A stretch of DNA of 64,000 nt from Desulfosporosinus sp. (GTDB taxonomy: Bacteria; Bacillota; Desulfitobacteriia; Desulfitobacteriales; Desulfitobacteriaceae), in contig JAIMKP010000001.1 of the NCBI GenBank assembly GCA_020692355.1, positions 99,165-163,164 on the forward strand. The letters run 5' to 3'. Positions 1-64,000 of this stretch are shown here, in pieces (the stretch's first letter is position 1; every line of letters starts with the position of its first letter). A program made the position numbers and the translations under genes. The notes below the pieces were generated by a model. The model did no database searches and was not told the DNA's origin. It saw only the letters and a program-made list of their open reading frames with translations.

Positions 1-129
1 GATTGGGTTACGGCTACTAAGCGGAATGCGGGCATCTGCTAATTCAATGACGACATCCACAACCTGGAGCTGCTCAGCGAGAAGCCTTCTCGCTTTGGCC
101 ATGTGGCCAGGAAACCATTGAATACTCAT
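1..129 (-). CDS. rbgA: Ribosome biogenesis GTPase RbgA/YlqF, N-terminus only
   Basis: Partial gene running off the left edge of the window; only the first 43 codons are present. The visible protein begins [15 protein letters not shown] and continues with [16 protein letters not shown], which is the N-terminus of the YlqF/RbgA circularly permuted GTPases that help mature the 50S subunit. The G4-G1 motifs lie outside the window. An AAAGGA ribosome-binding site precedes the ATG. It lies downstream of lepB and rplS, a common Firmicutes order (rplS-lepB-rbgA), which supports the assignment. Confidence 0.88.
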
Positions 130-210
130 GAGACATCCTTTCTTAAAAGGTCAGGGGACACACCTGAATCAGAGGTCAGAAGTAGGAGGAATGTCCCACT
201 AAATTTTAAA

Positions 211-723
211 CTAGAAAAACTTCCACCGATTAAACGGGTAATACAAAAACCAGACTTTGCCGATCAAATCTTCTTTCGGAAGCAACCCCCACTCGCGCGA
301 ATCCCCACTCTGGCGGCGATTGTCGCCTAACACCAAGGCCTTTCCTTTGGGAACGGTTTCCGGACCATAGGGCGGATAATCTCCCGCCTTCAAGTAGGGT
401 TCTTTAAACAACACCCCATTGACAAACACTTGATTGTCTTTCAACTCGACCGTTTCCCCTTCCAGCGCAATCACCCGTTTCACGAAGGTACGCTTGGGAT
501 CCTTAGGAAAGGCGAAGACCACCACATCACCCCGCGCCGGAACCTTACTGCGGTAGGCCAGGCGATTCACTATGATGCGATCGCCTGGGATCAGGGTCGG
601 TTCCATAGATGGTGAAGGGATGAGATAGGGCTGAATAACATACAACCGAAGGCCGCCAAAAAGTAAAAGCAAGATCCCTAGCATTAAAAAAATCCGTCTA
701 CTGCTAAAACGTTGCTTCTGCAT
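211..723 (-). CDS. lepB: Signal peptidase I
   Basis: Membrane-bound serine protease that removes signal peptides from exported proteins. The 170-residue protein has one N-terminal membrane segment (about residues 11-30). The SPSME box follows, with the likely nucleophile Ser39, and the general-base lysine is in RTFVKRV (Lys82). The C-terminal GDNRRQSGDSREWG box is also present. The length fits the short Gram-positive type. It follows rplS in the same direction and precedes rbgA. All catalytic boxes are intact. Confidence 0.95.
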   Translation of the reverse strand: MQKQRFSSRRIFLMLGILLLLFGGLRLYVIQPYLIPSPSMEPTLIPGDRIIVNRLAYRSKVPARGDVVVFAFPKDPKRTFVKRVIALEGETVELKDNQVFVNGVLFKEPYLKAGDYPPYGPETVPKGKALVLGDNRRQSGDSREWGLLPKEDLIGKVWFLYYPFNRWKFF

Positions 724-802
724 ACACTCTCTCCTCTCTTACCTGCTGATCATAGTATGGGCAGGCAGTGCTTAGAGCATGCAGAAGCGAGGCCTATGTA
801 AG

Positions 803-836
803 AAAAAAGAGAGCCGGATTGCTCCAGCCCCCTCTC
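803..836 (-). terminator. Rho-independent terminator after rplS
   Basis: Read on the minus strand, a GC-rich hairpin starts at the rplS stop codon (stem ending CCGGCTCTCT) and runs straight into TTTTTT. This would end or attenuate transcription between rplS and lepB. The stem has one or two mismatches. Confidence 0.65.
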
Positions 837-1187
837 TTAGCGGCGATCCCGACGATCTTTAATCCGGGCTGCTTTACCCGATAAACCACGCAGATAATAA
901 AGTTTGGCCCTGCGCACAACCCCATGGCGAACCACTTCAATCTTATCGATCCGTGGCGAATGCAACGGAAAGGTTCTTTCCACGCCGACCCCGTAAGTCA
1001 CGCGGCGAACCGTGAACGTTTCCCGCAGGCCGCCACCTTTCATCTTGATAACAACCCCTTCAAAAACCTGAATCCGCTCGCGAGTACCTTCAACAACGCG
1101 AACATGCACTTTTAACGTATCTCCTGGTCGGAAGGAAGGAAGATCTTGTCTCATTTGTTCTTCTTCAATCATGCGAATATAATCCAT
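837..1187 (-). CDS. rplS: 50S ribosomal protein L19
   Basis: Large-subunit protein at the 30S-50S interface. The 116-residue protein shows the L19 pattern of an acidic N-terminus, then [39 protein letters not shown], and a basic tail [19 protein letters not shown]. It is preceded by a GGGGGGA ribosome-binding site. It is separated from the upstream SPOUT methylase by about 300 bases holding repeats, so it may have its own promoter, though none was recognised. Confidence 0.97.
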
Positions 1188-1254
1188 TTTTATTTCCCCC
1201 CTTCCTGCCTAGATGTTCATGAACTGCTGCTTTTTCAGTCAGAGGACCATCCGT

Positions 1255-1300
1255 CATAAAGAATTCTCGAAATCTATGATTTCGCCAGAATTCTTATCCC
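1255..1300. repeat. Palindromic intergenic repeat, ATAAAGAATT...AATTCTTAT type (copy 1)
   Basis: A near-perfect hairpin with arms ATAAAGAATTCTCGAAATC and GATTTCGCCAGAATTCTTAT around a TAT loop. The same design with slightly different bases recurs at 46877-46924. The outer ends (ATAAAGAA / TTCTTATCC) are shared with longer elements at 3409 and 41672. A small CCCCTATGGGG hairpin follows at once. The rest of the rplS-methylase gap (1188-1482) holds scattered heptanucleotide repeats near 1371 and 1458 and no gene. Confidence 0.75.
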
Positions 1301-1482
1301 CTATGGGGATCATACCCATATATTTTACCATAAGCCATACCTGCACGCAACCGGAACATAGGAAGTTGAGAATTCAGGAGTCAGAATACGCTGGGAATCG
1401 TTCTTAGAAATTCTAGTCCCTTAAAAATATTCTCTCTTAACGAATTTTTCCGTTCCTCCAGATCCTGACTCCTGTCTCCTGT

Positions 1483-2040
1483 CTAATGCCCACGCAGCCG
1501 ATCCAAAATGATCGCAGCCGCCGAGCGCACGGACAGGTGATTGTACGCCCCCGGCCCAAAGATGGGTCCTAAAATGACATCGGCCTTTGCCACCTCTTCC
1601 TGCAAAAGGCCCCAGCCCGTACCAAAAAGGAGGAGGATCGGCTCCTCACCTTCCTCAATCCGCGAACGCATCTGTGTGTAGCTTATGGTATTCGGGTAAA
1701 TGCGTGCATCAGTAGCCACCCTCAGAGGAGGCTGCCCTTCAGCCGCCTCAATCTGGGCGACGGCCTCATCCAGAGTGCTCACTACCTGTACCCGGGCAAA
1801 CGCCTCTTTCCGATCCGGATTATATTCGGCTCCATACCCTTCCTGCCAAAACCCCATAATCCGCTTCGCCAAGGCCTGCTGTGCCTCTGCCGGGTGAATG
1901 ACATAATATCTGACCACATCATACGTCGCGGCACTCCGAGCAATATCGTGCAGATCTAAATTCGTGATGGAGGTTGCCACCACCATCCCATTCTTATTAT
2001 AAACTGGCGCATGGATAAGCGCTAGATAAACCCTTCCCAC
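1483..2040 (-). CDS. SPOUT-class RNA methyltransferase (TrmD-neighbour family)
   Basis: A 185-residue protein of the family annotated as RNA methyltransferase or tRNA guanine-N1-methyltransferase-like (Pfam Methyltrn_RNA_4), whose target is not firmly established. The N-terminus reads VYLALIHAPVYNKNG and ATSITNLDLHDIARS. The C-terminus has LLFGTGWGL and ILGPIFG, the glycine-rich turns of the SPOUT trefoil knot that hold S-adenosylmethionine. In Clostridia this gene usually sits directly after trmD, as here (30 bases downstream). Confidence 0.85.
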   Translation of the reverse strand: MGRVYLALIHAPVYNKNGMVVATSITNLDLHDIARSAATYDVVRYYVIHPAEAQQALAKRIMGFWQEGYGAEYNPDRKEAFARVQVVSTLDEAVAQIEAAEGQPPLRVATDARIYPNTISYTQMRSRIEEGEEPILLLFGTGWGLLQEEVAKADVILGPIFGPGAYNHLSVRSAAAIILDRLRGH

Positions 2041-2070
2041 CGACTTTTCCCCCTATACTGGGTTGTTCGC

Positions 2071-2892
2071 TTATGCTGGGTTGTTTCCCTGTTCGGGTTC
2101 TCTTCCTCTTCGCTTTTTCGGAAGCGGGGCTAAGGCACGCCACTTCTCCGCAAACACTTCCATCTCAGGATGTTCCTGCCGTAGTTCCTCTAGGAGAGGG
2201 TAATCCGAGGCAAGGAATACGGTACGTTCAAACAAATCCGGTCGCTTCTGAAAGGTCCGCCACAGAGCCTCTTTGCGCCGCCAGCGCTCGATATTGGCAT
2301 GATGCCCGGAAAGCAGGATTTCCGGAACGCGTTGCCCTTCAAACTCTACCGGGCGGGTGTATTGGGGATATTCCAAAACCCCATCCCCATGCGACTCTTC
2401 CTTTAACGACTCGCTCTGCCCCAACACGCCGGGAACCAAGCGAGCCACCGCATCGATCATCACCGAAGCCGCAAGTTCTCCACCTGTCAAAACAAAATCT
2501 CCCAGGGAAAGTTCTTGGTCAGCCAGAGCGCGGATTCGTTCATCAAACCCCTCATAATGCCCACAGATGAACACTAATTCATCTTCACACGCCAGCGCCC
2601 TGGCCAGGGCTTGATCAAAAACCTGGCCCTGTGGGGAAAGAAGAATCACCTGACGCGAGCCATGGGGTTCCGGTAGCGCTCTCAACGCAGCAAAGAGAGG
2701 ATCGGGCTTGAGAACCATGCCCGCGCCCCCACCGTAAGGGACATCATCCACACTTTTATGTTTGTTATCAGCATACTCCCGGAAGTTCACCACGTTTACT
2801 TGGATAAGCCCTGCCGCTTGTGCTCGTTTCAAGATGCTTGCCTGAAGCGGGCTGAACATTTCCGGAAACAAGGTTAATACCGTAAACCGCAT
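2071..2892 (-). CDS. trmD: tRNA (guanine-37-N1)-methyltransferase
   Basis: Methylates G37 next to the anticodon to prevent +1 frameshifting. The 273-residue protein starts MRFTVLTLFPEMFSP and has DDVPYGGGAGMVLKPDPL. The SAM knot is in ILLSPQGQVFDQ, ICGHYEGFDERI and SLGDFVLTGGE, and the GVLGQSESLKEESH loop follows. A basic C-terminal extension (KKRRGREPEQG) makes it slightly longer than usual. Its ATG abuts the rimM stop codon, which implies translational coupling in the ffh-rpsP operon. Confidence 0.97.
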   Translation of the reverse strand: MRFTVLTLFPEMFSPLQASILKRAQAAGLIQVNVVNFREYADNKHKSVDDVPYGGGAGMVLKPDPLFAALRALPEPHGSRQVILLSPQGQVFDQALARALACEDELVFICGHYEGFDERIRALADQELSLGDFVLTGGELAASVMIDAVARLVPGVLGQSESLKEESHGDGVLEYPQYTRPVEFEGQRVPEILLSGHHANIERWRRKEALWRTFQKRPDLFERTVFLASDYPLLEELRQEHPEMEVFAEKWRALAPLPKKRRGREPEQGNNPA

Positions 2893-3393
2893 CTAATCCT
2901 CCAACAGCCCTGGAGGGAGCGTAACATCCATCCGTCGGCCTGGGACATCCACCTTTTTGACAACACTCTTCAGGGCCGGAACACAGATCTCTCCATGGTC
3001 GCCCCGCACAACATAGACATCATTCGCCCCTGTTTCCTGTATTTGCACAAGTGTCCCCAGGCAAACGTTCCCTTCGTAAACCTGCATCCCTTCGAGTTCG
3101 AAATAGTACCACCCTTCTTCTAAAGGGGGAACCTCGGCGCGGTCGATATAAACTTTGAAGCCGCGGAGTTTTTCGGCTTCGTCCATGCTGTTGATACCCT
3201 GAAAGAGCAAATAAACAAGGTCATTCTGAATCCGTGCCTCTCGGATCTCCAAACTCCTTTTTTCCTGCCCATTATGCAAAAATACCTGCTTCAGTTTGGC
3301 AAAACGGTGCACATCGGTTGTGATGGGATAAACCTTCACCTCACCCTGCACGCCGTGTGGGCGCAGAATCTCGCCAATCAATACTTCTTGCAT
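2893..3393 (-). CDS. rimM: 16S rRNA processing protein RimM
   Basis: Assists maturation of the 30S head by binding S19. The ATG at 3393 gives 166 residues starting MQEVLIGEILRPHGVQGEVKV, the typical RimM N-terminus. The PRC-barrel half contains EGWYYFELEGMQVY and ETGANDVYVV. The open frame continues 46 codons upstream, but that extension is made by the palindromic repeat at 3409-3529, so the shorter start is chosen. It lies between khpA and trmD. Confidence 0.93.
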   Translation of the reverse strand: MQEVLIGEILRPHGVQGEVKVYPITTDVHRFAKLKQVFLHNGQEKRSLEIREARIQNDLVYLLFQGINSMDEAEKLRGFKVYIDRAEVPPLEEGWYYFELEGMQVYEGNVCLGTLVQIQETGANDVYVVRGDHGEICVPALKSVVKKVDVPGRRMDVTLPPGLLED

Positions 3394-3408
3394 CCTAACA
3401 CCCCTTAA

Positions 3409-3529
3409 GGGATAAAGAAAACTCAGCTGGCGCCTAGCCTTACGGCGCTTTGCCATCCATGGCAGCGCTCTAATCTCAAACGTCCTGTTTGAGTCGGCGA
3501 CGGCGGCGACGCTAGTTTTCTTATCCCCC
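3409..3529. repeat. Long palindromic repeat, GGGATAAAGAAAACT...AGTTTTCTTATCCC (copy 2)
   Basis: About 121 bases bounded by imperfect inverted repeats (GGGATAAAGAAAACT at left, AGTTTTCTTATCCCC at right). Inside, GGCGCC and GGCGACGGCGGCGAC form the next stem. Two small hairpins are also present (GCCATCCATGGC and CTCAAAC/GTTTGAG). A shorter relative lies at 41672-41733. It is intergenic, upstream of rimM, and keeps one reading frame open, which produces a false N-terminal extension of rimM. Confidence 0.75.
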
Positions 3530-3599
3530 ACAAACTTATACTTTCTGAACGGGATAAAAAACCCTAATCCTTAGCATTATGTTTCCCCGTCCTAAAAAA

Positions 3600-3630
3600 G
3601 TTAAAAAGGGCATGCCGGCCCTTTTTAAAC
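3600..3630 (-). terminator. Terminator-like hairpin after khpA
   Basis: GTTAAAAAGGGC and GCCCTTTTTAAAC form a strong stem with A/T tails directly next to the khpA stop codon. It can act on either strand. It may reduce read-through from rpsP-khpA into rimM-trmD. Confidence 0.7.
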
Positions 3631-3861
3631 TTACTGATCAATATCGATGTGCACTCGGCGTCCATCTTTGACAGCCGCCGCTTTCACGATCGTCCGGATG
3701 GCATTAGCAATCTTGCCTTGCTTGCCGATCACTTTTCCCATATCTTCGGGAGCCACGACCAACTGTAAGTGTACACTCTTATCCGTATCGGTTTGGTTAA
3801 CCGATACATTCTCCGGATGATCGACCAATGCTTTCGCAAGGATTTCTACCAGTTCCTTCAT
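3631..3861 (-). CDS. khpA: KH-domain RNA-binding protein KhpA
   Basis: A 76-residue single KH domain protein (YlqC/KhpA family). It has the GxxG loop within VIGKQGKIANAIRTIVKA and a short ELVEILAKALVDHPENV N-terminus. In other Firmicutes KhpA pairs with KhpB/Jag as an RNA chaperone affecting cell division. It sits 21 bases after rpsP, its usual position. Confidence 0.92.
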   Translation of the reverse strand: MKELVEILAKALVDHPENVSVNQTDTDKSVHLQLVVAPEDMGKVIGKQGKIANAIRTIVKAAAVKDGRRVHIDIDQ

Positions 3862-3882
3862 TGGACCCCCCCCACTTAACCA

Positions 3883-4146
3883 TTACTTATTGGTGTGGAA
3901 TTTGTTCAGGATCCCTGCTTGACGCAGCAAAGATTTTGCCGTATCGGACGGTTGAGCGCCGGTCGTGAGCCATTTCAGAGCCTTTTCTTCATCGATTTGA
4001 AGAACCTCCGGGCGCTTAGTCGGATCATAAAAACCGATCTCTTCAATAAAGCGGCCATCCCGCGGAGCATTAGAATCGGCCACCACCAAACGGTAGAACG
4101 GGTTTTTCTTCGCGCCTAAACGGCGCAGACGGATTTTCGTTGCCAT
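3883..4146 (-). CDS. rpsP: 30S ribosomal protein S16
   Basis: Small-subunit assembly protein of 87 residues, starting [19 protein letters not shown] and continuing [22 protein letters not shown]. This is diagnostic of S16. A good AGGAGGTG ribosome-binding site precedes the ATG. It is placed between ffh and khpA in the usual Firmicutes order. Confidence 0.97.
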
Positions 4147-4201
4147 GTGTTTTCACCTCCTCAACAGGGTAATCGCCAGAGAATGATGCCTGCGCGCAGC
4201 C

Positions 4202-5548
4202 TTAACGAGCAAACGGGAAGCGAAAACCGGGTTTCTTGCCCTTTTTCCCTTTGCCTGGCCCTCCCGCCCCAGCAAACTGTTTCATCATCTTCTGCATCTG
4301 TTCAAACTGCTTAAGCAAACGCCCCACTTCTTGAACACTCGTCCCGCTCCCTTTGGCGATCCGTTTCTTGCGAGAGTCTTTGATCAGTACTGGCTTGCGT
4401 CGCTCGTCCAGCGTCATAGAACGAATAATCGCTTCCACATGAGACATATCCTTCTCATTAATTTGAACATCCTTGAGCTGCTTACCCATACCGGGAATCA
4501 TCTCTAAAATCGAGGAAAGCGGCCCCATTTTCTTCAATTGCTGCATTTGATCAAGAAAATCATCCAAGCTAAATTCCTGCTTGCGCAGTTTCTGTTCCAT
4601 TTCCTTGGCCTTTTTCTCATCAAACGCCTGCTGTGCTTTTTCGATTAAAGTGAGCACATCACCCATACCCAAAATCCGCGAAGCCATGCGATCCGGATGG
4701 AAGGCCTCCAAGGCATCGATCTTTTCGCCGATCCCAGCGAACTTGATCGGACAGCCTGTGACTGCTTTGACGGAAAGTGCCGCTCCGCCGCGGGTGTCGC
4801 CATCGAGCTTCGTGAGAATGACTCCCCCAAGCCCTAACTGGTTATGAAACGCCTCGGCCACATTGACAGCATCCTGACCCGTCATCGCATCGACGACCAA
4901 GAGGATCTCGTGAGGATGAACCGTATCTTTAATGGCTTGCAGCTCGCCCATCAACTCTTCATTAATGTGGAGCCGACCGGCTGTATCCATGATGACGACA
5001 TCCAGACCTTGGCTGGCCGCATGCTGCAAGGAAGCCGTCGCGATGTCCACTGGCAACCGGTCACCTTGTGCGAATACGGGAACTTTAATCTGTTCCCCCA
5101 GAACCTGAAGCTGCTTGATTGCCGCTGGCCGATAGATATCGCAGGCTACCATTAACGGATGCTTTCCTTGCTTTTTCAGCATCTGGGCGAGTTTCGCGGC
5201 ATGAGTGGTTTTCCCTGCCCCCTGAAGGCCAACCAGCAAAATGATCGTCGGCGGTTTCGAGGCAATCTCGATCTTGGCTTCCTGGCCGCCCATCAAGGCC
5301 ATTAGCTCTTCATGTACGATCTTTACCACCTGCTGACCCGGAGACAGAGACTCCAAAACCTCCTGACCAACCGCCCGCTCCTTGACCTTGGCGACAAAAT
5401 CCTTAACCACTTTATAGTTCACGTCGGCTTCCAGGAGTGCCATGCGCACTTCCCGCATCGCCTCACTGACATCCGCTTCGGTTAGTTTGCCTTTCCCTCG
5501 CAGCCGCTTAAAGGTTTCCTGCAGCTTTTCACTTAAGCCTTGGAACAT
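4202..5548 (-). CDS. ffh: Signal recognition particle protein Ffh (SRP54)
   Basis: GTPase that binds signal sequences with the SRP RNA and docks with FtsY (also in this window). The 448 residues give an N domain (1-95) and a G domain with P-loop GLQGAGKTT (about 108-116), DTAGRLH near 190 and [11 protein letters not shown] near 247. A methionine-rich M domain follows from about 300 ([11 protein letters not shown]). It ends in a basic glycine/lysine tail. It is 14 bases downstream of ylxM, its usual partner. Confidence 0.98.
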
Positions 5549-5562
5549 GGCAACCTCTCTTT

Positions 5563-5952
5563 CTAGTCTAACAAACCATTAGGCGAATCCCCTGCAATTC
5601 CCTGATAAATATCCTCGATCTTCGCTTTTACCTCAAGGTAGCGCAGCCAAAGGCCCTCATCTCGAAAGTCCTTGGCTTCAAAACGCTGCAACCGTTTTGT
5701 CACCGCCAGAAGCTTTTCCCGTTCCTGAAGGAAACGGCCAGCGAGCCCCAGCTTTTCTTCATACCCACACAGGATCTTTTCCGTCCGCTTGATGAGATCA
5801 TGAACCGCCTGGCGGCTGATCCGCTCCGCTTCAGCGATCTCCCCTAACGAAAAGTCTTGGTCATAATGAAGTTCCCAAATCTTTCGCTGTTTTTCGGTGA
5901 GCAGTGGGCCATAAAAGTCCGCCAACAGCGCCATATGTGCGAATTTCTCCAT
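5563..5952 (-). CDS. ylxM: YlxM/p13-like HTH protein, SRP accessory
   Basis: A 129-residue protein with a sigma-70 region-4-like [23 protein letters not shown] followed by [19 protein letters not shown]. YlxM proteins are encoded just before ffh in many Firmicutes and bind SRP components in streptococci. It is the first gene of the operon, with a strong promoter at 5989-6017 and a palindrome over the presumed transcription start. Autoregulation by this HTH protein is conceivable but not shown. Confidence 0.9.
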
Positions 5953-5963
5953 GCCTTAACCTC

Positions 5964-5985
5964 TGTAAAGTATTTTTACTTTACA
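5964..5985. promoter_or_regulatory. Perfect palindrome over the ylxM-ffh operon start (operator candidate)
   Basis: TGTAAAGTA-TTTT-TACTTTACA: 9-base arms, 4-base loop, no mismatch. It lies 12-33 bases upstream of the ylxM ATG and just downstream of the -10 box, where a repressor would block initiation. The operator family is not recognised. Confidence 0.55.
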
Positions 5986-5988
5986 TCT

Positions 5989-6017
5989 ATTGTAGAAAAA
6001 AATTGCGCTTTTGTCAA
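5989..6017 (-). promoter_or_regulatory. Sigma-A promoter of the ylxM-ffh operon
   Basis: On the minus strand TTGACA (complement of 6012-6017), 17 bases, then TACAAT (complement of 5989-5994): close to consensus with optimal spacing. The ylxM ATG is about 37 bases further on. The gap between ylxM and lrp (5953-6296) contains this promoter, the palindrome at 5964 and the divergent lrp promoter. I see no gene in it. Confidence 0.8.
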
Positions 6018-6149
6018 GGGATTTTAGCACTGGTAATTTGAAACTACAACTTTTTTAAATGGCTTATCAAAAGCTTGTGCAATTTCAGGCTTTGAGCCAA
6101 CCGTTCATTAACTCATATAACGTTTTTTCGCTATTTATTCGCTAATACG

Positions 6150-6179
6150 TTGACAAATAAGCATATTATTTGGTATAAT
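6150..6179 (+). promoter_or_regulatory. Sigma-A promoter of the lrp-radical SAM operon
   Basis: TTGACA at 6150-6155 and TATAAT at 6174-6179 with 18-base spacing. About 117 bases of AT-rich leader follow before the lrp ATG, with TTAA-rich inverted segments (GTTAACCTATTTAGTTAA) that could be Lrp-type sites. Confidence 0.75.
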
Positions 6180-6296
6180 CGTCATACGTCAAAATAATAT
6201 TTTTTGTTAACCTATTTAGTTAAATTGTGTTGTTGACACTAAGGTTTAACTGACTAACAGTAATTAGCACCTAATTGTCTTAAAGGAGTCTATATT

Positions 6297-6770
6297 ATGT
6301 CTTTGGCTTTTGATAGTTGTGATAAGGAAATAATCGATATTCTGCAAAACGATTCATCAATATCCAATATAGAATTATCAAAGAAAATCGGATTATCGCC
6401 CTCTGCTTGCCTCAGTCGGACAAAGCGTCTTAAAGAACTGGGTGTAATAAAACAATTTGCTACTATCATCGATGAAAAAAAGGTTGGGTTGGAAATAGTT
6501 GCGTTTACTTTTGTCAATTTATCTCCGCATAATAGAAAAACGGCAAACGCCTTTCTATTAAAAGTTAAGGAAACGCCTAAAATTCTAGAATGTTATAACG
6601 TTACAGGCAGCTGGGATTATTTATTAAAGATAGTATCCCATGATATAGCTTCTTATCGTGATTTTATTATGGATTCGCTCTTGGAATTTCCAGGGGTAAA
6701 CAAAATCGACACAAACATCGTTTTAGGGACTGATAAACAAAGTTTCTGTTTACCTATTGATCAAGTATAA
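6297..6770 (+). CDS. Lrp/AsnC-family transcriptional regulator
   Basis: A 157-residue protein. The N-terminal winged HTH (IDILQNDSSISNIELSKKIG then LSPSACLSRTKRLKELGVI) is typical of Lrp/AsnC, and the C-terminal RAM domain (about 65-150) has ECYNVTGSWDYLLKIV and FPGVNKIDTNIVLG. RAM domains bind amino acids. A clear AAAGGAG site precedes the ATG. It ends 33 bases before the radical SAM gene and is probably co-transcribed, so it likely controls that gene in response to an amino acid or related ligand. It is visibly more AT-rich than its neighbours. Confidence 0.93.
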   Translation: MSLAFDSCDKEIIDILQNDSSISNIELSKKIGLSPSACLSRTKRLKELGVIKQFATIIDEKKVGLEIVAFTFVNLSPHNRKTANAFLLKVKETPKILECYNVTGSWDYLLKIVSHDIASYRDFIMDSLLEFPGVNKIDTNIVLGTDKQSFCLPIDQV

Positions 6771-6803
6771 AATTTATTAGCTGGATTGAGGAGGATTTCA
6801 GAG

Positions 6804-7937
6804 ATGAAAAATTATACTTTATTAAAAGCAGCTCTGCTTACGGAGGGAATCTGTTCTGATATCGAAAGTTTGACAGCAGTAGGCATAAACTATAAAGAGC
6901 AGAATCATGGGTTGTTTGGTTGGGATTTTGAAAATCATGTTAACCTCAAATTCCCTGATGATTTCTGTCTTCCGGATGGAACAGTTGTACAGTTCCGTTA
7001 TAATTCAAAATCACAATATCATGTGAAAACGTATGATGATAAATTAAAACTATACCTTAACGATCATGAAATTTGTGAGATTACATGGATAGAACGGCCT
7101 GATTTTTATAACAAGAAAACAACTCAAAATAATGCTATGGTTAAAATTGGTCAGATCGGTGGCAGGGACTGCTTGTTTTTCTGTTATCAAAACTACTGCT
7201 CCCATTTTAGCCATAATAAGCAATGTTCGTTTTGTAATCTTGTTACAACATCAAAAGTTTACAACTCTGTAATTAAGAAAAAAGATATCACTGATATTGG
7301 TGAAGTAGCTAAAGCGGCCTGGTCAGAAGGAAATGTTAATCACATATTACTTACTGGGGGATGTTTTAGTCACGAAAAGGAAGTTGCTATGGTTTCTGAC
7401 ATCATAGAATCTATAAAAAACCATACAGGATTTGAAAGAGTTCCCGGAATAATACTTCCCTCTCCTGCTAAAGGGGATGATATTAAACGTTATTTCGAAA
7501 CTGGGATCAATGCAATTGGATATAGCATGGAGATATGGGACGAAAAGTTGTATAAAGCAATATGTCCAGGAAAATCAGAAAGCACCTCGCATGCAGAATT
7601 TGTTGAATCCATTAAAACAGCAGTTAATATTTTTGGACAAGGAAATGTATTTATTGCTCTGGTAATGGGTTTGGAACCAAAAGAAACATTTTTACAAGGA
7701 ATTAAGACTCTATCTGCCATGGGTGCTAATATTGTTCCTTTTGTGTGGTCGCCCAATCCAGGTTCAAAATTAGAGGGTCATAGAGCACCATCTGCAGAGT
7801 GGTATTTTGATGTGATTTCAGAGGCTGCGGAAATTGTATATGATAATAAGATTCCTTCGGGTACAGAAAACCACTGCTATCAGTGTGATGGAAATTCATT
7901 ATTACATGACGCTTTACGATTAAAAGGCATTGCATAA
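6804..7937 (+). CDS. Radical SAM protein with unusual cysteine spacing
   Basis: A 377-residue protein of unknown product. The candidate iron-sulfur motif is CSHFSHNKQCSFC, i.e. C-x8-C-x2-C, instead of the usual C-x3-C-x2-C. LLTGGCFSHEKE (a GGE-like strand) and other TIM-barrel strands follow (GIILPSPAKGDD, INAIGYSMEIWDE, VFIALVMGLEPKETF). A further Cys pair near the C-terminus (HCYQCDG) may be structural. The ATG at 6804 follows GAGGAGG and is preferred to the TTG at 6786. The first 110 residues match no domain I recognise. It pairs with an Lrp-type regulator in an AT-rich island, suggesting acquisition as a unit and perhaps amino-acid or cofactor chemistry. Confidence 0.75.
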   Translation: MKNYTLLKAALLTEGICSDIESLTAVGINYKEQNHGLFGWDFENHVNLKFPDDFCLPDGTVVQFRYNSKSQYHVKTYDDKLKLYLNDHEICEITWIERPDFYNKKTTQNNAMVKIGQIGGRDCLFFCYQNYCSHFSHNKQCSFCNLVTTSKVYNSVIKKKDITDIGEVAKAAWSEGNVNHILLTGGCFSHEKEVAMVSDIIESIKNHTGFERVPGIILPSPAKGDDIKRYFETGINAIGYSMEIWDEKLYKAICPGKSESTSHAEFVESIKTAVNIFGQGNVFIALVMGLEPKETFLQGIKTLSAMGANIVPFVWSPNPGSKLEGHRAPSAEWYFDVISEAAEIVYDNKIPSGTENHCYQCDGNSLLHDALRLKGIA

Positions 7938-8009
7938 ATTTTACTATTATATCAGGGTAGCATGTTTTCGTAATTAACAACATAGTCGGGAAACTAAGCC
8001 AACTCTATG

Positions 8010-8043
8010 GAGAAGCCAACACCTCTTCTGGTGTTGGCTTCTC
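8010..8043 (+). terminator. Hairpin after the lrp-radical SAM operon
   Basis: GAGAAGCCAACACC and GGTGTTGGCTTCTC form a perfect 14-base stem around a 6-base loop. The following tract (CTGTCTAACC) is only weakly T-rich, so termination efficiency is uncertain. Confidence 0.7.
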
Positions 8044-8080
8044 CTGTCTAACCGTCTTTGAGTTAATGTTTACATGTCTT

Positions 8081-8421
8081 TCAGGCCTTTTCTTGACCTT
8101 TGCCGTTCTTCGATGCGATCAGGGATTTCCTGGCCCAATCTACGAGGCGCTCTCTGTTTTCCAGCACTTCAACAGGCACTTCATAATAAGAAACCGTGAT
8201 TTTTTAGTGGCGAAAGGTTTTAAAGGCTCCATGCCTGCTTTCTGATAATCGTTTCTATTGGAATGGTCAAGTTTAAAATATAAAACGTCATCAGATATCA
8301 ATGAAAAAATATAGCCTTCACAATATAGACCCACTACACCAAACATTTTCTGAACAGTTATATCACCTAACATCATCAGTTGTTCTAAGACATAATCTTT
8401 AAACGGCTGACTTATTGCCAA
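8081..8421 (-). pseudogene. TfoX N-terminal-domain protein, frameshifted
   Basis: The open frame (8140-8421, 93 residues) starts MAISQPFKDYVLEQLMMLGD and has KMFGVVGLYCEGYIFSLIS, the TfoX-N fold. After KPFATKKSRF the frame changes. The adjacent frame continues the expected C-terminus (YYEVPVEVLENRERLVDWA) to a TGA at 8081-8083. One missing base in the T-run near 8190-8193 explains this. It is either a real inactivating deletion or a homopolymer sequencing error. The protein role is unknown here; TfoX in other bacteria affects competence. Confidence 0.75.
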
Positions 8422-8436
8422 GTGACCACTCCTACT

Positions 8437-9255
8437 CTACCGTTCAAACGCCAAAGAACCGGCTGTTTTTTTTAATTGGTTGATGCGTTCAGCCTCAATG
8501 TTGATATAGGCAGCCGTTATTTGAGCTAATCCTTGATAGTAACTCAAGGTTGTCTCCCGCTGTACATCTTGACAAAATTCAGGCAACCATGCCGCCATAT
8601 GATCTTGTAGGAATGACTCCTGGATATCCTGCCAAAGCCCGGCTCTGCGTACGTCCTGGGCGAGGTATTGTTCCGCCTCCTGAGCGACGAGATAACCCAT
8701 GAATTCTAACTCTGTGCAATGATAGTCCGGCAACTGCTTGGTGCCCAGGTCTAATCCTGCCTGCCGGTAAATTTCCCGCACCCGCAGCGTAGTTTCTCCC
8801 ATCAAGTTGCCGAAACTTCCGTCTTCCCGTCGTTCCCGATAAACAGACTCATAGGGAGGACAAGGGAACCCACCGGGTCCGATAAATAACCGGGCATATT
8901 CCACCCGCCAATCCGTCAAGCCCTTCTCCCTCTCCTTATCCTTATCCACCTTATCCACGTCCGGGACGCCCACTTCTACAAGTGGGCGTTCGCTTGACTC
9001 ACTTGGCTCCTGGTCGAGAAAACCTGAGATGAGTCGAATTCCTTCCTGGATTTCTGTCAAACACGGATTCATCTTGTCAAGGCTACGCTGTAATTGGGTC
9101 CAGGCACCTCCGTCACCGAAGAAATCAGCCAACAGCTCTTGGTTCGGTTCATCCCACATTTTGGATAAAGCAGAATACGTGGCCCTCCGGTTGATAGTCA
9201 TCTCTTTTAAACCGGCCAAGACCGTATCCGTCAGTTTAGGTGGCACTGACAGCAC
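8437..9255 (-). CDS. TorD/DmsD-family chaperone for a molybdoenzyme
   Basis: Cytoplasmic redox-enzyme maturation protein that would bind the Tat signal of the catalytic subunit at 11098-13467. The 272-residue protein has the family signature LPDYHCTELEFMGYLV and the all-helical C-terminus with FLQDHMAAWLPEFCQDV. It overlaps the NrfD gene by 20 bases. Residues about 83-110 are an odd insertion: a palindrome encoding PLVEVGV (8966-8989) followed by an Asp/Lys/Val-rich stretch (VDKVDKDKEREKG) made from a TTATCCACC-like tandem repeat. The insertion lies just before the conserved core and keeps the frame. Confidence 0.87.
   Translation of the reverse strand: MLSVPPKLTDTVLAGLKEMTINRRATYSALSKMWDEPNQELLADFFGDGGAWTQLQRSLDKMNPCLTEIQEGIRLISGFLDQEPSESSERPLVEVGVPDVDKVDKDKEREKGLTDWRVEYARLFIGPGGFPCPPYESVYRERREDGSFGNLMGETTLRVREIYRQAGLDLGTKQLPDYHCTELEFMGYLVAQEAEQYLAQDVRRAGLWQDIQESFLQDHMAAWLPEFCQDVQRETTLSYYQGLAQITAAYINIEAERINQLKKTAGSLAFER
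8966..8989. repeat. In-frame palindromic repeat inside torD (PLVEVGV element)
   Basis: ACGCCCACTT-CTAC-AAGTGGGCGT: perfect 10-base arms with a 4-base loop. On the coding strand it reads CCACTTGTAGAAGTGGG and encodes PLVEVGV. The same core in the same reading frame occurs in the fabH remnant at 24099-24122. The paired changes in the arms (CGCCC/GGGCG versus CTCCC/GGGAG) show the hairpin is conserved, not just the sequence. Confidence 0.75.
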
Positions 9256-10462
9256 CTCCCTGCTTGGGCAAAGCTTCTGCAGTCTGCACCGGCGTCAAGA
9301 AAAAATAGGTTCCCACAGTGAAGATAAGCGCGCCGAAAGCACAAACGCCCACCACAATAGCCAATTCCACCCAGGTTGGGGCATAGCTCCCTACGGTGTC
9401 CCAGATGCCTGGTGTCGCCGCTTTGCCAAAAGTCTGCGGCATTTGATAGGCTCCCAGCGTCACCCCTGGAGCCAATCCGATCAATGGTAATAGCAAAGAG
9501 GAAAACAGCAGCCAAATACGTTTAAACAAAACACCTACGACCACGAGCGCTGAAGCCAGTACCATCAGACTGCTCTTCATCCTGTTCTTAGGCACAACCA
9601 GGATCAAGAAGGGAACAACTGCCCCCAGGATGATTTCACCCCAGAAGAAGGGTGCCAGGCTGCCGGAGAGCATCAACGTCAAATACCCCATTAACTGTTC
9701 CTCACCAGGATATAGCGCCGTCAATATCTCCGAGAAGACAAAGTAAACGTCCACCGCAATGAATACCGCCAACAACCCGCCCAGGGTGGAGATCAGTTTC
9801 TTTTCCACCTTAAATGAGGTGAACTTATTCAGTCCGATCAGCACAATCAGCAGGAGAGCCAAGCCGGAATCCAGGGCTGAAGCGACAAAGAGAGGGGCCA
9901 TCAAGGCACTGTGCCAAGTCGGTCTCGCGATCTGCAGTCCAAAGATCCAGGCAGTAACCGAGTGGACCAAAATAGCGACAGGCAAAGCGATTGCAGATAA
10001 CACCTTGACGTTCCTTTGGTTGGGCTCCGCCCGAGTCATGTTGTAAAGATAAACCAGAGAAGTTGCCAAGTAAAGGGTAATCACGACCACGTCCCAAGTG
10101 AGCGGTGAATCGAATTGAGGATGGAAAACCAGGTTCAAGATCCGATCGGGACGCCCGATATCCACAAAGATCAACAGGGTTGCCACAATAATACAGGTGA
10201 TTGATAGTAACACTGCCGGTTTAGCCACCGGTTTGAATTCTTTGATATTAAATACTGTTGCTGAAGAAGAGACAATCAACCCCCCGGCTGAAAGTCCCAC
10301 AAAAAACATAAAAAACGTGATATAAAGACCCCAGGAAACTATGTTGCGCATCCCGGTGGCAATCAAACCGTGGGTCAGCTGATAAACCCATGCTCCCAAA
10401 CCAACCAGGGACAAAATCGTCAGGATTATCGTCCAGGGATTCACATATCTTTTGTTAAACAC
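9236..10462 (-). CDS. NrfD/PsrC-type membrane subunit of a molybdoenzyme
   Basis: Polytopic quinol-interacting subunit. The 408 residues contain about ten hydrophobic segments, starting with ILTILSLVGLGAWVYQLTHG and including FFVGLSAGGLIVSSSATVF, a characteristic NrfD glycine-rich helix. It is the membrane anchor for the FeS and catalytic subunits just upstream. The last codons overlap torD. Gene order (catalytic, FeS, NrfD, TorD) is that of Psr/Ttr/Dms-like CISM complexes. The substrate cannot be assigned; polysulfide, tetrathionate, arsenate or an S-/N-oxide are all possible. Confidence 0.9.
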   Translation of the reverse strand: MFNKRYVNPWTIILTILSLVGLGAWVYQLTHGLIATGMRNIVSWGLYITFFMFFVGLSAGGLIVSSSATVFNIKEFKPVAKPAVLLSITCIIVATLLIFVDIGRPDRILNLVFHPQFDSPLTWDVVVITLYLATSLVYLYNMTRAEPNQRNVKVLSAIALPVAILVHSVTAWIFGLQIARPTWHSALMAPLFVASALDSGLALLLIVLIGLNKFTSFKVEKKLISTLGGLLAVFIAVDVYFVFSEILTALYPGEEQLMGYLTLMLSGSLAPFFWGEIILGAVVPFLILVVPKNRMKSSLMVLASALVVVGVLFKRIWLLFSSLLLPLIGLAPGVTLGAYQMPQTFGKAATPGIWDTVGSYAPTWVELAIVVGVCAFGALIFTVGTYFFLTPVQTAEALPKQGGAVSAT

Positions 10463-10480
10463 GGCAAATCTGCCTCCTTT

Positions 10481-11101
10481 CTAGCGCAAGAAATATACCT
10501 GTGGTTTAGTTCCTCTATTTTCCAATAGCTGTTCGCCTTTTCTGGCGCGAACGAGCTGCGCAACCTCGCTGGTCGGATCGTTCAGATCGCCGAAATGTCT
10601 GGCGCGCGCCGGACAAACCTCCACGCAAAAAGGCTGTTCCCCTTTATTCACCCGTTGTTCGCAGAAGGAACACTTTTCCACAACCCCACGTTTGCGTTTC
10701 GGAGTATCCGCTGACCCATAGTCAAAATCAGGAATGCGTACGGGTTCTTGCCAGTTAAAGACCCTGACATTGTAAGGGCAAGCCGCCATACAGTAACGGC
10801 AGCCAATACAGCGTTCATAGTTAATCAATACCCTGCCGTCTTCAGACTTATAGGTCGCAGCCACCGGGCAAACTTTGACGCAGGGTGCATTCTCACAGTG
10901 CTGGCAGGCCAGCGGAAGGTATCCCCTTTGGACATTAGGATATTCCCCTTTGGGAGTATCCATGTATTTTCCGCCTTCGGTAAGAATCCGGTTCCAATAC
11001 ATGCCCATCGGCACATCATTTTCCAGTTTGCAAGCAATTTCACAGGTGTGGCACCCGATACATCGTTTTAAATCGATGACCATTCCATATTTCTTGGTCA
11101 A
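10481..11101 (-). CDS. Four-cluster ferredoxin subunit (DmsB/PsrB type)
   Basis: Electron-transfer subunit of 206 residues carrying four [4Fe-4S] motifs: CIGCHTCEIACK, CQHCENAPCVKVCP, CIGCRYCMAACPYNVR and CSFCEQRVNKG...CVEVCP. It passes electrons between the NrfD subunit and the molybdopterin subunit. It has no signal peptide, so export would be by hitch-hiking with the Tat-dependent catalytic partner, as in related complexes. It overlaps the upstream catalytic gene by 4 bases. Confidence 0.94.
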   Translation of the reverse strand: MTKKYGMVIDLKRCIGCHTCEIACKLENDVPMGMYWNRILTEGGKYMDTPKGEYPNVQRGYLPLACQHCENAPCVKVCPVAATYKSEDGRVLINYERCIGCRYCMAACPYNVRVFNWQEPVRIPDFDYGSADTPKRKRGVVEKCSFCEQRVNKGEQPFCVEVCPARARHFGDLNDPTSEVAQLVRARKGEQLLENRGTKPQVYFLR

Positions 11102-13467
11102 TGCAATTCACCCCCCGCATATTTCCGAAAATCGACTCGGACATCAAAGAACGAATAATTAAAAATACCTTCTTTAAACTGGGCATGAGTCAACTCCTGA
11201 TGATGTCCGGCAACGTAGCGCCACCAGCCCTGCTGGATGTGAACCACTCCCGGACGAATCGATTCGTTATAGCGACATTTTAAGACGACATGGCCCCGAT
11301 CATTGTATACCTCCACCATCTCCCCATCCGCAATACCCTTGGCGCCGGCATCTTTGGGATTGAGGTCGGCAACAGGCTCCGGATTTATTTCTCTCAACCA
11401 GGGTTGATTTTCGTATTGCGAGTGAATCCGGAATTTCTCATGTCTGGTCAAGAGGACAAAGGGATATTTTCCGGCCAGTTTGCTATCCGGTCCGGCCTCG
11501 AGTGGCCACTTGAAAACGGGGAGTTCTTCTGCGGTCGAGGCCATTTTTTCCAGATAAAATTCAAGTTTGCCGCTCTCCGTTTTGAATTTCCCGTCCTGCC
11601 AGGGTATATAGGGATTCGGCAGAAAACGCACGGCCTGTTCTTGGCGTATTTTATTAAAAGTAATCCCTTGCTGTTTAAGCATGGGCATGTCAAACCATTC
11701 TTGGCTCGCCTGCAGCTTTTCCGGGAAATACTTGCCCAATCCCATTTTCCCGGCTATACCCTGATAGATTTCCCAGTCCGGTTTGGCCTCCAATAAAGGA
11801 TCGACCGCCTTGCGCCGGTAGAAGACATAAGGCATATCTCCGGCGAGAACAGGTTCTTCGGTTTCGTAATAATGGGCGGCAGGCAGAATGATATCGGCAT
11901 AGTCCATCGTATTATTCAGGAACTGATCGACGGCCACCACGAATTCCAGCTTGGGCCATACTTCTTTTAACCACTTGTTGCGGTCAGCGGTCTGCACCAA
12001 GAGATTTGAACACATGATGTAAAGAGCTTTAATGGGGTGGGGATCCTGTTTGATAATCGTATCCTGCAATTTCATCATGGGTAGAACCGCTGGAAAGGTT
12101 CCCGCCGGAAATAACCAGCCCGCATTATACACCATGGGATCAAAACCGTAAAAAGACATCCCAATGATGTTGCCGGACTTGCCGATGTTGCCGGTCAAGG
12201 CCAGCAGCGTAACCATAGCCTGCCCCAACAAGTTGGCATTGTGATAGCGGTCTGCTCCAAAACCAAACTTAATCCCCGCCGGTTTATTGACTGCGAACAG
12301 GCGCGCCACTTCCACAACCATGTTTGCCGGAACTTCGGTTAATTCAGCCACTTTCTGCGGGGTATAATCTTTAACCTTGTCCCACAACAAAGAGTAGGCG
12401 GTCGTACAGGCCACCCCGTTGACGGGGTGTGTTCCCTCCAGCTCGGGGGCAAGGCCCGGGGAATCTTGGGTTTTTGCACTTTGCGAAACTGTATCCCAAA
12501 CCAGGGGCTTTTTCTCTGCCCTGGCAAACTGTTTATCATCGCTCCGGACCAAAAAGGGCGCACACGTGTGGTGCAGCACAAAATCTTTGTCCAACATGCC
12601 TTGCGTCATGATCTCCCGCAACAGGCCCAGTGCCAAAGCGGTGTCACTACCGGGACGCAGGTTGACCCAAATATCCGCCTTCTGCGCAGTAGCCGTATAG
12701 ATGGGATCGATCACGATCAAGCGCGCTCCCTTTTCTTTGGCCTCCTGGATAAAGTGCCACTCGTTGATTTGGGTTTCGGCGCAGGAACTCCCCCATAAAA
12801 TAATAGTCTTAGCATTGACCCAGTCTGAAGTCTCATTGGAATAAGCGTCAAAAATTCCAGTACCCATAGGGGCGGCAAACCCGGCAGTCAGAGAGCTGTC
12901 CACACTGCCTGTCGCATGAACCGCCTCCAAAACACCGGAAAAGCGATACTGCCCCCCATAGCCGCCGTTTAAGACACCATAGTTCCCGGATTGCCCCACA
13001 ATCGCGATCGATTGCTTGCCGTATTGTTTCCGCAGCTGCGAGAATTTTTCAGCGATGGTGTTGAAAGCTTCTTCCCAACTGATCTTCTCCCACTTACCTT
13101 CCCCCCGTTTCCCCACTCTTTTCATGGGATATTTAATTCTTTCCGGATGATAGACGCGCTGGATATGCGTCAGCCCCCGCAGGCAGATGCGATCATAGAC
13201 TCGCTCCGGCATCGGGGCCGGGGCTGATTTCACTACCTTGCCACCACGAACTGTGACCAGATGATTACAGGTCTGCCAGCAATTCGGTGAACACAAGTTT
13301 CTGATGATCTCTTCTTTGACCTCGGTTTGCGCCTGGACAGGTTGCAGCCATTTCAGGCCATAAGTCGAAGCTCCCAAAAGACCGACCGTTGTTCCTACCG
13401 CAGCAGTCCCTTTTAAAAAATTGCGGCGAGAAATGCTGAAATCTTTTCTTTCCTTTTCAGATTGCAT
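11098..13467 (-). CDS. Molybdopterin oxidoreductase catalytic subunit, Tat-exported
   Basis: A 789-residue DMSO-reductase-superfamily enzyme. The N-terminus has a twin-arginine signal (SRRNFLKGTAAVGTTVG). The [4Fe-4S] cysteines follow in LCSPNCWQTCN and, about 35 residues later, ICLRG. Bis-MGD-binding regions include IILWGSSCAETQ, LRPGSDTALALGL and the C-terminal domain (ADGEMVEVYNDRGHVVLKC). The Mo ligand cannot be fixed by eye. It is the first gene of a four-gene set with FeS, NrfD and TorD. The electron acceptor or donor is unknown. Confidence 0.92.
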   Translation of the reverse strand: MQSEKERKDFSISRRNFLKGTAAVGTTVGLLGASTYGLKWLQPVQAQTEVKEEIIRNLCSPNCWQTCNHLVTVRGGKVVKSAPAPMPERVYDRICLRGLTHIQRVYHPERIKYPMKRVGKRGEGKWEKISWEEAFNTIAEKFSQLRKQYGKQSIAIVGQSGNYGVLNGGYGGQYRFSGVLEAVHATGSVDSSLTAGFAAPMGTGIFDAYSNETSDWVNAKTIILWGSSCAETQINEWHFIQEAKEKGARLIVIDPIYTATAQKADIWVNLRPGSDTALALGLLREIMTQGMLDKDFVLHHTCAPFLVRSDDKQFARAEKKPLVWDTVSQSAKTQDSPGLAPELEGTHPVNGVACTTAYSLLWDKVKDYTPQKVAELTEVPANMVVEVARLFAVNKPAGIKFGFGADRYHNANLLGQAMVTLLALTGNIGKSGNIIGMSFYGFDPMVYNAGWLFPAGTFPAVLPMMKLQDTIIKQDPHPIKALYIMCSNLLVQTADRNKWLKEVWPKLEFVVAVDQFLNNTMDYADIILPAAHYYETEEPVLAGDMPYVFYRRKAVDPLLEAKPDWEIYQGIAGKMGLGKYFPEKLQASQEWFDMPMLKQQGITFNKIRQEQAVRFLPNPYIPWQDGKFKTESGKLEFYLEKMASTAEELPVFKWPLEAGPDSKLAGKYPFVLLTRHEKFRIHSQYENQPWLREINPEPVADLNPKDAGAKGIADGEMVEVYNDRGHVVLKCRYNESIRPGVVHIQQGWWRYVAGHHQELTHAQFKEGIFNYSFFDVRVDFRKYAGGELH

Positions 13468-13629
13468 CGTCTGACCTCCCTCACTTCAAATCATAAACCC
13501 TGTACAACTTAGCAATTCCTTGTGAGCACTTTCACCTCCAGGTCTGTCACTGATTCCCCAGGTTAATGATCTGTTGTTAATCAATTCGTCGCCATCAAGA
13601 TTTGGCCTTTATAGAACCGTCTAAACTAA

Positions 13630-13671
13630 AAACCCGGTACTTTGTCGTTTACGACAATAAGCACCGGGTTT
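13630..13671. terminator. Bidirectional-looking terminator between pucR and the molybdoenzyme operon
   Basis: AAACCCGGTACTTTGTCG pairs with CGACAATAAGCACCGGGTTT, giving a long stem with A/T tails on both sides. It lies just after the PucR stop codon. Two direct repeats of AGTACTGATTTT sit between it and the gene. Confidence 0.75.
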
Positions 13672-13696
13672 CAGTACTGATTTTTAGTACTGATTT

Positions 13697-14926
13697 TCAG
13701 CTCCAACCTTTTTGGCTAAAAATCCGCACCGCTGTGAATAAATTGAGCTGTCCATCCAAATTGTTTAAATCGATGCCCAAGAGTTCCTCTACTTTTTTTA
13801 ATCGATAACGCAGGGTATTAACATGGACGTAAAGCTTCTCCGCAGTCGTGTTGAGATCGGCATTGCATTGGAAATAAATTTTTAAGGTTTCCAGCAACTG
13901 ACCCGCATTCTTCCGGTCATAATCCAAAATCGGCTCAAGCAGACTGTAACAGAAAGCTTTCAGCTCTAATTCTCCCTTTTTATAGATTAAACTTAGAACC
14001 CCTAATTCATCAAAATAAGTCATCTCATCGGACTTGTTAAAGAATCTCCCCAGTTCCAGGGCCGTCTTAGCCTCCTGATAGCTGCGGAACAGTTCGTCGG
14101 CTGCAGGATACAGGTGGCCAACGCCAACGGAAAAAGAGGTTTTCAGTCTGTTATAGACATTCTGCTTCGCTTGGTGGAACAAGGAATTAAGCTCTCGTTT
14201 CAGCTCTGGAAAAGTTAATTGCCTGGCCCAAGGCAGAAAAACAATCAGATAGATTCCGCGTCTGGTAACCACAGGTTTGGCGCCGTGCATTCTTAATGAG
14301 GAGTTTAACAAGGATTTTAGCTGCTCAAGGTTTTTTTCCGCTTCTGAGGATTCCTCGTCATCAATCCCGACCACTGCCAGAGCATGGGGATGAGAGAAGT
14401 CCAGGCCCAAAGTTTTACCCCGCTGGATCAAAACTTCCCTGTTTTCAAAATTGTTATATAATAAATCATGGATAAATTCATCTCTATATTTTAAATGAAT
14501 TCGTTGGATTTCTCTTTCCTGCTTCAGTGCCACCAAGACTGCCAGGGCGCCTTGTTCCAGCATCAAGGCCAGGGCCGGTGACCAAGCGTTCTCCGTGAGC
14601 AGCAGAACGATAAACCCTTCCAGCTCAGAACGCACCAGAGGAAACGAGACGTAGGAAACTGTTTTCCCGTCCGGAGTGACCAGCATTCCCCGTTCCGTTT
14701 TGGACTCCCAGCGTTTTGATTCGCGCTGCGTGACGGATATGGGTAAAAAGTCGTCCCAGTGAATATTTTCCTCTCGTTTGGTCTGATAAACGACGATCCT
14801 AAAAAATTGATCGGTAATAATCACCGGATTGCCCAAAAAATCGACCATGATTTTCGCTAAAGAAGGCAGACCCCCTCCACAGGCTATAGCCTCCATGAGC
14901 TGAGTCTGGAGCGTACTTGCGACCAT
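13697..14926 (-). CDS. PucR/CdaR-family transcriptional regulator
   Basis: About 409 residues. It has an N-terminal sensory region (a GAF-like, poorly conserved segment to about 150), a central GGDEF-related fold (SFSVGVGHLYPAADELFRSY then EAKTALELG), and a C-terminal PucR-type HTH (LKIYFQCNADLNTTAEKLYV then HVNTLRYRLKKVEELLG). The ATG at 14926 follows GAGGTGGG. It begins 69 bases after the second FeS subunit and may be co-transcribed with the second molybdoenzyme. Members often sense small metabolites; the ligand is unknown. Confidence 0.88.
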   Translation of the reverse strand: MVASTLQTQLMEAIACGGGLPSLAKIMVDFLGNPVIITDQFFRIVVYQTKREENIHWDDFLPISVTQRESKRWESKTERGMLVTPDGKTVSYVSFPLVRSELEGFIVLLLTENAWSPALALMLEQGALAVLVALKQEREIQRIHLKYRDEFIHDLLYNNFENREVLIQRGKTLGLDFSHPHALAVVGIDDEESSEAEKNLEQLKSLLNSSLRMHGAKPVVTRRGIYLIVFLPWARQLTFPELKRELNSLFHQAKQNVYNRLKTSFSVGVGHLYPAADELFRSYQEAKTALELGRFFNKSDEMTYFDELGVLSLIYKKGELELKAFCYSLLEPILDYDRKNAGQLLETLKIYFQCNADLNTTAEKLYVHVNTLRYRLKKVEELLGIDLNNLDGQLNLFTAVRIFSQKGWS

Positions 14927-14995
14927 GATTCCCACCTCAACTTTGTATAGATCAACAAACTGAAGCGCCGTGGGCTGTAGGATGCTCTAATTTTT

Positions 14996-15550
14996 CTAGC
15001 TCGACCACTGCTTGCGGAATACAGGAGGATTAAACCGAACCGACGGGCGCGTCATTTTGATGTCTGGCAAGGTGGGGACAGACTTTAGCAGTCCGGTCTC
15101 ATCGATCCGATCCAAATAAATCACTTTGAGAGCACCGTTGTTGCAGGCTTCTTCACAGATCGGTCTCAGTCCTGCATCGAGGCGGCTTACGCACAGATCG
15201 CACTTATCTACCTTGCCCGTGTCCGCGTCATATTGCGGAGCGCCATAAGGACAAGCCTTCACGCAGGTGCAACAGCCATCGCAGAGTCCGGCATCATGAA
15301 CCACGATTCCGTCCCGCCGCTTCCTGTAGGTGCGGTTAGGACAAACCCGAAAACACTCGGGGCTTTCGCAGTGATTACAAGCCAGGGAAAGATAAAATAA
15401 ACCGATTCCATCTTCAGTCTGCCATTCCACTTCTGAGACCCGGCGATAACGCTGAGTCTCCCCTAGCCCAAAGTAATTTTTGCAGGCCACTTCGCAGGCC
15501 CGGCAACCCAAACAGCGGCTCACATCCACCAGAAACCCAACTTGTCGCAT
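14996..15550 (-). CDS. Ferredoxin subunit of second molybdoenzyme
   Basis: A 184-residue DmsB-like protein with cysteine groups CLGCRACEVACK, CNHCESPECFRVCP, CDGCCTCVKACPYGAP and CDLCVSRLDAG...CEEACN. It is the presumed electron-transfer partner of the catalytic gene 12 bases upstream. No NrfD or DmsC anchor gene is adjacent and no signal peptide is visible, so the pair may be soluble in the cytoplasm. Confidence 0.9.
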   Translation of the reverse strand: MRQVGFLVDVSRCLGCRACEVACKNYFGLGETQRYRRVSEVEWQTEDGIGLFYLSLACNHCESPECFRVCPNRTYRKRRDGIVVHDAGLCDGCCTCVKACPYGAPQYDADTGKVDKCDLCVSRLDAGLRPICEEACNNGALKVIYLDRIDETGLLKSVPTLPDIKMTRPSVRFNPPVFRKQWSS

Positions 15551-15562
15551 CGCACGCCTCCT

Positions 15563-17611
15563 TTAAGCAGGACACAGGTTGACAAAGGTATCATGAATGG
15601 CAGTTGCCGGACGTCCTGTCCCTTTGCTTCCCATGTCCGTGGGGCTGCCATTGACCAAGTCATTCAAGTCATGCTCCCCGCTGCCGTGCCAACCTTGGAA
15701 ACACATCAGCGTATCTTCACGAATCGTCGCGCTAAGCTTCACTGGGAGCAGAATTTCGCCCTGTTGGTTATAAACCCTGACAAGGTCGCCGCTGTGTAAG
15801 CCCAACCTTTTCGCCGCCAGCGGATTTATCCGGAGACAGGGCTCCCCTGTTCCCCAAGTCAGCCAGGGTAAATTCAGAAACTGCGAGTTGTTGCCCGCCT
15901 GACTGTGGGGTGTCATAAGCCGGAAAGGATAGGCTGCCGGAGCCGAAGCCGGTTCAGAATAAACCGGCAATAAGGGTAATCCTTCACGAGCAGCTGTCAG
16001 AGAAGAAATTTCAAATTTCCCCGAGGGGGTTTTAAACCTGATCTCCTCCCAAGCCACCTGAGGCCATTTCAATTTGCGGGGGCCTTGTAATAATTCTCTG
16101 TAATCATCAATCCCCAAACAGGCATTTATTTCCTGGTTGAATTCCCCGGCCAGCCACTCCTCTTCCTTGCCGGCCGTGGGAAAACTACATACGCCGGGCG
16201 ACAATTCGTTAAGTTTGCCAGACAATTCCCAAGCTATCTGCAGATCCGATTTACTCTCGCCCAGGGGAGAGATGGCCGGTTCATTAATCCCTATCCAATG
16301 ATGCCAATAGCTTGGCACCACATCCCATTCTTCGAACTGGGTAGTCGTCGGCAAAAAAATATCGGCATAACGGGAACTCCGGTTTAAAAATTGATCCACT
16401 TGTACTACTAAGTCCAGATCTTCCAACGCACTTTTTAGACTGCCGGTGTGGGCATCTTGCCAGAGGTCTCTCTGTGCCAGCCAGAGCATCTTGACCGGTG
16501 GATCCGTTGTTTCTGTCAACTCCGAACCCAGAAGGTTGATATTGATTTTTCTGTGCCCAACTGGATGTCTAGAAGTCACGCAATCCCTGGTGTAGTAAGA
16601 AAACAAATCCCAGAGAGCCAGGGAAGGATTATATAAACCCGCACCGGATTTACCCAGGTTACCTGTGAGCGCCGCCAGGGCAATGATGGCCCTGACATTC
16701 TGCCCTCCGTTCGTGTGACGTTGTAATCCCAAGCCGGTCCAGATAGCGGCCGGGGAGTTCAGCGCGTACAATTCGGCCACTTCTTTAACAGCCTCTCTGG
16801 GCAAAGCGGTTTCTTGCTCAACCCAATCATAACTGATACTGGTCAGATAAGCAAAAAATGCTTCATAGCCCTCAACACGTTGCACCAAAAATTCTGGATC
16901 GTGCCAGCCGTTCTCGACAATGGTTTTGGCCATTCCCAAGGCAAGGGCACCGTCACTACCCGCCTTAGGCCGAAGATAAAAATCAGCCTGCGCCGCGGTT
17001 GAGGTAAAAACGGGATCGATGACCACCACCTGAGCTCCCCACGTTCTGGCTCTGTCGATGAAATGCATTTGGTGCACGGCGGTCCAAGCCGGATTGACGC
17101 CCCACAGAACTATCACCTTGCTGTTGACCATGTCCTCGGGATCGGGCTTTTCCATTGACCCCATACTGTACAGATAAGCATCCAACCCGGCAGACCAGCA
17201 GGAATTGCCCTCAGTCACCGTAACCGAACCCAGTCCATCAAACAGAGCATTAACGGCATAATGCAACAGTCCCATGTTTCCGTAATGTTTACATAAGCAG
17301 ACCGGCAGGAAACTATGGTAACGACCCTTTAATTCCAGGATTTTACGCGCAATAACCTCCAGTGCCTCATCCCAGGTGATCGAGCACCAGTTCCCAGAAC
17401 CCCTGGGAAATTGTCGTAAGGGATGAAGAACCCGCTCTGAACTGTAAACCCTTTCCACGTAAGCATAACCTTTGGCACACAGATTTCCCCGCGTGAAGCC
17501 ATGGGCGGGGTCGCCACTGACCCGCACCAGTTTTCCGTTTTCCACATGACTTAAAATAGCGCAGGTACTAAAACAATTGCGTGGGCAAAGATTACGGAAC
17601 ACTTTTGGCAC
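15563..17611 (-). CDS. Second molybdopterin oxidoreductase catalytic subunit, no Tat signal
   Basis: About 682 residues from a GTG start at 17611, chosen because GGAGGTGA lies 5 bases before it and the protein then begins directly at the cluster-binding segment. The [4Fe-4S] cysteines are LCPRNCFSTC and, about 30 residues on, LCAKG. MGD-binding parts include VIVLWGVNPAWTAVHQ, LRPKAGSDGALALG and the C-terminal LVRVYNQQGEILLPVKL. TEGNSCWSAG occupies the region near the Mo site. It lacks a twin-arginine leader, unlike its neighbour at 11098. Substrate unknown. Confidence 0.9.
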   Translation of the reverse strand: MPKVFRNLCPRNCFSTCAILSHVENGKLVRVSGDPAHGFTRGNLCAKGYAYVERVYSSERVLHPLRQFPRGSGNWCSITWDEALEVIARKILELKGRYHSFLPVCLCKHYGNMGLLHYAVNALFDGLGSVTVTEGNSCWSAGLDAYLYSMGSMEKPDPEDMVNSKVIVLWGVNPAWTAVHQMHFIDRARTWGAQVVVIDPVFTSTAAQADFYLRPKAGSDGALALGMAKTIVENGWHDPEFLVQRVEGYEAFFAYLTSISYDWVEQETALPREAVKEVAELYALNSPAAIWTGLGLQRHTNGGQNVRAIIALAALTGNLGKSGAGLYNPSLALWDLFSYYTRDCVTSRHPVGHRKININLLGSELTETTDPPVKMLWLAQRDLWQDAHTGSLKSALEDLDLVVQVDQFLNRSSRYADIFLPTTTQFEEWDVVPSYWHHWIGINEPAISPLGESKSDLQIAWELSGKLNELSPGVCSFPTAGKEEEWLAGEFNQEINACLGIDDYRELLQGPRKLKWPQVAWEEIRFKTPSGKFEISSLTAAREGLPLLPVYSEPASAPAAYPFRLMTPHSQAGNNSQFLNLPWLTWGTGEPCLRINPLAAKRLGLHSGDLVRVYNQQGEILLPVKLSATIREDTLMCFQGWHGSGEHDLNDLVNGSPTDMGSKGTGRPATAIHDTFVNLCPA

Positions 17612-17635
17612 AGGAATCACCTCCAAGCCCATAGA

Positions 17636-17839
17636 CCCACGTAAGATTGGTATAACAACAAAAAAGATCACTCGTATATGTGTTGGTCGCAAGACAAATC
17701 AGAAGAGCGGTAATGGTGGCTATGCCATAACTCACCAAAGTCCCTGCGATCATACCCTGAATAATCGGCATGGGAACGTATCTTATGGCTATTTTAAACA
17801 ATCCGGAAATCCCAATAAACAAAACAATAATTCCGGCTA
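17636..17839 (-). pseudogene. Permease fragment (BenE/SulP-like)
   Basis: A hydrophobic stretch with no start and no full gene: LIAGIIVLFIGISGLFKIAI, then RYVPMPIIQGMIAGTLVSYG, resembling an internal part of benzoate/sulfate-type permeases. It fills the gap between the HTH regulator and the second molybdoenzyme and is degraded on both sides. The family call is tentative. Confidence 0.45.
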
Positions 17840-18520
17840 TTAAAACTGCATGGCTTCCCGGACAAAATCGGTAAGCGTTTTTAGCTCGTCAAGACTCAAT
17901 TTGTCAAGATAGCTAAAAAACAAAGCGATGAGTTTAGTAATTTCAGGCCCAAGTTCATGACCGACGGTTTGAACAGCCGTGCCCATCACTGTGCCGACAA
18001 ACATGGTCAATTGTATTTCCGAGCGATTCGAAACATTCATCAAGTGCTCAATCATCTGTTTCCGCTTTTTGCCGAGTATATTGAGATACAGAATCAAAAG
18101 TCCGAGGATGTAGAGACAAAATTCCGCCTGGACAGTTACATGAGCAATTTTCTCTAAAAAGAGATCGACTGCTTGTTGGAGACGAAACGTCCGCACCTCC
18201 TCAAGTAAATCTAGCACCGAATCCTTGATAGCTCTCAATTCACTGGGGTTACAAATTGTAGTCCTCGTCTTACCGAAAAGCTCGTCAGCTTTGAGCGTTG
18301 GAGTAAAAACGATCATAGACCGCCCCGATTCATGGGAATTTATGGTATAGTCGCGTCTAAGCAAACCGGTTTTTTCCAACTCTTTTAACATATCATAAGC
18401 TGTCCATTTACTCACTCCGATCAGATTGGCTAAAGTTTTATAATGAACAGGCAAACCGGTCTTTTCATAAAGGTTCATAATCTGTTGCAAGAACTGCTTG
18501 CGTCTCTCAGTTATACCCAT
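17840..18520 (-). CDS. HTH transcriptional regulator, divergent from the MMPL cluster
   Basis: A 226-residue protein. The N-terminal winged HTH is LPVHYKTLANLIGVSKWTAY followed by DMLKELEKTGLLRRDY. The rest is mostly helical with a hydrophobic middle (FCLYILGLLILYLNILG), reminiscent of a ligand pocket or a membrane-associated segment. I do not recognise the C-terminal domain. It is divergent from the CmpB-HD-MMPL genes, with a 240-base gap containing two copies of a TTGGGTCTTTTGG motif. That makes it the likely regulator of those genes. Confidence 0.75.
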   Translation of the reverse strand: MGITERRKQFLQQIMNLYEKTGLPVHYKTLANLIGVSKWTAYDMLKELEKTGLLRRDYTINSHESGRSMIVFTPTLKADELFGKTRTTICNPSELRAIKDSVLDLLEEVRTFRLQQAVDLFLEKIAHVTVQAEFCLYILGLLILYLNILGKKRKQMIEHLMNVSNRSEIQLTMFVGTVMGTAVQTVGHELGPEITKLIALFFSYLDKLSLDELKTLTDFVREAMQF

Positions 18521-18605
18521 TCTGTTTCTTTCTCCCTCATTAAATTGACTTATTAATTCATCTTGACAGCAATGAAAAAAATGTTATAGTGATTACAGAT
18601 TTATA

Positions 18606-18710
18606 TTTTGGGTCTTTTGGGTATATCTTAATTCTAACTGGCATAAAATGCAACTGTGTTCTCCCTGCAAGCGGAGAATTGTTTTGAAGCTATTCTTGGG
18701 TCTTTTGGGG
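18606..18710 (+). promoter_or_regulatory. Two direct repeats of TTGGGTCTTTTGG upstream of the CmpB gene
   Basis: TTTTGGGTCTTTTGGG at 18606-18621 and CTTGGGTCTTTTGGGG at 18695-18710, 88-89 bases apart, in the divergent intergenic region. A third copy precedes the MMPL gene at 20092. The shared 13-base core is long enough to suggest a binding site for a common regulator. Confidence 0.55.
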
Positions 18711-18760
18711 AACTCAGTCTAAGGTTTTACTGATGCCCTGATTAAAGGAGTTAATATTTA

Positions 18761-19507
18761 ATGCTTAGTTTGCTTTGGCTTGACCACTTTTCGCAGGCAG
18801 TCCTTACCTTTGCTGCTTACGCTTTTGCAGGTTGGATATTGGAAAGCGCATACCGTTCACTCACCCAACAACATATCGTCAATCCCGGTTTCCTTAAAGG
18901 ACCCTTTCTGCCGCTCTATGGTTCCTTTACACTCTTAGTAGTAATGACTGATCCGTGGATATCAGATCTCGCTTGGGAATGGCGATTTATTTATTTCGTA
19001 GTTTTAAGCACGGCTTTAGAGTACGTATCCGGGCTATGTCTAGAGCGCTTTTTCCATTTGCAACTCTGGGACTACAGTGACACCCCGCTAAATTTTCAAG
19101 GACGGGTTGCCCTTCCTTATTCGCTGCTTTGGGGAGTCCTCGGTCTCATTTTTGCAAGTTTCATTCACCCGAAGTTCCATGTTTATTTACTAAGCATCCC
19201 GTCTAGTTCGAGAATCATTCTCGCATTCATTTTTATGCTTTATCTTGTGTGGGATATCATCCAATCAACCATTCTTCTCCACCGTTTGGAACAAATGGTG
19301 GCTGTCTTCCAGCAGAGTCGTGGGCGCCAAAGTCACGAGCGTTTAGTGGTTTTGTTCCGGCCCTTTCGCCGCTTACTTTCCACTTATCCCAAGCTGCGCC
19401 ATACGGTGAACGAAACCGTTTCCTTGCTCCAAGCCAAACAGGATTCAGTGGAACAGTTCGTTAAACGGCAAAGACAAAAAATCCTGGGACAAAATAAAGG
19501 AAATTAA
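18761..19507 (+). CDS. CmpB-like membrane protein (putative ABC-transporter type IV)
   Basis: A 248-residue integral membrane protein with about five hydrophobic segments and the signature AGWILESAYRSLTQQHIVNP then GFLKGPFLPLYG. This is the PF06541-type family, of unproven function. The C-terminal 70 residues are basic and helical. It is the first gene of a four-gene plus-strand group and lies 20-30 bases before the HD protein; the two families are often adjacent or fused. Confidence 0.82.
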   Translation: MLSLLWLDHFSQAVLTFAAYAFAGWILESAYRSLTQQHIVNPGFLKGPFLPLYGSFTLLVVMTDPWISDLAWEWRFIYFVVLSTALEYVSGLCLERFFHLQLWDYSDTPLNFQGRVALPYSLLWGVLGLIFASFIHPKFHVYLLSIPSSSRIILAFIFMLYLVWDIIQSTILLHRLEQMVAVFQQSRGRQSHERLVVLFRPFRRLLSTYPKLRHTVNETVSLLQAKQDSVEQFVKRQRQKILGQNKGN

Positions 19508-19535
19508 CACTTTACAGAAATTCGAGGTGAGCCCT

Positions 19536-20033
19536 TTGGTTTTTCAGGAGCTGGTGCAAGATATCCTAGAACATCCCGAATTCAAGCAGTTAGCTCAGTT
19601 TCCCCATCATAAACCATTCACTGTTTTCGATCACTCACTCCATGTAGCTTGGTTAACCTTTACTTACTCAGAGCGATTACGGAAGGTCATACCTTCTTTC
19701 GATAGCCGTTCCGCTACACGGGGAGCGCTTCTCCATGATTTTTTCCTCTATGACTGGCATTTGCCACGCCCCGATGGCAAGCACTGGCACGGCTTTCGTC
19801 ATCCCCGTATCGCGTGTCAAAATGCTGGTCGGTGTTTTTGTCTTTCCAAGAAAGAACAAGACATCATTCTCTACCACATGTGGCCATTAACTCCCCGGTG
19901 GCCCCGCAGCCGGGAAGGATTCTTGGTTTGTTTTATGGATAAAGTAGCAACTGTTGAAGAGTTCCGGCTTAAAATTAAGCATCAATCCGACCCTAAATTA
20001 CCGGATAGCGAGATTTTGTCACGTGTTCGCTAA
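19536..20033 (+). CDS. HD-domain protein
   Basis: About 165 residues from a TTG start at 19536, preferred because GAGGTGAG lies 5 bases upstream; a GTG at 19527 is the alternative. HD-superfamily metal ligands are visible as FDHSLHVAWLTF, LLHDFFLYDWH and FRHPRIACQNAGR. Such proteins are usually phosphohydrolases. No substrate can be named. It is part of the CmpB-HD-MMPL group. Confidence 0.8.
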   Translation: MVFQELVQDILEHPEFKQLAQFPHHKPFTVFDHSLHVAWLTFTYSERLRKVIPSFDSRSATRGALLHDFFLYDWHLPRPDGKHWHGFRHPRIACQNAGRCFCLSKKEQDIILYHMWPLTPRWPRSREGFLVCFMDKVATVEEFRLKIKHQSDPKLPDSEILSRVR

Positions 20034-20091
20034 AGAACATTAGGAGTTTGGAAAGTAGCAACCATTCACTCAATCCAAAATAGCATTTCGT

Positions 20092-20107
20092 TTTTGGGTC
20101 TTTTGTG
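20092..20107 (+). promoter_or_regulatory. Third copy of the TTGGGTCTTTTG motif, upstream of the MMPL gene
   Basis: TTTTGGGTCTTTTGTG lies 45-60 bases before the MMPL start codon, in the 119-base gap after the HD gene. It matches the paired copies at 18606 and 18695. Confidence 0.5.
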
Positions 20108-20152
20108 TCAAAGTGTATTGTTGGATCAAAATCTTCAAGGAGGTGGTTTCTC

Positions 20153-22252
20153 GTGCTCGAGCGTTTCGCCAATGCAGTTGTACGCCATCGCATTCTAATT
20201 ATTGTACTTTCGTTTCTCCTCGTCATTCCAGCCATCTACGGAATAGTGAACACTAAGACCAATTACGATATTTTTGCCTACTTGCCGCAAAACTTGCCTT
20301 CCGTGCAGGGGCAAAACATTATGAATGATACGTTTGGTTATGGTGGTACAGGAATCCTTGCTATTAAAAATCATACTGACTTTCAAGTGCAGGAACTCAA
20401 GCAACGACTGGAAAAAATAGATGGTGTAGAGAAAGTTAACTGGATTACGGATTTGGCAGATCTCGCTATACCACGCGATATTTTACCTTCCGTATTAACT
20501 GAGCAATTCTACGCGGGAAATAGCACCATGATACAAATTCAATTTCAAGAAGAAGCGGCCTCAAACAAAACTCACCAAGCGTTGAAGGAGATCAAAAAGA
20601 TGTTGGGGCCGAACATGTACCTGGCGGGTACACCGTCCATGATCAACGAATTGCGTGATCTCCTCGAAGGGGAGCGTAATATTTACGTTCTTGCGGCGGT
20701 TGGTTTTATCCTGATTCTACTCGGCGTGACATTGCCTTCTTTCCTGCTTCCTGTCCTGCTGCTCTTAGCCATCGGAATATCGATAACTTACAACATGGGC
20801 CTTGCCTACTACATTACCGGTTCGATGTCCTATATTACTGCAGGCATAGGTGCTGCACTTCAGTTAGGAGTAACGATGGACTTTTCAATTTTTCTCCTCC
20901 ATCGTTATGAAGAAGAACGTAAAACCAAGCCTAACACAGAAGCTATGGTATCGTCTATTCACCGGACAGCCCTGGCTATTCTGTCAAGCTCGGCCACAGC
21001 AGTTGCCGGTTTTCTCGCCATGGCTACGATGCAACTGCTGCTGGGAGGGGATATTGGGCTGACCATGGCGAGAGGGATTATCTTAAGCGTAATAATGATT
21101 CTCACGTTATTGCCTGCGTTAATACTTGTGTCTGATAAATGGGTCCGCAAATTGGAGCACCGCGCCTTTGTTCCTAGATTTGACCTCTTGGCCCGTTTAG
21201 TCACCAAACACTATAAAGCCGTCTTTGTCTTTTTCCTGTTACTTTTTTTTCCTGCCATTATAGGCCAACAAAACGTTAATATCGTTTATGATTTGGAACA
21301 ACTTATGCCCAAGACGCTTCCTTCGATTCAAAACCTGGATCAAATTAAAAGAGATTTTAAGTCAACTGATTCAGCCTTTTTGGTCATGAATAGTCACATA
21401 ACCGATCTCGGCCGGCAAAAGATTAGGCAAGAACTCAGTCATGTCGATGGTATTCAAAGTGTCACTGGATATGATAGTTTTGCAGATTCCGCCACGCCGC
21501 CCGACTTTGTCCCCCCAAAGTTAAAAGACATGTTTATAAAGGGCCAGTATAGCTACATGATCATTCAGCTGAAGTACAATTCCTATGACGAGCGATCCAC
21601 GCGGGCTATTGCTGAGGTCAACACCCTACTTAAGCCCTATGACGGAAATGTATACCTCACAGGTCAGCCCATTTTGCAAAGTGACCTGACCAGTTTAGTT
21701 AAGGAAGACATCAAGCGGGTCGACCTCTTTTCCGTGATTGCTGTCTTTTTGATTCTTGCCATTGCTTTTCGTTCACTGGCCTTGCCCATTTTTCTCGTTG
21801 GAGGAATTGAACTTGCGATCCAGTTTAATCAAGGATTGGATTTTTACTTAGGTCGCAACATGTCTTTTATTAGCACCTTTGCCATTGGCGCGATTCAACT
21901 GGGAAGTACCGTAAATTATGCTATTCTCCTCGTTACCCGCTATCGTGAAGAATTGGAGCATCATCCTAAGGTGGAAGCCATGTATAGAGCCATGACGAAG
22001 AGTGGGCCAGCGATTTTAAATAGTGCTCTAGCACTCTTTGCAGCAACAATCAGTATCTGGATGTTTTCCTCGATCAATCTTTTAGGCGACCTCACTTTTA
22101 TGATTGCTCGGGGAACGTTGATTTCGCTCTTTGTCATCGTCTTCTTGCTACCTGCTGTTCTTTTGAGTCTCGAATCACTGACTTCCAAGTTCACCTTTGG
22201 TTGGCCCAAAACGCAACGTCATCTTGAAGAACGAGATAACAAGGCATCGTGA
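20153..22252 (+). CDS. MMPL/RND-family exporter
   Basis: A 699-residue inner-membrane transporter. The GTG at 20153 follows AAGGAGGTGG and starts VLERFANAVVRHRILIIVLS; the upstream ATG extension is rejected. The two-fold RND layout is clear. In each half, one N-terminal helix is followed by an extracytoplasmic domain and then a block of five to six helices (MTMDFSIFLLHRYEEE in half one, STVNYAILLVTRYREE in half two). MMPL proteins export lipids, antibiotics or peptides using proton motive force. The partner is probably the secreted helical protein just downstream. Confidence 0.92.
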   Translation: MLERFANAVVRHRILIIVLSFLLVIPAIYGIVNTKTNYDIFAYLPQNLPSVQGQNIMNDTFGYGGTGILAIKNHTDFQVQELKQRLEKIDGVEKVNWITDLADLAIPRDILPSVLTEQFYAGNSTMIQIQFQEEAASNKTHQALKEIKKMLGPNMYLAGTPSMINELRDLLEGERNIYVLAAVGFILILLGVTLPSFLLPVLLLLAIGISITYNMGLAYYITGSMSYITAGIGAALQLGVTMDFSIFLLHRYEEERKTKPNTEAMVSSIHRTALAILSSSATAVAGFLAMATMQLLLGGDIGLTMARGIILSVIMILTLLPALILVSDKWVRKLEHRAFVPRFDLLARLVTKHYKAVFVFFLLLFFPAIIGQQNVNIVYDLEQLMPKTLPSIQNLDQIKRDFKSTDSAFLVMNSHITDLGRQKIRQELSHVDGIQSVTGYDSFADSATPPDFVPPKLKDMFIKGQYSYMIIQLKYNSYDERSTRAIAEVNTLLKPYDGNVYLTGQPILQSDLTSLVKEDIKRVDLFSVIAVFLILAIAFRSLALPIFLVGGIELAIQFNQGLDFYLGRNMSFISTFAIGAIQLGSTVNYAILLVTRYREELEHHPKVEAMYRAMTKSGPAILNSALALFAATISIWMFSSINLLGDLTFMIARGTLISLFVIVFLLPAVLLSLESLTSKFTFGWPKTQRHLEERDNKAS

Positions 22253-22301
22253 CAGTTAACAATCTTTAAGCTTCACATTAAGAACAGGGAGGATAAAAGC
22301 G

Positions 22302-23822
22302 ATGAACGTAACAAAACGGAAATGGTATGTATCCTTGGCCGTCATAAGCATAGGGACCATGCTTTTGAGCGGAACTCAAGCTTATGCTGCTACTCCGGTT
22401 AATATTCAGGATCGAGAAACTGTTTACTCCATCCTTAATACAGACGGAAGTATGAAGAAGACAACGGTTGTTGATTGGCTCCATCTCGAAGGGGACGGCA
22501 ATTATACGATTGCCGACGGGGGTGGACTAAACAATGTCAAGAATTTAAATGGCGATGAACAGCCGAAGTTACAAAATAATCAGATCATCTGGCAGGCCAA
22601 AGTTAACGGTCAGCAGGATATTTATTATTCCGGAGACGTGAACAAAGAACTTCCTGTCAAAGTAAGGATTGACTACTATCTTGATGGTCAGAAGATTGAT
22701 GCCGCCTCCTTAGCCGGCAAAAGCGGCACGTTGAAGATTAACATTACTCTCCAAAACCAACTCAAAAATGACCAGACTCTATCCTATGAGGGTTACGCTA
22801 AAACAAAGCATACGGAAGCCAAAACCATCTATACGCCAATGCTATCTTTAGTTGCCCTGAACGTGCCCACGGATCATTTTTCCGATATTAAATCCGGGGA
22901 TGCCATGACCGTCATGACCGGTAAAACAATGGCCATAACCTGGATGGCTGTACCAAATCCAGAAACAACCGTCTCCTTGGAAATGAAAGGCAGCAACATT
23001 GAACTAGACCCCCTTACCATTACTTTGATCCCGAAACTGCCCGCCATTCCTGATATACCTATTAAAGGAGAGTTGGAGCAATTGACGGCCGGTATAGGGC
23101 AATTCACATTGGCCCTGGACAAGATGGGAAATGGCATTACCCAGTTGGTTGGCGGAGAACAGCAAGTGAAAGACGGGCTGAGTAAGCTGTCCGGTGGCCT
23201 AGGACAATTGAGTCAAGCCAATCAGGCTCAAATCGATCTGTTGAAGAAATCATTGGATACAAACAAGTCCCTGCTCGGGTTGGCGCAAAACTTAATGGCT
23301 GCCAATCCCAAAGACCCCAATCTCCAAATGCTGTCCCAAGGTCTCCAAGGCCAGCAGCAGATGTTGACCCTGCTTGCCGAAGGTGGCCAGGTAGAGGGAC
23401 AGCCCTTTCCCAGCTTAAACACCATCGGTGATGGACTAAAACAATCGCAATCCGGGGCCAGTCAGTTGGCCGATGCTATGGGCCAGCTTAAGAAGGGTAC
23501 GGCTGATTTGGGGACTGGGATTGGTCAATTAGCCCAGGGTGGCGGTCAGATGAAACAGGGGCTTATCTCCGGGTTAAACAAAATCTACGCTGGGGAGGAA
23601 CTTCTTGCTCAAACAAAAACAGCCGCGGATCGATATGATACGTTCTTGGGAAAACCGGCGGGAGCAACGGGTGAAGTGCGCTTCATTTTAAAGACCGATT
23701 CAATTAAAGCATCTTCAGTGAAGACAAATTCAACTGCAAATTCGGCTTTTCCTGCTCCGACTCATAAGCAGGAGTCGTTTTGGAGCAAAGCAGTTGGCTT
23801 TATTCTGGCCTTGTTTCGCTAA
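22302..23822 (+). CDS. Secreted YhgE/Pip-like helical protein
   Basis: A 506-residue exported protein. It has a signal peptide (WYVSLAVISIGTMLLSGTQA, cleavage near AYA-A), a beta-rich region to about residue 250, then a long helical, Gly/Gln-rich part with repeats such as GLSKLSGGLGQL and GTGIGQLAQGGGQMKQG. A last hydrophobic segment (SKAVGFILALF) may anchor it. The repeat pattern resembles the extracytoplasmic part of YhgE/Pip proteins, which are encoded with MMPL exporters. It follows the MMPL gene by 49 bases. Confidence 0.78.
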   Translation: MNVTKRKWYVSLAVISIGTMLLSGTQAYAATPVNIQDRETVYSILNTDGSMKKTTVVDWLHLEGDGNYTIADGGGLNNVKNLNGDEQPKLQNNQIIWQAKVNGQQDIYYSGDVNKELPVKVRIDYYLDGQKIDAASLAGKSGTLKINITLQNQLKNDQTLSYEGYAKTKHTEAKTIYTPMLSLVALNVPTDHFSDIKSGDAMTVMTGKTMAITWMAVPNPETTVSLEMKGSNIELDPLTITLIPKLPAIPDIPIKGELEQLTAGIGQFTLALDKMGNGITQLVGGEQQVKDGLSKLSGGLGQLSQANQAQIDLLKKSLDTNKSLLGLAQNLMAANPKDPNLQMLSQGLQGQQQMLTLLAEGGQVEGQPFPSLNTIGDGLKQSQSGASQLADAMGQLKKGTADLGTGIGQLAQGGGQMKQGLISGLNKIYAGEELLAQTKTAADRYDTFLGKPAGATGEVRFILKTDSIKASSVKTNSTANSAFPAPTHKQESFWSKAVGFILALFR

Positions 23823-23927
23823 GCTGGGGAGCCCGCCAATATAACGTGGGTAGATGCTAGACAAAAATGAGATATTACCAAGCTGTTGAGTAGCTGGGAG
23901 AAAAATAGCGGAAAGAGGTTTTACACA

Positions 23928-24310
23928 ATGCGCCAAGTCGGAATCGTCGGAACCGGTTCTTATGTTCCCGGAAGATGTCTTAACCAATGTGGATTTGGAA
24001 AAGAGGGTCGATACCAATAGTGAACTCGTTCAACTAAAGTTGAACATCGAGACTTCGGTGGGGGAGTCTACCCCCACCGAAGCAAAGTACGAGGTACCAC
24101 TCCCACTTGTAGAAGTGGGAGTCTCACGATTGGATGAATGGATTATCAGCCGTACGGGGATCAAGGAACGTCATATAGTAAAGAAAGATACGCCGGTATC
24201 AGAACTTTGTTATCTAGCTGCTTTGCGGGCAATGGCCGCTGCAGGGATAACTCCCGAAGAGTTGGATCTCGTGATCGTAACAACAGTTACTCCAGACTAT
24301 ATTTTTCCTT
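23928..24310 (+). pseudogene. Truncated fabH-like gene with frameshift and insertion
   Basis: Starts with RBS AAAGAGG and ATG, reading [14 protein letters not shown] like fabH at 38881-39882. One extra base near 23966-23971 then shifts the frame ([17 protein letters not shown] continues in the next frame). A 114-base insertion follows, then [14 protein letters not shown] and [12 protein letters not shown]. It stops matching at DYIFP, before the catalytic cysteine. The remaining two thirds of the gene are missing and the mtaD 3' end follows at once. It cannot encode a working ketoacyl-ACP synthase. Confidence 0.85.
24019..24132. repeat. Three-hairpin insertion in the fabH remnant (possible IS200/IS605-derived)
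   Basis: Exactly 114 bases (38 codons) separate two fabH-matching parts. It contains three consecutive hairpins: GTTCAAC/GTTGAAC (24028-24045), CTTCGGTGGGGG/CCCCCACCGAAG (24053-24082) and ACTCCCACTT/AAGTGGGAGT (24099-24122). The last encodes PLVEVGV, as in torD at 8966. Subterminal hairpins are a feature of IS200/IS605 elements and their MITE-like derivatives; that origin is inference. Confidence 0.65.
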
Positions 24311-24313
24311 CAC

Positions 24314-25612
24314 TTAACCTAGTTCGCTCGAAATCCGTTTCGCCCGCATCTCAGCTTCTGCACAAACCTTTTTCTCATCCAAAGTCAAAAGCCGGCGCTC
24401 TTCCATCAAGAGCTTCCCATCCACCATGACGGTGCGGACATCTCCGGCATGAGCCGCATACACCAGGTGGGCAGGTATCGAAAAGCGGGGATAAAAATGC
24501 GGTTGATCGAAGTTGATCGTGATCAGATCCGCCTTGAAACCTGGGGCAAGCATCCCTAAGTCTTCCCAGCCCAGGACTTGAGCTCCGCCTACGGTAGCCA
24601 ATTTCAAGACTTCATAGGCCGGAAGAGCGCTGGAATTGACCCGGAGCTTCTGCTGGAAAGCAGCCGTCCGCATCTCCCCGAAGAGATCCAAGTTATTGTT
24701 GCTGGAGGCTCCATCCGTCCCGAGTCCGACCGCCACTCCCCTGGCTATAAGTTCCGGGATCGGGGCGGTTCCGCTATTGAGTTTCATATTGCTCTCCGGA
24801 TTATGGGCTACACAAACATGTTGCTTAGCCAGAATCTCCCTATCCTCTTCGGTCAAGTGTACCGCATGGGCAGCGACCACATGCCCGCCGAAGAGGCCGA
24901 TGTCATTGAGCCATTGAACCGGAGTACATCCGTAGCGTTCCTGAATAATCTTTATTTCATCAAGCGTTTCAGCCACATGGATGTGGATCCCGGCTCCGAG
25001 TTTGTCCGCTTCAAGTTTTACCTCTTGCAGGAATTCCGCCGGACAGGTATAGGGTGCATGCGGACCGAACATGACCCGAACCCGCCCATCACCCGCCTGA
25101 TGGTAGGTTTTCCAGAGTTCTATATTCTCCTGAAGCGCCTGCTTCCCATTGGGAGCGTACCCGATCATTCCCCGTGAGAGTACGGCCCGCGTCCCAGCCG
25201 ACAAAACTGCTTCAGCCACTTGATCCATTGAGGCATACATATCCAGCATGGTCGTGGTTCCGGAGCGAATCATCTCCGCCAAGGCCAGGGCGGTTCCCCA
25301 GTAAATATCTTCGTCTGTCAACTTCGCTTCGAAAGGCCAAACCTTGTCTTCCAACCAAGGCATCAAGGGTAGATCATCGGCGTAACTCCGCAGCAACGTC
25401 ATGGCCGCATGCGTGTGGGTATTGATAAGTCCTGGCATCACTACATCATTCGGATAGTCCAAAACCCGCTCCGGAACAAACCCTTCCGGTATCGAACCTC
25501 GAGGGCCGACAGACAGGATTCGTCCCCCATCAATGGCAATTTCCCCATCCGCATAAAAATCTTCTGGTCCTGTCATCGGCAACACCATGCCGCGTATCAA
25601 AAGTCTTGACAT
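24314..25612 (-). CDS. mtaD: 5-methylthioadenosine/S-adenosylhomocysteine deaminase
   Basis: Amidohydrolase that deaminates MTA, SAH or 5'-deoxyadenosine to the inosine derivatives. The 432-residue protein has metal ligands [32 protein letters not shown] and [10 protein letters not shown]. The ATG at 25612 follows a GGGAGTGG site; an in-frame ATG 24 bases upstream is the alternative. It lies downstream of the aldolase, mtnA and mtnP genes, so it probably handles S-adenosylmethionine by-products. Confidence 0.9.
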
Positions 25613-25702
25613 CGAACCACTCCCTTTGTTTTTCATACCGTTTCAGCGGTACCTCAAAACCTAAAACCCAGCGTGCTGCAAAGCGGAAGCGAGCCAATGG
25701 GG

Positions 25703-26341
25703 TTACTTTTGACCATAATGCGTCATATACCCCTGCCTCATGGTTTCCACATCTTTATCGTTTAGGAGCACAGGGCTCCCCAGCATTTTCGACCAGGCAT
25801 GAATCATGGCTCCCTTCTCCACCACCTGGCAAACCTTCCAGGCCTCATCCAAGCTATTTCCTATCCCTACGAGCCCATGATTGGCGAGGAGCACTGCATT
25901 GCGCTCCTTCAGACCTTCTGCGGCTGCCAAGGCTAGCTCCAGTGTGCCGGGCAGTGCATAGTCAGCGGTCTCCACCATACCGCCGACAATCTGTACCAGG
26001 TCTTCCACAATAGCAGGAATCGCTGTGCGCGCTACAGCATGAGCTGTGGCATACACGGAATGTGTATGGACAATGCCCCGGACATCCGGGCGTGCTTTAT
26101 AAATCCGGGCATGAAGCAACGCTTCGGAAGAAGGACGGCGAAAGCCTTCGATCACCCTTCCTTCAGGGTCTAACAGAATCAAATCGCGCTCCGTCAACAC
26201 ACGGTAATCCATCCCGCTCGGGGTAATCCAGAAACCCCTGTGGGCTTCGTCCCAAGCCGAAAGGTTTCCCCAAGTCCCTGCTACGGCCCCACTCGCAAGC
26301 ATTTCCCGGCCTAGGCGCAGAAGGCTCTCCCGGATGCTCAT
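25703..26341 (-). CDS. Class II aldolase/epimerase (sugar-phosphate aldolase of MTA/5-deoxyribose salvage)
   Basis: A 212-residue zinc aldolase of the AraD/FucA family. The signatures are GTWGNLSAW, ITPSGMDY, SSEALLHARIY, the zinc motif GIVHTHSVYATA and the third ligand LLANHGLVGIG. Its gene overlaps mtnA by 4 bases. Known pathways pair MtnP, MtnA and such an aldolase to split 5-methylthioribulose-1-P or 5-deoxyribulose-1-P into DHAP and an aldehyde. The context therefore favours this role over fuculose-P cleavage or MtnB dehydratase, which is a related fold. The exact substrate is inferred. Confidence 0.78.
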   Translation of the reverse strand: MSIRESLLRLGREMLASGAVAGTWGNLSAWDEAHRGFWITPSGMDYRVLTERDLILLDPEGRVIEGFRRPSSEALLHARIYKARPDVRGIVHTHSVYATAHAVARTAIPAIVEDLVQIVGGMVETADYALPGTLELALAAAEGLKERNAVLLANHGLVGIGNSLDEAWKVCQVVEKGAMIHAWSKMLGSPVLLNDKDVETMRQGYMTHYGQK

Positions 26342-27375
26342 GAGCGCACCATCAGCTTCAGGAGATTGACCGAATACGGCGGCTGAACGATCCCCTTTTC
26401 CGTGATGATCCCAGTGATGTATTTAGCCGGGGTCACATCAAATGCCGGATTGTACACCTGGACATCCGGGGGAGCAATCGGAACCCCGAAAACTTCACGA
26501 ATCTCTTTTCCTTGGCGTTCTTCAATCGGAATATCCTGCCCGCTAGGCATTTTTAAATCAATAGTTGAAGTCGGAGCGGCGACATAGAACGCAATCCCAT
26601 GCGCCTGGGCCAAGACCGCCAGGGAATAGGTTCCGATTTTATTCGCCGTGTCCCCATTGGAGGCGATGCGATCCGCCCCCACGACCACTAAATCAATTTT
26701 CCCCTGTTGCATTAAGAAACCCGCCATATTGTCCGCGATGAGCGTCACCGGAATCTTATCCTGCATCAGTTCCCAGGTCGTGAGGCGGGCCCCTTGCAAA
26801 AACGGGCGCGTCTCATCCGCATAAACATGGATGTCTTTTCCGGCCGCATGGGCCGAACGCATCACTCCCAATGCGGTTCCGTACTCCACAGTCGCCAAAG
26901 CCCCGGCGTTACAGTGGGTGAGGATCGCCGCCTTTTCCGGGACGATGCCATTGCCATACTGCCCGATGAGCCGGTTCATGCGCCGATCATCCTCAGCGAT
27001 TTTGTCCGCTTCCTCGACCAAACGCAGCCGAATCGCATCAAGATCCTCCATGTCCCGTGCTTCCCGCAGGACATCCTGCATCCGGCGCAACGCCCAAAAG
27101 AGGTTGACTGCGGTTGGCCGAGTCACAGCCAAGCGATTGTAAACCGCTTCCATGTGATCAGCAAGCCCTTCCCTCGGGCCAGTATAGGTCAACGCCCCCA
27201 GGGCAAACCCGTAGGCCGCAGCCGCACCAATAGCCGGTGCCCCGCGCACTTCCATGTGCTCAATCGCTTCCGCAACGTCTTCATAGGTTGAAGCCTCGCG
27301 ATAAATGCTTACCATCGGCAGCTTCGTTTGATCCAGTATCCTCAAGGAATTTCCCAACCACTCGATCGCTTTCAC
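26338..27375 (-). CDS. mtnA: S-methyl-5-thioribose-1-phosphate isomerase
   Basis: Converts methylthioribose-1-P (or 5-deoxyribose-1-P) to the ribulose form. The GTG start at 27375 follows GAGGAGAGGGGG and gives 345 residues, starting VKAIEWLGNSLRILDQT. Signatures are RGAPAIGAAAAYG, the catalytic Cys in THCNAGALATVEYGTALG and the catalytic Asp in VGADRIASNGDTANKIGTY. It lies between mtnP and the aldolase in one operon. Confidence 0.93.
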   Translation of the reverse strand: MKAIEWLGNSLRILDQTKLPMVSIYREASTYEDVAEAIEHMEVRGAPAIGAAAAYGFALGALTYTGPREGLADHMEAVYNRLAVTRPTAVNLFWALRRMQDVLREARDMEDLDAIRLRLVEEADKIAEDDRRMNRLIGQYGNGIVPEKAAILTHCNAGALATVEYGTALGVMRSAHAAGKDIHVYADETRPFLQGARLTTWELMQDKIPVTLIADNMAGFLMQQGKIDLVVVGADRIASNGDTANKIGTYSLAVLAQAHGIAFYVAAPTSTIDLKMPSGQDIPIEERQGKEIREVFGVPIAPPDVQVYNPAFDVTPAKYITGIITEKGIVQPPYSVNLLKLMVRS

Positions 27376-27391
27376 AATGGTCCCCCTCTCC

Positions 27392-28174
27392 TCAAAATTT
27401 TCCCGCCTCAGCAGCCGCCAAGCTGCAAGCACAACGCCGCTTCGGCGTGAGACGGGCCAACGTATGTTCCAAGAGCCTGGCTACGGTCTGGCTTGAGTCT
27501 TGCAAACTCTCGACCACTTCCTTGTGACTTAAGGGAACCTGAGAAATCCCCGCCGCCTCATTGGTCACCAAAGACAGCGAGGCATAGCACATCCCCAATT
27601 CCCGCGCCAGGACAACCTCCGGTACGCTGGTCATACCGACCACCTCCCCGCCTAAGCTTTGAAACATCCGGATCTCCGCTGGGGTCTCGAAGCGGGGGCC
27701 TTCCGTGCAGACATAGGTCGCCCCATCTTTGACCACGATTCCCTGGGACTGTGCGGCTTCGCGGATGACTCCCCGCAGTTCCCGGCAATAAGGCTCGGTC
27801 ATATCCACATGGAGCACACCCTGCTCCCCTCCTTCGTAGAAGGTTAAGGGTCTTTGCTTCGTGAAATCCAAGAATTGATCCAGGAGCACCACGTCTCCCA
27901 AGCGGTATGTCGGAGACAGAGAACCCACTGCGGCTGTCGCCAGAACTTTCGTCACACCCAGTTCACGCAGCGTCCAGAGGTTCGCCCGGTAATTCACCAA
28001 ATGTGGAGGAAGCGCATGCCCGGAGCCATGCCGACTGATAAAGACTACCTCCTGGCTTTGAATCTCCCCGATCTTTACCTCCACCCGGCCATAAGGGGTG
28101 TCCTGGCTTAAGTCTTGCCACTCGGCCAGGGCTAAATGTTCGAGCCCCGTTCCTCCGATCACAGCATAATTCAC
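27392..28174 (-). CDS. mtnP: S-methyl-5'-thioadenosine phosphorylase family
   Basis: Purine nucleoside phosphorylase of 260 residues that releases adenine from MTA (or hypoxanthine from the deaminated form). Visible motifs are AVIGGTGLEHLAL, FISRHGSGHALPPHLVNYRA, EGPRFETPAEIRMF and VVGMTSVPEVVLARE. Since mtaD is in the same group, the enzyme may act on methylthioinosine as well. It overlaps the ftsY start by 4 bases. Confidence 0.9.
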   Translation of the reverse strand: MNYAVIGGTGLEHLALAEWQDLSQDTPYGRVEVKIGEIQSQEVVFISRHGSGHALPPHLVNYRANLWTLRELGVTKVLATAAVGSLSPTYRLGDVVLLDQFLDFTKQRPLTFYEGGEQGVLHVDMTEPYCRELRGVIREAAQSQGIVVKDGATYVCTEGPRFETPAEIRMFQSLGGEVVGMTSVPEVVLARELGMCYASLSLVTNEAAGISQVPLSHKEVVESLQDSSQTVARLLEHTLARLTPKRRCACSLAAAEAGKF

Positions 28175-29103
28175 GTTTCCACCTCTTCAGACCGCTCAAA
28201 CAAGGCCTCAGCAAAATCGCGGGGGACAAAGGGGCGCAAATCATCCATCCCTTCCCCGACCCCAATCCATTTCACTGAAAGCTTCACTTCCCCTTGAATC
28301 CCCAAGACCACTCCACCTTTGGCCGTCCCGTCCAGCTTAGTGAGTACAATCCCTGTGACACCCGCCACTTCTTGGAAGAGCTTTGCCTGTTGCAGGGCAT
28401 TCTGTCCGGTCGTAGCATCCAAGACCAGGAGGACTTCATGCGGGGCTCCCGGAATTTCCCGTTCAATCACCCGCTTAACCTTGCGCAATTCTTCCATGAG
28501 GTTCACTTTATTATGCAGCCGACCGGCTGTATCCATGATCACCATATCCGCTTGGCGTGAGCGCGCCGCTTGGATCGCATCGAAGGCTACAGCCGCCGGA
28601 TCCGCCCCTTCCCGCTGCTTGATCACCTCGGTTTGGGCACGCTGGCCCCAAACTTCAAGTTGGTCAATAGCGGCGGCCCGGAAAGTATCTCCAGCCGCCA
28701 AGATTACCTTTTTCCCCTCTTGGCGGTAGTAGTTGGCCAGCTTGCCGATAGTCGTTGTCTTCCCGACTCCATTCACGCCAACCACCAAAATAATCGTCGG
28801 ACCCTCAGCCGCCAGGTTGGTAGGCTTCTCTTCTCCGAGAAGCTCGACCATCAACTCCTGCAAGACACCGCGCAGCTCCTCCGCCTCACTGAGTTTTCGG
28901 GCTTTCACTTCCTTGCGTAAACGCCCCACCAACGCCATGGCTGTATTCACTCCGGCATCCGAACGGATTAAGGCCTCTTCTAATTCCTCATAGAGTTCCT
29001 CATCGATTTTGCGATGGCCGGTAAGGAGTTCTTCTACTTTTTGTACAAAATTTTGTCTGGTTTTCGCCAGGCCTTGCTTCAATTGGGCAAAAAAACCCGC
29101 CAT
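28171..29103 (-). CDS. ftsY: Signal recognition particle receptor FtsY
   Basis: SRP receptor GTPase of 310 residues. It has a short N domain without the long acidic A domain of enterics, P-loop GVNGVGKTTT (about 109-118), DTAGRLHNK near 193 and TKLDGTAKGGVVLG near 256. It pairs with Ffh (4202-5548) for co-translational membrane targeting. The order rnc-smc-ftsY is the usual Firmicutes arrangement. Confidence 0.97.
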   Translation of the reverse strand: MAGFFAQLKQGLAKTRQNFVQKVEELLTGHRKIDEELYEELEEALIRSDAGVNTAMALVGRLRKEVKARKLSEAEELRGVLQELMVELLGEEKPTNLAAEGPTIILVVGVNGVGKTTTIGKLANYYRQEGKKVILAAGDTFRAAAIDQLEVWGQRAQTEVIKQREGADPAAVAFDAIQAARSRQADMVIMDTAGRLHNKVNLMEELRKVKRVIEREIPGAPHEVLLVLDATTGQNALQQAKLFQEVAGVTGIVLTKLDGTAKGGVVLGIQGEVKLSVKWIGVGEGMDDLRPFVPRDFAEALFERSEEVET

Positions 29104-29129
29104 GTCCTTTCCACCCCTTCCTGCTGCCG

Positions 29130-32100
29130 TTATTTTACCATATTTGTCCGGAAGCGCAAACGCGTATCCATCTCCACGGACAAAAGTTTTGACACCCCGG
29201 ATTCCTCCATCGTAATCCCATAGAGCATATTCGCCGCTTCCATCGTCCCTTTCCGATGTGAAATCACAACGAATTGCGTGAAATGGGAGAGCCTCTGAAT
29301 ATATTCCGCAAAGCGTTTGACATTGGCATCATCGAGAGATGCCTCTATCTCATCAAGTAAACAAAACGGACTCGGCTTCACACGAAGCAGGGCAAACAGG
29401 AGCGCGATGGCTGTTAAGGCCCGTTCTCCCCCGGAAAGCAGCGAAAGCCACTGCAGTTTCTTGCCAGGCGGCTGAGCCACGATGTCCACCCCACTCTCCA
29501 GGAGATTGTCGGGATCGACCAAGCGCAGTTCAGCCTGTCCACCGTCGAAAAGTTCTTTGAAAACCTCACGAAACGCCTCGTTGACGGCCTCGAACCCTTC
29601 CTTGAAGCGCTCACTCATCGTCTTGTCGAGTTCAGCAATCAAGCCTTTCAGCTTTTGGCTCGCTTGCACCAAGTCCTCCTCCTGGGTAAGAAGAAACCCT
29701 TGCCGCTCCAACAGCTTAGGGTACTCCACAATCGCCGCTTGATTCACGGGTCCCAAGGCTTCCAGTTCCCCTTTGATCGCCTGCAGGCGCGGCCAGAGGA
29801 TATGGCGTTCCTGCTCGGGTTTGAAAGCAGAGGCCTCTTCCCAGGACAGGTTAAACTCTTCCGTAAGTCTTCCCGTTCCACCTTCCCACTCCGTTTCCCA
29901 ACGGGCTAAGTTCAGTTCATGGGCATGCCTGCGTTGACTGAACCCAGCCGCTTCCTTCTGCGCTTTGCGGGCCATTTCTTCAGCATTTCGAGCCAGGAGC
30001 GAAACCTGTTCCCTTTCCTGGCGCAAGCGGACAAGGCTACGTTCGTTATCTCTTTGCTGATCTTGTGCGGCCGCTAGGTCGAGAGCCAGGGCTGCTAATT
30101 CATTCTCGATCCCATCCCCTTGCTGCTTCACCCGTTCGAGATTTTCTGCAAGCTCCTTTAGACTTGCCTCCTGCTCTTGGCATTTTGCCGTTTCTTCTTG
30201 GAGAGAGGTTCGCGCTTGGCTCAATTCCTGCTCCCACTTCGCAAGCTGCACCCGTGCTTCTGTAAGGCTTTCACTGAGATGCTCCATCTCCCCTTGAGCC
30301 CGTTCGGCTTGGGACTGGGTTTCCTGCAACCCGAGCCGTAGGGCCTCAACTCGGCTATCCCACTCCTTTTGCTCGCTTAAACCAGCCTCGAACTGGCTCA
30401 GTGCTTCCTCTTTAGCCTCCAAAAGGTCCGCCTGGCGCACCGCAGCTAGACGTAGTTCCTCTTCTAAACGCAGCGTCCGCACCTTGCGGTTTTTTTGTCC
30501 TTCTTCTAAAACGGCCAGCTTTTCCCGCAGGGCTTGGCCTCGCGTTTTTAGTTCAGCCAGCCTCGCCTCCAGGCCTTCCATGTGCTGAGAGGCCCCGGTC
30601 AAAGCTTTGTTTTTCTCCTCTCCTTCTGTCCTCAACTCTGAGACTCTCTGTTTCAAGCCTTCCAGTTCCCGCGCCCGACCGAGAAGCTGACTTCCCTTGC
30701 GCTGTACACTCCCCCCGGTAAGTGTCCCTCCCGGGTGGATCTGATCTCCGTCTAACGTGACGATCCGAACCTTGTAACCGAACGTTTTGGCAACTCGGGT
30801 CGCCGCATCCATATCCTTAACCACCAAAATCCGTCCCAACAGATAATCCATCGCCGGACGGTAACGCGCCTCAAAATGCGCTAAATCCACCGCCAACCCG
30901 ATGAAATCGGGATCAGTGAGTCCTCTTTCTCCCTGAAAGCGGCTACCCTGTACGGTATCAAGGGGTAGAAAGGTTGCCCATCCCGCCTTCTGCACTTTCA
31001 AATAAGCGATGTTTCGTTTCGCCTCTTGCATGCTTTCCGCGACAATATGCTGCAAGGCTGGGCCCAAAGCGGTTTCCAGGGCAAGTTCGTACGGCTTGTC
31101 CACCCGGATAAGATCTGCCACCGCCCCGCAGAGTCCTTGGCAGTCTGCAACTCCACGTTTCTTGGCGGCAAGCACCTCTTTGACCCCCCTGGAATAGCCC
31201 TCCAGGGAATCCTCTAAGGCCTGCAAGGCGTGACGTTTGGCATCGGTCCGCTCTATCTCGCCCCTGAGTACCCTCAGTTCCTTCTCCAGGCGCTCGGAGA
31301 TTTCAGCCGAGTGCAGCTGCTCCTGCTGAAGGCGCGCTATTTCTACCTCTGTTTCCTTCCTGGTTTTCTGGAGGCTCGACTCCTTGTCTGCGTCAGCCTC
31401 CTGTTCAACCTTAAGCAGAGCCAGCTCGCCTTCTTTATCCAGGCATTCGGCTTGCAGCTGATTTGACTGCTGTTCTCGGCTGCCGAGGGTGTGGCGAATC
31501 CCGGTCACCTTATTGGAGCAGCTCGCTTGTTCGGACAACGCGGCAAACAAGTCTTCCTTTATCCGCTCCAGAGCCTGAACTCCGCTCTGCTCTTTCGCCC
31601 GGCTCAGGGCCTCTTCTTTCTTCCCGACTTCCTGCCGTGCCTCAGCTACTGTCCGTTCGAGAAGCCTCTTTTTGTTTTCCAGGCTCTGCGCCCGCTCTTT
31701 AAATAAATCCAGCCGCTTGCTCCCCTGGGACAGCTCTGCGGCTAAGCGCTCTGCCTGCTGTGCAACATACCCGCTCCGTTCCTGGAGCAGAGTCATCTCA
31801 TGTTTGCAGCGGCTCACTGCCTGTTCTGCTGCAAAGGCTTCCTGTTGTTTCTCCTGAACAGCGCTTTCCAGGTCTTTTTCCTGGATCCGTAAAGTGGTGC
31901 TTTCCGCCTCCCCTTGCGCCAGTTCGCTTTGCAGCAAGGCCTCCTTGACGCGAAAAGATTCTTCCTCTTCCCGCGCTGCAGCCAGCTTAGTTTGCACCTC
32001 AGCCAGATCCCCGACGATCCATTGGATCTCCAAACGGCGCTGTTCTTCCTGGAGCGCCGCACTCTGTTTCGCTACTTCAGCCTGCTCCGCGAGCGGGCCA

Positions 32101-32729
32101 ATACGACTCTCAATCTCCCGTAAAATATCTGCCAAGCGCTGTAAATTATGTTCCGTGTCATCCAGGCGTTTAAGTGCTTCCCGTTTCCTCATCCGGTATT
32201 TGGAGATGCCCGCCGCTTCTTCGATAATCAAACGGCGCTCTTCCGCTTTAGAGTTCAGGATCTCCTCAACCCGGCCTTGCCCTATAATGGAAAACCCCTC
32301 TTTACCTGCTCCGGTGTCCAGGAACAACTCCTGCACATCCTTAAGCCGACAAGGGGAGCGGTTAATGAGGTATTGGCTTTCCCCATCCCTATAAACCCGC
32401 CGGGTGATCGTCACTTCCCGAAAATCAAGCGGGAAAATTCCCGTCATATTGTCAAAGACGAGAGAAACCTCAGCCATCCCGACCGAGCGCCGTTTCGTCG
32501 TCCCGGCAAAGATGACATCCTCCATTTTGCTCCCCCGGAGGGTCTTGGCACTTTGTTCCCCCAGGACCCAGCGCACCGCATCCGCAACATTGCTCTTCCC
32601 GCTCCCATTTGGGCCCACGATCACGGAAAGCCCTTGCTGCAATTCCAGGCGTACCCGGTCGGCAAAGGACTTAAACCCCTGTATGCTGATGGACTTCAAA
32701 AAAATGGGGAGATTTTCGGCCTTAGCCAT
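29130..32729 (-). CDS. smc: Chromosome condensation ATPase SMC
   Basis: A full-length 1199-residue SMC. The N-terminal head has the Walker A motif GPNGSGKSNVADAVRWVLGE (about 39-58). Two long coiled coils flank a hinge at about 510-680, with the conserved GGTLTGGS-type hinge sequence. The C-terminal head has LSGGERALTAIALLFA and Walker B FCLLDEIEASLDDANV. It overlaps rnc by 8 bases, and ftsY begins 26 bases downstream. It acts with ScpA/B, which are outside this window. Confidence 0.98.
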   Translation of the reverse strand: MAKAENLPIFLKSISIQGFKSFADRVRLELQQGLSVIVGPNGSGKSNVADAVRWVLGEQSAKTLRGSKMEDVIFAGTTKRRSVGMAEVSLVFDNMTGIFPLDFREVTITRRVYRDGESQYLINRSPCRLKDVQELFLDTGAGKEGFSIIGQGRVEEILNSKAEERRLIIEEAAGISKYRMRKREALKRLDDTEHNLQRLADILREIESRIGPLAEQAEVAKQSAALQEEQRRLEIQWIVGDLAEVQTKLAAAREEEESFRVKEALLQSELAQGEAESTTLRIQEKDLESAVQEKQQEAFAAEQAVSRCKHEMTLLQERSGYVAQQAERLAAELSQGSKRLDLFKERAQSLENKKRLLERTVAEARQEVGKKEEALSRAKEQSGVQALERIKEDLFAALSEQASCSNKVTGIRHTLGSREQQSNQLQAECLDKEGELALLKVEQEADADKESSLQKTRKETEVEIARLQQEQLHSAEISERLEKELRVLRGEIERTDAKRHALQALEDSLEGYSRGVKEVLAAKKRGVADCQGLCGAVADLIRVDKPYELALETALGPALQHIVAESMQEAKRNIAYLKVQKAGWATFLPLDTVQGSRFQGERGLTDPDFIGLAVDLAHFEARYRPAMDYLLGRILVVKDMDAATRVAKTFGYKVRIVTLDGDQIHPGGTLTGGSVQRKGSQLLGRARELEGLKQRVSELRTEGEEKNKALTGASQHMEGLEARLAELKTRGQALREKLAVLEEGQKNRKVRTLRLEEELRLAAVRQADLLEAKEEALSQFEAGLSEQKEWDSRVEALRLGLQETQSQAERAQGEMEHLSESLTEARVQLAKWEQELSQARTSLQEETAKCQEQEASLKELAENLERVKQQGDGIENELAALALDLAAAQDQQRDNERSLVRLRQEREQVSLLARNAEEMARKAQKEAAGFSQRRHAHELNLARWETEWEGGTGRLTEEFNLSWEEASAFKPEQERHILWPRLQAIKGELEALGPVNQAAIVEYPKLLERQGFLLTQEEDLVQASQKLKGLIAELDKTMSERFKEGFEAVNEAFREVFKELFDGGQAELRLVDPDNLLESGVDIVAQPPGKKLQWLSLLSGGERALTAIALLFALLRVKPSPFCLLDEIEASLDDANVKRFAEYIQRLSHFTQFVVISHRKGTMEAANMLYGITMEESGVSKLLSVEMDTRLRFRTNMVK

Positions 32730-33498
32730 CGCTCTCCCCCCCCCAGTGCTCTAGGACTTGTTGTGCCGCATTCTGCTCAGCTTCCTTTTTGGTACGGCCA
32801 CTACCTTTGGCCCTGATCTTTCCCTGCAGAAAAACCCCTGCCGTAAAGCGCTTATTATGATCCGGCCCTTCTTCGGCCAAGATACGGTAGCTGACTTCGT
32901 TTTCCTCCCGCTGTGCTTTTTCCTGCAGCAGGGTTTTATAATCCCCGTAGTTTCCGTGCGCGACATCTTCAATTGCGGGTTTCAGGAAGGTCAGTACTAC
33001 CCGGCGCGCTTCCTGCAAGCCATATTGCAGGTAAATCGCTCCAAGCACGGCTTCCCAGGCATCAGCTAAAATCGAGGGGCGTTCCTGTCCCCCGGAAACC
33101 TGCTCTCCTTTGCCGAGGAGGAGTTCTTGGCCAAGTTTGATATCCAAGGCGATGCGGGCGAGTGTGCCTTCATTGACCACCGCAGCCCGCATTTTGGTCA
33201 GTTCCCCCTCAGGCCGTTCAGGATAAGTCAGATACAGATATTCTGCCACGATGAAATCTAAAATCGCGTCACCCAAAAACTCTAAGCGCTGGTTGTTCTC
33301 TGAGCCTGGCTGAGGGTTTTCAAACAGATAAGACGGGTGGGTCAACGCCTTCTGGAGCAGGCTCGGTTTGCCCGAGAGTTCCAGCCGCTCTGCCAATCGC
33401 CAGCCTATCTCCTTTAGCCTCATCCCAGCCCCTACTTCCTTACGCTGAAGCCCTGAGCTTACCTTATTGGGTATATCTTTCGCCTTACCTTTTACCAC
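32722..33498 (-). CDS. rnc: Ribonuclease III
   Basis: Double-strand-specific endoribonuclease of about 258 residues. The signature is NQRLEFLGDAILDFIVAEYL, with acidic catalytic residues. A second acidic helix is ILADAWEAVLGAIYL, and a C-terminal dsRBD follows (KTLLQEKAQREE...GRTKKEAEQNAAQQVLEHW). The start is uncertain; GTG at 33498 after AGAGGAGA is preferred, giving a 25-residue basic leader. It is followed at once by smc. Confidence 0.95.
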   Translation of the reverse strand: MVKGKAKDIPNKVSSGLQRKEVGAGMRLKEIGWRLAERLELSGKPSLLQKALTHPSYLFENPQPGSENNQRLEFLGDAILDFIVAEYLYLTYPERPEGELTKMRAAVVNEGTLARIALDIKLGQELLLGKGEQVSGGQERPSILADAWEAVLGAIYLQYGLQEARRVVLTFLKPAIEDVAHGNYGDYKTLLQEKAQREENEVSYRILAEEGPDHNKRFTAGVFLQGKIRAKGSGRTKKEAEQNAAQQVLEHWGGESDG

Positions 33499-33511
33499 GA
33501 CTTCTCCTCTC

Positions 33512-34750
33512 TTAAGCAAACCTTTTCAGAATAATGGTAGCATTGTGCCCGCCAAACCCAAAGGTATTCGACATCGCCACATCCACATCCTGCTCACGCG
33601 CGGCATTGGGGACATAATCCAAATCGCAATTCGGATCGGCCTCTCCATAGTTGATCGTTGGCGGAACCGCGCCATGCCGTATCGCCAAGATACAGACAAT
33701 CGCTTCGATCGCCCCAGCTGCCCCCATGAGATGCCCCGTCATGGACTTGGTCGAACTCACAGGAACTTCATGAGCGCTCTCGCCAAACACCACTTTAATC
33801 GCTTCCGTCTCAGTCGCATCATTGGCACCCGTACCCGTACCGTGAGCATTAATATACTGGATCGCCTCTGGCTCCATCCCGGCATCTGTGAGCGCCAGGC
33901 TCATCGCGCGGGCCGCCCCTTTCCCCCCAGGCATTGGGGAAGTAATATGATAGGCATCGGATGAACTGCCATATCCCGCCATTTCAGCATAAATGTGCGC
34001 ACCGCGCGCCTGAGCATGCTCCAACGACTCCAGTACCAATATTCCAGCCCCTTCACCCATGACAAAACCGCTCCGCCGTTTGTCAAAGGGACGGCAGGCC
34101 TCGGCAGGATTTTCTTGTTCATGAGACATGGCCTTCATGGAACAGAATCCGGCAAAAGCCAGCTCCGTGAGTGGGGCTTCCGTGCCGCCACAGAGCACGA
34201 CATCCGCTTCTCCCCGTTGAATCAGGCGCATCCCTTCCCCAATGGCATTCGTCGCCGACGCACAGGCTGTCACGATCGTCAGGCTTGGTCCTTGCAAGCC
34301 GAAAGCCATCGAGATATGCCCGGCAGCCATATTGCTGATGAGCATCGGGACAAAGAAGGGACTGACTCGTGCGGCTCCTTTGTTGATTAAAACTTCCTTT
34401 TGTTCCTCAAACGTAATCACGCCGCCAATTCCGCAGCCGATGACAGCTCCAGCCCGTTCCCTATCCAGAACCTCCAGATCGAGAGCGGCATCTTGCACCG
34501 CCATTTTAGCTGCGGCCACCGCAAACTGAGCAAAGCGGTCCATCCGCCGACTCTCTTTTTTATCCATCCAATCCGTGGGTTCAAAATCCCGGACTTCCCC
34601 AGCGACTTTGGTCGGCATGGCGCTCACATCAAAGCGCGTCACCCAACCAATCCCGGACTTGCCCTGAATCAGGCTCGACCAAAAGCTCTCCAGGCTGTTG
34701 CCAACCGGGGAAATCACGCCCATGCCTGTAATCACTGCCCGCTTTTTCAT
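33512..34750 (-). CDS. fabF: 3-oxoacyl-ACP synthase II
   Basis: Condensing enzyme for chain elongation. From the ATG at 34750 the protein has 412 residues, starting MKKRAVITGMGVISPVGNSL. The catalytic triad is Cys163 (VTACASATNAIGEG) with histidines in NAHGTGTGANDATE and GHLMGAAGAIEAI. A glycine-rich end (NTFGFGGHNATIILKRF) closes it. The longer open frame (21 extra codons) has no good ribosome-binding site. It is in the fapR-fab operon, 13 bases upstream of rnc. Confidence 0.97.
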   Translation of the reverse strand: MKKRAVITGMGVISPVGNSLESFWSSLIQGKSGIGWVTRFDVSAMPTKVAGEVRDFEPTDWMDKKESRRMDRFAQFAVAAAKMAVQDAALDLEVLDRERAGAVIGCGIGGVITFEEQKEVLINKGAARVSPFFVPMLISNMAAGHISMAFGLQGPSLTIVTACASATNAIGEGMRLIQRGEADVVLCGGTEAPLTELAFAGFCSMKAMSHEQENPAEACRPFDKRRSGFVMGEGAGILVLESLEHAQARGAHIYAEMAGYGSSSDAYHITSPMPGGKGAARAMSLALTDAGMEPEAIQYINAHGTGTGANDATETEAIKVVFGESAHEVPVSSTKSMTGHLMGAAGAIEAIVCILAIRHGAVPPTINYGEADPNCDLDYVPNAAREQDVDVAMSNTFGFGGHNATIILKRFA

Positions 34751-34763
34751 CCCATCATCCCTT

Positions 34764-35708
34764 TCAAGAAAGAAGTATCTCTTTTTTGATATTCTCGAAA
34801 ATCTGGTGGACACTTAAAATTTCTTTAATCTTATGAAATTTGCTCCCGGAAAAAATAAGCCCTTCCTTCACATCACCCTGCTGTGCTTTTACCAGGCGGG
34901 TTATAATGCAGAAATTCTTTTCACAATGTTTCAAACAAGCAATACACCGTATCGGTTTAACATCTTTATTCGCCTCCAGGGATTCCGTAAACGGATTGCG
35001 GATTCCCCTCCCAGGAAGCCCTACTGGGCTGTGCACAATCACCATATCCTCTTCTCGGGCGTGTAAGAGATACTCTTTATAGGCTGGCGCGGCACTGCTC
35101 TCTTCACTGAGTGCAAACCGGGTGCCCATCTGCACCCCGTCAGCCCCCAGCTTTAAAACCTCGACCACATCCCGGCCGTCAATAACCCCCCCAGCTCCAA
35201 TCACCGGGATTTTTACGGACGCCTTGACTTCGGGTAGAATCTCGCGCATGAAACGCTCGGTTCCCAAATGCCCGCCAGCCTCGTGTCCTTCCACGATGAC
35301 GGCAGCAGCCCCTAGTTTTTCCGACATCACCGCCAATTTAGCAGTAGAAACGATGGGCACAACCGGGGTGTTGGTTTCCTTGCCCCAGGTAAACATGTCC
35401 CGCGAAAACCCGGCACCTGAAACCAAGAGATCCACTTTTTCTTCGAAAGCAGCCCGGACTAGCTGGGCGAATTCCCGAACCGCAAACATGATATTCACAC
35501 CGATAATTCCTTTGGTGCGGCGCCTGGCTTCCCGGATCTCCGCGATTAATTCGTCGACCGACAAACCGCTGCCTGCTATGAGGCCAATTCCCCCTTCTTC
35601 GGCCACTGCTGCGGCCAAGGGAGCCATGGATATGCGCACGGCCATTCCTCCCTGTATCACAGGTACCTTGGCCACCAAGCCCGCCAGGCGGAGTTCGGGT
35701 ATTTTCAC
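34764..35708 (-). CDS. FabK/nitronate-monooxygenase-like flavoprotein (second copy)
   Basis: A 314-residue FMN protein from a GTG at 35708, preceded by TTGGAGGGACG. It starts VKIPELRLAGLVAKVPVIQG. FMN/barrel motifs are VEGHEAGGHLG, VIGAGGVIDGRDV and DGVQMGTRFALS. The C-terminus has several Cys (RCIACLKHCEKNFCIITR), absent from the FabK at 37937. It lies between acpP and fabF, so it may be a second enoyl-ACP reductase. The family also contains nitronate monooxygenases, and the Cys-rich tail suggests a different activity. Confidence 0.75.
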   Translation of the reverse strand: MKIPELRLAGLVAKVPVIQGGMAVRISMAPLAAAVAEEGGIGLIAGSGLSVDELIAEIREARRRTKGIIGVNIMFAVREFAQLVRAAFEEKVDLLVSGAGFSRDMFTWGKETNTPVVPIVSTAKLAVMSEKLGAAAVIVEGHEAGGHLGTERFMREILPEVKASVKIPVIGAGGVIDGRDVVEVLKLGADGVQMGTRFALSEESSAAPAYKEYLLHAREEDMVIVHSPVGLPGRGIRNPFTESLEANKDVKPIRCIACLKHCEKNFCIITRLVKAQQGDVKEGLIFSGSKFHKIKEILSVHQIFENIKKEILLS

Positions 35709-35946
35709 AATTCGTCCCTCCAATAGATTCTGCAGGCATCCGATTCTGTCCGACTGGATTCTGCCCGCGTCAGATTCTTCCGGTAAATACACTCGTTCTC
35801 GATGGGTCTGTCTCAATTGATCGGCCATTGTTTGGCTATCAATCGGCTTTACTCGATCATCTATCCGATTAATCTTCCTGAGCACCGTGCGGCAATATAC
35901 CGCCAAACAAACGTATGCTCCGGAAAATTGTCTTTTAAAAGAAAGC

Positions 35947-35965
35947 CCCGCAGCGTTTCTACGGG
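35947..35965 (-). terminator. Hairpin between acpP and the second FabK-like gene
   Basis: On the minus strand CCCGTAG-AAACG-CTGCGGG, followed by GCTTTCTTTT. It lies just after acpP and may attenuate transcription into the FabK-like/fabF/rnc/smc part. The rest of the 269-base gap has short GATTCTG repeats but no gene. Confidence 0.6.
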
Positions 35966-35977
35966 ACCTCCGGAGGG

Positions 35978-36205
35978 TTATTGGTTTTTCTTGATGTAGT
36001 CGACCGCATCCCCTACCGTCCGGATCTTCTCAGCTTCCTCGTCTGGAATATCCAAGTCGAATTCCTCTTCAAGAGCCATAATCAGTTCGACAATGTCCAA
36101 TGAATCTGCGTTTAACTCTTCGAAGGAGGTTTCCATAGTGACGTCTCCTTCGTCTACACCCAGTTGATCAACCACAATGGACTTCACCTTTTCGAAAATT
36201 CCCAT
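35978..36205 (-). CDS. acpP: Acyl carrier protein
   Basis: A 75-residue acidic ACP. The phosphopantetheine site is Ser35 in [12 protein letters not shown], followed by [20 protein letters not shown]. The ATG at 36205 follows GAGGAGGTG; the upstream extension MRGGEVC is this Shine-Dalgarno region. It is located between fabG and the second FabK-like gene. Confidence 0.97.
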
Positions 36206-36240
36206 GCACACTTCACCTCCTCTCAAAGTTTACACTGGAA

Positions 36241-36984
36241 CTACATTTCCATACCACCATCGACCACTAAAGTTTGGCCTGTCATAAAACCGGCAGATGG
36301 CGAGGCCAAAAATAACACCGCGTTGGCAACATCCTCAGGTTTTCCTACACGCCCCAAAGGAATGTGAGAAATCATTTCATTCCTTACTTCTTCTGGTAAT
36401 ATATCCGTCATATCGGTTGCGATATACCCAGGGGCTACTGCGTTGACCCGGATCCCCCGAGGGGCTAATTCTTTGGCCATGGATTTAGTAAACCCGATCA
36501 CACCCGCTTTGGCTGCAGCATAGTTGGCTTGCCCAGCATTCCCCGATATCCCCACGATAGACGAAATGTTGACAATCACACCGAAGCGCTGTTTCAACAT
36601 CCCTTTGCTGACCGCCTTCGTACAAAGGTAAACACCCTTCAAATTGGTGTCCAAAACGGCATCCCAGTCTCCTTCTTTCATCCGCAGAAGCAGGTTGTCC
36701 CGGGCAATACCCGCATTGTTCACCAGGATATCAATGTGGCCAAACCCCTCTAGAGCGGCCTTCACCAACCGCTCCACATCCATGGCCTGGCTTACGTCGG
36801 CTTGAACCGCAAACGCTTCACCGCCGGCTGCCCGGATTTTCTCCACGACTTCCGCGGCTTTGCCTTCGGAGCCGGCATAGTTGACCACAACTTTGGCTCC
36901 TGCAGTGGCGAGTTCCAGGGCAATTGCCCGGCCAAGGCCGCGCGCGGCCCCCGTCACCAGCGCCACCTTCTCAGTCAGAATCAT
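36241..36984 (-). CDS. fabG: 3-oxoacyl-ACP reductase
   Basis: NADPH-dependent short-chain dehydrogenase of 247 residues. The Rossmann motif is VTGAARGLGRAIA, followed by NNAGI. The catalytic Ser, Tyr and Lys are in VNISSIVGISGNAGQ and NYAAAKAGVIGFTKS. The C-terminus GQTLVVDGGMEM is canonical. It is between fabD and acpP, which confirms the fatty-acid role. Confidence 0.96.
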   Translation of the reverse strand: MILTEKVALVTGAARGLGRAIALELATAGAKVVVNYAGSEGKAAEVVEKIRAAGGEAFAVQADVSQAMDVERLVKAALEGFGHIDILVNNAGIARDNLLLRMKEGDWDAVLDTNLKGVYLCTKAVSKGMLKQRFGVIVNISSIVGISGNAGQANYAAAKAGVIGFTKSMAKELAPRGIRVNAVAPGYIATDMTDILPEEVRNEMISHIPLGRVGKPEDVANAVLFLASPSAGFMTGQTLVVDGGMEM

Positions 36985-36985
36985 T

Positions 36986-37918
36986 TTATCGACTCTCCTT
37001 TAAATATGCAAGTGACTTTTCCAGGGAAGGAAGATCCTCGACATTCATGAGATGGGCACGCGGAACAATCTTCTTAATGAGCCCTGTGAGGACTTTGCCT
37101 GGGCCACATTCGATGAACGTTCCCACCCCTTGTTCAGCCATGTAGCAGACGGACTGCTCCCAGCGCACGGCCGAACTCAACTGTTTCACCAGCGTTTCCT
37201 TTAAGCGCTCAATATCCGTAACCTCACGCCCATCCACATTAGCAATGACCGGGACCGTCGGCTTCTGCCAATTCACTTCATCCAATACCCGCGCAAACTC
37301 TCCGGCTGCCCTTTGCATCATGGGAGAATGAAATGGTCCGCTTACGGAAAGAGGGATGACTTTCTTGGCCCCGCGCCGTTTGGCTGCTTCCATGGCCGCC
37401 TCCACGGCCGCGCGTTCCCCTGAGATCACAATTTGGCCAGGGCTGTTGTAATTTGCCGGAACCGCAACCCCAACCTCCCCAACCTCTTTACAGGCCGCCT
37501 CCACCTCCTCTGAACTAAGGCCCAAAACAGCTGCCATCGTTCCTGTGCCATTGGGAACTGCCGCCTCCATCAATTCGCCCCGACGGCGCACAACCCGCAG
37601 GGCCTCCTCCAACGTCAGGCTGCCTGCCGCCACATGGGCAGAATATTCACCAAGACTGTGCCCCGCTAAGTAATCCGCCCGGATTCCCGCTGCATCGAGA
37701 AGCCGCCAGGCTGCGACACTAGCCAAGAGGATCGCCGGCTGCGTATTGGCTGTCTGCCTCAGTTCCTCTTCTGGGCCTTCCCGCAGCAATCTGAGAAAAC
37801 CATCCCCCAAGACGCTCTTTCCGATCTCCCGCGTTTTCTCTCCCATCGGGGTATCCATAATGTTTCCCATTCCCACATACTGGGAACCCTGGCCTGGGAA
37901 TACGAAGGCAATGCCCAT
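36986..37918 (-). CDS. fabD: Malonyl-CoA:ACP transacylase
   Basis: Loads malonate on ACP. The 310-residue protein starts MGIAFVFPGQGSQYVGMG. The nucleophile is Ser88 in AGHSLGEYSAHVA, and the catalytic His is in SGPFHSPMMQRA. The ATG at 37918 follows GTGGAGGGGGAAGG. It abuts fabG with one base between. Confidence 0.97.
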   Translation of the reverse strand: MGIAFVFPGQGSQYVGMGNIMDTPMGEKTREIGKSVLGDGFLRLLREGPEEELRQTANTQPAILLASVAAWRLLDAAGIRADYLAGHSLGEYSAHVAAGSLTLEEALRVVRRRGELMEAAVPNGTGTMAAVLGLSSEEVEAACKEVGEVGVAVPANYNSPGQIVISGERAAVEAAMEAAKRRGAKKVIPLSVSGPFHSPMMQRAAGEFARVLDEVNWQKPTVPVIANVDGREVTDIERLKETLVKQLSSAVRWEQSVCYMAEQGVGTFIECGPGKVLTGLIKKIVPRAHLMNVEDLPSLEKSLAYLKESR

Positions 37919-37936
37919 ACCTTCCCCCTCCACTTC

Positions 37937-38884
37937 CTAGATGCTAAAATGCTCAGCTAGCCGCCGCCACTCGCGTTCCGCTTCCTCTACCAACGAACGG
38001 ATGATTTCGGAAGCCGGCTCAATTTTGCGAACGGCGCCAGCTACCTGCCCGGCCATAACAGAACCATTTTCCGTATCCCCTTCAACCATTGCCAGGCGCA
38101 GCTTGCCCGCCCCGATTTTTTCCACTTCTTCCGGCGTATGCCCTTCCCGCTCCATGCGGGCCAGTTCCTTGGTAAACCGATTGTCCAAGCAACGCACCGG
38201 ATGGCCTGTCGAATACCCGGTCACCACTGTATCCCGATCTTTGGCTTTGAGGATCATCGTCTTCACTTTCGGAGAAACCGTACATTCTTCCGCACACATA
38301 AAGCGGGTTCCCATCTGCACCCCTTCCGCCCCGAGGGCAAAGGCCGCAACCAAACCGCGCCCGTCGACAATCCCGCCAGCCGCGATTACGGGGATTTTCA
38401 CGGCATCGACGACTTGGGGAACCAAAGGCAAGGTCGATATTTCTCCCACATGCCCTCCGGACTCCATCCCTTCGGCAATCAAGGCATCCACTCCCGCCTT
38501 CTCCAGACGCCTCGCCAAGGCCACCGAGGCCACCACCGGAATCACTTTGGTTCCTATGTCTTTTAAAGCTGGAACGTATTTACCCGGATTCCCGGCCCCT
38601 GTCGTAATCACGGGTACCCGCTCCTCGATAATCACCTGCATCACCTCGTCGAGGAACGGGGACATAAGCATGATATTAACCCCAAAAGGCTTCGACGTTA
38701 CTGCCTTAACTTTTTTAATCTCTTGGCGCACCCAATCGGCCGGTGCTTGACCGGAACCGATAATGCCTAATCCTCCGGCCTCAGAAACCGCTGCCGCCAA
38801 TTCACCGGTGGCGACCCAAGCCATCCCACCTTGCAGGATCGGGTATTCAATTCCCAGAAGTTGGGAAACATTACTTTGAATCAT
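37937..38884 (-). CDS. fabK: Enoyl-ACP reductase II (FMN)
   Basis: Flavin-dependent enoyl-ACP reductase of 315 residues, starting MIQSNVSQLLGIEYPILQGG. FMN and barrel motifs are GLGIIGSGQA, AEGMESGGHVGE, VIAAGGIVDGRGL and EGVQMGTRFMCAEE. The start overlaps the fabH stop by 4 bases. Its position between fabH and fabD is the standard one for FabK. No FabI or FabL is in the window. Confidence 0.92.
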   Translation of the reverse strand: MIQSNVSQLLGIEYPILQGGMAWVATGELAAAVSEAGGLGIIGSGQAPADWVRQEIKKVKAVTSKPFGVNIMLMSPFLDEVMQVIIEERVPVITTGAGNPGKYVPALKDIGTKVIPVVASVALARRLEKAGVDALIAEGMESGGHVGEISTLPLVPQVVDAVKIPVIAAGGIVDGRGLVAAFALGAEGVQMGTRFMCAEECTVSPKVKTMILKAKDRDTVVTGYSTGHPVRCLDNRFTKELARMEREGHTPEEVEKIGAGKLRLAMVEGDTENGSVMAGQVAGAVRKIEPASEIIRSLVEEAEREWRRLAEHFSI

Positions 38885-39882
38885 CCTTGCAGCCCCTTCC
38901 GAGCCCATTTCAAGACCGAACCGCCCCAAGTCAAACCGGCTCCAAAAGCGACCATCAGCACAATATCCCCATAATGAATCCTCCCTGCTCGCACGGCCTC
39001 ATCCAAAGCCACCGGAATAGAAGCTGCCGACATGTTCCCGTAGCGATCGACATTGACAATAACCTTGTCCGGCGAAATCCCCAGACGCTTTACCGATGCA
39101 TCAATAATCCGAATGTTGGCCTGATGAGGCACCAGAAGATCCACATTCTCTTTGGCGAGCCCTGCTTTTGCCAGCGCTTTGACCGCCGTTTCGCCCATGA
39201 CACGAACCGCGAATTTATACACTTCACTTCCAGCCATGTGAATCGTGTGCAATTTGTTGGCGACGGTCTCCGCTGTCGCCGGATGGGCCGAGCCGCCTCC
39301 GGGCACGATGAGGAGTTCTCCACCCCCACCATCCGCTCCTAGTTCGAAGCTCAAGAACCCGTAGCCCTCATCCACTCGCTGCAGAACCGCCGCCCCCGCA
39401 CCATCCCCAAAGAGGATGCAGGTCGAACGGTCTTCCCAATTCACCAGTTTGCTTAAGGTCTCAGCTCCGATGATGAGCACCGTACGATACATTCCCGTCG
39501 CGATAAATTGACTCCCAGTCGCTGCACCATAAAGGAAGCCGCTGCAGCCCGCCTCCAGGTCAAAAGCAGCCGCCCGCTTGGCCCCCAAACGATCCGCAAC
39601 AATACATGCAGTAGCCGGAAAGGCATAATCCGCTGAAACAGTCATGACCATGACGAGATCCAGTTCTTCCGGACTCACTTGAGCGTCTGCTAAAGCCCGG
39701 ATCGCTGCTTGATAACACAGTTCAGACAAAGGCACGCCTTCTTTGGCGATATGCCGCTCCTTAATTCCGGTACGCGTGGTGATCCATTCATCATTGGTGT
39801 CTACCATCTTTTCCAAATCGGCATTAGTTAAAACATCCTCTGGCACATAAGAGCCTGTTCCCACGATTCCTACACTGTACAT
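38881..39882 (-). CDS. fabH: 3-oxoacyl-ACP synthase III
   Basis: Starts fatty-acid synthesis from acyl-CoA. From the ATG at 39882 it has 333 residues, starting [20 protein letters not shown]. The catalytic residues are Cys113 (LEAGCSGFLYG), His in VPHQANIRIIDA and Asn in RYGNMSAASIPVAL. An alternative ATG lies 24 bases upstream. A broken, divergent relative is present at 23928. Confidence 0.96.
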   Translation of the reverse strand: MYSVGIVGTGSYVPEDVLTNADLEKMVDTNDEWITTRTGIKERHIAKEGVPLSELCYQAAIRALADAQVSPEELDLVMVMTVSADYAFPATACIVADRLGAKRAAAFDLEAGCSGFLYGAATGSQFIATGMYRTVLIIGAETLSKLVNWEDRSTCILFGDGAGAAVLQRVDEGYGFLSFELGADGGGGELLIVPGGGSAHPATAETVANKLHTIHMAGSEVYKFAVRVMGETAVKALAKAGLAKENVDLLVPHQANIRIIDASVKRLGISPDKVIVNVDRYGNMSAASIPVALDEAVRAGRIHYGDIVLMVAFGAGLTWGGSVLKWARKGLQG

Positions 39883-39922
39883 CCTCGTTAAACCCTCTTT
39901 CTTCATATTTCGGACTAACTAC

Positions 39923-40915
39923 CTAATCTTCTCCATGCATCGCTTCTGCGATCTGCTCAACGAAACGGGCTTGGACACACTCCCGAGCCACACGAATGGC
40001 GTTGACAATCGCTTTCGCCTTGGAGCTGCCATGGCAGATGATGCTGATTCCATTCACGCCGAGAAGCGGAGCCCCGCCATATTCGGCATAATCCATCATT
40101 TGAGCGATCTCTTTCAGCCCCGGCTTTACGGCAACCGCCCCTAATTTTCTCAAAGGCGTAGCCGTAATTTTCTTCTTAATGAGTTCAAATAGTGCTCCAG
40201 CCAGGCCTTCCGCCGTTTTCAAGAGGACATTGCCCACAAACCCGTCACAGACGATGACGTCCCCTTTACCATAAGGAACATCCCGCCCTTCCAGATTACC
40301 AATGAAATTAACCGGACTTTTCTGGAGCAAAGGATAGGTGTTCTGAGTCAGTTCATTTCCTTTGCCTTCCTCGCTCCCAATATTTAATAGTGCTACCCTT
40401 GGCTTGGGCAGACCTAAGATTTTTTCTGCGTAAATGCTGCCCATGAGCGCATACTGCAAGAGGTGCTCTGCCTTGGCATCCGGATTTGCCCCCACGTCTA
40501 AGACCAGCTTCCCCCCAGCCAGCGTGGGCATGACCGTGGCGATGGCCGGCCGTTCAATGCCACGAATTCGGCCTAACCCTAGGAGCGCAGCTGCCATTTG
40601 TGCCCCCGTGTTCCCAGCGCTTACGATCGCTTCCGCTTCTTTATCCTTGACCATGCGGGTCGCGACCACGATCGAAGCGTCCTTCTTTTTTCGTACCGCT
40701 TGGGCCGGGTGCTCTGCCATCTCGACAACTTCGGCCGCTTCCTTGATGCTTATGTTTCGAGGCAGCACTCCGCCAGGAAGATAGGGACTCAGCGCTTCCC
40801 CTCTTCCGACCAGGATAATCTCCAGATCCGGATAAATTTCAGCGGCCTGCACTGCCCCTTTGACAATTTCCCCAGGCGCAAAGTCTCCACCCATGGCATC
40901 AAGAGCGATTCTCAT
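39923..40915 (-). CDS. plsX: Phosphate acyltransferase PlsX
   Basis: Makes acyl-phosphate from acyl-ACP for phospholipid synthesis. The 330-residue protein starts MRIALDAMGGDFAPGEIVKG. Further signatures are VSAGNTGAQMAAALL, NIGSEEGKGNELTQ and VCDGFVGNVLLKTAEG. The start overlaps the fapR stop by 4 bases, the classic fapR-plsX coupling. Confidence 0.97.
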   Translation of the reverse strand: MRIALDAMGGDFAPGEIVKGAVQAAEIYPDLEIILVGRGEALSPYLPGGVLPRNISIKEAAEVVEMAEHPAQAVRKKKDASIVVATRMVKDKEAEAIVSAGNTGAQMAAALLGLGRIRGIERPAIATVMPTLAGGKLVLDVGANPDAKAEHLLQYALMGSIYAEKILGLPKPRVALLNIGSEEGKGNELTQNTYPLLQKSPVNFIGNLEGRDVPYGKGDVIVCDGFVGNVLLKTAEGLAGALFELIKKKITATPLRKLGAVAVKPGLKEIAQMMDYAEYGGAPLLGVNGISIICHGSSKAKAIVNAIRVARECVQARFVEQIAEAMHGED

Positions 40916-41499
40916 CGTTCATCCTCCTCTGCAACAAGCCCCGGTGGGGCTGAAAAGCCGAACATCGTCCAGTGGCCCCAGAGCACCTCTTCATCTTGCA
41001 CCTTGCTAATGACTTCAATCCAATATTTATCCTCGCGCCGCTTCAACACGCTTCCTTCGGCGACCACCCGCTCACCCAAGCGCACCGGCCGTAGAAACTT
41101 GATCTCAACACTCCCCGTGAGGGCTATCTCGGCATCCACTAAGGCAACCGCAAGTGAGTTCGCCTGCCCAAACAAATGATGCCCACGTGCCACTTGGGCC
41201 TTCTCCAAAACCATCTTCTCATCAATATAGAGTTCTGAGCGCCCACGCACTCCGATCAGCAATTCCCGCAAATCCCCAACGATCTCCTGCTGGCCTAACG
41301 CTTTCAGGGTACTGGCCTCACTGGCCACCGCCAACGTGCGCTCCCGCAGTTCCGGTATCCCCAGTTCAGCCCGATCCAAGCGAATCGTCGGGACACTGAC
41401 CACGAAATGCTCAGCCAATTCCTTATCGGTCAAGAAAGGATTTTCCGCAATCAGCCCTTTTAACTTCTCTAGCCTTTCCGATTTCCGATAGCGCGGCAT
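40912..41499 (-). CDS. fapR: Fatty-acid biosynthesis repressor FapR
   Basis: Malonyl-CoA-sensing repressor of 195 residues. The N-terminal HTH is NPFLTDKELAEHFVVSVPTI followed by RLDRAELGIPELRER. The C-terminal hotdog domain contains ARGHHLFGQANSLAVALVDAEI. It heads the fatty-acid operon. A FapR-like palindrome overlaps its own promoter, which fits autoregulation. Confidence 0.95.
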   Translation of the reverse strand: MPRYRKSERLEKLKGLIAENPFLTDKELAEHFVVSVPTIRLDRAELGIPELRERTLAVASEASTLKALGQQEIVGDLRELLIGVRGRSELYIDEKMVLEKAQVARGHHLFGQANSLAVALVDAEIALTGSVEIKFLRPVRLGERVVAEGSVLKRREDKYWIEVISKVQDEEVLWGHWTMFGFSAPPGLVAEEDER

Positions 41500-41521
41500 T
41501 TTATCACCAGATTCCCAAGTG

Positions 41522-41566
41522 TTATTACCTGGTCATAATTATAGTGGATAACCCTCCCTAACGCAA
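41522..41566 (-). promoter_or_regulatory. fapR promoter with overlapping FapR-like operator
   Basis: On the minus strand TTGCGT (complement of 41561-41566), 17 bases, then TATAAT (complement of 41538-41543). The palindrome TTATTACCTGGTCATAA at 41522-41538 matches the TACC-TGGTA core known for FapR sites and touches the -10 box. The remainder of 41500-41821 holds heptamer-like repeats, the palindromic element at 41672 and the rpmF terminator. Confidence 0.75.
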
Positions 41567-41671
41567 GCAAAAATCCTGTCGGAAATCAGAAATCCGAGAG
41601 TGAATTTAGAGGCCTGAATTTAGAGGTCGAAAGTAAGAAGTCAGAAGTCCGGACTTATGCAAGCGAGACTC

Positions 41672-41733
41672 TGTAAAGAAAACTTGGTTGGCGCCAAGCC
41701 TTTGGCGACGGCGGCCGCCTAGTTGCCCTTATG
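41672..41733. repeat. Short copy of the GTAAAGAAAACT...TTGCCCTTATG palindromic repeat (copy 3)
   Basis: GTAAAGAAAACTTGGTTGGCGCC...GGCGACGGCGGCCGCC...TAGTTGCCCTTATG: the same ends and GGCGCC/GGCGACGGCGGC core as 3409-3529, but lacking its middle hairpins. It is intergenic, between fapR and rpmF. Confidence 0.65.
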
Positions 41734-41768
41734 CCACCCGAAATTACTTTCTGATTGGTACAAGAAAA

Positions 41769-41795
41769 GGGGGTCAGACCCAAAGGCCCGACCCC
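41769..41795 (-). terminator. Terminator after rpmF
   Basis: On the minus strand GGGGTCGGGCC-TTTG-GGTCTGACCCC followed by CCTTTTCTT. It ends the ackA-side operon (yceD-rpmF) before fapR. Confidence 0.75.
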
Positions 41796-41821
41796 GTCGA
41801 AATCGCTATTCGTAGTTCGTT

Positions 41822-42001
41822 TTACTCGTTCACCGACAGCACTTCTTTGGACTTGTAATAACCACAAGCAGGACAGATATGATGAGCAAGTTTAAGTTTA
41901 TGGCATTGAGGGCATTCTGTGAGGTTCGGTGCGGACAATTTCCACATAGCCCGGCGTTTGCGAACGCGAGATTTCGATTGACGATGTTGAGCAACACCCA
42001 T
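41822..42001 (-). CDS. rpmF: 50S ribosomal protein L32
   Basis: A 59-residue protein of the zinc-binding L32 type. It starts MGVAQHRQSKSRVRKRRAMW and has Cys pairs ECPQCHKLK and HICPACGYYKSKEV. It sits directly downstream of yceD (DUF177), the usual arrangement in bacteria, and upstream of the fapR-plsX-fab operon. Confidence 0.96.
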   Translation of the reverse strand: MGVAQHRQSKSRVRKRRAMWKLSAPNLTECPQCHKLKLAHHICPACGYYKSKEVLSVNE

Positions 42002-42030
42002 TGTTACACCCCCTTTATTAAATCAATAAA

Positions 42031-42549
42031 TCAATCATCCAAAGTGAGTTTTGCCAACTTTGCCAACTCAGCCAATCGCGGATCCAGCGTTTCCTTCGAG
42101 CAGCTACAGACCCCAAGGTTCAGATTCGCGCCGCATTCAGGACAAAGCCCTTGGCAGTCAGGAGAGCAGACAAACTTCATCGGCAAGGCTAACACAATGT
42201 GTTCCATAATTCGCTCACGCAATTCTATCTCATCCTTATCGAAGATCAAAGCGTTTTCTTGTTGTTCTTCCGTCGCTTGGGAAGCATAAACCCACTCATC
42301 TTCAAAATCAAGATGTAGGGGATAGCTGAATTCCTCCAAACAACGACCGCAGACCGCTTTAAGTTCAGCTTCAATAGTTCCGTGCGCAATGAGTAACTTT
42401 CCTGTGTTATGCACCTGAAGTTGGACATGTAGAGGAGATAGAAAAGAAATCGTCTCCATACCGAACTCAAACGGGGAAAACTCCTCTTTAAGATCATAAC
42501 GGGCTGTCTCACCAGTCATCCGACGAACCTGAGAGATATTAATCTTCAT
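42031..42549 (-). CDS. yceD: YceD/DUF177 family protein
   Basis: A 172-residue protein, starting MKINISQVRRMTGETARYD. It has the DUF177 core VCGRCLEEFSYPL and a C-terminal Cys cluster (SPDCQGLCPECGANLNLGVC). The family is linked to ribosome or 23S rRNA metabolism in plants and bacteria, but the precise role is unsettled. It is immediately upstream of rpmF. Confidence 0.92.
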   Translation of the reverse strand: MKINISQVRRMTGETARYDLKEEFSPFEFGMETISFLSPLHVQLQVHNTGKLLIAHGTIEAELKAVCGRCLEEFSYPLHLDFEDEWVYASQATEEQQENALIFDKDEIELRERIMEHIVLALPMKFVCSPDCQGLCPECGANLNLGVCSCSKETLDPRLAELAKLAKLTLDD

Positions 42550-42601
42550 TTTCTACCACCTCGATACACAACCTATATTATATTAAGCCAGAGAATTCTT
42601 G

Positions 42602-43810
42602 TCAAGAAACAAGTTCCAACGTTTCCGTCGCAATCATCAATTCTTCGTTGGTCGGAATCACCAGAACACGGCAACGGGCTTCCTCCGTGGCAATATCCAC
42701 TTCTTCACCGCGCACTTTGTTTTTCTCATCATCCAAGTGAATCCCAAGGTAATCCAAGTCCTCACAAATCGCGTCTCGCATGCTCCCGGAATTTTCACCA
42801 AGGCCTGCCGTGAAGATAACCGCATCCACTCCATCCAACACCGCCGCATAGGCGCCAATATATTTTTTTACATCATGGGCAAAAATCTTCAACGCTAACT
42901 GCGCGCGCATGTTATTCTGTGCGGCTGCTGCTTCGATATCGCGGAAATCGCTGCTCACACCGGAAACTCCAAGCACTCCACTCTTCTTATTGAGAAAATC
43001 ATTGATTTGCTCTGAGTTCATGTTTTCCTTGCGCATGATATAGGATACAATCGCCGGATCAAGATCCCCAGAGCGTGTCCCCATCATCAAGCCTTCCAAC
43101 GGGGTAAAACCCATGGAGGTTTCAATCGACTTGCCGCTACGGATAGCGGTAATCGAAGAGCCATTCCCCAGGTGGCAACTAATGAGCTTCAATTCTTCGA
43201 TGGGTTTCTGCATGAGGATGGCCGCCCGCTGGCTGACATATTTATGCGATGTTCCGTGAAACCCGTACTTGCGAATCTTATATTTTTCATACATCTCATA
43301 AGGAAGGCCGTAGAGATAGGCATATGGGGGAATGGTTTGGTGAAAAGCCGTATCAAATACAGCCACCTGAGGTACCTCGGGCATGAGGGTTTGGCAGGCT
43401 TTAATCCCAGCAATGTTCGGGGGATTGTGTAGCGGGGCCAGTTCAATACACTCTTCCAATGCCTCCATTACATCATCCGTAACAACAACTGATTGGGCAA
43501 AGCGTTCCCCGCCATGGACAACCCGGTGTCCAACCGCCCCGATTTGGCCTAGGTTTCGCAGCACTCCGTATTCCGGATGAACCAGGGCATCCAGAACCAG
43601 TTGGATCCCTACGGTATGATTCGGGATTTCCGCCGTCATAACTTCCTTTTCTTTATTCGCCGCCCGATGCGTGAGGATTGCGCCAGGAAGACCGATGCGT
43701 TCAACCAATCCTTTAGCCAGAGGATTGCGGGTATCCATGTCCAGCAGTTGGTACTTGAGCGATGAACTTCCACAATTAATAACCAGAATGTACACTTTTT
43801 CAGCTCCCAT
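42602..43810 (-). CDS. ackA: Acetate kinase
   Basis: Interconverts acetyl phosphate and acetate with ATP. The 402-residue protein has the signatures [60 protein letters not shown] and [13 protein letters not shown]. No phosphotransacetylase gene is adjacent. It precedes yceD-rpmF by about 50 bases. Confidence 0.97.
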
Positions 43811-43861
43811 CTAATGTTCCCTGGCTCAGTGTACCACAGTTTTCCTTTGATTTTCAAGAGT

Positions 43862-44626
43862 TTACTCCATCAATCTCTTGATTTCAGAACATTGTGCCAT
43901 AGCGGTCTCGCGCCCGATTCGAATCGTCTCGGCCGCTGTATCAAACTGTAGGCTTCCGATATGCCCAACATCCGGTTGAATCAGTAGATCCGCATCCAGT
44001 GAATTGTGGAAAAAGACTTCCTCCTGGAGAATTTCAATGGACTGTAAAAGGACATCCATGGCTGAGTTGATTTTATTATTCAAGCCGCGTTTCACATCAA
44101 TAGCGAGGATCTTATCTGCTCCCATTGCCCTGGCAACATGCACCGGGAGGCGATTTTTAACAGCACCGTCCACTAATAGACGTTCCTGATAGCGATACGG
44201 TTTAAACACTCCCGGTATGGAAATGCTGGCTCGGACAGCCTGAGCCACACTCCCCTCACGGAAAACCACCAGCTCACCCGTCATTAAGTCCGTCGCTACG
44301 ATCGCGAGAGGGATGTCCAAATTCTCAAACGTGGCGTCTTTGGTGAGCAGGCGCATCACATCTAACACCTTGTCTCCTTTAAAAAGCCCGTCTTTAGGCA
44401 TGGACACATCAAATAAGCGTTTAGTGAAGCCAGGGTAAACAAGGAGCCGCTCCGCCCGGTACAGATCGAGACCAACGGCCCAAAGCGCTCCAAAGATGGC
44501 CCCCGCGCTGCACCCCACCACGAGATCCGGCTTCAAATTTTCCTCTTTCAGCACCTGCAAAACCCCCAGATGCGCCATGCCCCGCGCGCCCCCTGCTCCC
44601 AACACCAAACCCTTCTTCTCGCCCAT
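43862..44626 (-). CDS. Patatin-like phospholipase (RssA/YchK family)
   Basis: A 254-residue serine lipase-fold protein. The oxyanion glycines are in LVLGAGGARGMAHLGVL, the nucleophile is in VVGCSAGAIFG (GxSxG), and the Asp of the dyad is in LLVDGAVKNRLP (DGA). The ATG at 44626 follows a GAGGGGAGGG site. It is probably a cytoplasmic or membrane-peripheral lipid hydrolase. It is the gene before ackA in the same direction. Confidence 0.88.
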   Translation of the reverse strand: MGEKKGLVLGAGGARGMAHLGVLQVLKEENLKPDLVVGCSAGAIFGALWAVGLDLYRAERLLVYPGFTKRLFDVSMPKDGLFKGDKVLDVMRLLTKDATFENLDIPLAIVATDLMTGELVVFREGSVAQAVRASISIPGVFKPYRYQERLLVDGAVKNRLPVHVARAMGADKILAIDVKRGLNNKINSAMDVLLQSIEILQEEVFFHNSLDADLLIQPDVGHIGSLQFDTAAETIRIGRETAMAQCSEIKRLME

Positions 44627-44752
44627 CGTTTCCCTCCCCTCCATTGCGATTCATGCTTAGCGACGCCTTTAGTCCGAACGCTCCAGAATACCTTCTAGAA
44701 CCCCTACCATGATCCATATACTTTTATTAATCGGAGTATTCCTCCCAAGACA

Positions 44753-44777
44753 GACATGGGGACGGTGCTCCGGTGTC
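44753..44777. repeat. REP-like imperfect palindrome
   Basis: GACATGGGGACGGTGCTCCGGTGTC, an imperfect GACA...TGTC hairpin with a GGGGACGGT core. This resembles REP sequences found next to RAYT (Y1) transposases in Clostridia. No transposase is adjacent, so the origin is tentative. Confidence 0.4.
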
Positions 44778-44795
44778 AAAGCATAATGCTGAGAA

Positions 44796-44899
44796 TCTGA
44801 CTTCCGACCTCTAACTTCTAACTTCTAACTTCTAACTCCTGACTCCTGACTCCTAACTCCTAACTCCTGACTCCTGACTCCTAACTCCTGACTCCTAAA
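44796..44899 (+). repeat. Tandem heptanucleotide repeat, about 15 units of YCTRACT
   Basis: About fifteen consecutive 7-base units such as TCTAACT, CCTGACT and CCTAACT, drifting only at two positions (consensus YCTRACT). The array ends 16 bases before ylbJ. Shorter arrays of the same kind occur near 165, 1458, 41580-41650, 46132-46225 and 46945. The pattern resembles cyanobacterial short tandemly repeated repetitive sequences. Confidence 0.9.
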
Positions 44900-44915
44900 C
44901 TAGGATGGTGGTCAA

Positions 44916-46124
44916 ATGCGGCAAACGCTTCCAAATTCCCTGCGCCAGAGCCTACACCCACTCCTCATAGCCCTCTTGGCCTTGGCCATGTTCATTTACC
45001 CTCAAGAGGTCCTGACTTCCGCTTCGGCCGGGGTGTCCCTTTGGTGGAAGTTCGTCCTGCCCGCCCTTCTCCCCTTTTTTATCTTGTCCGAACTGCTTAT
45101 GGGAGCGGGCTTTGTCCACTTCCTCGGAGTTCTGCTTGAACCCCTCATGCGCCCCCTCTTTCACCTTCCGGGGAAAGCCGCCTTTGTGGTCGCGATGGGT
45201 TACACTTCAGGATTCCCCATGGGGGCAGTCCTCACGGCCCGCCTCCGCCAAGACCAAGAAATTACCCAAGAGGAAGGGGAACGCCTGCTCACCTTTACCA
45301 ACAACCCCAGCCCCGGCTTTATCTTTGGTGCGGTCGCTTCCGGCCTTCTCGGCAAGCCCGAACTTGGCATTCTCCTCGCCCTCTCAGTCTATCTCGCCAA
45401 CCTGCTGGTAGGAATCCTCTTTCGATTTTATGGCTCAAACCTCACCGTTCGCGAAAAACCACAAACTCCCCTAAGAAAAGCCTGGCGAGCGCTGCTCTCT
45501 GCTCAGGCCAAAGACGGGCGACCCTTCGGACTCATTTTCGGGCAGGCCATCCGCCAGAGCGTCACCACCGTGATCACAGTCGGTGGCTACATCGTCTTCT
45601 TTTCCGTGGCTTTGCGGGTTTTGACCCTGTGGCACATCACCGCCGTACTCGCAAACGCTCTGCATCTCATCCTCGGAGCGTTTCTCCCGCTTGCGAACCT
45701 GAAAGCCCTCCTCGATGGCTTGTTGGAAATGACCTTGGGCTGTCAAGGCGTAGTCGCAGCCTCCTCCAACCTCAATGCCCAAATCGCTGGCCTCGCTTTT
45801 GTCATGGGCTGGGGCGGCTTTTCCGTCTTTGCCCAGATTGCCGGATTTACCGCCGAAACCGACCTCCGCATCTCTCCCTACATCCTTGGCCGTGTCATCC
45901 ACGCCTTTCTCTCCCTGGGTCTAAGCGAACTTATGCTCCGCTTCGCCCATATCCCCACCTTTAGCCAGTCCCCCATTCCGACCGGTTTCAACCCCGGCCC
46001 AGCGACCACTCCCGAACTCTGGCTCAACACCCTCCACCTCAGCACCTGGATGTTTATTGGAACCATCTCCACCTTCCTCCTACTCCTTGTGGTAGGGAAA
46101 GTCCTAGCGTTCCGAAGACGCTAA
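44916..46124 (+). CDS. ylbJ: Sporulation integral membrane protein YlbJ
   Basis: A 402-residue nucleoside-recognition/Gate-domain membrane protein with about nine hydrophobic segments. Signatures are WWKFVLPALLPFFILSELLM, VAMGYTSGFPMGAVLTARLR and FTNNPSPGFIFGAVASGLLG. YlbJ is needed for spore cortex formation in Bacillus, so this marks a spore former. It is encoded on the plus strand, isolated, and directly behind the heptamer array. Confidence 0.93.
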   Translation: MRQTLPNSLRQSLHPLLIALLALAMFIYPQEVLTSASAGVSLWWKFVLPALLPFFILSELLMGAGFVHFLGVLLEPLMRPLFHLPGKAAFVVAMGYTSGFPMGAVLTARLRQDQEITQEEGERLLTFTNNPSPGFIFGAVASGLLGKPELGILLALSVYLANLLVGILFRFYGSNLTVREKPQTPLRKAWRALLSAQAKDGRPFGLIFGQAIRQSVTTVITVGGYIVFFSVALRVLTLWHITAVLANALHLILGAFLPLANLKALLDGLLEMTLGCQGVVAASSNLNAQIAGLAFVMGWGGFSVFAQIAGFTAETDLRISPYILGRVIHAFLSLGLSELMLRFAHIPTFSQSPIPTGFNPGPATTPELWLNTLHLSTWMFIGTISTFLLLLVVGKVLAFRRR

Positions 46125-46131
46125 ATCGTTG

Positions 46132-46225
46132 TCCATTGTCTGGTGTCCGATGTCCGAGGCTCGAATACTCTGAGGCAGGGATGGTCAGCGGCACCCGCCG
46201 ACTTCTGACTTCTGACTTCTAAAAT
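46132..46225. repeat. Degenerate heptamer arrays after ylbJ
   Basis: Two short arrays: TTGTCCA/TTGTCTG/GTGTCCG/ATGTCCG (about 46136-46163) and three GACTTCT units (about 46200-46221), separated by unrelated bases. They lie between ylbJ and the convergent coiled-coil gene. Confidence 0.6.
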
Positions 46226-46271
46226 TAGCGAGGCGGACTAACCTCCTGCTGTTAATCCGCCCCTGATGCCT

Positions 46272-46769
46272 CTATTCACCTTTTTTCTCCGCTGGCTTTT
46301 CCTTGCTTTCCTTAGCCACAGACTTTAACTCATCCCGGTTACGCCGCAGGGACTGGAGGGTCTCCTGCAGTCTGGTATCCACATGTTGAAACAGTTCATC
46401 TGCGTACTGAGCTGCCCCGGCTTTCACCTCGCGGGCAAAGCCCTGGGCCTGACGAACGATATCCTCCGCATAAGCCTGAGCCTGCTTAGCCACTTCGTTC
46501 TCTTCGGCCATTTTCTCAGCATACGTTTTGCCCCGCTCCACAATCTTCTGGGCTTCGGCCTGTGCCTCATTTAAAATTCGCTGGCGTTCGTTCAACACCC
46601 ATTTCGCGTCCTGAATTTCTTCAGGTAAGCCAGCCCGGATTTTATCCAGAATCTCAAAGATCACCGTATCATCCACTAACACTTTTCCGGTCATCGGGAT
46701 TTTTGTCCCCCGATCCACGATTTCCTCCAATTCATCCAAAAGAGCTAGAACATCCTTTTCCAAATCCAT
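46272..46769 (-). CDS. Coiled-coil protein (DivIVA/ATPase-E-like), unknown function
   Basis: A 165-residue soluble, strongly helical protein. The N-terminal part (KDVLALLDELEEIVDRGTKI) is followed by a coiled coil of about 80 residues rich in Glu, Ala and Gln (RQRILNEAQAEAQKIVERGK) and a Lys/Glu tail (SKEKPAEKKGE). Homologues next to ylbJ/rsmD in Clostridia are annotated as ATPase or DivIVA-like; neither activity is supported by a motif. The likely role is structural or scaffold, and this is a weak inference. Confidence 0.75.
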   Translation of the reverse strand: MDLEKDVLALLDELEEIVDRGTKIPMTGKVLVDDTVIFEILDKIRAGLPEEIQDAKWVLNERQRILNEAQAEAQKIVERGKTYAEKMAEENEVAKQAQAYAEDIVRQAQGFAREVKAGAAQYADELFQHVDTRLQETLQSLRRNRDELKSVAKESKEKPAEKKGE

Positions 46770-46876
46770 CCTCTCCTTACTATCTTAAAATATATCGGCT
46801 TTTCTGCCACTATCAATAGCATATATCTTTTGTTACTATTCAGGTATTCAGAATTCAGAGTTCTGAATACTCCCAG

Positions 46877-46924
46877 AGGATAAAGAATTGTCCAAATCTA
46901 TGATTTGGCAACTATTCTTATCCT
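46877..46924. repeat. Palindromic repeat AGGATAAAGAATT...TATTCTTATCCT (copy 4)
   Basis: Arms AGGATAAAGAATTGTCCAAATC and GATTTGGCAACTATTCTTATCCT around TAT. The loop sequence AAATCTATGATTT is identical to the element at 1255-1300. Heptamer repeats (TGACTCC) follow at about 46949-46967. It lies between rsmD and the coiled-coil gene. Confidence 0.75.
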
Positions 46925-46984
46925 GGTGAGGATAAATTGTTCTCTCAAACTGACTCCTGACTCCTGAGTAGTTACTATCTTTTA

Positions 46985-47530
46985 TCAATTTGTGAGTTGC
47001 AGATACCAAATCCTCGTATCGCCATATTCTCCCGTTTTGCGTACTTCAAAACAATCCGGTGCTACCAGATCCTCATCTCGCGCGGTTTCCGCCACTATAA
47101 CCCCTCGCTGGGCAAGGCAGCAAGGGCTGGCTAAGGCATTAAGGGCCCTCTCAACCAATCCTTGGTGATAGGGAGGGTCGAGAAAAATGATATCATAGTT
47201 TACCGCCTGCTCGTGGGCAAGATATGTGAACGCATCCATGTGGTACAAATGCGCCCTCTCATTCGCCTGACTTAGGCGCAGATTCTCCTCAATGATCTGC
47301 TGCGCCAATGCGTCTTTTTCCACAAGCACCACCTGTCCCGCCCCGCGCGACAAGGCTTCCAACGCTAAATTCCCTGTCCCGGCAAAGAGATCCAGAACCA
47401 CGGCTTCCATAAGCCTGTCCTGCAGTACATTAAAGATTGCCCCTTTAACCTTGTCCGCTGTGGGGCGGGTCGTCCTTCCAGGTACGGCCTTGAGTCGCCG
47501 CCCCTTCATCTCGCCCGCAATAATCCGCAT
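46985..47530 (-). CDS. rsmD: 16S rRNA (guanine-966-N2)-methyltransferase
   Basis: A 181-residue SAM-dependent methylase from the ATG at 47530 (RBS AAGGAGAG), starting MRIIAGEMKGRRLKAVPG. Motifs are RPTADKVKGAIFNVLQ, the SAM loop VLDLFAGTGNLALEALSRGA and the catalytic IIFLDPPYHQG. The longer upstream frame is not needed. The gene often adjoins coaD in Firmicutes; that neighbour is not visible here. Confidence 0.94.
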   Translation of the reverse strand: MRIIAGEMKGRRLKAVPGRTTRPTADKVKGAIFNVLQDRLMEAVVLDLFAGTGNLALEALSRGAGQVVLVEKDALAQQIIEENLRLSQANERAHLYHMDAFTYLAHEQAVNYDIIFLDPPYHQGLVERALNALASPCCLAQRGVIVAETARDEDLVAPDCFEVRKTGEYGDTRIWYLQLTN

Positions 47531-47769
47531 GACACTCTCCTTCACAGTCCAGGTTGTACGTAGCCTATTTTTAGTATACCACAAAGCATAGGCCTCTTTC
47601 CAAATTCGCAGCATAAATACTAAAAAAGTGCTTATACTAAGCCAAAGTAAACGATTCACAAGTAAACTCCCCCCCAACTTCTTCCTTTCGTTCTCCTCTC
47701 TGGTCACTGGTCTAAGGGCCAGTGGCTTTTTTAATGAAGATTCCCGCATCTTAGAAGGAGGCTAGGGTA

Positions 47770-48756
47770 ATGAAACGATCCGAACTTTACCGTCACCTTA
47801 ATGTCAATCTGGACTTAGCGGTCGAAGCCCATGAAATTCTGCGCGGCGAAACGGGGGCAGAAGTGCCCGGTGTCCGCATGGACGAAGAGATTTATGACCA
47901 CTCCACCGTGACCACCATTACAATCGAAACGGATGAAGGGGTCAAAGAGATGGGCAAACCCAAAGGCCGCTATGTCACGATCGATGCCCCTGATATTCGC
48001 AAAAACGACTATGATATCCATCACGAGATCACTCAAACCCTAGCTAAGAAAATCATTGAACTCATGGAAGTTAATGAGGATGCCAGTGTCCTCCTGGTAG
48101 GCCTCGGCAACTGGAACGCCACCCCAGATGCTTTAGGACCGCAAGTGATCAGTAAAAGCCTCGTGACTCGACATCTCTTTAATTATTCTCCCGATGAATT
48201 AAAAGGGAAGCTCCGTAAAGTCAGTGCCATCGCCCCCGGCGTGTTAGGGTTAACCGGTATCGAAACCGCTGAAATCATCCGTGGCATCGTCGAACACGTC
48301 AAACCCAATCTCGTAATCGCCATTGATGCCCTCGCAGCCGGTTCTCTCGATCGGATTGGGACAAGTATTCAACTTGCAGATACCGGAATTCACCCTGGCT
48401 CAGGCGTTGGCAATAACCGTACCGGGATTAACGAAGAATCCATCGGCTGTAAAGTCCTAGCCATCGGGCTTCCTACGGTCGTCAACGCCGCCGTCATCGC
48501 CGGAAACTGCCTCGATGTCCTACTTGACGAACTCAAAACTAGCCCGACGCTTTACAAGATCTATAAAGGGTTAAACCCTTCCTTCATGCAAGGGGTCATG
48601 GAAAAAGTCCTCTCACCTTACAACGGCAACCTTATGGTGACCCCAAAAGAAATCGACGGCTTAATCGAAAGTACCGCCAAAATCATCGCCGGTGCTTTAG
48701 GGATGAGCTTACACCCAGGAATTGACCACTCTGATTACGCACGCTACATTCAGTGA
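47770..48756 (+). CDS. gpr: Germination protease GPR
   Basis: Spore protease that degrades SASPs during germination. The 328-residue protein has the N-terminal propeptide-like start (NVNLDLAVEAHEILRGE). GPR signatures are VLLVGLGNWNATPDALGPQV, VIAIDALAAGSLDRIGTSIQ, DTGIHPGSGVGNNR and LNPSFMQGVMEKVLSPY. An AGAAGGAGG site precedes it. A strong terminator follows, and a mini-gene resembling a GPR substrate lies convergent to it. Confidence 0.96.
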   Translation: MKRSELYRHLNVNLDLAVEAHEILRGETGAEVPGVRMDEEIYDHSTVTTITIETDEGVKEMGKPKGRYVTIDAPDIRKNDYDIHHEITQTLAKKIIELMEVNEDASVLLVGLGNWNATPDALGPQVISKSLVTRHLFNYSPDELKGKLRKVSAIAPGVLGLTGIETAEIIRGIVEHVKPNLVIAIDALAAGSLDRIGTSIQLADTGIHPGSGVGNNRTGINEESIGCKVLAIGLPTVVNAAVIAGNCLDVLLDELKTSPTLYKIYKGLNPSFMQGVMEKVLSPYNGNLMVTPKEIDGLIESTAKIIAGALGMSLHPGIDHSDYARYIQ

Positions 48757-48762
48757 ACCAAT

Positions 48763-48793
48763 AAAAGGAGCAGGCTACAGCCCGCTCCTTTTA
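48763..48793. terminator. Bidirectional terminator between gpr and the SASP-like gene
   Basis: AAAAGGAGCAGGC-TACA-GCCCGCTCCTTTT with A and T tails on both sides. It can serve both convergent genes. Confidence 0.9.
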
Positions 48794-48808
48794 TTCATCC
48801 GGAGATAT

Positions 48809-48934
48809 TTACTTCGTGGTGTTGGGAAAGCGCTTGTGCTTGCGGTTCGCAATCCCGATTTCTTGAGCCACTTCATATTTGAAAGTTTCTAATTCGGGGG
48901 TCAGTTGGACCGTTGGTTTTCCCTCTGCAGCCAT
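48809..48934 (-). CDS. Short alpha/beta-type SASP-like protein
   Basis: A 41-residue open frame with AGGAGGTGG 6 bases before the ATG. It contains LTPELETFKYEVAQEIGI, which is close to the first conserved block of alpha/beta-type small acid-soluble spore proteins. The second block and DNA-binding C-terminus are absent; the end (NRKHKRFPNTTK) is basic. It is convergent with gpr, the protease for this class. It is either a truncated SASP or a miniature member. Confidence 0.65.
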   Translation of the reverse strand: MAAEGKPTVQLTPELETFKYEVAQEIGIANRKHKRFPNTTK

Positions 48935-49066
48935 ACTTGCCACCTCCTCAAATCTTAGCCTTGCGGCAGGCCTACATCGCTGCCGCCGACTTCTTTTTAA
49001 CTTTCAAACTTTAACTTTATTATCTTCTAAGACGACAAAAACATACCCGGTAAATCATACCTAATG

Positions 49067-49471
49067 TTACCCATTCATGAGCCAAAAATATTCATAGATG
49101 GCTAAAATAATATTGATAAAACCTAAAAGCAAAAGGTTGTAAAACCAATTTCGCGGATATCGCCAAAAATAGAAGATTATATTCACAACGAGAATGATCA
49201 GAGAGCATATCAACCATCTTGTATAAAATTCCGGGTGTGGAATCAATAAATTACCTATCCAGATAAAAGGTAAAAAGATAAATATCGACGTAAAAGTCAA
49301 CATTAAATAACCGACTAACCGGCGCAAATCGTCGACAGTGGGCTTGGTTTTGGGTTTGCTGTTTTGATCGGGCTGATCTCCTGCTTCTGACTTAGGATGT
49401 CTAGTGATAGGTGAGTCACGCTCCTTTGGATAATCCGTGTGCCTTATTATAACATGATGCAAATCCCACAC
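49067..49471 (-). CDS. Small membrane protein of unknown function
   Basis: A 134-residue protein with a polar N-terminal 45 residues (rich in Lys, Pro and Asp) and three hydrophobic segments (LTFTSIFIFLPFIWIGNLLI, LICSLIILVVNIIFYFW, NLLLLGFINIILAIYEYFW). No family is recognised. The start is uncertain; it could lie further inside. It stands between the spore genes and the anion-transporter gene. Confidence 0.55.
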   Translation of the reverse strand: MWDLHHVIIRHTDYPKERDSPITRHPKSEAGDQPDQNSKPKTKPTVDDLRRLVGYLMLTFTSIFIFLPFIWIGNLLIPHPEFYTRWLICSLIILVVNIIFYFWRYPRNWFYNLLLLGFINIILAIYEYFWLMNG

Positions 49472-49613
49472 ACAATGGTCCTATGTATGGTATTATGGGT
49501 GTGGCAGGTATGACTCCTTACCCTGAACGAAGCGTAAAATTTAGCGAAATGGGGTCAATGCATGAATGCTTTCTTGAACTTGGCAACTCAGGTCTTGATA
49601 AGGACCATTTTCT

Positions 49614-51110
49614 TTAAAATGGCTTCCAAATAGGATATCCTATTAAGGCCCACCAAGGAACCATAACAATGCTAATATAAAGGATGGCTAATAAGGTTAA
49701 CGGTGTTCCGGTTTTCATAAATTCTTTAAATGAGAATTCCTCTGACCCATAAGCCACGAGACAAGCTGTGACTTCCATGGGGAGGATCATTGCATAGGTA
49801 TCCAGATTCAAAATAGCCAGCGTAAAGGCAACCGAATTCATCTTTAAGAGAGGGGCCATCGCAAATACGATCGGAGCCATCAACGTAACAGCACCCACGT
49901 TACTAATGATCCCTAAACGTAAAACTTGAACCATTACCATGATAAAAATCAGTATACCGAACCAACCCCAAGCCGGAACTAAATTAACCATTTGAGTAGC
50001 AAGAAATTTATCAAGTCCTGTTTTGTCAAACGCCGTAACCAAGCTCAAAGCACCCGCTAAAAGGAACCATGTTCCCCAAATGGTTTTTTGCTGAACGTTT
50101 TTCCAATTTAGAGGCAATAGACCAGGAATGAAAACAATCCCAACAGCAAGCAAAGTGACGATACCTGTGTTAATTTTGTGGAAGCTTCCTGTTGCCCATA
50201 AAACGACTGCGATCAAAAAACAGGCCAAGACGGTCCATTCAGTTGCTGAAACCGGTCCAAGTTTCTGATGTTCTTCCTTAATCTTTTGCGTACCCCCGCT
50301 CACATCTACATTTTTTAATTTAAAACTTCTAACTATCCACCACCACATCATGGGAAACATTCCCAACATTGGCCAATGAATCCATAGCCAACCTCCCCAG
50401 GTAATACCCGCATGTGCCTTTGAGTTTAATATATTGGTCATAATAACGTTAGGCATATGCCCTGTCATAAAAACGGGAGCAGCGTAAACCGCGCCAAAAC
50501 CTATTCCGGCCATAGCCAGAGCTTTACGGGCTCTCTTTTCCTCAGGAGTGTCTCCCAGAAGCCTATTGACACCTTGAACAATTGGTAGATACATACCGGC
50601 TCTGGCAACAGTGGCCGGTACCAAGAGTGCACTGATAACATGGGCTACGAAAATACCCGACAATAGATTCGGTATCTTAGGTTTTACTTTAGAGAGAATG
50701 GTTAGGGCAATTCGCTTATCCACCCCTGTCACTTGCATTACAGCTGCCAAGATGAAGGCACCCAGACAGAGGAACGCCTCATTGCTCGTAAATCCGTTAA
50801 AAGCGTCAGCAGGTTTAGGAAGGGACCCGGTCAATACGAGCAACACAGGAATCATCAGACCAGAAATACTTTTGGGCAAGCCATCAGTAATCCAAATGAC
50901 TATAACCCAGCCAGTCGTTGCTAATACAGCCCTGGCTGCAGGACTAAATGCTTTGGATATAGGCACAAACTGAAAGATCCCAAAGAAGATGAACCAGGCT
51001 AAAATAAACCCAATAATTGACGTACGCGGACTCAATCCAGCTTCAAATGCGTTGTTAGTAAACCATAGTCTTTTTCCCGCTTCATCATTTTTTCTTTGAG
51101 GAATAGACAT
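49614..51110 (-). CDS. DASS-family (SLC13) anion transporter
   Basis: A 498-residue sodium-coupled or exchange carrier for dicarboxylates, sulfate or related anions. The ATG at 51110 follows GGAGGTG. About 12 hydrophobic segments are seen. Family features include SNEAFLCLGAFILAAVMQVT near the first helical hairpin and ISNVGAVTLMAPIVFAMAPL near the second. The last gene of the Apr/Hdr/Flx-like cluster, it starts 26 bases after FlxA, so it may take up the substrate of that system. The anion cannot be told from sequence. Confidence 0.88.
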   Translation of the reverse strand: MSIPQRKNDEAGKRLWFTNNAFEAGLSPRTSIIGFILAWFIFFGIFQFVPISKAFSPAARAVLATTGWVIVIWITDGLPKSISGLMIPVLLVLTGSLPKPADAFNGFTSNEAFLCLGAFILAAVMQVTGVDKRIALTILSKVKPKIPNLLSGIFVAHVISALLVPATVARAGMYLPIVQGVNRLLGDTPEEKRARKALAMAGIGFGAVYAAPVFMTGHMPNVIMTNILNSKAHAGITWGGWLWIHWPMLGMFPMMWWWIVRSFKLKNVDVSGGTQKIKEEHQKLGPVSATEWTVLACFLIAVVLWATGSFHKINTGIVTLLAVGIVFIPGLLPLNWKNVQQKTIWGTWFLLAGALSLVTAFDKTGLDKFLATQMVNLVPAWGWFGILIFIMVMVQVLRLGIISNVGAVTLMAPIVFAMAPLLKMNSVAFTLAILNLDTYAMILPMEVTACLVAYGSEEFSFKEFMKTGTPLTLLAILYISIVMVPWWALIGYPIWKPF

Positions 51111-51136
51111 AATAAAGCACCTCCAGCTTTCATCAT

Positions 51137-52012
51137 TCAATACTCAGAAGAATACCTCTTTAAATCCGCTAGTCTAAATACAGGTCCGTCCAGACACACA
51201 TAACATGAGCCAATATTGCACCGTCCGCATTGTCCGATGCCACACTTCATCCTCATCTCCAATGTGGTTAAAACTTCTTCAGCCGCAAAACCCAGCTCTT
51301 CCAAAACAACGATGCTATTCTTGATCATCGCAGGCGGGCCACAGACAAGGCAGACAGTGTTGTCCGGTGCAGGCTTCAGTTCCCGCAAAAGATTGGGCAC
51401 GAAACCGACGTGATGTTGCCAATCCCGATCTCCTTGATCCACCGTAAGGGAGATCGCAAAATCCTCAACCGCTACCCATTCTCCGGCAATTTCCCCTTTA
51501 AAGGCCAAATCCCCCGGTGTCCTGGCACCATAAACCAGGTGTATTCCGCCGAAATCACTCCGGTGCTTGATACAAAAGCGGACCAAAGACCGAAGCGGGG
51601 CTAGTCCGATTCCCCCTGCAACAAAGAGAAGATTTTTGCCCCGGCAAAATTCCAGGGGAAAACCGTTGCCGTAAGGACCACGTAAACCCACTATCTGCCC
51701 AGGCTCCACTTCATGCAAAGCACCGGTCAGCGCTCCCACTTTCTTGATGGAAAACTCCAAGTGATCACCCGCATCGACCCCGGAAAACATCCCTTCACCC
51801 ACACCTAGCAAGGAAAGCATAGCCACTTGACCAGGATTCAAAGAAAAGGGAACCTTGCCATCCAACCCAACAACATACAGCGTTTTTGTATCATGCGTTT
51901 CTGTTATAGCACGAGTGATTTGGGCCTGGACGGGAACAAGAGGATTGATACGCCGCACATCATCAACTCCAGCTAAACGCTGTCCTGAAAAGGCAGCAAC
52001 TTCAGGCATCAT
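51137..52012 (-). CDS. FAD/NAD(P)-binding reductase subunit (FlxA/AsrB/HydG type)
   Basis: A 291-residue ferredoxin-NADP reductase-fold protein. It has a FAD domain (GVDAGDHLEFSIKKVGALTG, LRGPYGNGFPLEF), an NAD domain (LLFVAGGIGLAPLRSLVRF, CLVCGPPAMIKN) and a C-terminal [2Fe-2S] site in CGIGQCGRCNIGSCYVC. In Flx and Asr complexes this subunit exchanges electrons with NAD(P)H. It overlaps flxB-like by 11 bases. Confidence 0.88.
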   Translation of the reverse strand: MMPEVAAFSGQRLAGVDDVRRINPLVPVQAQITRAITETHDTKTLYVVGLDGKVPFSLNPGQVAMLSLLGVGEGMFSGVDAGDHLEFSIKKVGALTGALHEVEPGQIVGLRGPYGNGFPLEFCRGKNLLFVAGGIGLAPLRSLVRFCIKHRSDFGGIHLVYGARTPGDLAFKGEIAGEWVAVEDFAISLTVDQGDRDWQHHVGFVPNLLRELKPAPDNTVCLVCGPPAMIKNSIVVLEELGFAAEEVLTTLEMRMKCGIGQCGRCNIGSCYVCLDGPVFRLADLKRYSSEY

Positions 52013-53018
52013 TTTCCACCTCTTTTACCAATTCCATGATCTTGGTAATCTCCAGACCGACCGGGCATTTGGCGAGGCAACGGCCACAGCCTGTACACAA
52101 ATACTTTCCGTAACGCTGAGGAAAATAGCAGAGTTTATGCATAAACCGCTCACGGACTCTTTCCCTTTTCCCCGGCCGGGGATTATGCCCTCCGGCCATG
52201 CGCGTATAGCCAGAAAACATGCAACTGTCCCAACAGCGGATCTTACTCCCGCAGTGGGCGTTGTCCAGCTTTTCGGAGATATCGAAACAATGACAGGCGG
52301 GGCAGAGATAAGTGCAAATTCCGCAGTTCAGGCACTTGCTCGCCACTTCCTCCCACAAAGGATGCTCAAACATTCCCGTCAATTTTTCGGTAATCCCTTC
52401 AGTCTCTACCTCTAACGCAAATTCCAGGGCAGGAACTGGGTTTTCCCGGCCGGAAACCGAGAGAAGATCATGCTTCTCCAATGTTTCCAGCAACAGTCGC
52501 CCTCTGTCCGAATTGGCCTCTAAACCATAATATTGATCATAATCATACATCTGCAGATCTGACTGGCGATGAGCCAGAGGATCAAGTCCCATGGACTGGC
52601 AAAAGCAATGAGGACCCGCTTTGGCGCAACTCAAGGCGATAATCGTTGCCGTTTCCCTCCGCTCTCTATAGAGTTCATCAACGAACTCTCCGTCCAGAAA
52701 CACATCGTCCAGACAAGTGATGGCTTGTAAATCGCATGAACGGATCCCAAAAAGGATCAACGGAGCATGATGGTCAGCCACAGGCTTAACCGTCTCCTTA
52801 CCACGCCCGGTTTCATAACGATAAAGTGTCTCTGTCGCTGGAAACAATATTTCTTTCGGGCTGATCGCCGTATTCGTTTGGAGCCAAACTTGCGTTTTTT
52901 CCCCGCCGTAAGGAACAAATCGGGTGATCCCGTTGCTTTCGGCCGGAACATATAGTTTTCCCAATCCGGCGAGAACATCTAAGACAAAATGCAAATCGCC
53001 CTTCTCCAAGAACATCAT
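52002..53018 (-). CDS. 4Fe-4S protein of the AsrA/HydB/FlxB type
   Basis: A 338-residue electron-transfer protein from the ATG at 53018 (RBS GGGGGTGAGG), starting MMFLEKGDLHFVLDVLAGLG. It has an N-terminal AsrA-type domain with GIRSCDLQAITCLDD and SCAKAGPHCFCQSMG. Two [4Fe-4S] motifs follow (CLNCGICTYLCPACHC and CTGCGRCLAKCP). It is the presumed partner of the FAD/NAD subunit. It overlaps flxC-like by 4 bases. Confidence 0.86.
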   Translation of the reverse strand: MMFLEKGDLHFVLDVLAGLGKLYVPAESNGITRFVPYGGEKTQVWLQTNTAISPKEILFPATETLYRYETGRGKETVKPVADHHAPLILFGIRSCDLQAITCLDDVFLDGEFVDELYRERRETATIIALSCAKAGPHCFCQSMGLDPLAHRQSDLQMYDYDQYYGLEANSDRGRLLLETLEKHDLLSVSGRENPVPALEFALEVETEGITEKLTGMFEHPLWEEVASKCLNCGICTYLCPACHCFDISEKLDNAHCGSKIRCWDSCMFSGYTRMAGGHNPRPGKRERVRERFMHKLCYFPQRYGKYLCTGCGRCLAKCPVGLEITKIMELVKEVENDA

Positions 53019-53992
53019 GCCCTCACCCCCTTCGCACACCGGAACAACCCGTCGAAATCCGGCCATCCGTACATTTCTAAAGGCGGTTTAAGCGTTTCAT
53101 CAATTCCGGCATCATAGGCCTCCAGCAGTTTGTTTACTTCTTGACCCAGAAACTGATTGAGAGCCATAAGCGGGATCCCCACAGGACAAACACGTTCACA
53201 TTCTCCGCACGTTGTGCACCGCCCGGCGACATGATAGGCCCGGATCAAAGCATTAAACATATTTTCGGTTGGAGACGAGCCTTTTCCCACCCACAGGGAA
53301 TGTTCCGAATCCATAATACATTCCCGGCAGGAACAGGCAGGACAAACATTGCGACACGCATAGCAACGAAGGCATTTGGAAAAAGCTTTCTGCCAAAAAT
53401 CATACCGGTCGTCAGAACTCAAACCTTCTAATCGTTCCACAATGCCTGAACTGACGTAACTTCCGTCTCCGGTCAGATCTCCACCCATCAGCCCTGTCCC
53501 TGCGTCCAAATCGTCCGGAACGTTCAAGGACTTGTCGACTACCGCTTCTCCGACGGTCCTGTCGGCATATACCGGATTGGGATAACGGCATTGCAAACAT
53601 TTGGAGAGCAACGGTAATTCATGAGGCTCTTTCTCATCGTTTACGGCTGATTGATCACGCATTCCTGCGCAAGGAACCCCTATTGCCACAATGTTTTCCT
53701 TTCGAACCTGATTGTCCTGAATCAGCCTGACTACGCTGCGGCTGTCGCACCCTTTGACAAAAACAGCCACCTTTTCATTTTTATTACGGTAGTCCAGAAG
53801 GTACCCGCTGAGATTGGGCACAGCAAATTGGTCATACCATAGCCTGCCTGCATCTTCCGGTTTCCTCACAAACACCGGTGGACTGAGATACCAGCGGCTG
53901 CCTTTTTCCCAACCAATTACGGTTTGTACGATACCTGTCTCCAATAACTCCCGTGCTATTTCCTGCATTTGCGCAATCAGCTGTTTCATCAT
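53015..53992 (-). CDS. 4Fe-4S protein (FlxC / F420-hydrogenase beta-like)
   Basis: A 325-residue protein. The N-terminal half has VFVKGCDSRSVVRLIQDNQV and IGVPCAGMR, then CLQCRYPNPVY. The C-terminal half has ferredoxin motifs CLRCYACRNVCPACSC and CTTCGECERVCP. It is encoded between the MvhD protein and FlxB with 4-base overlaps on each side. That tight coupling argues for a stable complex. Confidence 0.84.
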   Translation of the reverse strand: MMKQLIAQMQEIARELLETGIVQTVIGWEKGSRWYLSPPVFVRKPEDAGRLWYDQFAVPNLSGYLLDYRNKNEKVAVFVKGCDSRSVVRLIQDNQVRKENIVAIGVPCAGMRDQSAVNDEKEPHELPLLSKCLQCRYPNPVYADRTVGEAVVDKSLNVPDDLDAGTGLMGGDLTGDGSYVSSGIVERLEGLSSDDRYDFWQKAFSKCLRCYACRNVCPACSCRECIMDSEHSLWVGKGSSPTENMFNALIRAYHVAGRCTTCGECERVCPVGIPLMALNQFLGQEVNKLLEAYDAGIDETLKPPLEMYGWPDFDGLFRCAKGVRA

Positions 53993-54417
53993 TCATCCCT
54001 CAATTTCTTGTTGGGCCCCAAGGCTCGTACCGTTTTCTCCATCGCATTGATTCTGCCCGCCAGTGACTCAGTTTGTCCTTGATTCAGGCCAGCCCCAACC
54101 AGCCAAACCTGAAACCTTTCCGTCTCCAATCCCAAAAATTCCAGAAGCCTGCGCATCAGCACCAAGCGATTTAAGGTGGAAGAAATCCCTTGCGCCCAGG
54201 GGCAGCCACGACATTCGCCGCCAGCCAGAAAAAGCCCGTCCGCTCCCTTTTGCAGCGCCCTAACCACGAGTTGTGGATTCGCTCTTCCCAAACAAGGCAA
54301 TGTGATTAAACGGACTTTTGCGGCCCCCGCCGGACGGTCATCCCTACAATGCCTACAGGCAAAACCGACAATGAGCGGTTCCCATTGTTCGGAGACAGTC
54401 TCTAAGACATCCGGCAT
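53989..54417 (-). CDS. MvhD/FlxD-family iron-sulfur protein
   Basis: A 142-residue protein of the hydrogenase delta/FlpD family. Cysteine motifs are GFACRHCRDD, LPCLGRANPQLV and GGECRGCPWAQG. MvhD proteins bring electrons into HdrA. A second MvhD domain is present in the neighbouring 617-residue protein. The overlap with flxC-like is 4 bases. Confidence 0.85.
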   Translation of the reverse strand: MPDVLETVSEQWEPLIVGFACRHCRDDRPAGAAKVRLITLPCLGRANPQLVVRALQKGADGLFLAGGECRGCPWAQGISSTLNRLVLMRRLLEFLGLETERFQVWLVGAGLNQGQTESLAGRINAMEKTVRALGPNKKLRDE

Positions 54418-54431
54418 TTCTGTCCCCCCCT

Positions 54432-56285
54432 TTACTCTTCTCTAAACGGATTGGGGCCCAATTCCTGCAGCATATGCTCATAGTCGGACAGAATTTCAGC
54501 GATGGTCTTCGACATTGTTTCCATTCGTTTGTCCTGCACTTCAACCTCAGTCCGTTCGATCCCTTGGCAAAATCCCAGCACAGCGAGCGCTTCATTGATT
54601 GCAGCCTTCGCTTTCCCGGTTGGGTCAATCCTCTTGTCTCCGCAATAGTTCCACAAATCCAAGTGTCTCCAAACAACGCCATCAACCCGGACATCCTTTT
54701 GAAATTTTTTCATCCTTCCGTTGAACGCGCGGCAAGCCCCAATCACACTGCACCCGGAGTCTTTTTCTCCCAACTTTTCCTTTAGCTCTCGCCAACCTGC
54801 CGCAGTACAGAGCCTGTCAGCCACTATCACCGTACGGATGTCCTGCTCCCGCAGGCGCTCTTTCAGCAGGGGATAGTCCAGTTCCCTCTCTAATCTCCCT
54901 TCACAGGCACAGAGGACGACGAAATCTCGCCGGCTGGTCTTAGCCGTCCCCGTACACACGTTGTCCAATGCCTGCACCATACTGACATCCCCGCCATCCT
55001 GCAGCTGGCATGCTCCTGAGGGGCACGCCACAGAACACAATCCGCAGCCCCGGCATGCCAAAGGATCTCTGGCTGAAATCCATTTTAAGGTTCCGCAGCA
55101 GTCTCTTTCCAACACCGTTACTGCGTTAAACTGGCAAACATTCTGGCAAATAAGGCATCCATTGCATTTGCTTTCATCCACGAGCATGCCTGTGCTTACG
55201 GCTTCAGGCCAGCCTACATAGGCTACTCTCTCCGTTTCAAACATCATCCGTTGCAATGTCTCTTTGAGATTTTGCAAGCGTTGAGCTACCGCCTGATCTC
55301 CCCGCCTTTCCTTGCACGGGCCATATTGACATCCCAAAAGCATGACGCCGTCTATGCCGGAGGAGAGAGCATCTGTTATAAGTGCACTGTTAACCGCTCC
55401 CAGGCAGGGAACCTTAACCACCCGCAAATTGGCCGGCAAAAGAAATCCTTCGCTGATCTTGCTTTGCAAAGCGGGGTAAGTAAGCGACTCACAGGCAAAG
55501 GCCACCACCGTTGGCGCTTCACTACCATCGCCTTTCATCGATACGATCTCGCGACTCAGGTCATCAAGCTTGAAATTGGGCAGCGAAATGACCTGGAGCG
55601 GGCAGCTTCCTACACAAATACCGCACATCCTGCAAATGTCGGGATTTGCCTGCGGATATCCTTCCTGATCCAAGCTGTAAGCTTTTACAGGACATTCTTC
55701 CAGACACCGTTTGCACTGGTCACAACGCAGCCGGTTGATTGTGGCGCAATGTGCGCTATGCACCGGGGAAGGAGCGCTTTGCCGGGCACGATTGACAACC
55801 ATCTTCACGATGTCGGCGGCTGCCTCGGTGGGACGGGAGCCAGGATAAGACCATAAAACCATATCCCTTATGCCGGCTACCCTAATCGATGTTCGATATT
55901 CGATGTTTGATGTTTGAGTGAATGTATGCTTGCTGGCTTCCGCAAGACTTCGGGAGCCTTTTTCATCTTCTGTTGGTGCCACCGGGGCGGTATGGTGGTC
56001 TACTTGAAAAGCAGAAACATGATGCTCTTTATGCAATAAAGCATTTGCCAAGAGGCGGGGGATGTTATCTTCCAAACATGCTGCCAGCACTACGGTTTTT
56101 TGTTCTCCGCCTTGCAGCAAGCTTAACGCTTTCTCTCTCCCCTCAGGCAGGCAGAGGCGCTCTACGGCGTAAACCTTAGCAATACGCTTGTTTTTCTCCA
56201 GATTTTTGCTCAGACGCTCCCAATCCAGTTCTGCTCTGCCGCTGCCTTGGCAACGGCAGAGCAGAACTTCAATCACATCTGCCAC
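54432..56285 (-). CDS. HdrA-like/MvhD fusion without flavin domain, with duplicated end domains
   Basis: A 617-residue iron-sulfur protein. Residues 1-165 resemble the N-terminal domain of HdrA/QmoB (EVLLCRCQGSGRAELD ... VAGIRDMVLWSYPG). No GxGxxG FAD domain follows, whereas HdrA has one there. The next parts are two ferredoxin motifs (CDQCKRCLEECP, CRMCGICVGSCP), an MvhD domain (VVAFACESLTYP, VPCLGAVNS, GCQYGPCKERRG), two more ferredoxin motifs (CNGCLICQNVCQ, CRGCGLCSVACP), then a second N-terminal-like domain (VVLCACEGRLERELDY ... RHLDLWNY). A heptamer repeat is read in frame at 55887-55914. It is likely the electron hub of the cluster. Confidence 0.8.
   Translation of the reverse strand: MADVIEVLLCRCQGSGRAELDWERLSKNLEKNKRIAKVYAVERLCLPEGREKALSLLQGGEQKTVVLAACLEDNIPRLLANALLHKEHHVSAFQVDHHTAPVAPTEDEKGSRSLAEASKHTFTQTSNIEYRTSIRVAGIRDMVLWSYPGSRPTEAAADIVKMVVNRARQSAPSPVHSAHCATINRLRCDQCKRCLEECPVKAYSLDQEGYPQANPDICRMCGICVGSCPLQVISLPNFKLDDLSREIVSMKGDGSEAPTVVAFACESLTYPALQSKISEGFLLPANLRVVKVPCLGAVNSALITDALSSGIDGVMLLGCQYGPCKERRGDQAVAQRLQNLKETLQRMMFETERVAYVGWPEAVSTGMLVDESKCNGCLICQNVCQFNAVTVLERDCCGTLKWISARDPLACRGCGLCSVACPSGACQLQDGGDVSMVQALDNVCTGTAKTSRRDFVVLCACEGRLERELDYPLLKERLREQDIRTVIVADRLCTAAGWRELKEKLGEKDSGCSVIGACRAFNGRMKKFQKDVRVDGVVWRHLDLWNYCGDKRIDPTGKAKAAINEALAVLGFCQGIERTEVEVQDKRMETMSKTIAEILSDYEHMLQELGPNPFREE
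55887..55914 (-). repeat. Four in-frame heptanucleotide units inside the HdrA-like gene
   Basis: On the coding strand AACATCA-AACATCG-AATATCG-AACATCG. Three frames of the heptamer are used in turn, adding about ten residues (TSNIEYRTSI) at the end of the poorly conserved linker of the first domain. The flanking insert (SLAEASKHTFTQ) is also low in conservation. Confidence 0.8.
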
Positions 56286-56341
56286 CCCACAACCCCCTAT
56301 CTTTACGGCAACCCAACGGTCCGCGGAATGGATTGTCCAAA

Positions 56342-56674
56342 CTAATCCTCATCCTCGCTATTACGGTTTTTTACTACAAAGCGCTCCACCTTGCCGTTAA
56401 TATCAACACAAGTCCAAGTGATCCGGTTCGTACCCATCATCGGAATCAGCTTGGCCGGATGATACCCTATCTGATAGGGCATCCGCGTCTCAATCGCACC
56501 CTGCGGGCATACTTTGGTACAAGACATACAATCCCAGCAATCCCGCAGGTCACGGCATAAGGCTTTTCCGTTTTCACCCAAAGTCATAAGATTTCCGGGA
56601 CAAACCTGCTCACACAGAGGTTCATGCTCTGCTCTGCATCCGTCGCATTTGTTCAACAATACTTTAGGCGGCAT
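56342..56674 (-). CDS. AprB-like ferredoxin subunit
   Basis: A 110-residue protein from the ATG at 56674 (RBS AAAGGAGAG). It follows the AprB pattern: LLNKCDGCRAEHEPLCEQVC, then CWDCMSCTKVCPQGAIETR, then a C-terminal beta tail (MGTNRITWTCVDINGKVERF) like that which wraps AprA. AprB delivers electrons to the FAD of AprA. It lies between the aprA-like gene (93 bases) and the HdrA-like gene. Confidence 0.87.
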   Translation of the reverse strand: MPPKVLLNKCDGCRAEHEPLCEQVCPGNLMTLGENGKALCRDLRDCWDCMSCTKVCPQGAIETRMPYQIGYHPAKLIPMMGTNRITWTCVDINGKVERFVVKNRNSEDED

Positions 56675-56767
56675 ACTATGTCTCTCCTTTACTTTAATCT
56701 TCTCCCGACCATTTCCGTCCAAAATGGCCGGCAACTGAAAGTGGCTTGCCAATGTTATTTAGCGATA

Positions 56768-58519
56768 TTATAATGTAGGTTTCATACGGTGCCCTGCCAC
56801 AATCTGTACATAGGGCTTCAAGTACATTTCCACTTCCCCTGTTTCCAGGTTTACTCTGGAATTTACGAATCCATCCAAAGCCGGATCGACTTCGGGGTAA
56901 TCCATCCTTGTCTGCCACCCTGGCCAACGGGTCTCCCGCCGGAATTTGAGGTGCTGGATCAAGACTTCTGCCACATCCAGGCGGTCAATGACTTCATGTG
57001 CCAACATCAATTCATGCAAATCCTTGGCGTAAAGATAACGCAGTTGATCCTTCATCATTTTGATGTGGCGAAGAGCCTTGTCCAGCCGTTCCTCGTTCAT
57101 CCGGTAAAACTGCTGAACTCCGCCGGCATATTCATCCATAATCCGCTGCATTTTCTCTTCCATCAGCCGGGGGGCAATCCCGTCTTCATCGGCAACCAAG
57201 GGCGCAAAAACACGGCTTTTCTCCATGTCAATCTGGGCAGAGAAGTCGCCAGCCGGTTCTACGGCCTTTGAAATATACTGAACAGCCCCCCGGGCCGACA
57301 ACATTCCTTCAGCGCAACATCCGCCTACAAACTTATTGGGAACTCCGCCTGCAACATCTCCGCAGGCAAACAAACCGGGAAGCGTTGTCTGCCAATCCGT
57401 ATCGATCCAATAACCGCTTGCTGTATGCCCTCCGACAATGTAAGGGTCGCTTCCGTACACCTCTATGGGTTCTTGGCTAATGTCCTGAGCGTTGGCCGCC
57501 AAAAAGAGTACGAAAGAAGGTCTTTCATTGAGATAATCGGTTTTCATCTCTTTGATTTGGGCCGGGGTCATATGCCGGGTATCTACGTATACCGGGCCTC
57601 TTCCTGCGAGTACCTCTTCCATAGGGGCGCTCGCCCTGATATACCGAGGTGCTTTGTCCCCCCCTTGCTCCTGATACCGTTCTGCTAAAATTTTCTCGCC
57701 TTTAGCGTTGATCATAGGGGTTTTGTAACAAATCGAAATTGTATCGATGGGTCCGTTGAAATCCTTAGTCCGCACAGCAGCCCAGCGCATTTCAAAGGTA
57801 GTCATTTCTGCTCCCCGGCGGATACCTAGGGCGTAACCGGTTCCGACGTCAAACGGGCAGTACCAAAGCTGATGATGACAATCGTTCCCGTCATTCGTAT
57901 AGGGTTTATAGATGCCACCCGCGCCCCCGGCAGCCATAATGGTCGCCTTGGCTTTGATAACATAGAATTTTCCGTCCCTAACCCCAAACCCCATTGCACC
58001 CGCGATTCTCTCACCGTCATACAGAAAATTGGTGGCAACGACTCTATTGATTACTTCCACGCCCATCTCTCTTGTCTTTTCAGCCAGTATCGGCTTCATT
58101 TCCGAACCCTGAATGGCAATGTCCCACTGGCCCCGGAACTTATAGCTCCCGTCCTCGTTCTTCTTGATCGGTAAACCCCAGCTTTCCCATTCTTCAATGG
58201 GTGTATTAAGCAATTCGGCAATCCGCAGAGCGAGGTCCTCCCTTAAAATGCCACCCGCTTGAGCCCGGCTCCAACGGACTAGATCTTCCGGAGTCTTGCC
58301 TTCCGGGATATAGGTGTTAATCGCATCCATCCCTCCGGCCAAACAACCGCTCCGGTCAATATGAGCTTTCTCCATGATGGTCACTTTGAGGTCAGAATTG
58401 ATCTTTTTGGCCTCAATGGCTGCAAAGCATCCGGCATTTCCTCCGCCAATGATAAGGATATCGGTTTCTAATACTACCTCTTCAATCTTATGAAGATTTT
58501 CCGGAGCAGAATCCACCAT
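56768..58519 (-). CDS. AprA-like flavoprotein (APS-reductase alpha / fumarate reductase superfamily)
   Basis: A 583-residue FAD enzyme. The Rossmann motif is ILIIGGGNAGCFAAIEA (about 21-37). AprA-like blocks follow: HIDRSGCLAGGMDAINTYIP, RAQAGGILREDLALRIAELL and FEEW-like EEWESWGLPIK; further on come MAAGGAGGIYKPY and FACGDVAGGVPNKFVGGC. It is shorter than typical APS reductase (about 660). I could not confirm the AMP-binding residues, so APS may not be the substrate. It is the first gene of the Apr/Hdr/Flx-like operon. An exact copy of 136 bases of it reappears at the window end. Confidence 0.82.
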   Translation of the reverse strand: MVDSAPENLHKIEEVVLETDILIIGGGNAGCFAAIEAKKINSDLKVTIMEKAHIDRSGCLAGGMDAINTYIPEGKTPEDLVRWSRAQAGGILREDLALRIAELLNTPIEEWESWGLPIKKNEDGSYKFRGQWDIAIQGSEMKPILAEKTREMGVEVINRVVATNFLYDGERIAGAMGFGVRDGKFYVIKAKATIMAAGGAGGIYKPYTNDGNDCHHQLWYCPFDVGTGYALGIRRGAEMTTFEMRWAAVRTKDFNGPIDTISICYKTPMINAKGEKILAERYQEQGGDKAPRYIRASAPMEEVLAGRGPVYVDTRHMTPAQIKEMKTDYLNERPSFVLFLAANAQDISQEPIEVYGSDPYIVGGHTASGYWIDTDWQTTLPGLFACGDVAGGVPNKFVGGCCAEGMLSARGAVQYISKAVEPAGDFSAQIDMEKSRVFAPLVADEDGIAPRLMEEKMQRIMDEYAGGVQQFYRMNEERLDKALRHIKMMKDQLRYLYAKDLHELMLAHEVIDRLDVAEVLIQHLKFRRETRWPGWQTRMDYPEVDPALDGFVNSRVNLETGEVEMYLKPYVQIVAGHRMKPTL

Positions 58520-58738
58520 AACAATTCCTCCTTGCCTTCTTAGTGTTATAACAATGGTTCCTTAACTTTAGCTAGTCAACCGTCATTTACAGGAGGATTA
58601 TACCATGTGTTCACATTCACGTAAGTCGTATACAAGACATTAACCTGTTGTTTGTAAAAAAGTTGAAACTATTCAGATACCTGAAACAGTCAACACAAAA
58701 CAAGGGTACAAAGCACCCCGAGTTTATGAAGGTTTCAT

Positions 58739-58925
58739 CTATGAGCATGATGGAGGAAGGATAGATTTACCTTCGAATGCTGCTTGAATTCCCTCAATGA
58801 CAGAAAGTGATTGTTTCTTCAAGGTAGAAATCATCCCTCGTATACGGTAAAAGGTTTCGGCTCCTTGCTTGCTGCGAAACGTGACGGATATTTTCTGTTG
58901 AACCTTCATCTTCCGGACGCGTGGG
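58739..58925 (-). pseudogene. IS66-type transposase C-terminal fragment
   Basis: The end of a TnpC-like protein is readable (KMKVQQKISVTFRSKQGAET, then YRIRGMISTLKKQSLSVIEG), matching the C-terminal part of one IS66 branch. This sequence differs from the IS66 element at 60428. Nothing else of the element is visible. It abuts the DUF4338 remnant. Between 58520 and 58738 I see no gene, only the AprA-like leader region. Confidence 0.6.
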
Positions 58926-59443
58926 GGTATCCCAACCAATCGCTTGATCACGACAAGCCACCTTCCAAGCGGCTGAACCAAAAAGCAAACAGGCCAGCGG
59001 GCGACGATACCGGCCGAAGACAATACATTTCATGTTCTCACCGACGATACCGCTGAATCCCGAGGTAATGGTACTCCGCCGGCAAATGATTGAACAACCT
59101 TAACGTTTGAGAACTCTGAACGACCTCAATGGCAAGCGGGGTAAAAATCCGTAGATGACATTGTAGTAACATGTTCTACTACTGCTTTGTGGCACTTAAA
59201 CGTATTACCGTCGGCGGCACTTCTTCGTTCAGGCAGGTGCAGGTAACCACGGCGTTCTAACTTAAGTAGCATGCTCCGGCAAACCATATCTTTCAATTGG
59301 CAATTGGCCGCGCCCCAGTTCCAAACCCCACAAATTTCCTGGGACAATCAGGCCCGATGCCACTGCGGGTTACTCTCGATCAATTTTCGAATCCAATCCA
59401 TATCTTTTTCAGTGAGGAGTCGTCCCTGAATCGTTATTTCCAT
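58926..59443 (-). pseudogene. DUF4338-type (DruA-like) transposase-related remnant
   Basis: ATG at 59443 begins MEITIQGRLLTEKDMDWIRK. A TGA then interrupts before SQEICGVWNWGAANCQLKDM and SMLLKLERRGYLHLPERR. Further broken segments resemble the family (MKCIVFGRYRRPLACLLFGS, AAWKVACRDQAIGWDT). The gene is full of stops and shifts and is cut by the IS66 fragment. DUF4338 proteins include mobile-element proteins and DruA of Druantia; nothing here is functional. Confidence 0.6.
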
Positions 59444-59506
59444 TCATAGTTCAATAATAAACGAAAAGTTGATCAGAATTGAGGATATTTATTTGCTCTA
59501 AATAAA

Positions 59507-59535
59507 TTAAGAAGGCTAGTATTGGCCTTCTTAAT
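59507..59535. terminator. Hairpin downstream of crp/fnr
   Basis: TTAAGAAGGCTAGT/ATTGGCCTTCTTAA, about 11 paired bases with A/T ends. It is 130 bases beyond the crp/fnr stop codon on the minus strand. Confidence 0.65.
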
Positions 59536-59661
59536 TATCCCTCTCTATTTTTATTGTTTACTACATCGTCACTTTTCTCCAGAGTTCCACGCGATTGTAT
59601 GTCTGCTCAGTGACTGCCTATGAAACCTTACCTCTCATTGTTCTTAATTTCATAGCTTTTA

Positions 59662-60348
59662 TTACAAACCCGCAAAACTCTTTAAGCCATCCATATCGAT
59701 AATTTCAATCCGTTCTTTGCCCGTGTAGATAAGGCCTTCTTTCTTTAAACGTTGCAATGTTGTGGTAACAGTTTGACGGCAAGTGCCGATCATCATAGCA
59801 ATTTCTTGTTGCTTTAATCGGATATCTATCCTTAACCCTTTTTGACCGGTTGTAACACCTTTATCAGCCAGACTCAACAGTAGTCTTGCCAAGCGGCGGT
59901 CAACTTCCAAAGTGACCAAGTTCAATATGGTTGTCTCCGCTTCCCTCAGGCGTGTGCCCAAAGCAGTTGCCACTTCGACTGCCAACATCGGTGCAGTATA
60001 GAGCATAGCCCTGAACGCTTTCCCATCGAGTCTCCAAAATTCACTGTTCTCCAACGTCTCGGCAAAACAGCATCTCTGGGTTTCGCAAAGAACTTCGGCT
60101 ACCCCAATAAGATCTCCCGTTCCCCGAACCCCCACAGTCACAAGATCTCCGAACGGGGAGCTTCTGCAAATTTTCACATGCCCGCTCTCAATGAGACAGA
60201 CGAATGAAGGGTTCTCATCTTCCCGAAAAATTATTTCCCCAGCCTTTAATTTCAAACAGCTTGCCGCTCTCTTAAATTGCTGCCTCTCGACTTCATCAAG
60301 AGTTACGACAACCTGCTGTTCTTTTAAGGCTTGTTGGAATTTCTCCAT
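59662..60348 (-). CDS. Crp/Fnr-family transcriptional regulator
   Basis: A 228-residue protein. The cyclic-nucleotide-binding fold is residues 20-140 (LKAGEIIFREDENPSFVCLI, VTVGVRGTGDLIGVAEVLCE). The C-terminal HTH is IRLKQQEIAMMIGTCRQTVT then TTLQRLKKEGLIY. No FNR-type N-terminal cysteine cluster is seen, though a Cys pair occurs (ETQRCCFAE). It stands upstream of the aprA-like operon in the same direction, 1.1 kb away across decayed mobile DNA, and could control it. Its own upstream region is cut by IS66. Confidence 0.9.
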   Translation of the reverse strand: MEKFQQALKEQQVVVTLDEVERQQFKRAASCLKLKAGEIIFREDENPSFVCLIESGHVKICRSSPFGDLVTVGVRGTGDLIGVAEVLCETQRCCFAETLENSEFWRLDGKAFRAMLYTAPMLAVEVATALGTRLREAETTILNLVTLEVDRRLARLLLSLADKGVTTGQKGLRIDIRLKQQEIAMMIGTCRQTVTTTLQRLKKEGLIYTGKERIEIIDMDGLKSFAGL

Positions 60349-60517
60349 TTTACCCCCTCCATTCCATCAAGACCCGGTATTCTGACATTCGAACGGGAAT
60401 TGCCGATATCAAGTATTTAAGCTATTTGTAAGCGTCAAAACGTATACACCTAGCATCATCCCCCGGTCTATAGGATAATTTTCCTCAGAAGAAAACGAAA
60501 TGAGGAGGATTTTCTTT

Positions 60518-60841
60518 ATGATTAAAACCGAACGGCAAAAAGAATGGGAAAGCCTTATCTCCAATTATCGGACCGGCGGCCAGAGTGCTAAAGCGTGGTG
60601 CGCAGCCCATGATGTGACGCCCCGGCAGTTATGGTATTGGCTCCGGAAGTATAGGACCAAGGACAATGCTTCCCCTGTCAACTCAACCAAATGGTTACCG
60701 GTCGAAGTTGGTGAGCAAGCGCCCACGCATGAAGATAGTCCGATGCTGGTCAAAGTGGGCAAGGCCAGCATCGAGGTGAAACCCGGCTTTGATTCGACGC
60801 TATTCTCTGAAGTAGTCCATATACTGGTCGCGTTATGCTAA
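60518..60841 (+). CDS. tnpA: IS66 accessory protein TnpA
   Basis: A 107-residue IS66 OrfA from the ATG at 60518, after a GAGGAGG site. It starts MIKTERQKEWESLISNYRTG and has an HTH-like segment SAKAWCAAHDVTPRQLWYWL. It overlaps tnpB by 7 bases (translational coupling). It appears intact. Confidence 0.9.
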   Translation: MIKTERQKEWESLISNYRTGGQSAKAWCAAHDVTPRQLWYWLRKYRTKDNASPVNSTKWLPVEVGEQAPTHEDSPMLVKVGKASIEVKPGFDSTLFSEVVHILVALC

Positions 60842-61191
60842 ACGAAGTCGGCATCGATCGGGTTTATCTCGCCTGCGGCGCTACTGATTTACGCAAGTCG
60901 ATTGACGGTTTAGCCGTGCTCATGAAGGAAGAATTCGAACTGGATCCTTTTTCATCTTGTCTTTTTGTTTTTTGCAATCGGCAACGCGATAAACTGAAGA
61001 TTCTCCAGTGGGAGCATAGCGGCTTTTGGCTCCATTATCGTCGGCTGGAGCGAGGGAAATTTCAGTGGTCACTGGATACCGGTTCTGGAACCCGAACGAT
61101 TAGCCGCCGCGAGTTACGCTGGTTGCTCGATGGTCTCTCCTTAAAGCAGCATAAGGCACACCCTGAAGTGAAAGAGCGTACCATCTTATAA
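60835..61191 (+). CDS. tnpB: IS66 accessory protein TnpB
   Basis: A 118-residue IS66 OrfB. The signature VYLACGATDLRKSIDGLAVL is followed by LFVFCNRQRDKLKILQWEHS and GFWLHYRRLERGKFQW. It is required with TnpA and TnpC for transposition in IS66 elements. It appears intact. Confidence 0.93.
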   Translation: MLNEVGIDRVYLACGATDLRKSIDGLAVLMKEEFELDPFSSCLFVFCNRQRDKLKILQWEHSGFWLHYRRLERGKFQWSLDTGSGTRTISRRELRWLLDGLSLKQHKAHPEVKERTIL

Positions 61192-61297
61192 AGAACCATA
61201 AGACGAAATTATTTTCGTTTTTTAGCGTATTTTAGAGGACATTAGCAGTGATTTGTCGAATTATTAAAGTATAAATACGATACCGAATAATACGATT

Positions 61298-63813
61298 ATG
61301 ACAATAGATCATTTTCAAAAGCGCAGTGTTGAACTCGAACAGCGCTGTGTTTTGCTCGAACGGCAAAACGCTGAACTGGTTGCCCGAGTGAAATGGTTCG
61401 AGGAACAGATTCGCCTTAGCCAACAGCACCGTTTTGGCTCTTCCAGCGAGAAGACAGTTCCGGGGCAAAAGCAGCTCCTTATTTTCAATGAAGCAGAGGC
61501 ACAAGCACAGCCTCTCTTAGCGGAACCTACCGTGGAAACGATTACCTACACGCGCCAAAAAAAGCAACACAGCCAGCGTGAATTGATGCTTAAAGATCTG
61601 CCGGTTGAGACGATTGAACACCGCCCACCTGTCGAAGAGCAGGTCTGTCCATGTTGCGGTGGTTCAATGCATGAAATGAGCACCGAGGTACGGCAATAAC
61701 TGAAGGTTATTCCAGCCTAAATGAAAGTGGTTAAACATGTGCGCTACGTTTACGCCTGCCGCCATTGTGAACACAACGATATCACCACGCCCATTATCAC
61801 GACCCCGATGCCTACGTCCGTGCTTCCGGGGAGTTTAGTGTCTCCCTCCGCAATGACGTACATCATGAACCAAAAATATGTAGAGGGGATGCCCCTTTAT
61901 CGTCAGGAGCAGCAGTTTGCCCGTCTTGGCATCGTATTGTCCCGTCAGACCCTCTTCAACTGGATGCTCCATGGGGCGAACAAGTGGTTAACGCTGCTCT
62001 ACGACCGCATGCATGAGCACCTGCTGAAAAGGGACATTCTGCACGCCGACGAAACGACCTTGCAGGTACTCCATGAACCGGGCCGGGCTGTTGAGACAAC
62101 GTCATATCTCTGGCTCGATGAAGCGCTGAAGGCTTTGCCGGATTCAAGACGCGCGGCAGCCGTGGTAGCCAAGGAGGGGTTAGAGTTCTGCAACCGCCTC
62201 TTTGCCATTGAACGCGAATTGAAGAACGCTACTTTGGAGAAACGTTATGAAAAACGTTTGGTGCGCAGCCGCCCCGTGCTGGATGCCTTCTTGGCGAGGC
62301 TTAAACTCCAAAGTTCACAGGTGTTCCAGGTTCATAACAACAAACTAGCATAATGACACTTTCGGCAGTCTTTTTCAGCTTTACCATGATTCGGCCCAGG
62401 CCATTACGGCGTTTACCTACTCCAAAGCCTCCTTCGACCGCATTGCGTTCTCTCATGTCTTGCCGTTCTAGGCGTTCTCTATGTTTAACTTCTCCGGCTG
62501 CCGGCGGCCCAAGTGAAGGGCCACTCAGTCGGATACCATGCGTTTTGCAATATGCCCGGTTATCCCGAGTTCGATAGATTTGGTCGGCCAGGACGGCTTC
62601 CGGATAGTACCCATATCGCTTTTTTGTACGCTTCCACGGCCTGCTGAAAGTTGCGACCTTCGTTGAATGAATCCCAACACTGACCGCGACTTTAGCCCCA
62701 AATTCTACCGCTGCTTTAGCTTTGCCACGGACGATGGGACGGACATGAGGTTGACTGATACTGACTATTCGGTTGGAGATTTGATGACTCTTCGCGGTGT
62801 ACATGCTTCGTTGTTGTTGGTAAAGGATACGAATGGTTTCTAATTCTTGGTTTTGGCGGCCATCTAAGTTCCCGTGGCCCTCCAACGAAAGGAGGTGTTC
62901 TATTGTTTTGAGGTTCCTTCCCAGGTATCCTAGTTATTTGCCGATAGCTTTACAAATCGCCTGGGGTTTTTTCTGCTTGGCAATCTTCAAATAGTTTTGG
63001 CGTGCTTTTTTTCGGTAGGTGTTACGAAAATGAACCATCAGGGAGGGGTCAAAGGGTGGTTTCATCTGGTAGCACTCAAGCCCTATAAAGTATTACAAAT
63101 ATGGATTTTCGGTAATTTGCTCTACGGTTTCACGATCCGTAAAACCACACTTTTCTTTGATAATGAGGGCACCTAATGCTGTGCGTAAGGGCTTAGCTAC
63201 AGTACCGGTCCCGGATGGAAACAGCTGCGCATATTTCTTTTCGATCTTCTCCCATGGAATAAGTTCAGCGAGTTTTACTCATCGATTATTCGCATCAAGT
63301 TTTCCTTCAAAGGGGAGAACGAAATCTTTGATAACCATCTGGCCGTAAGGATGTCGGTCCATAATGTCCCTCTAAGTGCACGGTTTTTAACCTGTTTTTC
63401 GTAATTTCCTTGCATTAGAGTTCGACATAAAGGACCCTAAACCCTTGTTTCATCCGTATTTTGAGGCTATTCAGCAAGCCCCAATTAAGTATTGCCTGAA
63501 CCAGTGGGATAAGTTCAATGCCTTTTTGCAAGACGGACGCTTGGAACTCGATAATAACCGTAGTGAACGCTCGATTAAACCCTTCGTGATTGGTCAGAAT
63601 TGGCTGTTTGCCAACACCCCGCGGGGTGCCCGGGCCAGCACCATGATTTACAGCATCGTAGAAACGGCGAAGGAGAATGGCTTGAATCCCTTCCGCTATC
63701 TTAGTTATCTCTTCGAAGAACTTACGAACCTGGATACTAAGGATAAGAATCCCTTAGATAAGCTGCTCCCGTGGTTCGAATCCTTACCCCTTGTCTGCCG
63801 GGTTACTAAATAA
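61298..63813 (+). pseudogene. tnpC: IS66 transposase tnpC, two nonsense codons and an internal IS
   Basis: The N-terminal coiled region is 61298-61696 (LEQRCVLLERQNAELVARVK, then FGSSSEKTVPGQ and CPCCGGSMHEM). A TAA follows after VRQ, and a second TAA nine codons later; the same frame then resumes ([20 protein letters not shown]) through the DDE core ([12 protein letters not shown]) to about 62310. The last domain resumes at about 63430 (NAFLQDGRLELDNNRSERSI). Both stops look like single changes of Gln/Glu codons. The gene cannot make a full transposase. Confidence 0.88.
62301..63362 (-). pseudogene. Nested IS5/IS1182-like (DUF772-type) transposase with three stops
   Basis: ATG at 63362 begins MDRHPYGQMVIKDFVLPFEG. 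The frame continues to 62301 with three in-frame stops (TGA after DANNR, TAA after NPYL, TAA after AIGK). The N-terminal part (ALGALIIKEKCGFTDRETVE) is DUF772-like and the C-terminal part (ERQDMRERNAVEGGFGVGKR) is the DDE-type end. It lies opposite to tnpC and interrupts it. Exact IS ends (near 62312 and 63425) and inverted repeats could not be fixed. Confidence 0.75.
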
Positions 63814-63864
63814 TCCTAGTTGAATCCCCGCCTTATTACAAGGTGGGGATTATTTTACGCTTAC

Positions 63865-64000
63865 GGTCCTCCCTTAAAATGCCACCCGCTTGAGCCCGGC
63901 TCCAACGGACTAGATCTTCCGGAGTCTTGCCTTCCGGGATATAGGTGTTAATCGCATCCATCCCTCCGGCCAAACAACCGCTCCGGTCAATATGAGCTTT
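63865..64000 (-). pseudogene. Exact second copy of part of the aprA-like gene, cut by IS66
   Basis: All 136 bases equal 58234-58369, in the same orientation (offset 5631). It encodes about residues 51-95 of the AprA-like protein and stops at the IS66 right end. The copy continues past the window edge. It is either a real IS66-associated duplication or an assembly join at a repeat. Confidence 0.9.

Follow-up and report, generated by a model that had tools for sequence, protein, structure and literature searches.

Somewhat better than an even bet, in our judgement, is that eight genes in a 64,000-nucleotide stretch of Desulfosporosinus sp. DNA, hereafter the window, encode a sulfite-generating respiratory module acting on an imported small sulfo-anion. 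This reading is based on the separate clade of its AprA-like flavoenzyme, a sulfuryl site that is kept beside a nucleotide site that is changed, a recurring core of genes, a shared operator and co-occurrence with dsrA. Thiosulfate as the substrate is a tentative proposal, which we would sooner doubt than accept.

As an earlier note on this DNA had described, the eight open reading frames share one strand (Table 1). In the order of transcription they encode AprA-like, AprB-like, hub, MvhD/FlpD, FlxC-like, AsrA-like, AsrB-like and DASS proteins, with 15, 56, 14, -4, -52, -11 and -4 bases between successive genes; if the AsrA-like start is moved to the internal Met17, the -52 overlap becomes -4. 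The frames come from a simple caller, and antisense frames in GC-rich DNA mask some genes. The combination put forward in the same note, of an AprAB-type flavoenzyme with an anion carrier and NAD(P)H-linked Flx/Asr-type proteins, is supported here. The note overlooked the CRP/FNR-family gene.

Table 1. Genes and predicted control elements of the cluster (window positions).
Feature	Position	Strand	Basis
CRP/FNR-family regulator, 228 aa	59662..60348	-	Pfam cNMP_binding + HTH_Crp_2
Predicted operator TGTCTTGTATACGACT	58624..58639	-	One mismatch to family palindrome T[AG]TC-N8-GA[CT]A
Predicted -10 hexamer TATAAT	58597..58602	-	Sequence; 21 bases past operator
AprA-like FAD reductase, 583 aa	56768..58519	-	
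AprB-like two-cluster ferredoxin subunit, 136 aa as called	56342..56752	-	aprB TIGR02060, 77.8 bits
Iron-sulfur hub, 617 aa	54432..56285	-	FlpD domain between two CxxCxxCxxxC pairs
MvhD/FlpD protein, 142 aa	53989..54417	-	PF02662, 66.7 bits
FlxC-like 4Fe-4S protein, 325 aa	53015..53992	-	Fer4_8; weak FpoF-type similarity, residues 11-114
AsrA/HydB-like 4Fe-4S protein (FlxB-like), 354 aa	52002..53066	-	Fer4_22; TIGR02910, 182 bits (cut-off 323.15)
AsrB/DHODB-like FAD/NAD(P)-binding protein (FlxA-like), 291 aa	51137..52012	-	NAD_binding_1, DHODB_Fe-S_bind
DASS/SLC13-type anion carrier, 508 aa	49614..51140	-	TIGR00785, 224.7 bits (cut-off 198.6)

The AprA-like protein and its relatives form a clade of their own (SH-aLRT 100), distinct from those of the 30 true APS reductases and the 13 PAPSR-like proteins in the tree. 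The tree was built by a quick method from 74 rows, 28 of them from the 81 aligned family members (every third plus the window protein); it carries a long-branch warning and supports the order among the groups at 77 only, while each group occupies one side of a branch. Both subunits remain below the cut-offs of their specific models, AprA-like with 397.9 bits against 641.75 (TIGR02061, aprA) and AprB-like against 135.65 (TIGR02060, aprB). AprA-like passes the looser NF005331 (641.1 against 557), which names the alpha subunit of adenylyl-sulfate reductase; however, a PAPSR-like paralogue of the same genome passes it as well (921.3).

The residues N74, W234, R265 and H398, which hold the sulfuryl group in the APS reductase of A. 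fulgidus (excerpt of PMC2211403; numbering used throughout), are kept in 81/81 family members and in all four clades of the tree, corresponding to N68/W219/R250/H365 of the window protein. In contrast, the nucleotide site is altered. At the phosphate/ribose site H446 is replaced by Asn and Y95 by Trp in all 81 members, G274 is Asp in 81/81 and Gly in 46/46 proteins of the other clades, and the phosphate/ribose and channel positions Y95, Q145, G274, F277 and H446 hold W, D, D, S and N in each of the 28 sampled members; in the window protein the family signature reads W83/R129/D133/W246/D259/N395. The alignment of AMP-contact residues suggested in the earlier note gave a divided answer: these five are changed, but the adenine clamp R317 is still present and L278 is replaced by nothing more than V or I, so that part of the adenine site persists. 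The suspicion that this is not a true APS reductase is well founded, as own clade, model scores and nucleotide-site residues rule one out, and neither sat nor dsr adjoins. The AprB-like partner has eight cysteines (36, 39, 47, 51, 72, 75, 78, 82) and W73 in 80/80 sequences; its start is more likely Met27, where the aprB model begins.

The nearest relative of solved structure is MtPAPSR of Methanothermococcus thermolithotrophicus (8a8o), the best PDB match (530 bits) and the best fold match. Both it and AprA-like are short alpha subunits of one length class and FAD-enzyme type, and both combine the sulfuryl residues with Arg at the position of E141. However, its specificity residues Lys120/Arg121/Ser122 are Q131/W132/D133 in the window protein, the PAPSR-like proteins form a separate clade (13 rows, MtPAPSR not among them), and neither APS kinase nor ATP sulfurylase, which would be expected next to an MtPAPSR-type enzyme, adjoins the window cluster. 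A PAPS reductase of the Methanothermococcus type is ruled out by the separate clade and the lost K120/R121/S122-type loop. In addition, (P)APS reduction is assigned in this genome to the PAPSR-like paralogue, which lies in a separate PAPS-reductase-type assimilatory operon (G000:C41, with APS kinase and ATP sulfurylase). With dissimilatory AprAB (1jnr, 2fja, 3gyx) the cluster shares the AprA/AprB type, the N74/W234/R265/H398/R317 positions and Hdr/Qmo-type donors, but it differs at E141, Q145, G274, F277 and H446, in its clade and in a genome without sat. The fumarate reductase/succinate dehydrogenase fold is common to AprA-like as well, and in a fold search with its model fumarate reductase followed PAPSR as a close second, above APSR; such a ranking of a predicted structure does not settle function.

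The electron module resembles FlxABCD-HdrABC, the NADH dehydrogenase/heterodisulfide reductase of sulfate reducers. Family searches matched the AsrB-like, AsrA-like, FlxC-like and MvhD proteins, which we take to be FlxA/B/C/D-type subunits; AsrB-like, with 181.1 bits under the TIGR02911 cut-off of 288.6, is the predicted entry point of NAD(P)H. Compared with the complex described in an excerpt of PMC4759654, the cluster shares these proteins and an HdrA-derived hub but lacks HdrB/HdrC and a detectable FAD domain in the hub, and its output would go to AprBA. The earlier note had likewise seen AprBA in place of HdrBC, and the family search found no CCG-domain protein among the eight genes, while HdrB/HdrC do occur in other relatives of the cluster. 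The note's HdrA-type hub is not supported as a complete HdrA. Four CxxCxxCxxxC motifs surround a single FlpD domain, the strongest match to NF040770 spans no more than positions 569-749 of the 777 in that profile, and neither an FAD family (Pfam) nor a Rossmann GxGxxG motif was found in the 617 aa. Because the structure model was too poor for use (pLDDT 52.6), the missing FAD domain is judged from the sequence, by which the hub appears to descend from HdrA and to have no FAD domain that can be detected. A classic bifurcating HdrA is ruled out for this operon on that ground, and bifurcation at the hub is unsupported. In relatives such as L014 bifurcation is possible, since full-length FAD-bearing HdrA occurs there (L014 by Pfam, motif GGGIAG; others by length).

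The association of the genes is not due to chance, since the carrier-AprA-AprB core recurs in the loci of relatives (the best 80 of 98). What these loci have in common is AprA-AprB together with an anion carrier and a gene of the CRP family, while the electron module varies. The earlier note had put this module at the heart of the cluster and had suggested a search for the same eight-gene order. The module is indeed present, and in L011 and L012 hub, MvhD, FlxC, AsrA and AsrB follow one another as in the window (L009 ends inside FlxC, and L010 shows hub and MvhD only; the window hub is 43-49% identical to those of L009-L012). In other relatives it differs, however, and the core consists of regulator, carrier and AprAB. 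PhnD-like binding proteins lie near the core in 7 of these 80 loci (Pfam-confirmed in L043 and L065). No carbon-skeleton enzyme stood out beside it among the 25 of 133 neighbour families listed (top count 3), in a scan of 96 of the 116 nearest frames from which 20 were omitted by hand without a fixed rule. Two further blocks recur outside the core, one with an SBP_bac_3-type ABC transporter (6 loci of Desulfosporosinus type) and one with a sensor kinase and ABC genes (up to 5 loci); both are probably shared synteny of one genus. A plasmid search gave a 45% relative in Ilyobacter as its sole match. In Candidatus Bilophila faecipullorum (L077/G043) a family member is accompanied by a TTT carrier and by a gene of the CRP family, and no Hdr/Flx module was found beside it; the family was found in one of four genomes of this genus, and the remaining three genomes are small (1.5-2.0 Mb). 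Many family genes carry the database label adenylyl-sulfate reductase. Among open-licence PMC papers we found none that describes the family as separate, and it is not described in the excerpts of PMC4759654 and PMC10504309.

At E <= 1e-45, dsrA is present in 74 of 80 host genomes (the own genome and those of 79 of the 80 loci), 71 times over the family cut-off, in records of Bacillota, Deltaproteobacteria, Nitrospirae and Chloroflexi; it was not found in five records labelled MAG and one other draft. Furthermore, 33/48 host genomes hold sat and 31/48 a true aprA beside the AprA-like member. The own genome has dsrA, dsrB, dsrM, dsrK, dsrO and dsrP, with a dsr operon on another contig; sat gave no match in this genome (100% complete) and a true aprA was not found. 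As the earlier note stated, the window holds no match to sat and no dsrA at the same threshold. A survey of 82 genomes of the class (match with P0001 at E <= 1e-100) yielded 16 with family members at 69% identity or more. In all 16 dsrA is present, 15 times above the cut-off and once divided between two places, compared to 26/66 of the others (25 plus one split; p = 4e-6, or 4e-5 for over-cut-off counts alone), although these genomes are related and thus not independent. Part of the dsr association reflects shared ancestry, since many of the host organisms reduce sulfate or sulfite in any case.

Carboxylates are the usual cargo of DASS and TTT carriers. TauE/SafE is a family of sulfur-compound carriers, members of which can be exporters; none of the three families is known to transport nucleotides. 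Among the best 80 of 98 relatives 57 loci have a DASS and 12 a TTT carrier, and 7 of the other 11 a TauE/SafE-type carrier (Pfam-confirmed in L039, L066, L068, L074 and L076, by strong similarity only in L067 and L075). DASS comes last in the window, but most relatives with a DASS gene have it immediately ahead of aprA. The two SNT motifs, the substrate motifs of DASS carriers (excerpt of PMC8652582), are changed to PAT and SNV in the window protein, and SNT stands at the first motif in 0/55 aligned DASS carriers. The earlier note had left the imported anion as a sulfo- or dicarboxylate. The sulfo-anion is strengthened because dsrA is so common in the hosts and TauE/SafE-type carriers appear where DASS is missing; the dicarboxylate is weakened.

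All 49 loci that extend 3.5 kb or more in both directions have a CRP-family gene no farther than 6.5 kb from aprA, counting any CRP-family frame above 40 bits, that is, by family-level similarity rather than orthology and without a background control. PDB relatives of the window protein include CRP/FNR regulators and CooA, and it is predicted to activate the operon. The palindrome, which emerged from a search for inverted repeats and was counted on the very regions of that search, occurs 5' of the first operon gene in 51/80 regions against a mean of 1.0 and a maximum of 5 in 200 shuffles; one of the 80 loci has no usable region, and the window, with its mismatch, is outside the 51. It is 59-fold denser upstream of these operons than elsewhere. 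TauE-type genes of L032, L067, L074 and L076 have it too, in L076 inside the called 5' end, where the start was likely called too early. The window shares the position of operator to -10 with L009, L011 and L012, a spacing that would suit a class II activator. Among plus-strand hits in five stretches, the strict form was absent from the own dsr stretch (L134). In L169 a single hit about 1 kb before dsrA carries the other half-site and is likely due to chance. The shared operator makes the regulon testable.

We infer import, substrate, product, direction, operator function and electron path as follows. A small sulfo-anion, with thiosulfate as the leading guess, would enter through the DASS carrier, and the flavoenzyme would likely split it to sulfite by the flavin-N5-on-sulfur chemistry of APS and PAPS reductases. 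NAD(P)H-linked iron-sulfur proteins would feed electrons along a linear path from AsrB-like via AsrA-like/FlxC-like and MvhD/hub to AprB and AprA. The sulfite would then be taken over by DsrAB and the DsrMKOP-type proteins, whose genes lie elsewhere in the genome. With thiosulfate the net reaction would equal that of the thiosulfate reductase PhsABC, a molybdenum enzyme unrelated to AprA-like; unlike PhsABC, the window enzyme would be soluble and served by a carrier. Thiosulfate, with a midpoint potential of about -0.4 V, is demanding for NADH without bifurcation. The genome also encodes two PhsA-like proteins over the NF012032 cut-off, by which thiosulfate may already be served. As for the sulfite module itself, TauE/SafE carriers could export sulfite as a product rather than import the substrate.

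Within the same class of sulfo-anion readings, it is conceivable though rather unlikely that reductive desulfonation releases sulfite from an organic sulfonate or a sulfate ester resembling sulfoacetate or sulfolactate. TTT carriers are putative sulfolactate importers (PMC10507020), and the TauE/SafE-type carriers, the PhnD-like proteins, which suggest an XO3 group, and the PhsA-like pair fit this idea; however, a carbon leaving group would be poor for N5-on-sulfur chemistry, and the annotated neighbours offered no enzyme for the carbon skeleton. Little credence is due to a fumarate-reductase-like respiratory enzyme for unsaturated di- or tricarboxylates imported through DASS or TTT, without any sulfur, because it leaves dsrA in most hosts, the invariant sulfuryl site, the TauE/SafE-type carriers and the altered SNT motifs at odds with it.

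Orphan AprAB-like proteins without sat have been described in Bilophila wadsworthia and Taurinivorans muris, and it is by these published descriptions that we liken them to the cluster. B. wadsworthia has two AprAB-like clusters, interpreted as APS reductase, and no sat, and grew better with 10 mM APS, also with sulfite or taurine (excerpt of PMC11610557). A working APS or PAPS reductase supplied with nucleotide from outside, as proposed there, would agree with this growth and with the name of NF005331. The changed nucleotide site in all 81 aligned members, the low TIGR02061 score, carrier families not known for nucleotides and true aprA genes in many of the same hosts leave it a slim prospect. 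Slimmer still is the oxidative direction, in which sulfite would be joined to an acceptor, the product exported and electrons passed to NAD(P)+ or ferredoxin. TauE/SafE can export and APS reductases are discussed in both directions (excerpts of PMC2211403 and PMC10322725), but for MtPAPSR, the nearest solved relative, no reverse reaction was seen (excerpt of PMC10322725), and the layout of carrier and enzyme looks like substrate uptake.

Since aprA serves as a marker of sulfate reduction, sat-less genomes, probably including gut sulfidogens, would be misread if the family acts on another substrate. Relatives of AprA-like in gut bacteria such as Bilophila are probably misread as APS reductase, a label that underlies the APS cross-feeding model in gut sulfidogens (excerpt of PMC11610557). 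A quick rule for re-annotation follows from the residues at the positions of G274 (Asp), Q145 (Asp) and F261 (Trp). With its sulfite-generating module, the family would be a concrete candidate to explain where dsr-bearing, sat-less organisms obtain their sulfite and how thiosulfate is respired without PhsABC. The latter question is raised for T. muris, a thiosulfate respirer; against the thiosulfate reading, its orphan AprAB was transcribed but escaped detection in the proteome (PMC10507020). The family shows a single catalytic core with interchangeable carriers and electron modules. Whether it amounts to a so far unrecognised mode of sulfur-compound respiration, in which a regulator-carrier-flavoenzyme cassette found in several phyla imports thiosulfate or a different small sulfo-anion and releases sulfite in the cytoplasm for DsrAB, without ATP activation or a molybdenum enzyme and with three types of carrier and several of electron donor exchanged in evolution, is an evenly balanced question; the 'aprA' genes of sat-less sulfite reducers, those of Bilophila included, would belong to it.

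Eight ORFs on one strand, spaced by 15, 56, 14, -4, -52, -11 and -4 bases, bear out the arrangement of overlapping genes described in the earlier note. The cluster is real and recurs across phyla: taking the best 80 of 98 relatives as named loci (L numbers), AprB was found in 79, the exception being L060, which ends at aprA. Of these 80, 49 extend for 3.5 kb or more in both directions; all 49 have a CRP-family gene within 6.5 kb, 41 a DASS and 6 a TTT carrier. Over all 80, the carrier is DASS in 57, TTT in 12 and neither in 11. Seven of these 11 have a TauE/SafE-type gene, three (L048, L055, L062) end at contig edges, and at L087 none of the three carrier types was seen. PhnD-like binding proteins lie close to the core in seven of the 80 by similarity, Pfam-confirmed in L043 and L065. 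Unlike in most relatives, DASS is the last operon gene in the window.

Features of the window cluster and of related loci
Feature	Location	Strand	Remark
Eight ORFs: AprA-like, AprB-like, 617-aa iron-sulfur hub, MvhD/FlpD, FlxC-like, AsrA-like, AsrB-like, DASS carrier	49614-58519	-	
Predicted operator, window copy	58624-58639		one mismatch
CRP/FNR regulator	59662-60348		upstream of aprA-like, ~1.1 kb away
TauE/SafE-type gene	L066, L067, L068, L074, L075, L076		upstream of aprA
TauE/SafE-type gene	L039		downstream of aprA
Electron module: short FAD-less hub, MvhD, Flx/Asr proteins	L011, L012		L009 and L010 in part
Electron module: full-length HdrA, Flx/Asr	L046, L049		
Electron module: HdrA, HdrC, HdrB	Moorella, Nitrospirae, other records		
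Electron module: HdrA, short HdrC	some relatives		
Electron module: ~395-aa hub	some relatives		

Between the CRP gene and aprA-like (58520-59661), only a 94-aa ORF and the surroundings of part of a 134-aa ORF were seen, while transposase-like ORFs, presumably IS66-like, lie on the far side of the CRP gene (60500-62353). Elsewhere in the window, a stretch of 34% GC (6297-7937; window about 50%) holds an Lrp/AsnC-like regulator and a 383-aa radical-SAM-like protein, both named by eye.

The palindrome T[AG]TC-N8-GA[CT]A precedes the first gene of the operon in 51 of the 80 regions (the window and 79 loci), compared with a mean of 1.0 and a maximum of 5 in 200 shuffles, these counts not being independent because the loci are related. 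Perfect palindromes are 59 times denser in the upstream regions (34 in 34,143 bases) than elsewhere in the loci (22 in 1,294,771), and several of those 22 sit at TauE-type (L032, L067, L074, L076), PhnD-like (L050, L057) and CRP genes (L014, L015, L050). A TATAAT follows the window operator by 21 bases, a spacing common to L009, L011 and L012 that would fit a class II activator.

The electron module varies among the best 80 relatives. The short hub with MvhD, Flx and Asr proteins reappears in L011 and L012 and partly in L009 and L010, other modules occur elsewhere, and none was found beside the core in the Desulfosporosinus and Desulfovibrio loci. In a Nitrospirae record (L056:17202-21049), NuoF/NuoG-type NADH proteins follow HdrA-HdrC-HdrB, and in Moorella stamsii (L040:3217-6860) a NuoF-type protein and a group A6 [FeFe] hydrogenase, divergently oriented, adjoin the AprA-like copy; both sets may be extra electron sources. 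For the window hub, called HdrA-type earlier, the best stretch against HdrA2 is confined to the C-terminal ferredoxin/FlpD part (profile 569-749 of 777). The hub has one FlpD domain flanked by four CxxCxxCxxxC motifs, and neither a FAD family nor a Rossmann motif was found in the 617-aa sequence. Because of this FAD-less hub, electron flow in the window operon is likely to be linear: the AsrB-like NAD(P)H/FAD protein would pass electrons to iron-sulfur proteins, and these to AprB. One extra flavin may be bound by the FlxC-like protein, which shows a weak FpoF-like stretch.

Members of the window family often carry the database label APS reductase. The window AprA-like protein scores above the cut-off of NF005331, a loose NCBIfam model, and below that of the APS reductase model TIGR02061 (397.9 vs 641.75 bits); the AprB-like protein also falls below its NCBIfam APS reductase cut-off. 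Among PDB entries, AprA-like matches the Methanothermococcus PAPS reductase best, through its alpha subunit (530 bits), followed by APS reductases (345). A tree was built from 74 proteins: 28 of the 81 rows of the window family, 13 PAPSR-like proteins, 30 true AprA and three further copies. A fully supported branch sets each of these four groups apart, while the order among them is weak (support 77). True AprA was found in 31 of 48 host genomes, always as a separate gene, at 845-1171 bits, compared with about 370-424 for the window family. Five genomes (contigs G015:C51, G016:C23 (L165), G019:C29, G020:C141 (L166) and G029:C4 (L167)) hold a further AprA-type gene about 2.5-5.5 kb from true aprA, with 431-453 bits to the aprA model; the three placed in the tree form the fourth clade.

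The residues reported to hold the sulfate group at FAD in A. fulgidus APSR (N74, W234, R265, H398; PMC2211403) correspond to N68, W219, R250 and H365 in the window and are invariant in all 81 family members. In contrast, the phosphate/ribose and channel positions named in the same source carry a family-specific set, namely G274->D259, Y95->W83, H446->N395, F261->W246 and Q145->D133 (81/81 each) and F277->S262 (28 of 28 sampled). At G274, all 46 proteins of the other three clades have Gly. The family has Arg at E141, and so do the three further copies and the PAPSR-like clade. The adenine clamp of PMC2211403, R317, is kept, and position L278 is mostly Val. AprB-like conserves eight cysteines and one Trp in 80/80. 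With its own clade and changed phosphate/ribose contacts, R317 notwithstanding, the protein is not a true APS reductase, as had been suspected. We read the family from its alignment as one that would keep sulfuryl chemistry, the nucleotide not being its substrate; AprAB-like is a new type among the APS/PAPS reductases, and its substrate is probably new as well.

The host genome (G000; 3.36 Mb, 101 contigs, 100% complete) belongs to the same family as Acididesulfobacillus acetoxydans (L011). dsrA (E <= 1e-45) was found in 45 of 48 and 29 of 32, i.e., 74 of 80 host genomes (71 above cut-off), and not in six, five labelled MAG and one other draft. On contigs G025:C26 (Moorella stamsii, L040) and G026:C11 (L041), the main dsrA is accompanied, at a distance of about 5-7 kb, by another dsrA-type gene that is divergent (239-259 bits). 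sat is present in 33 of 48 but was not found in G000, which holds dsrA, dsrB, dsrM, dsrK, dsrO and dsrP in one stretch; immediately preceding dsrAB (L134:1485-4856, G000:C13) are genes for another DsrK-like protein (538 aa) and for a flavoprotein resembling CoA-disulfide reductase (559 aa). Another contig (L133, G000:C41:1-14000) carries an assimilatory operon that parallels, in a bacterium, the PAPS reductase system of Methanothermococcus, with MoeB/ThiF-like, AsrC-like sulfite reductase, O-acetylhomoserine sulfhydrylase, APS kinase, PAPSR-like AprA (575 aa), CysD and CysN genes; a 110-aa ORF occupies the AprB place. Since this set covers (P)APS reduction, the window cluster is something additional.

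A role on APS, as proposed for Bilophila (PMC11610557), is disfavoured by the active-site residues of the window family, although that study reports growth with APS. One protein of the Bilophila record G043 belongs to this family and is accompanied by a CRP-family gene and a carrier of the TTT type; a second AprA-type protein there has 33% identity. Most likely, the carrier would import a small sulfo-anion, whose sulfonyl sulfur reduced FAD would attack, so that the leaving group would depart and the sulfite released would pass to DsrAB. On chemistry, thiosulfate fits best, being a good leaving-group substrate without a carbon skeleton to process, whereas an organosulfonate agrees with the carrier types at least as well. 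T. muris is reported to respire thiosulfate without PhsABC and to have AprAB, undetected in its proteome, without sat or qmo (PMC10507020). G000 itself has two PhsA/PsrA-like molybdenum oxidoreductases above the NF012032 cut-off (L171, G000:C89; L172, G000:C86) and thus less need for another thiosulfate reductase. As sat and true aprA are absent, the organism is probably not equipped for sulfate respiration, but it is for sulfite.
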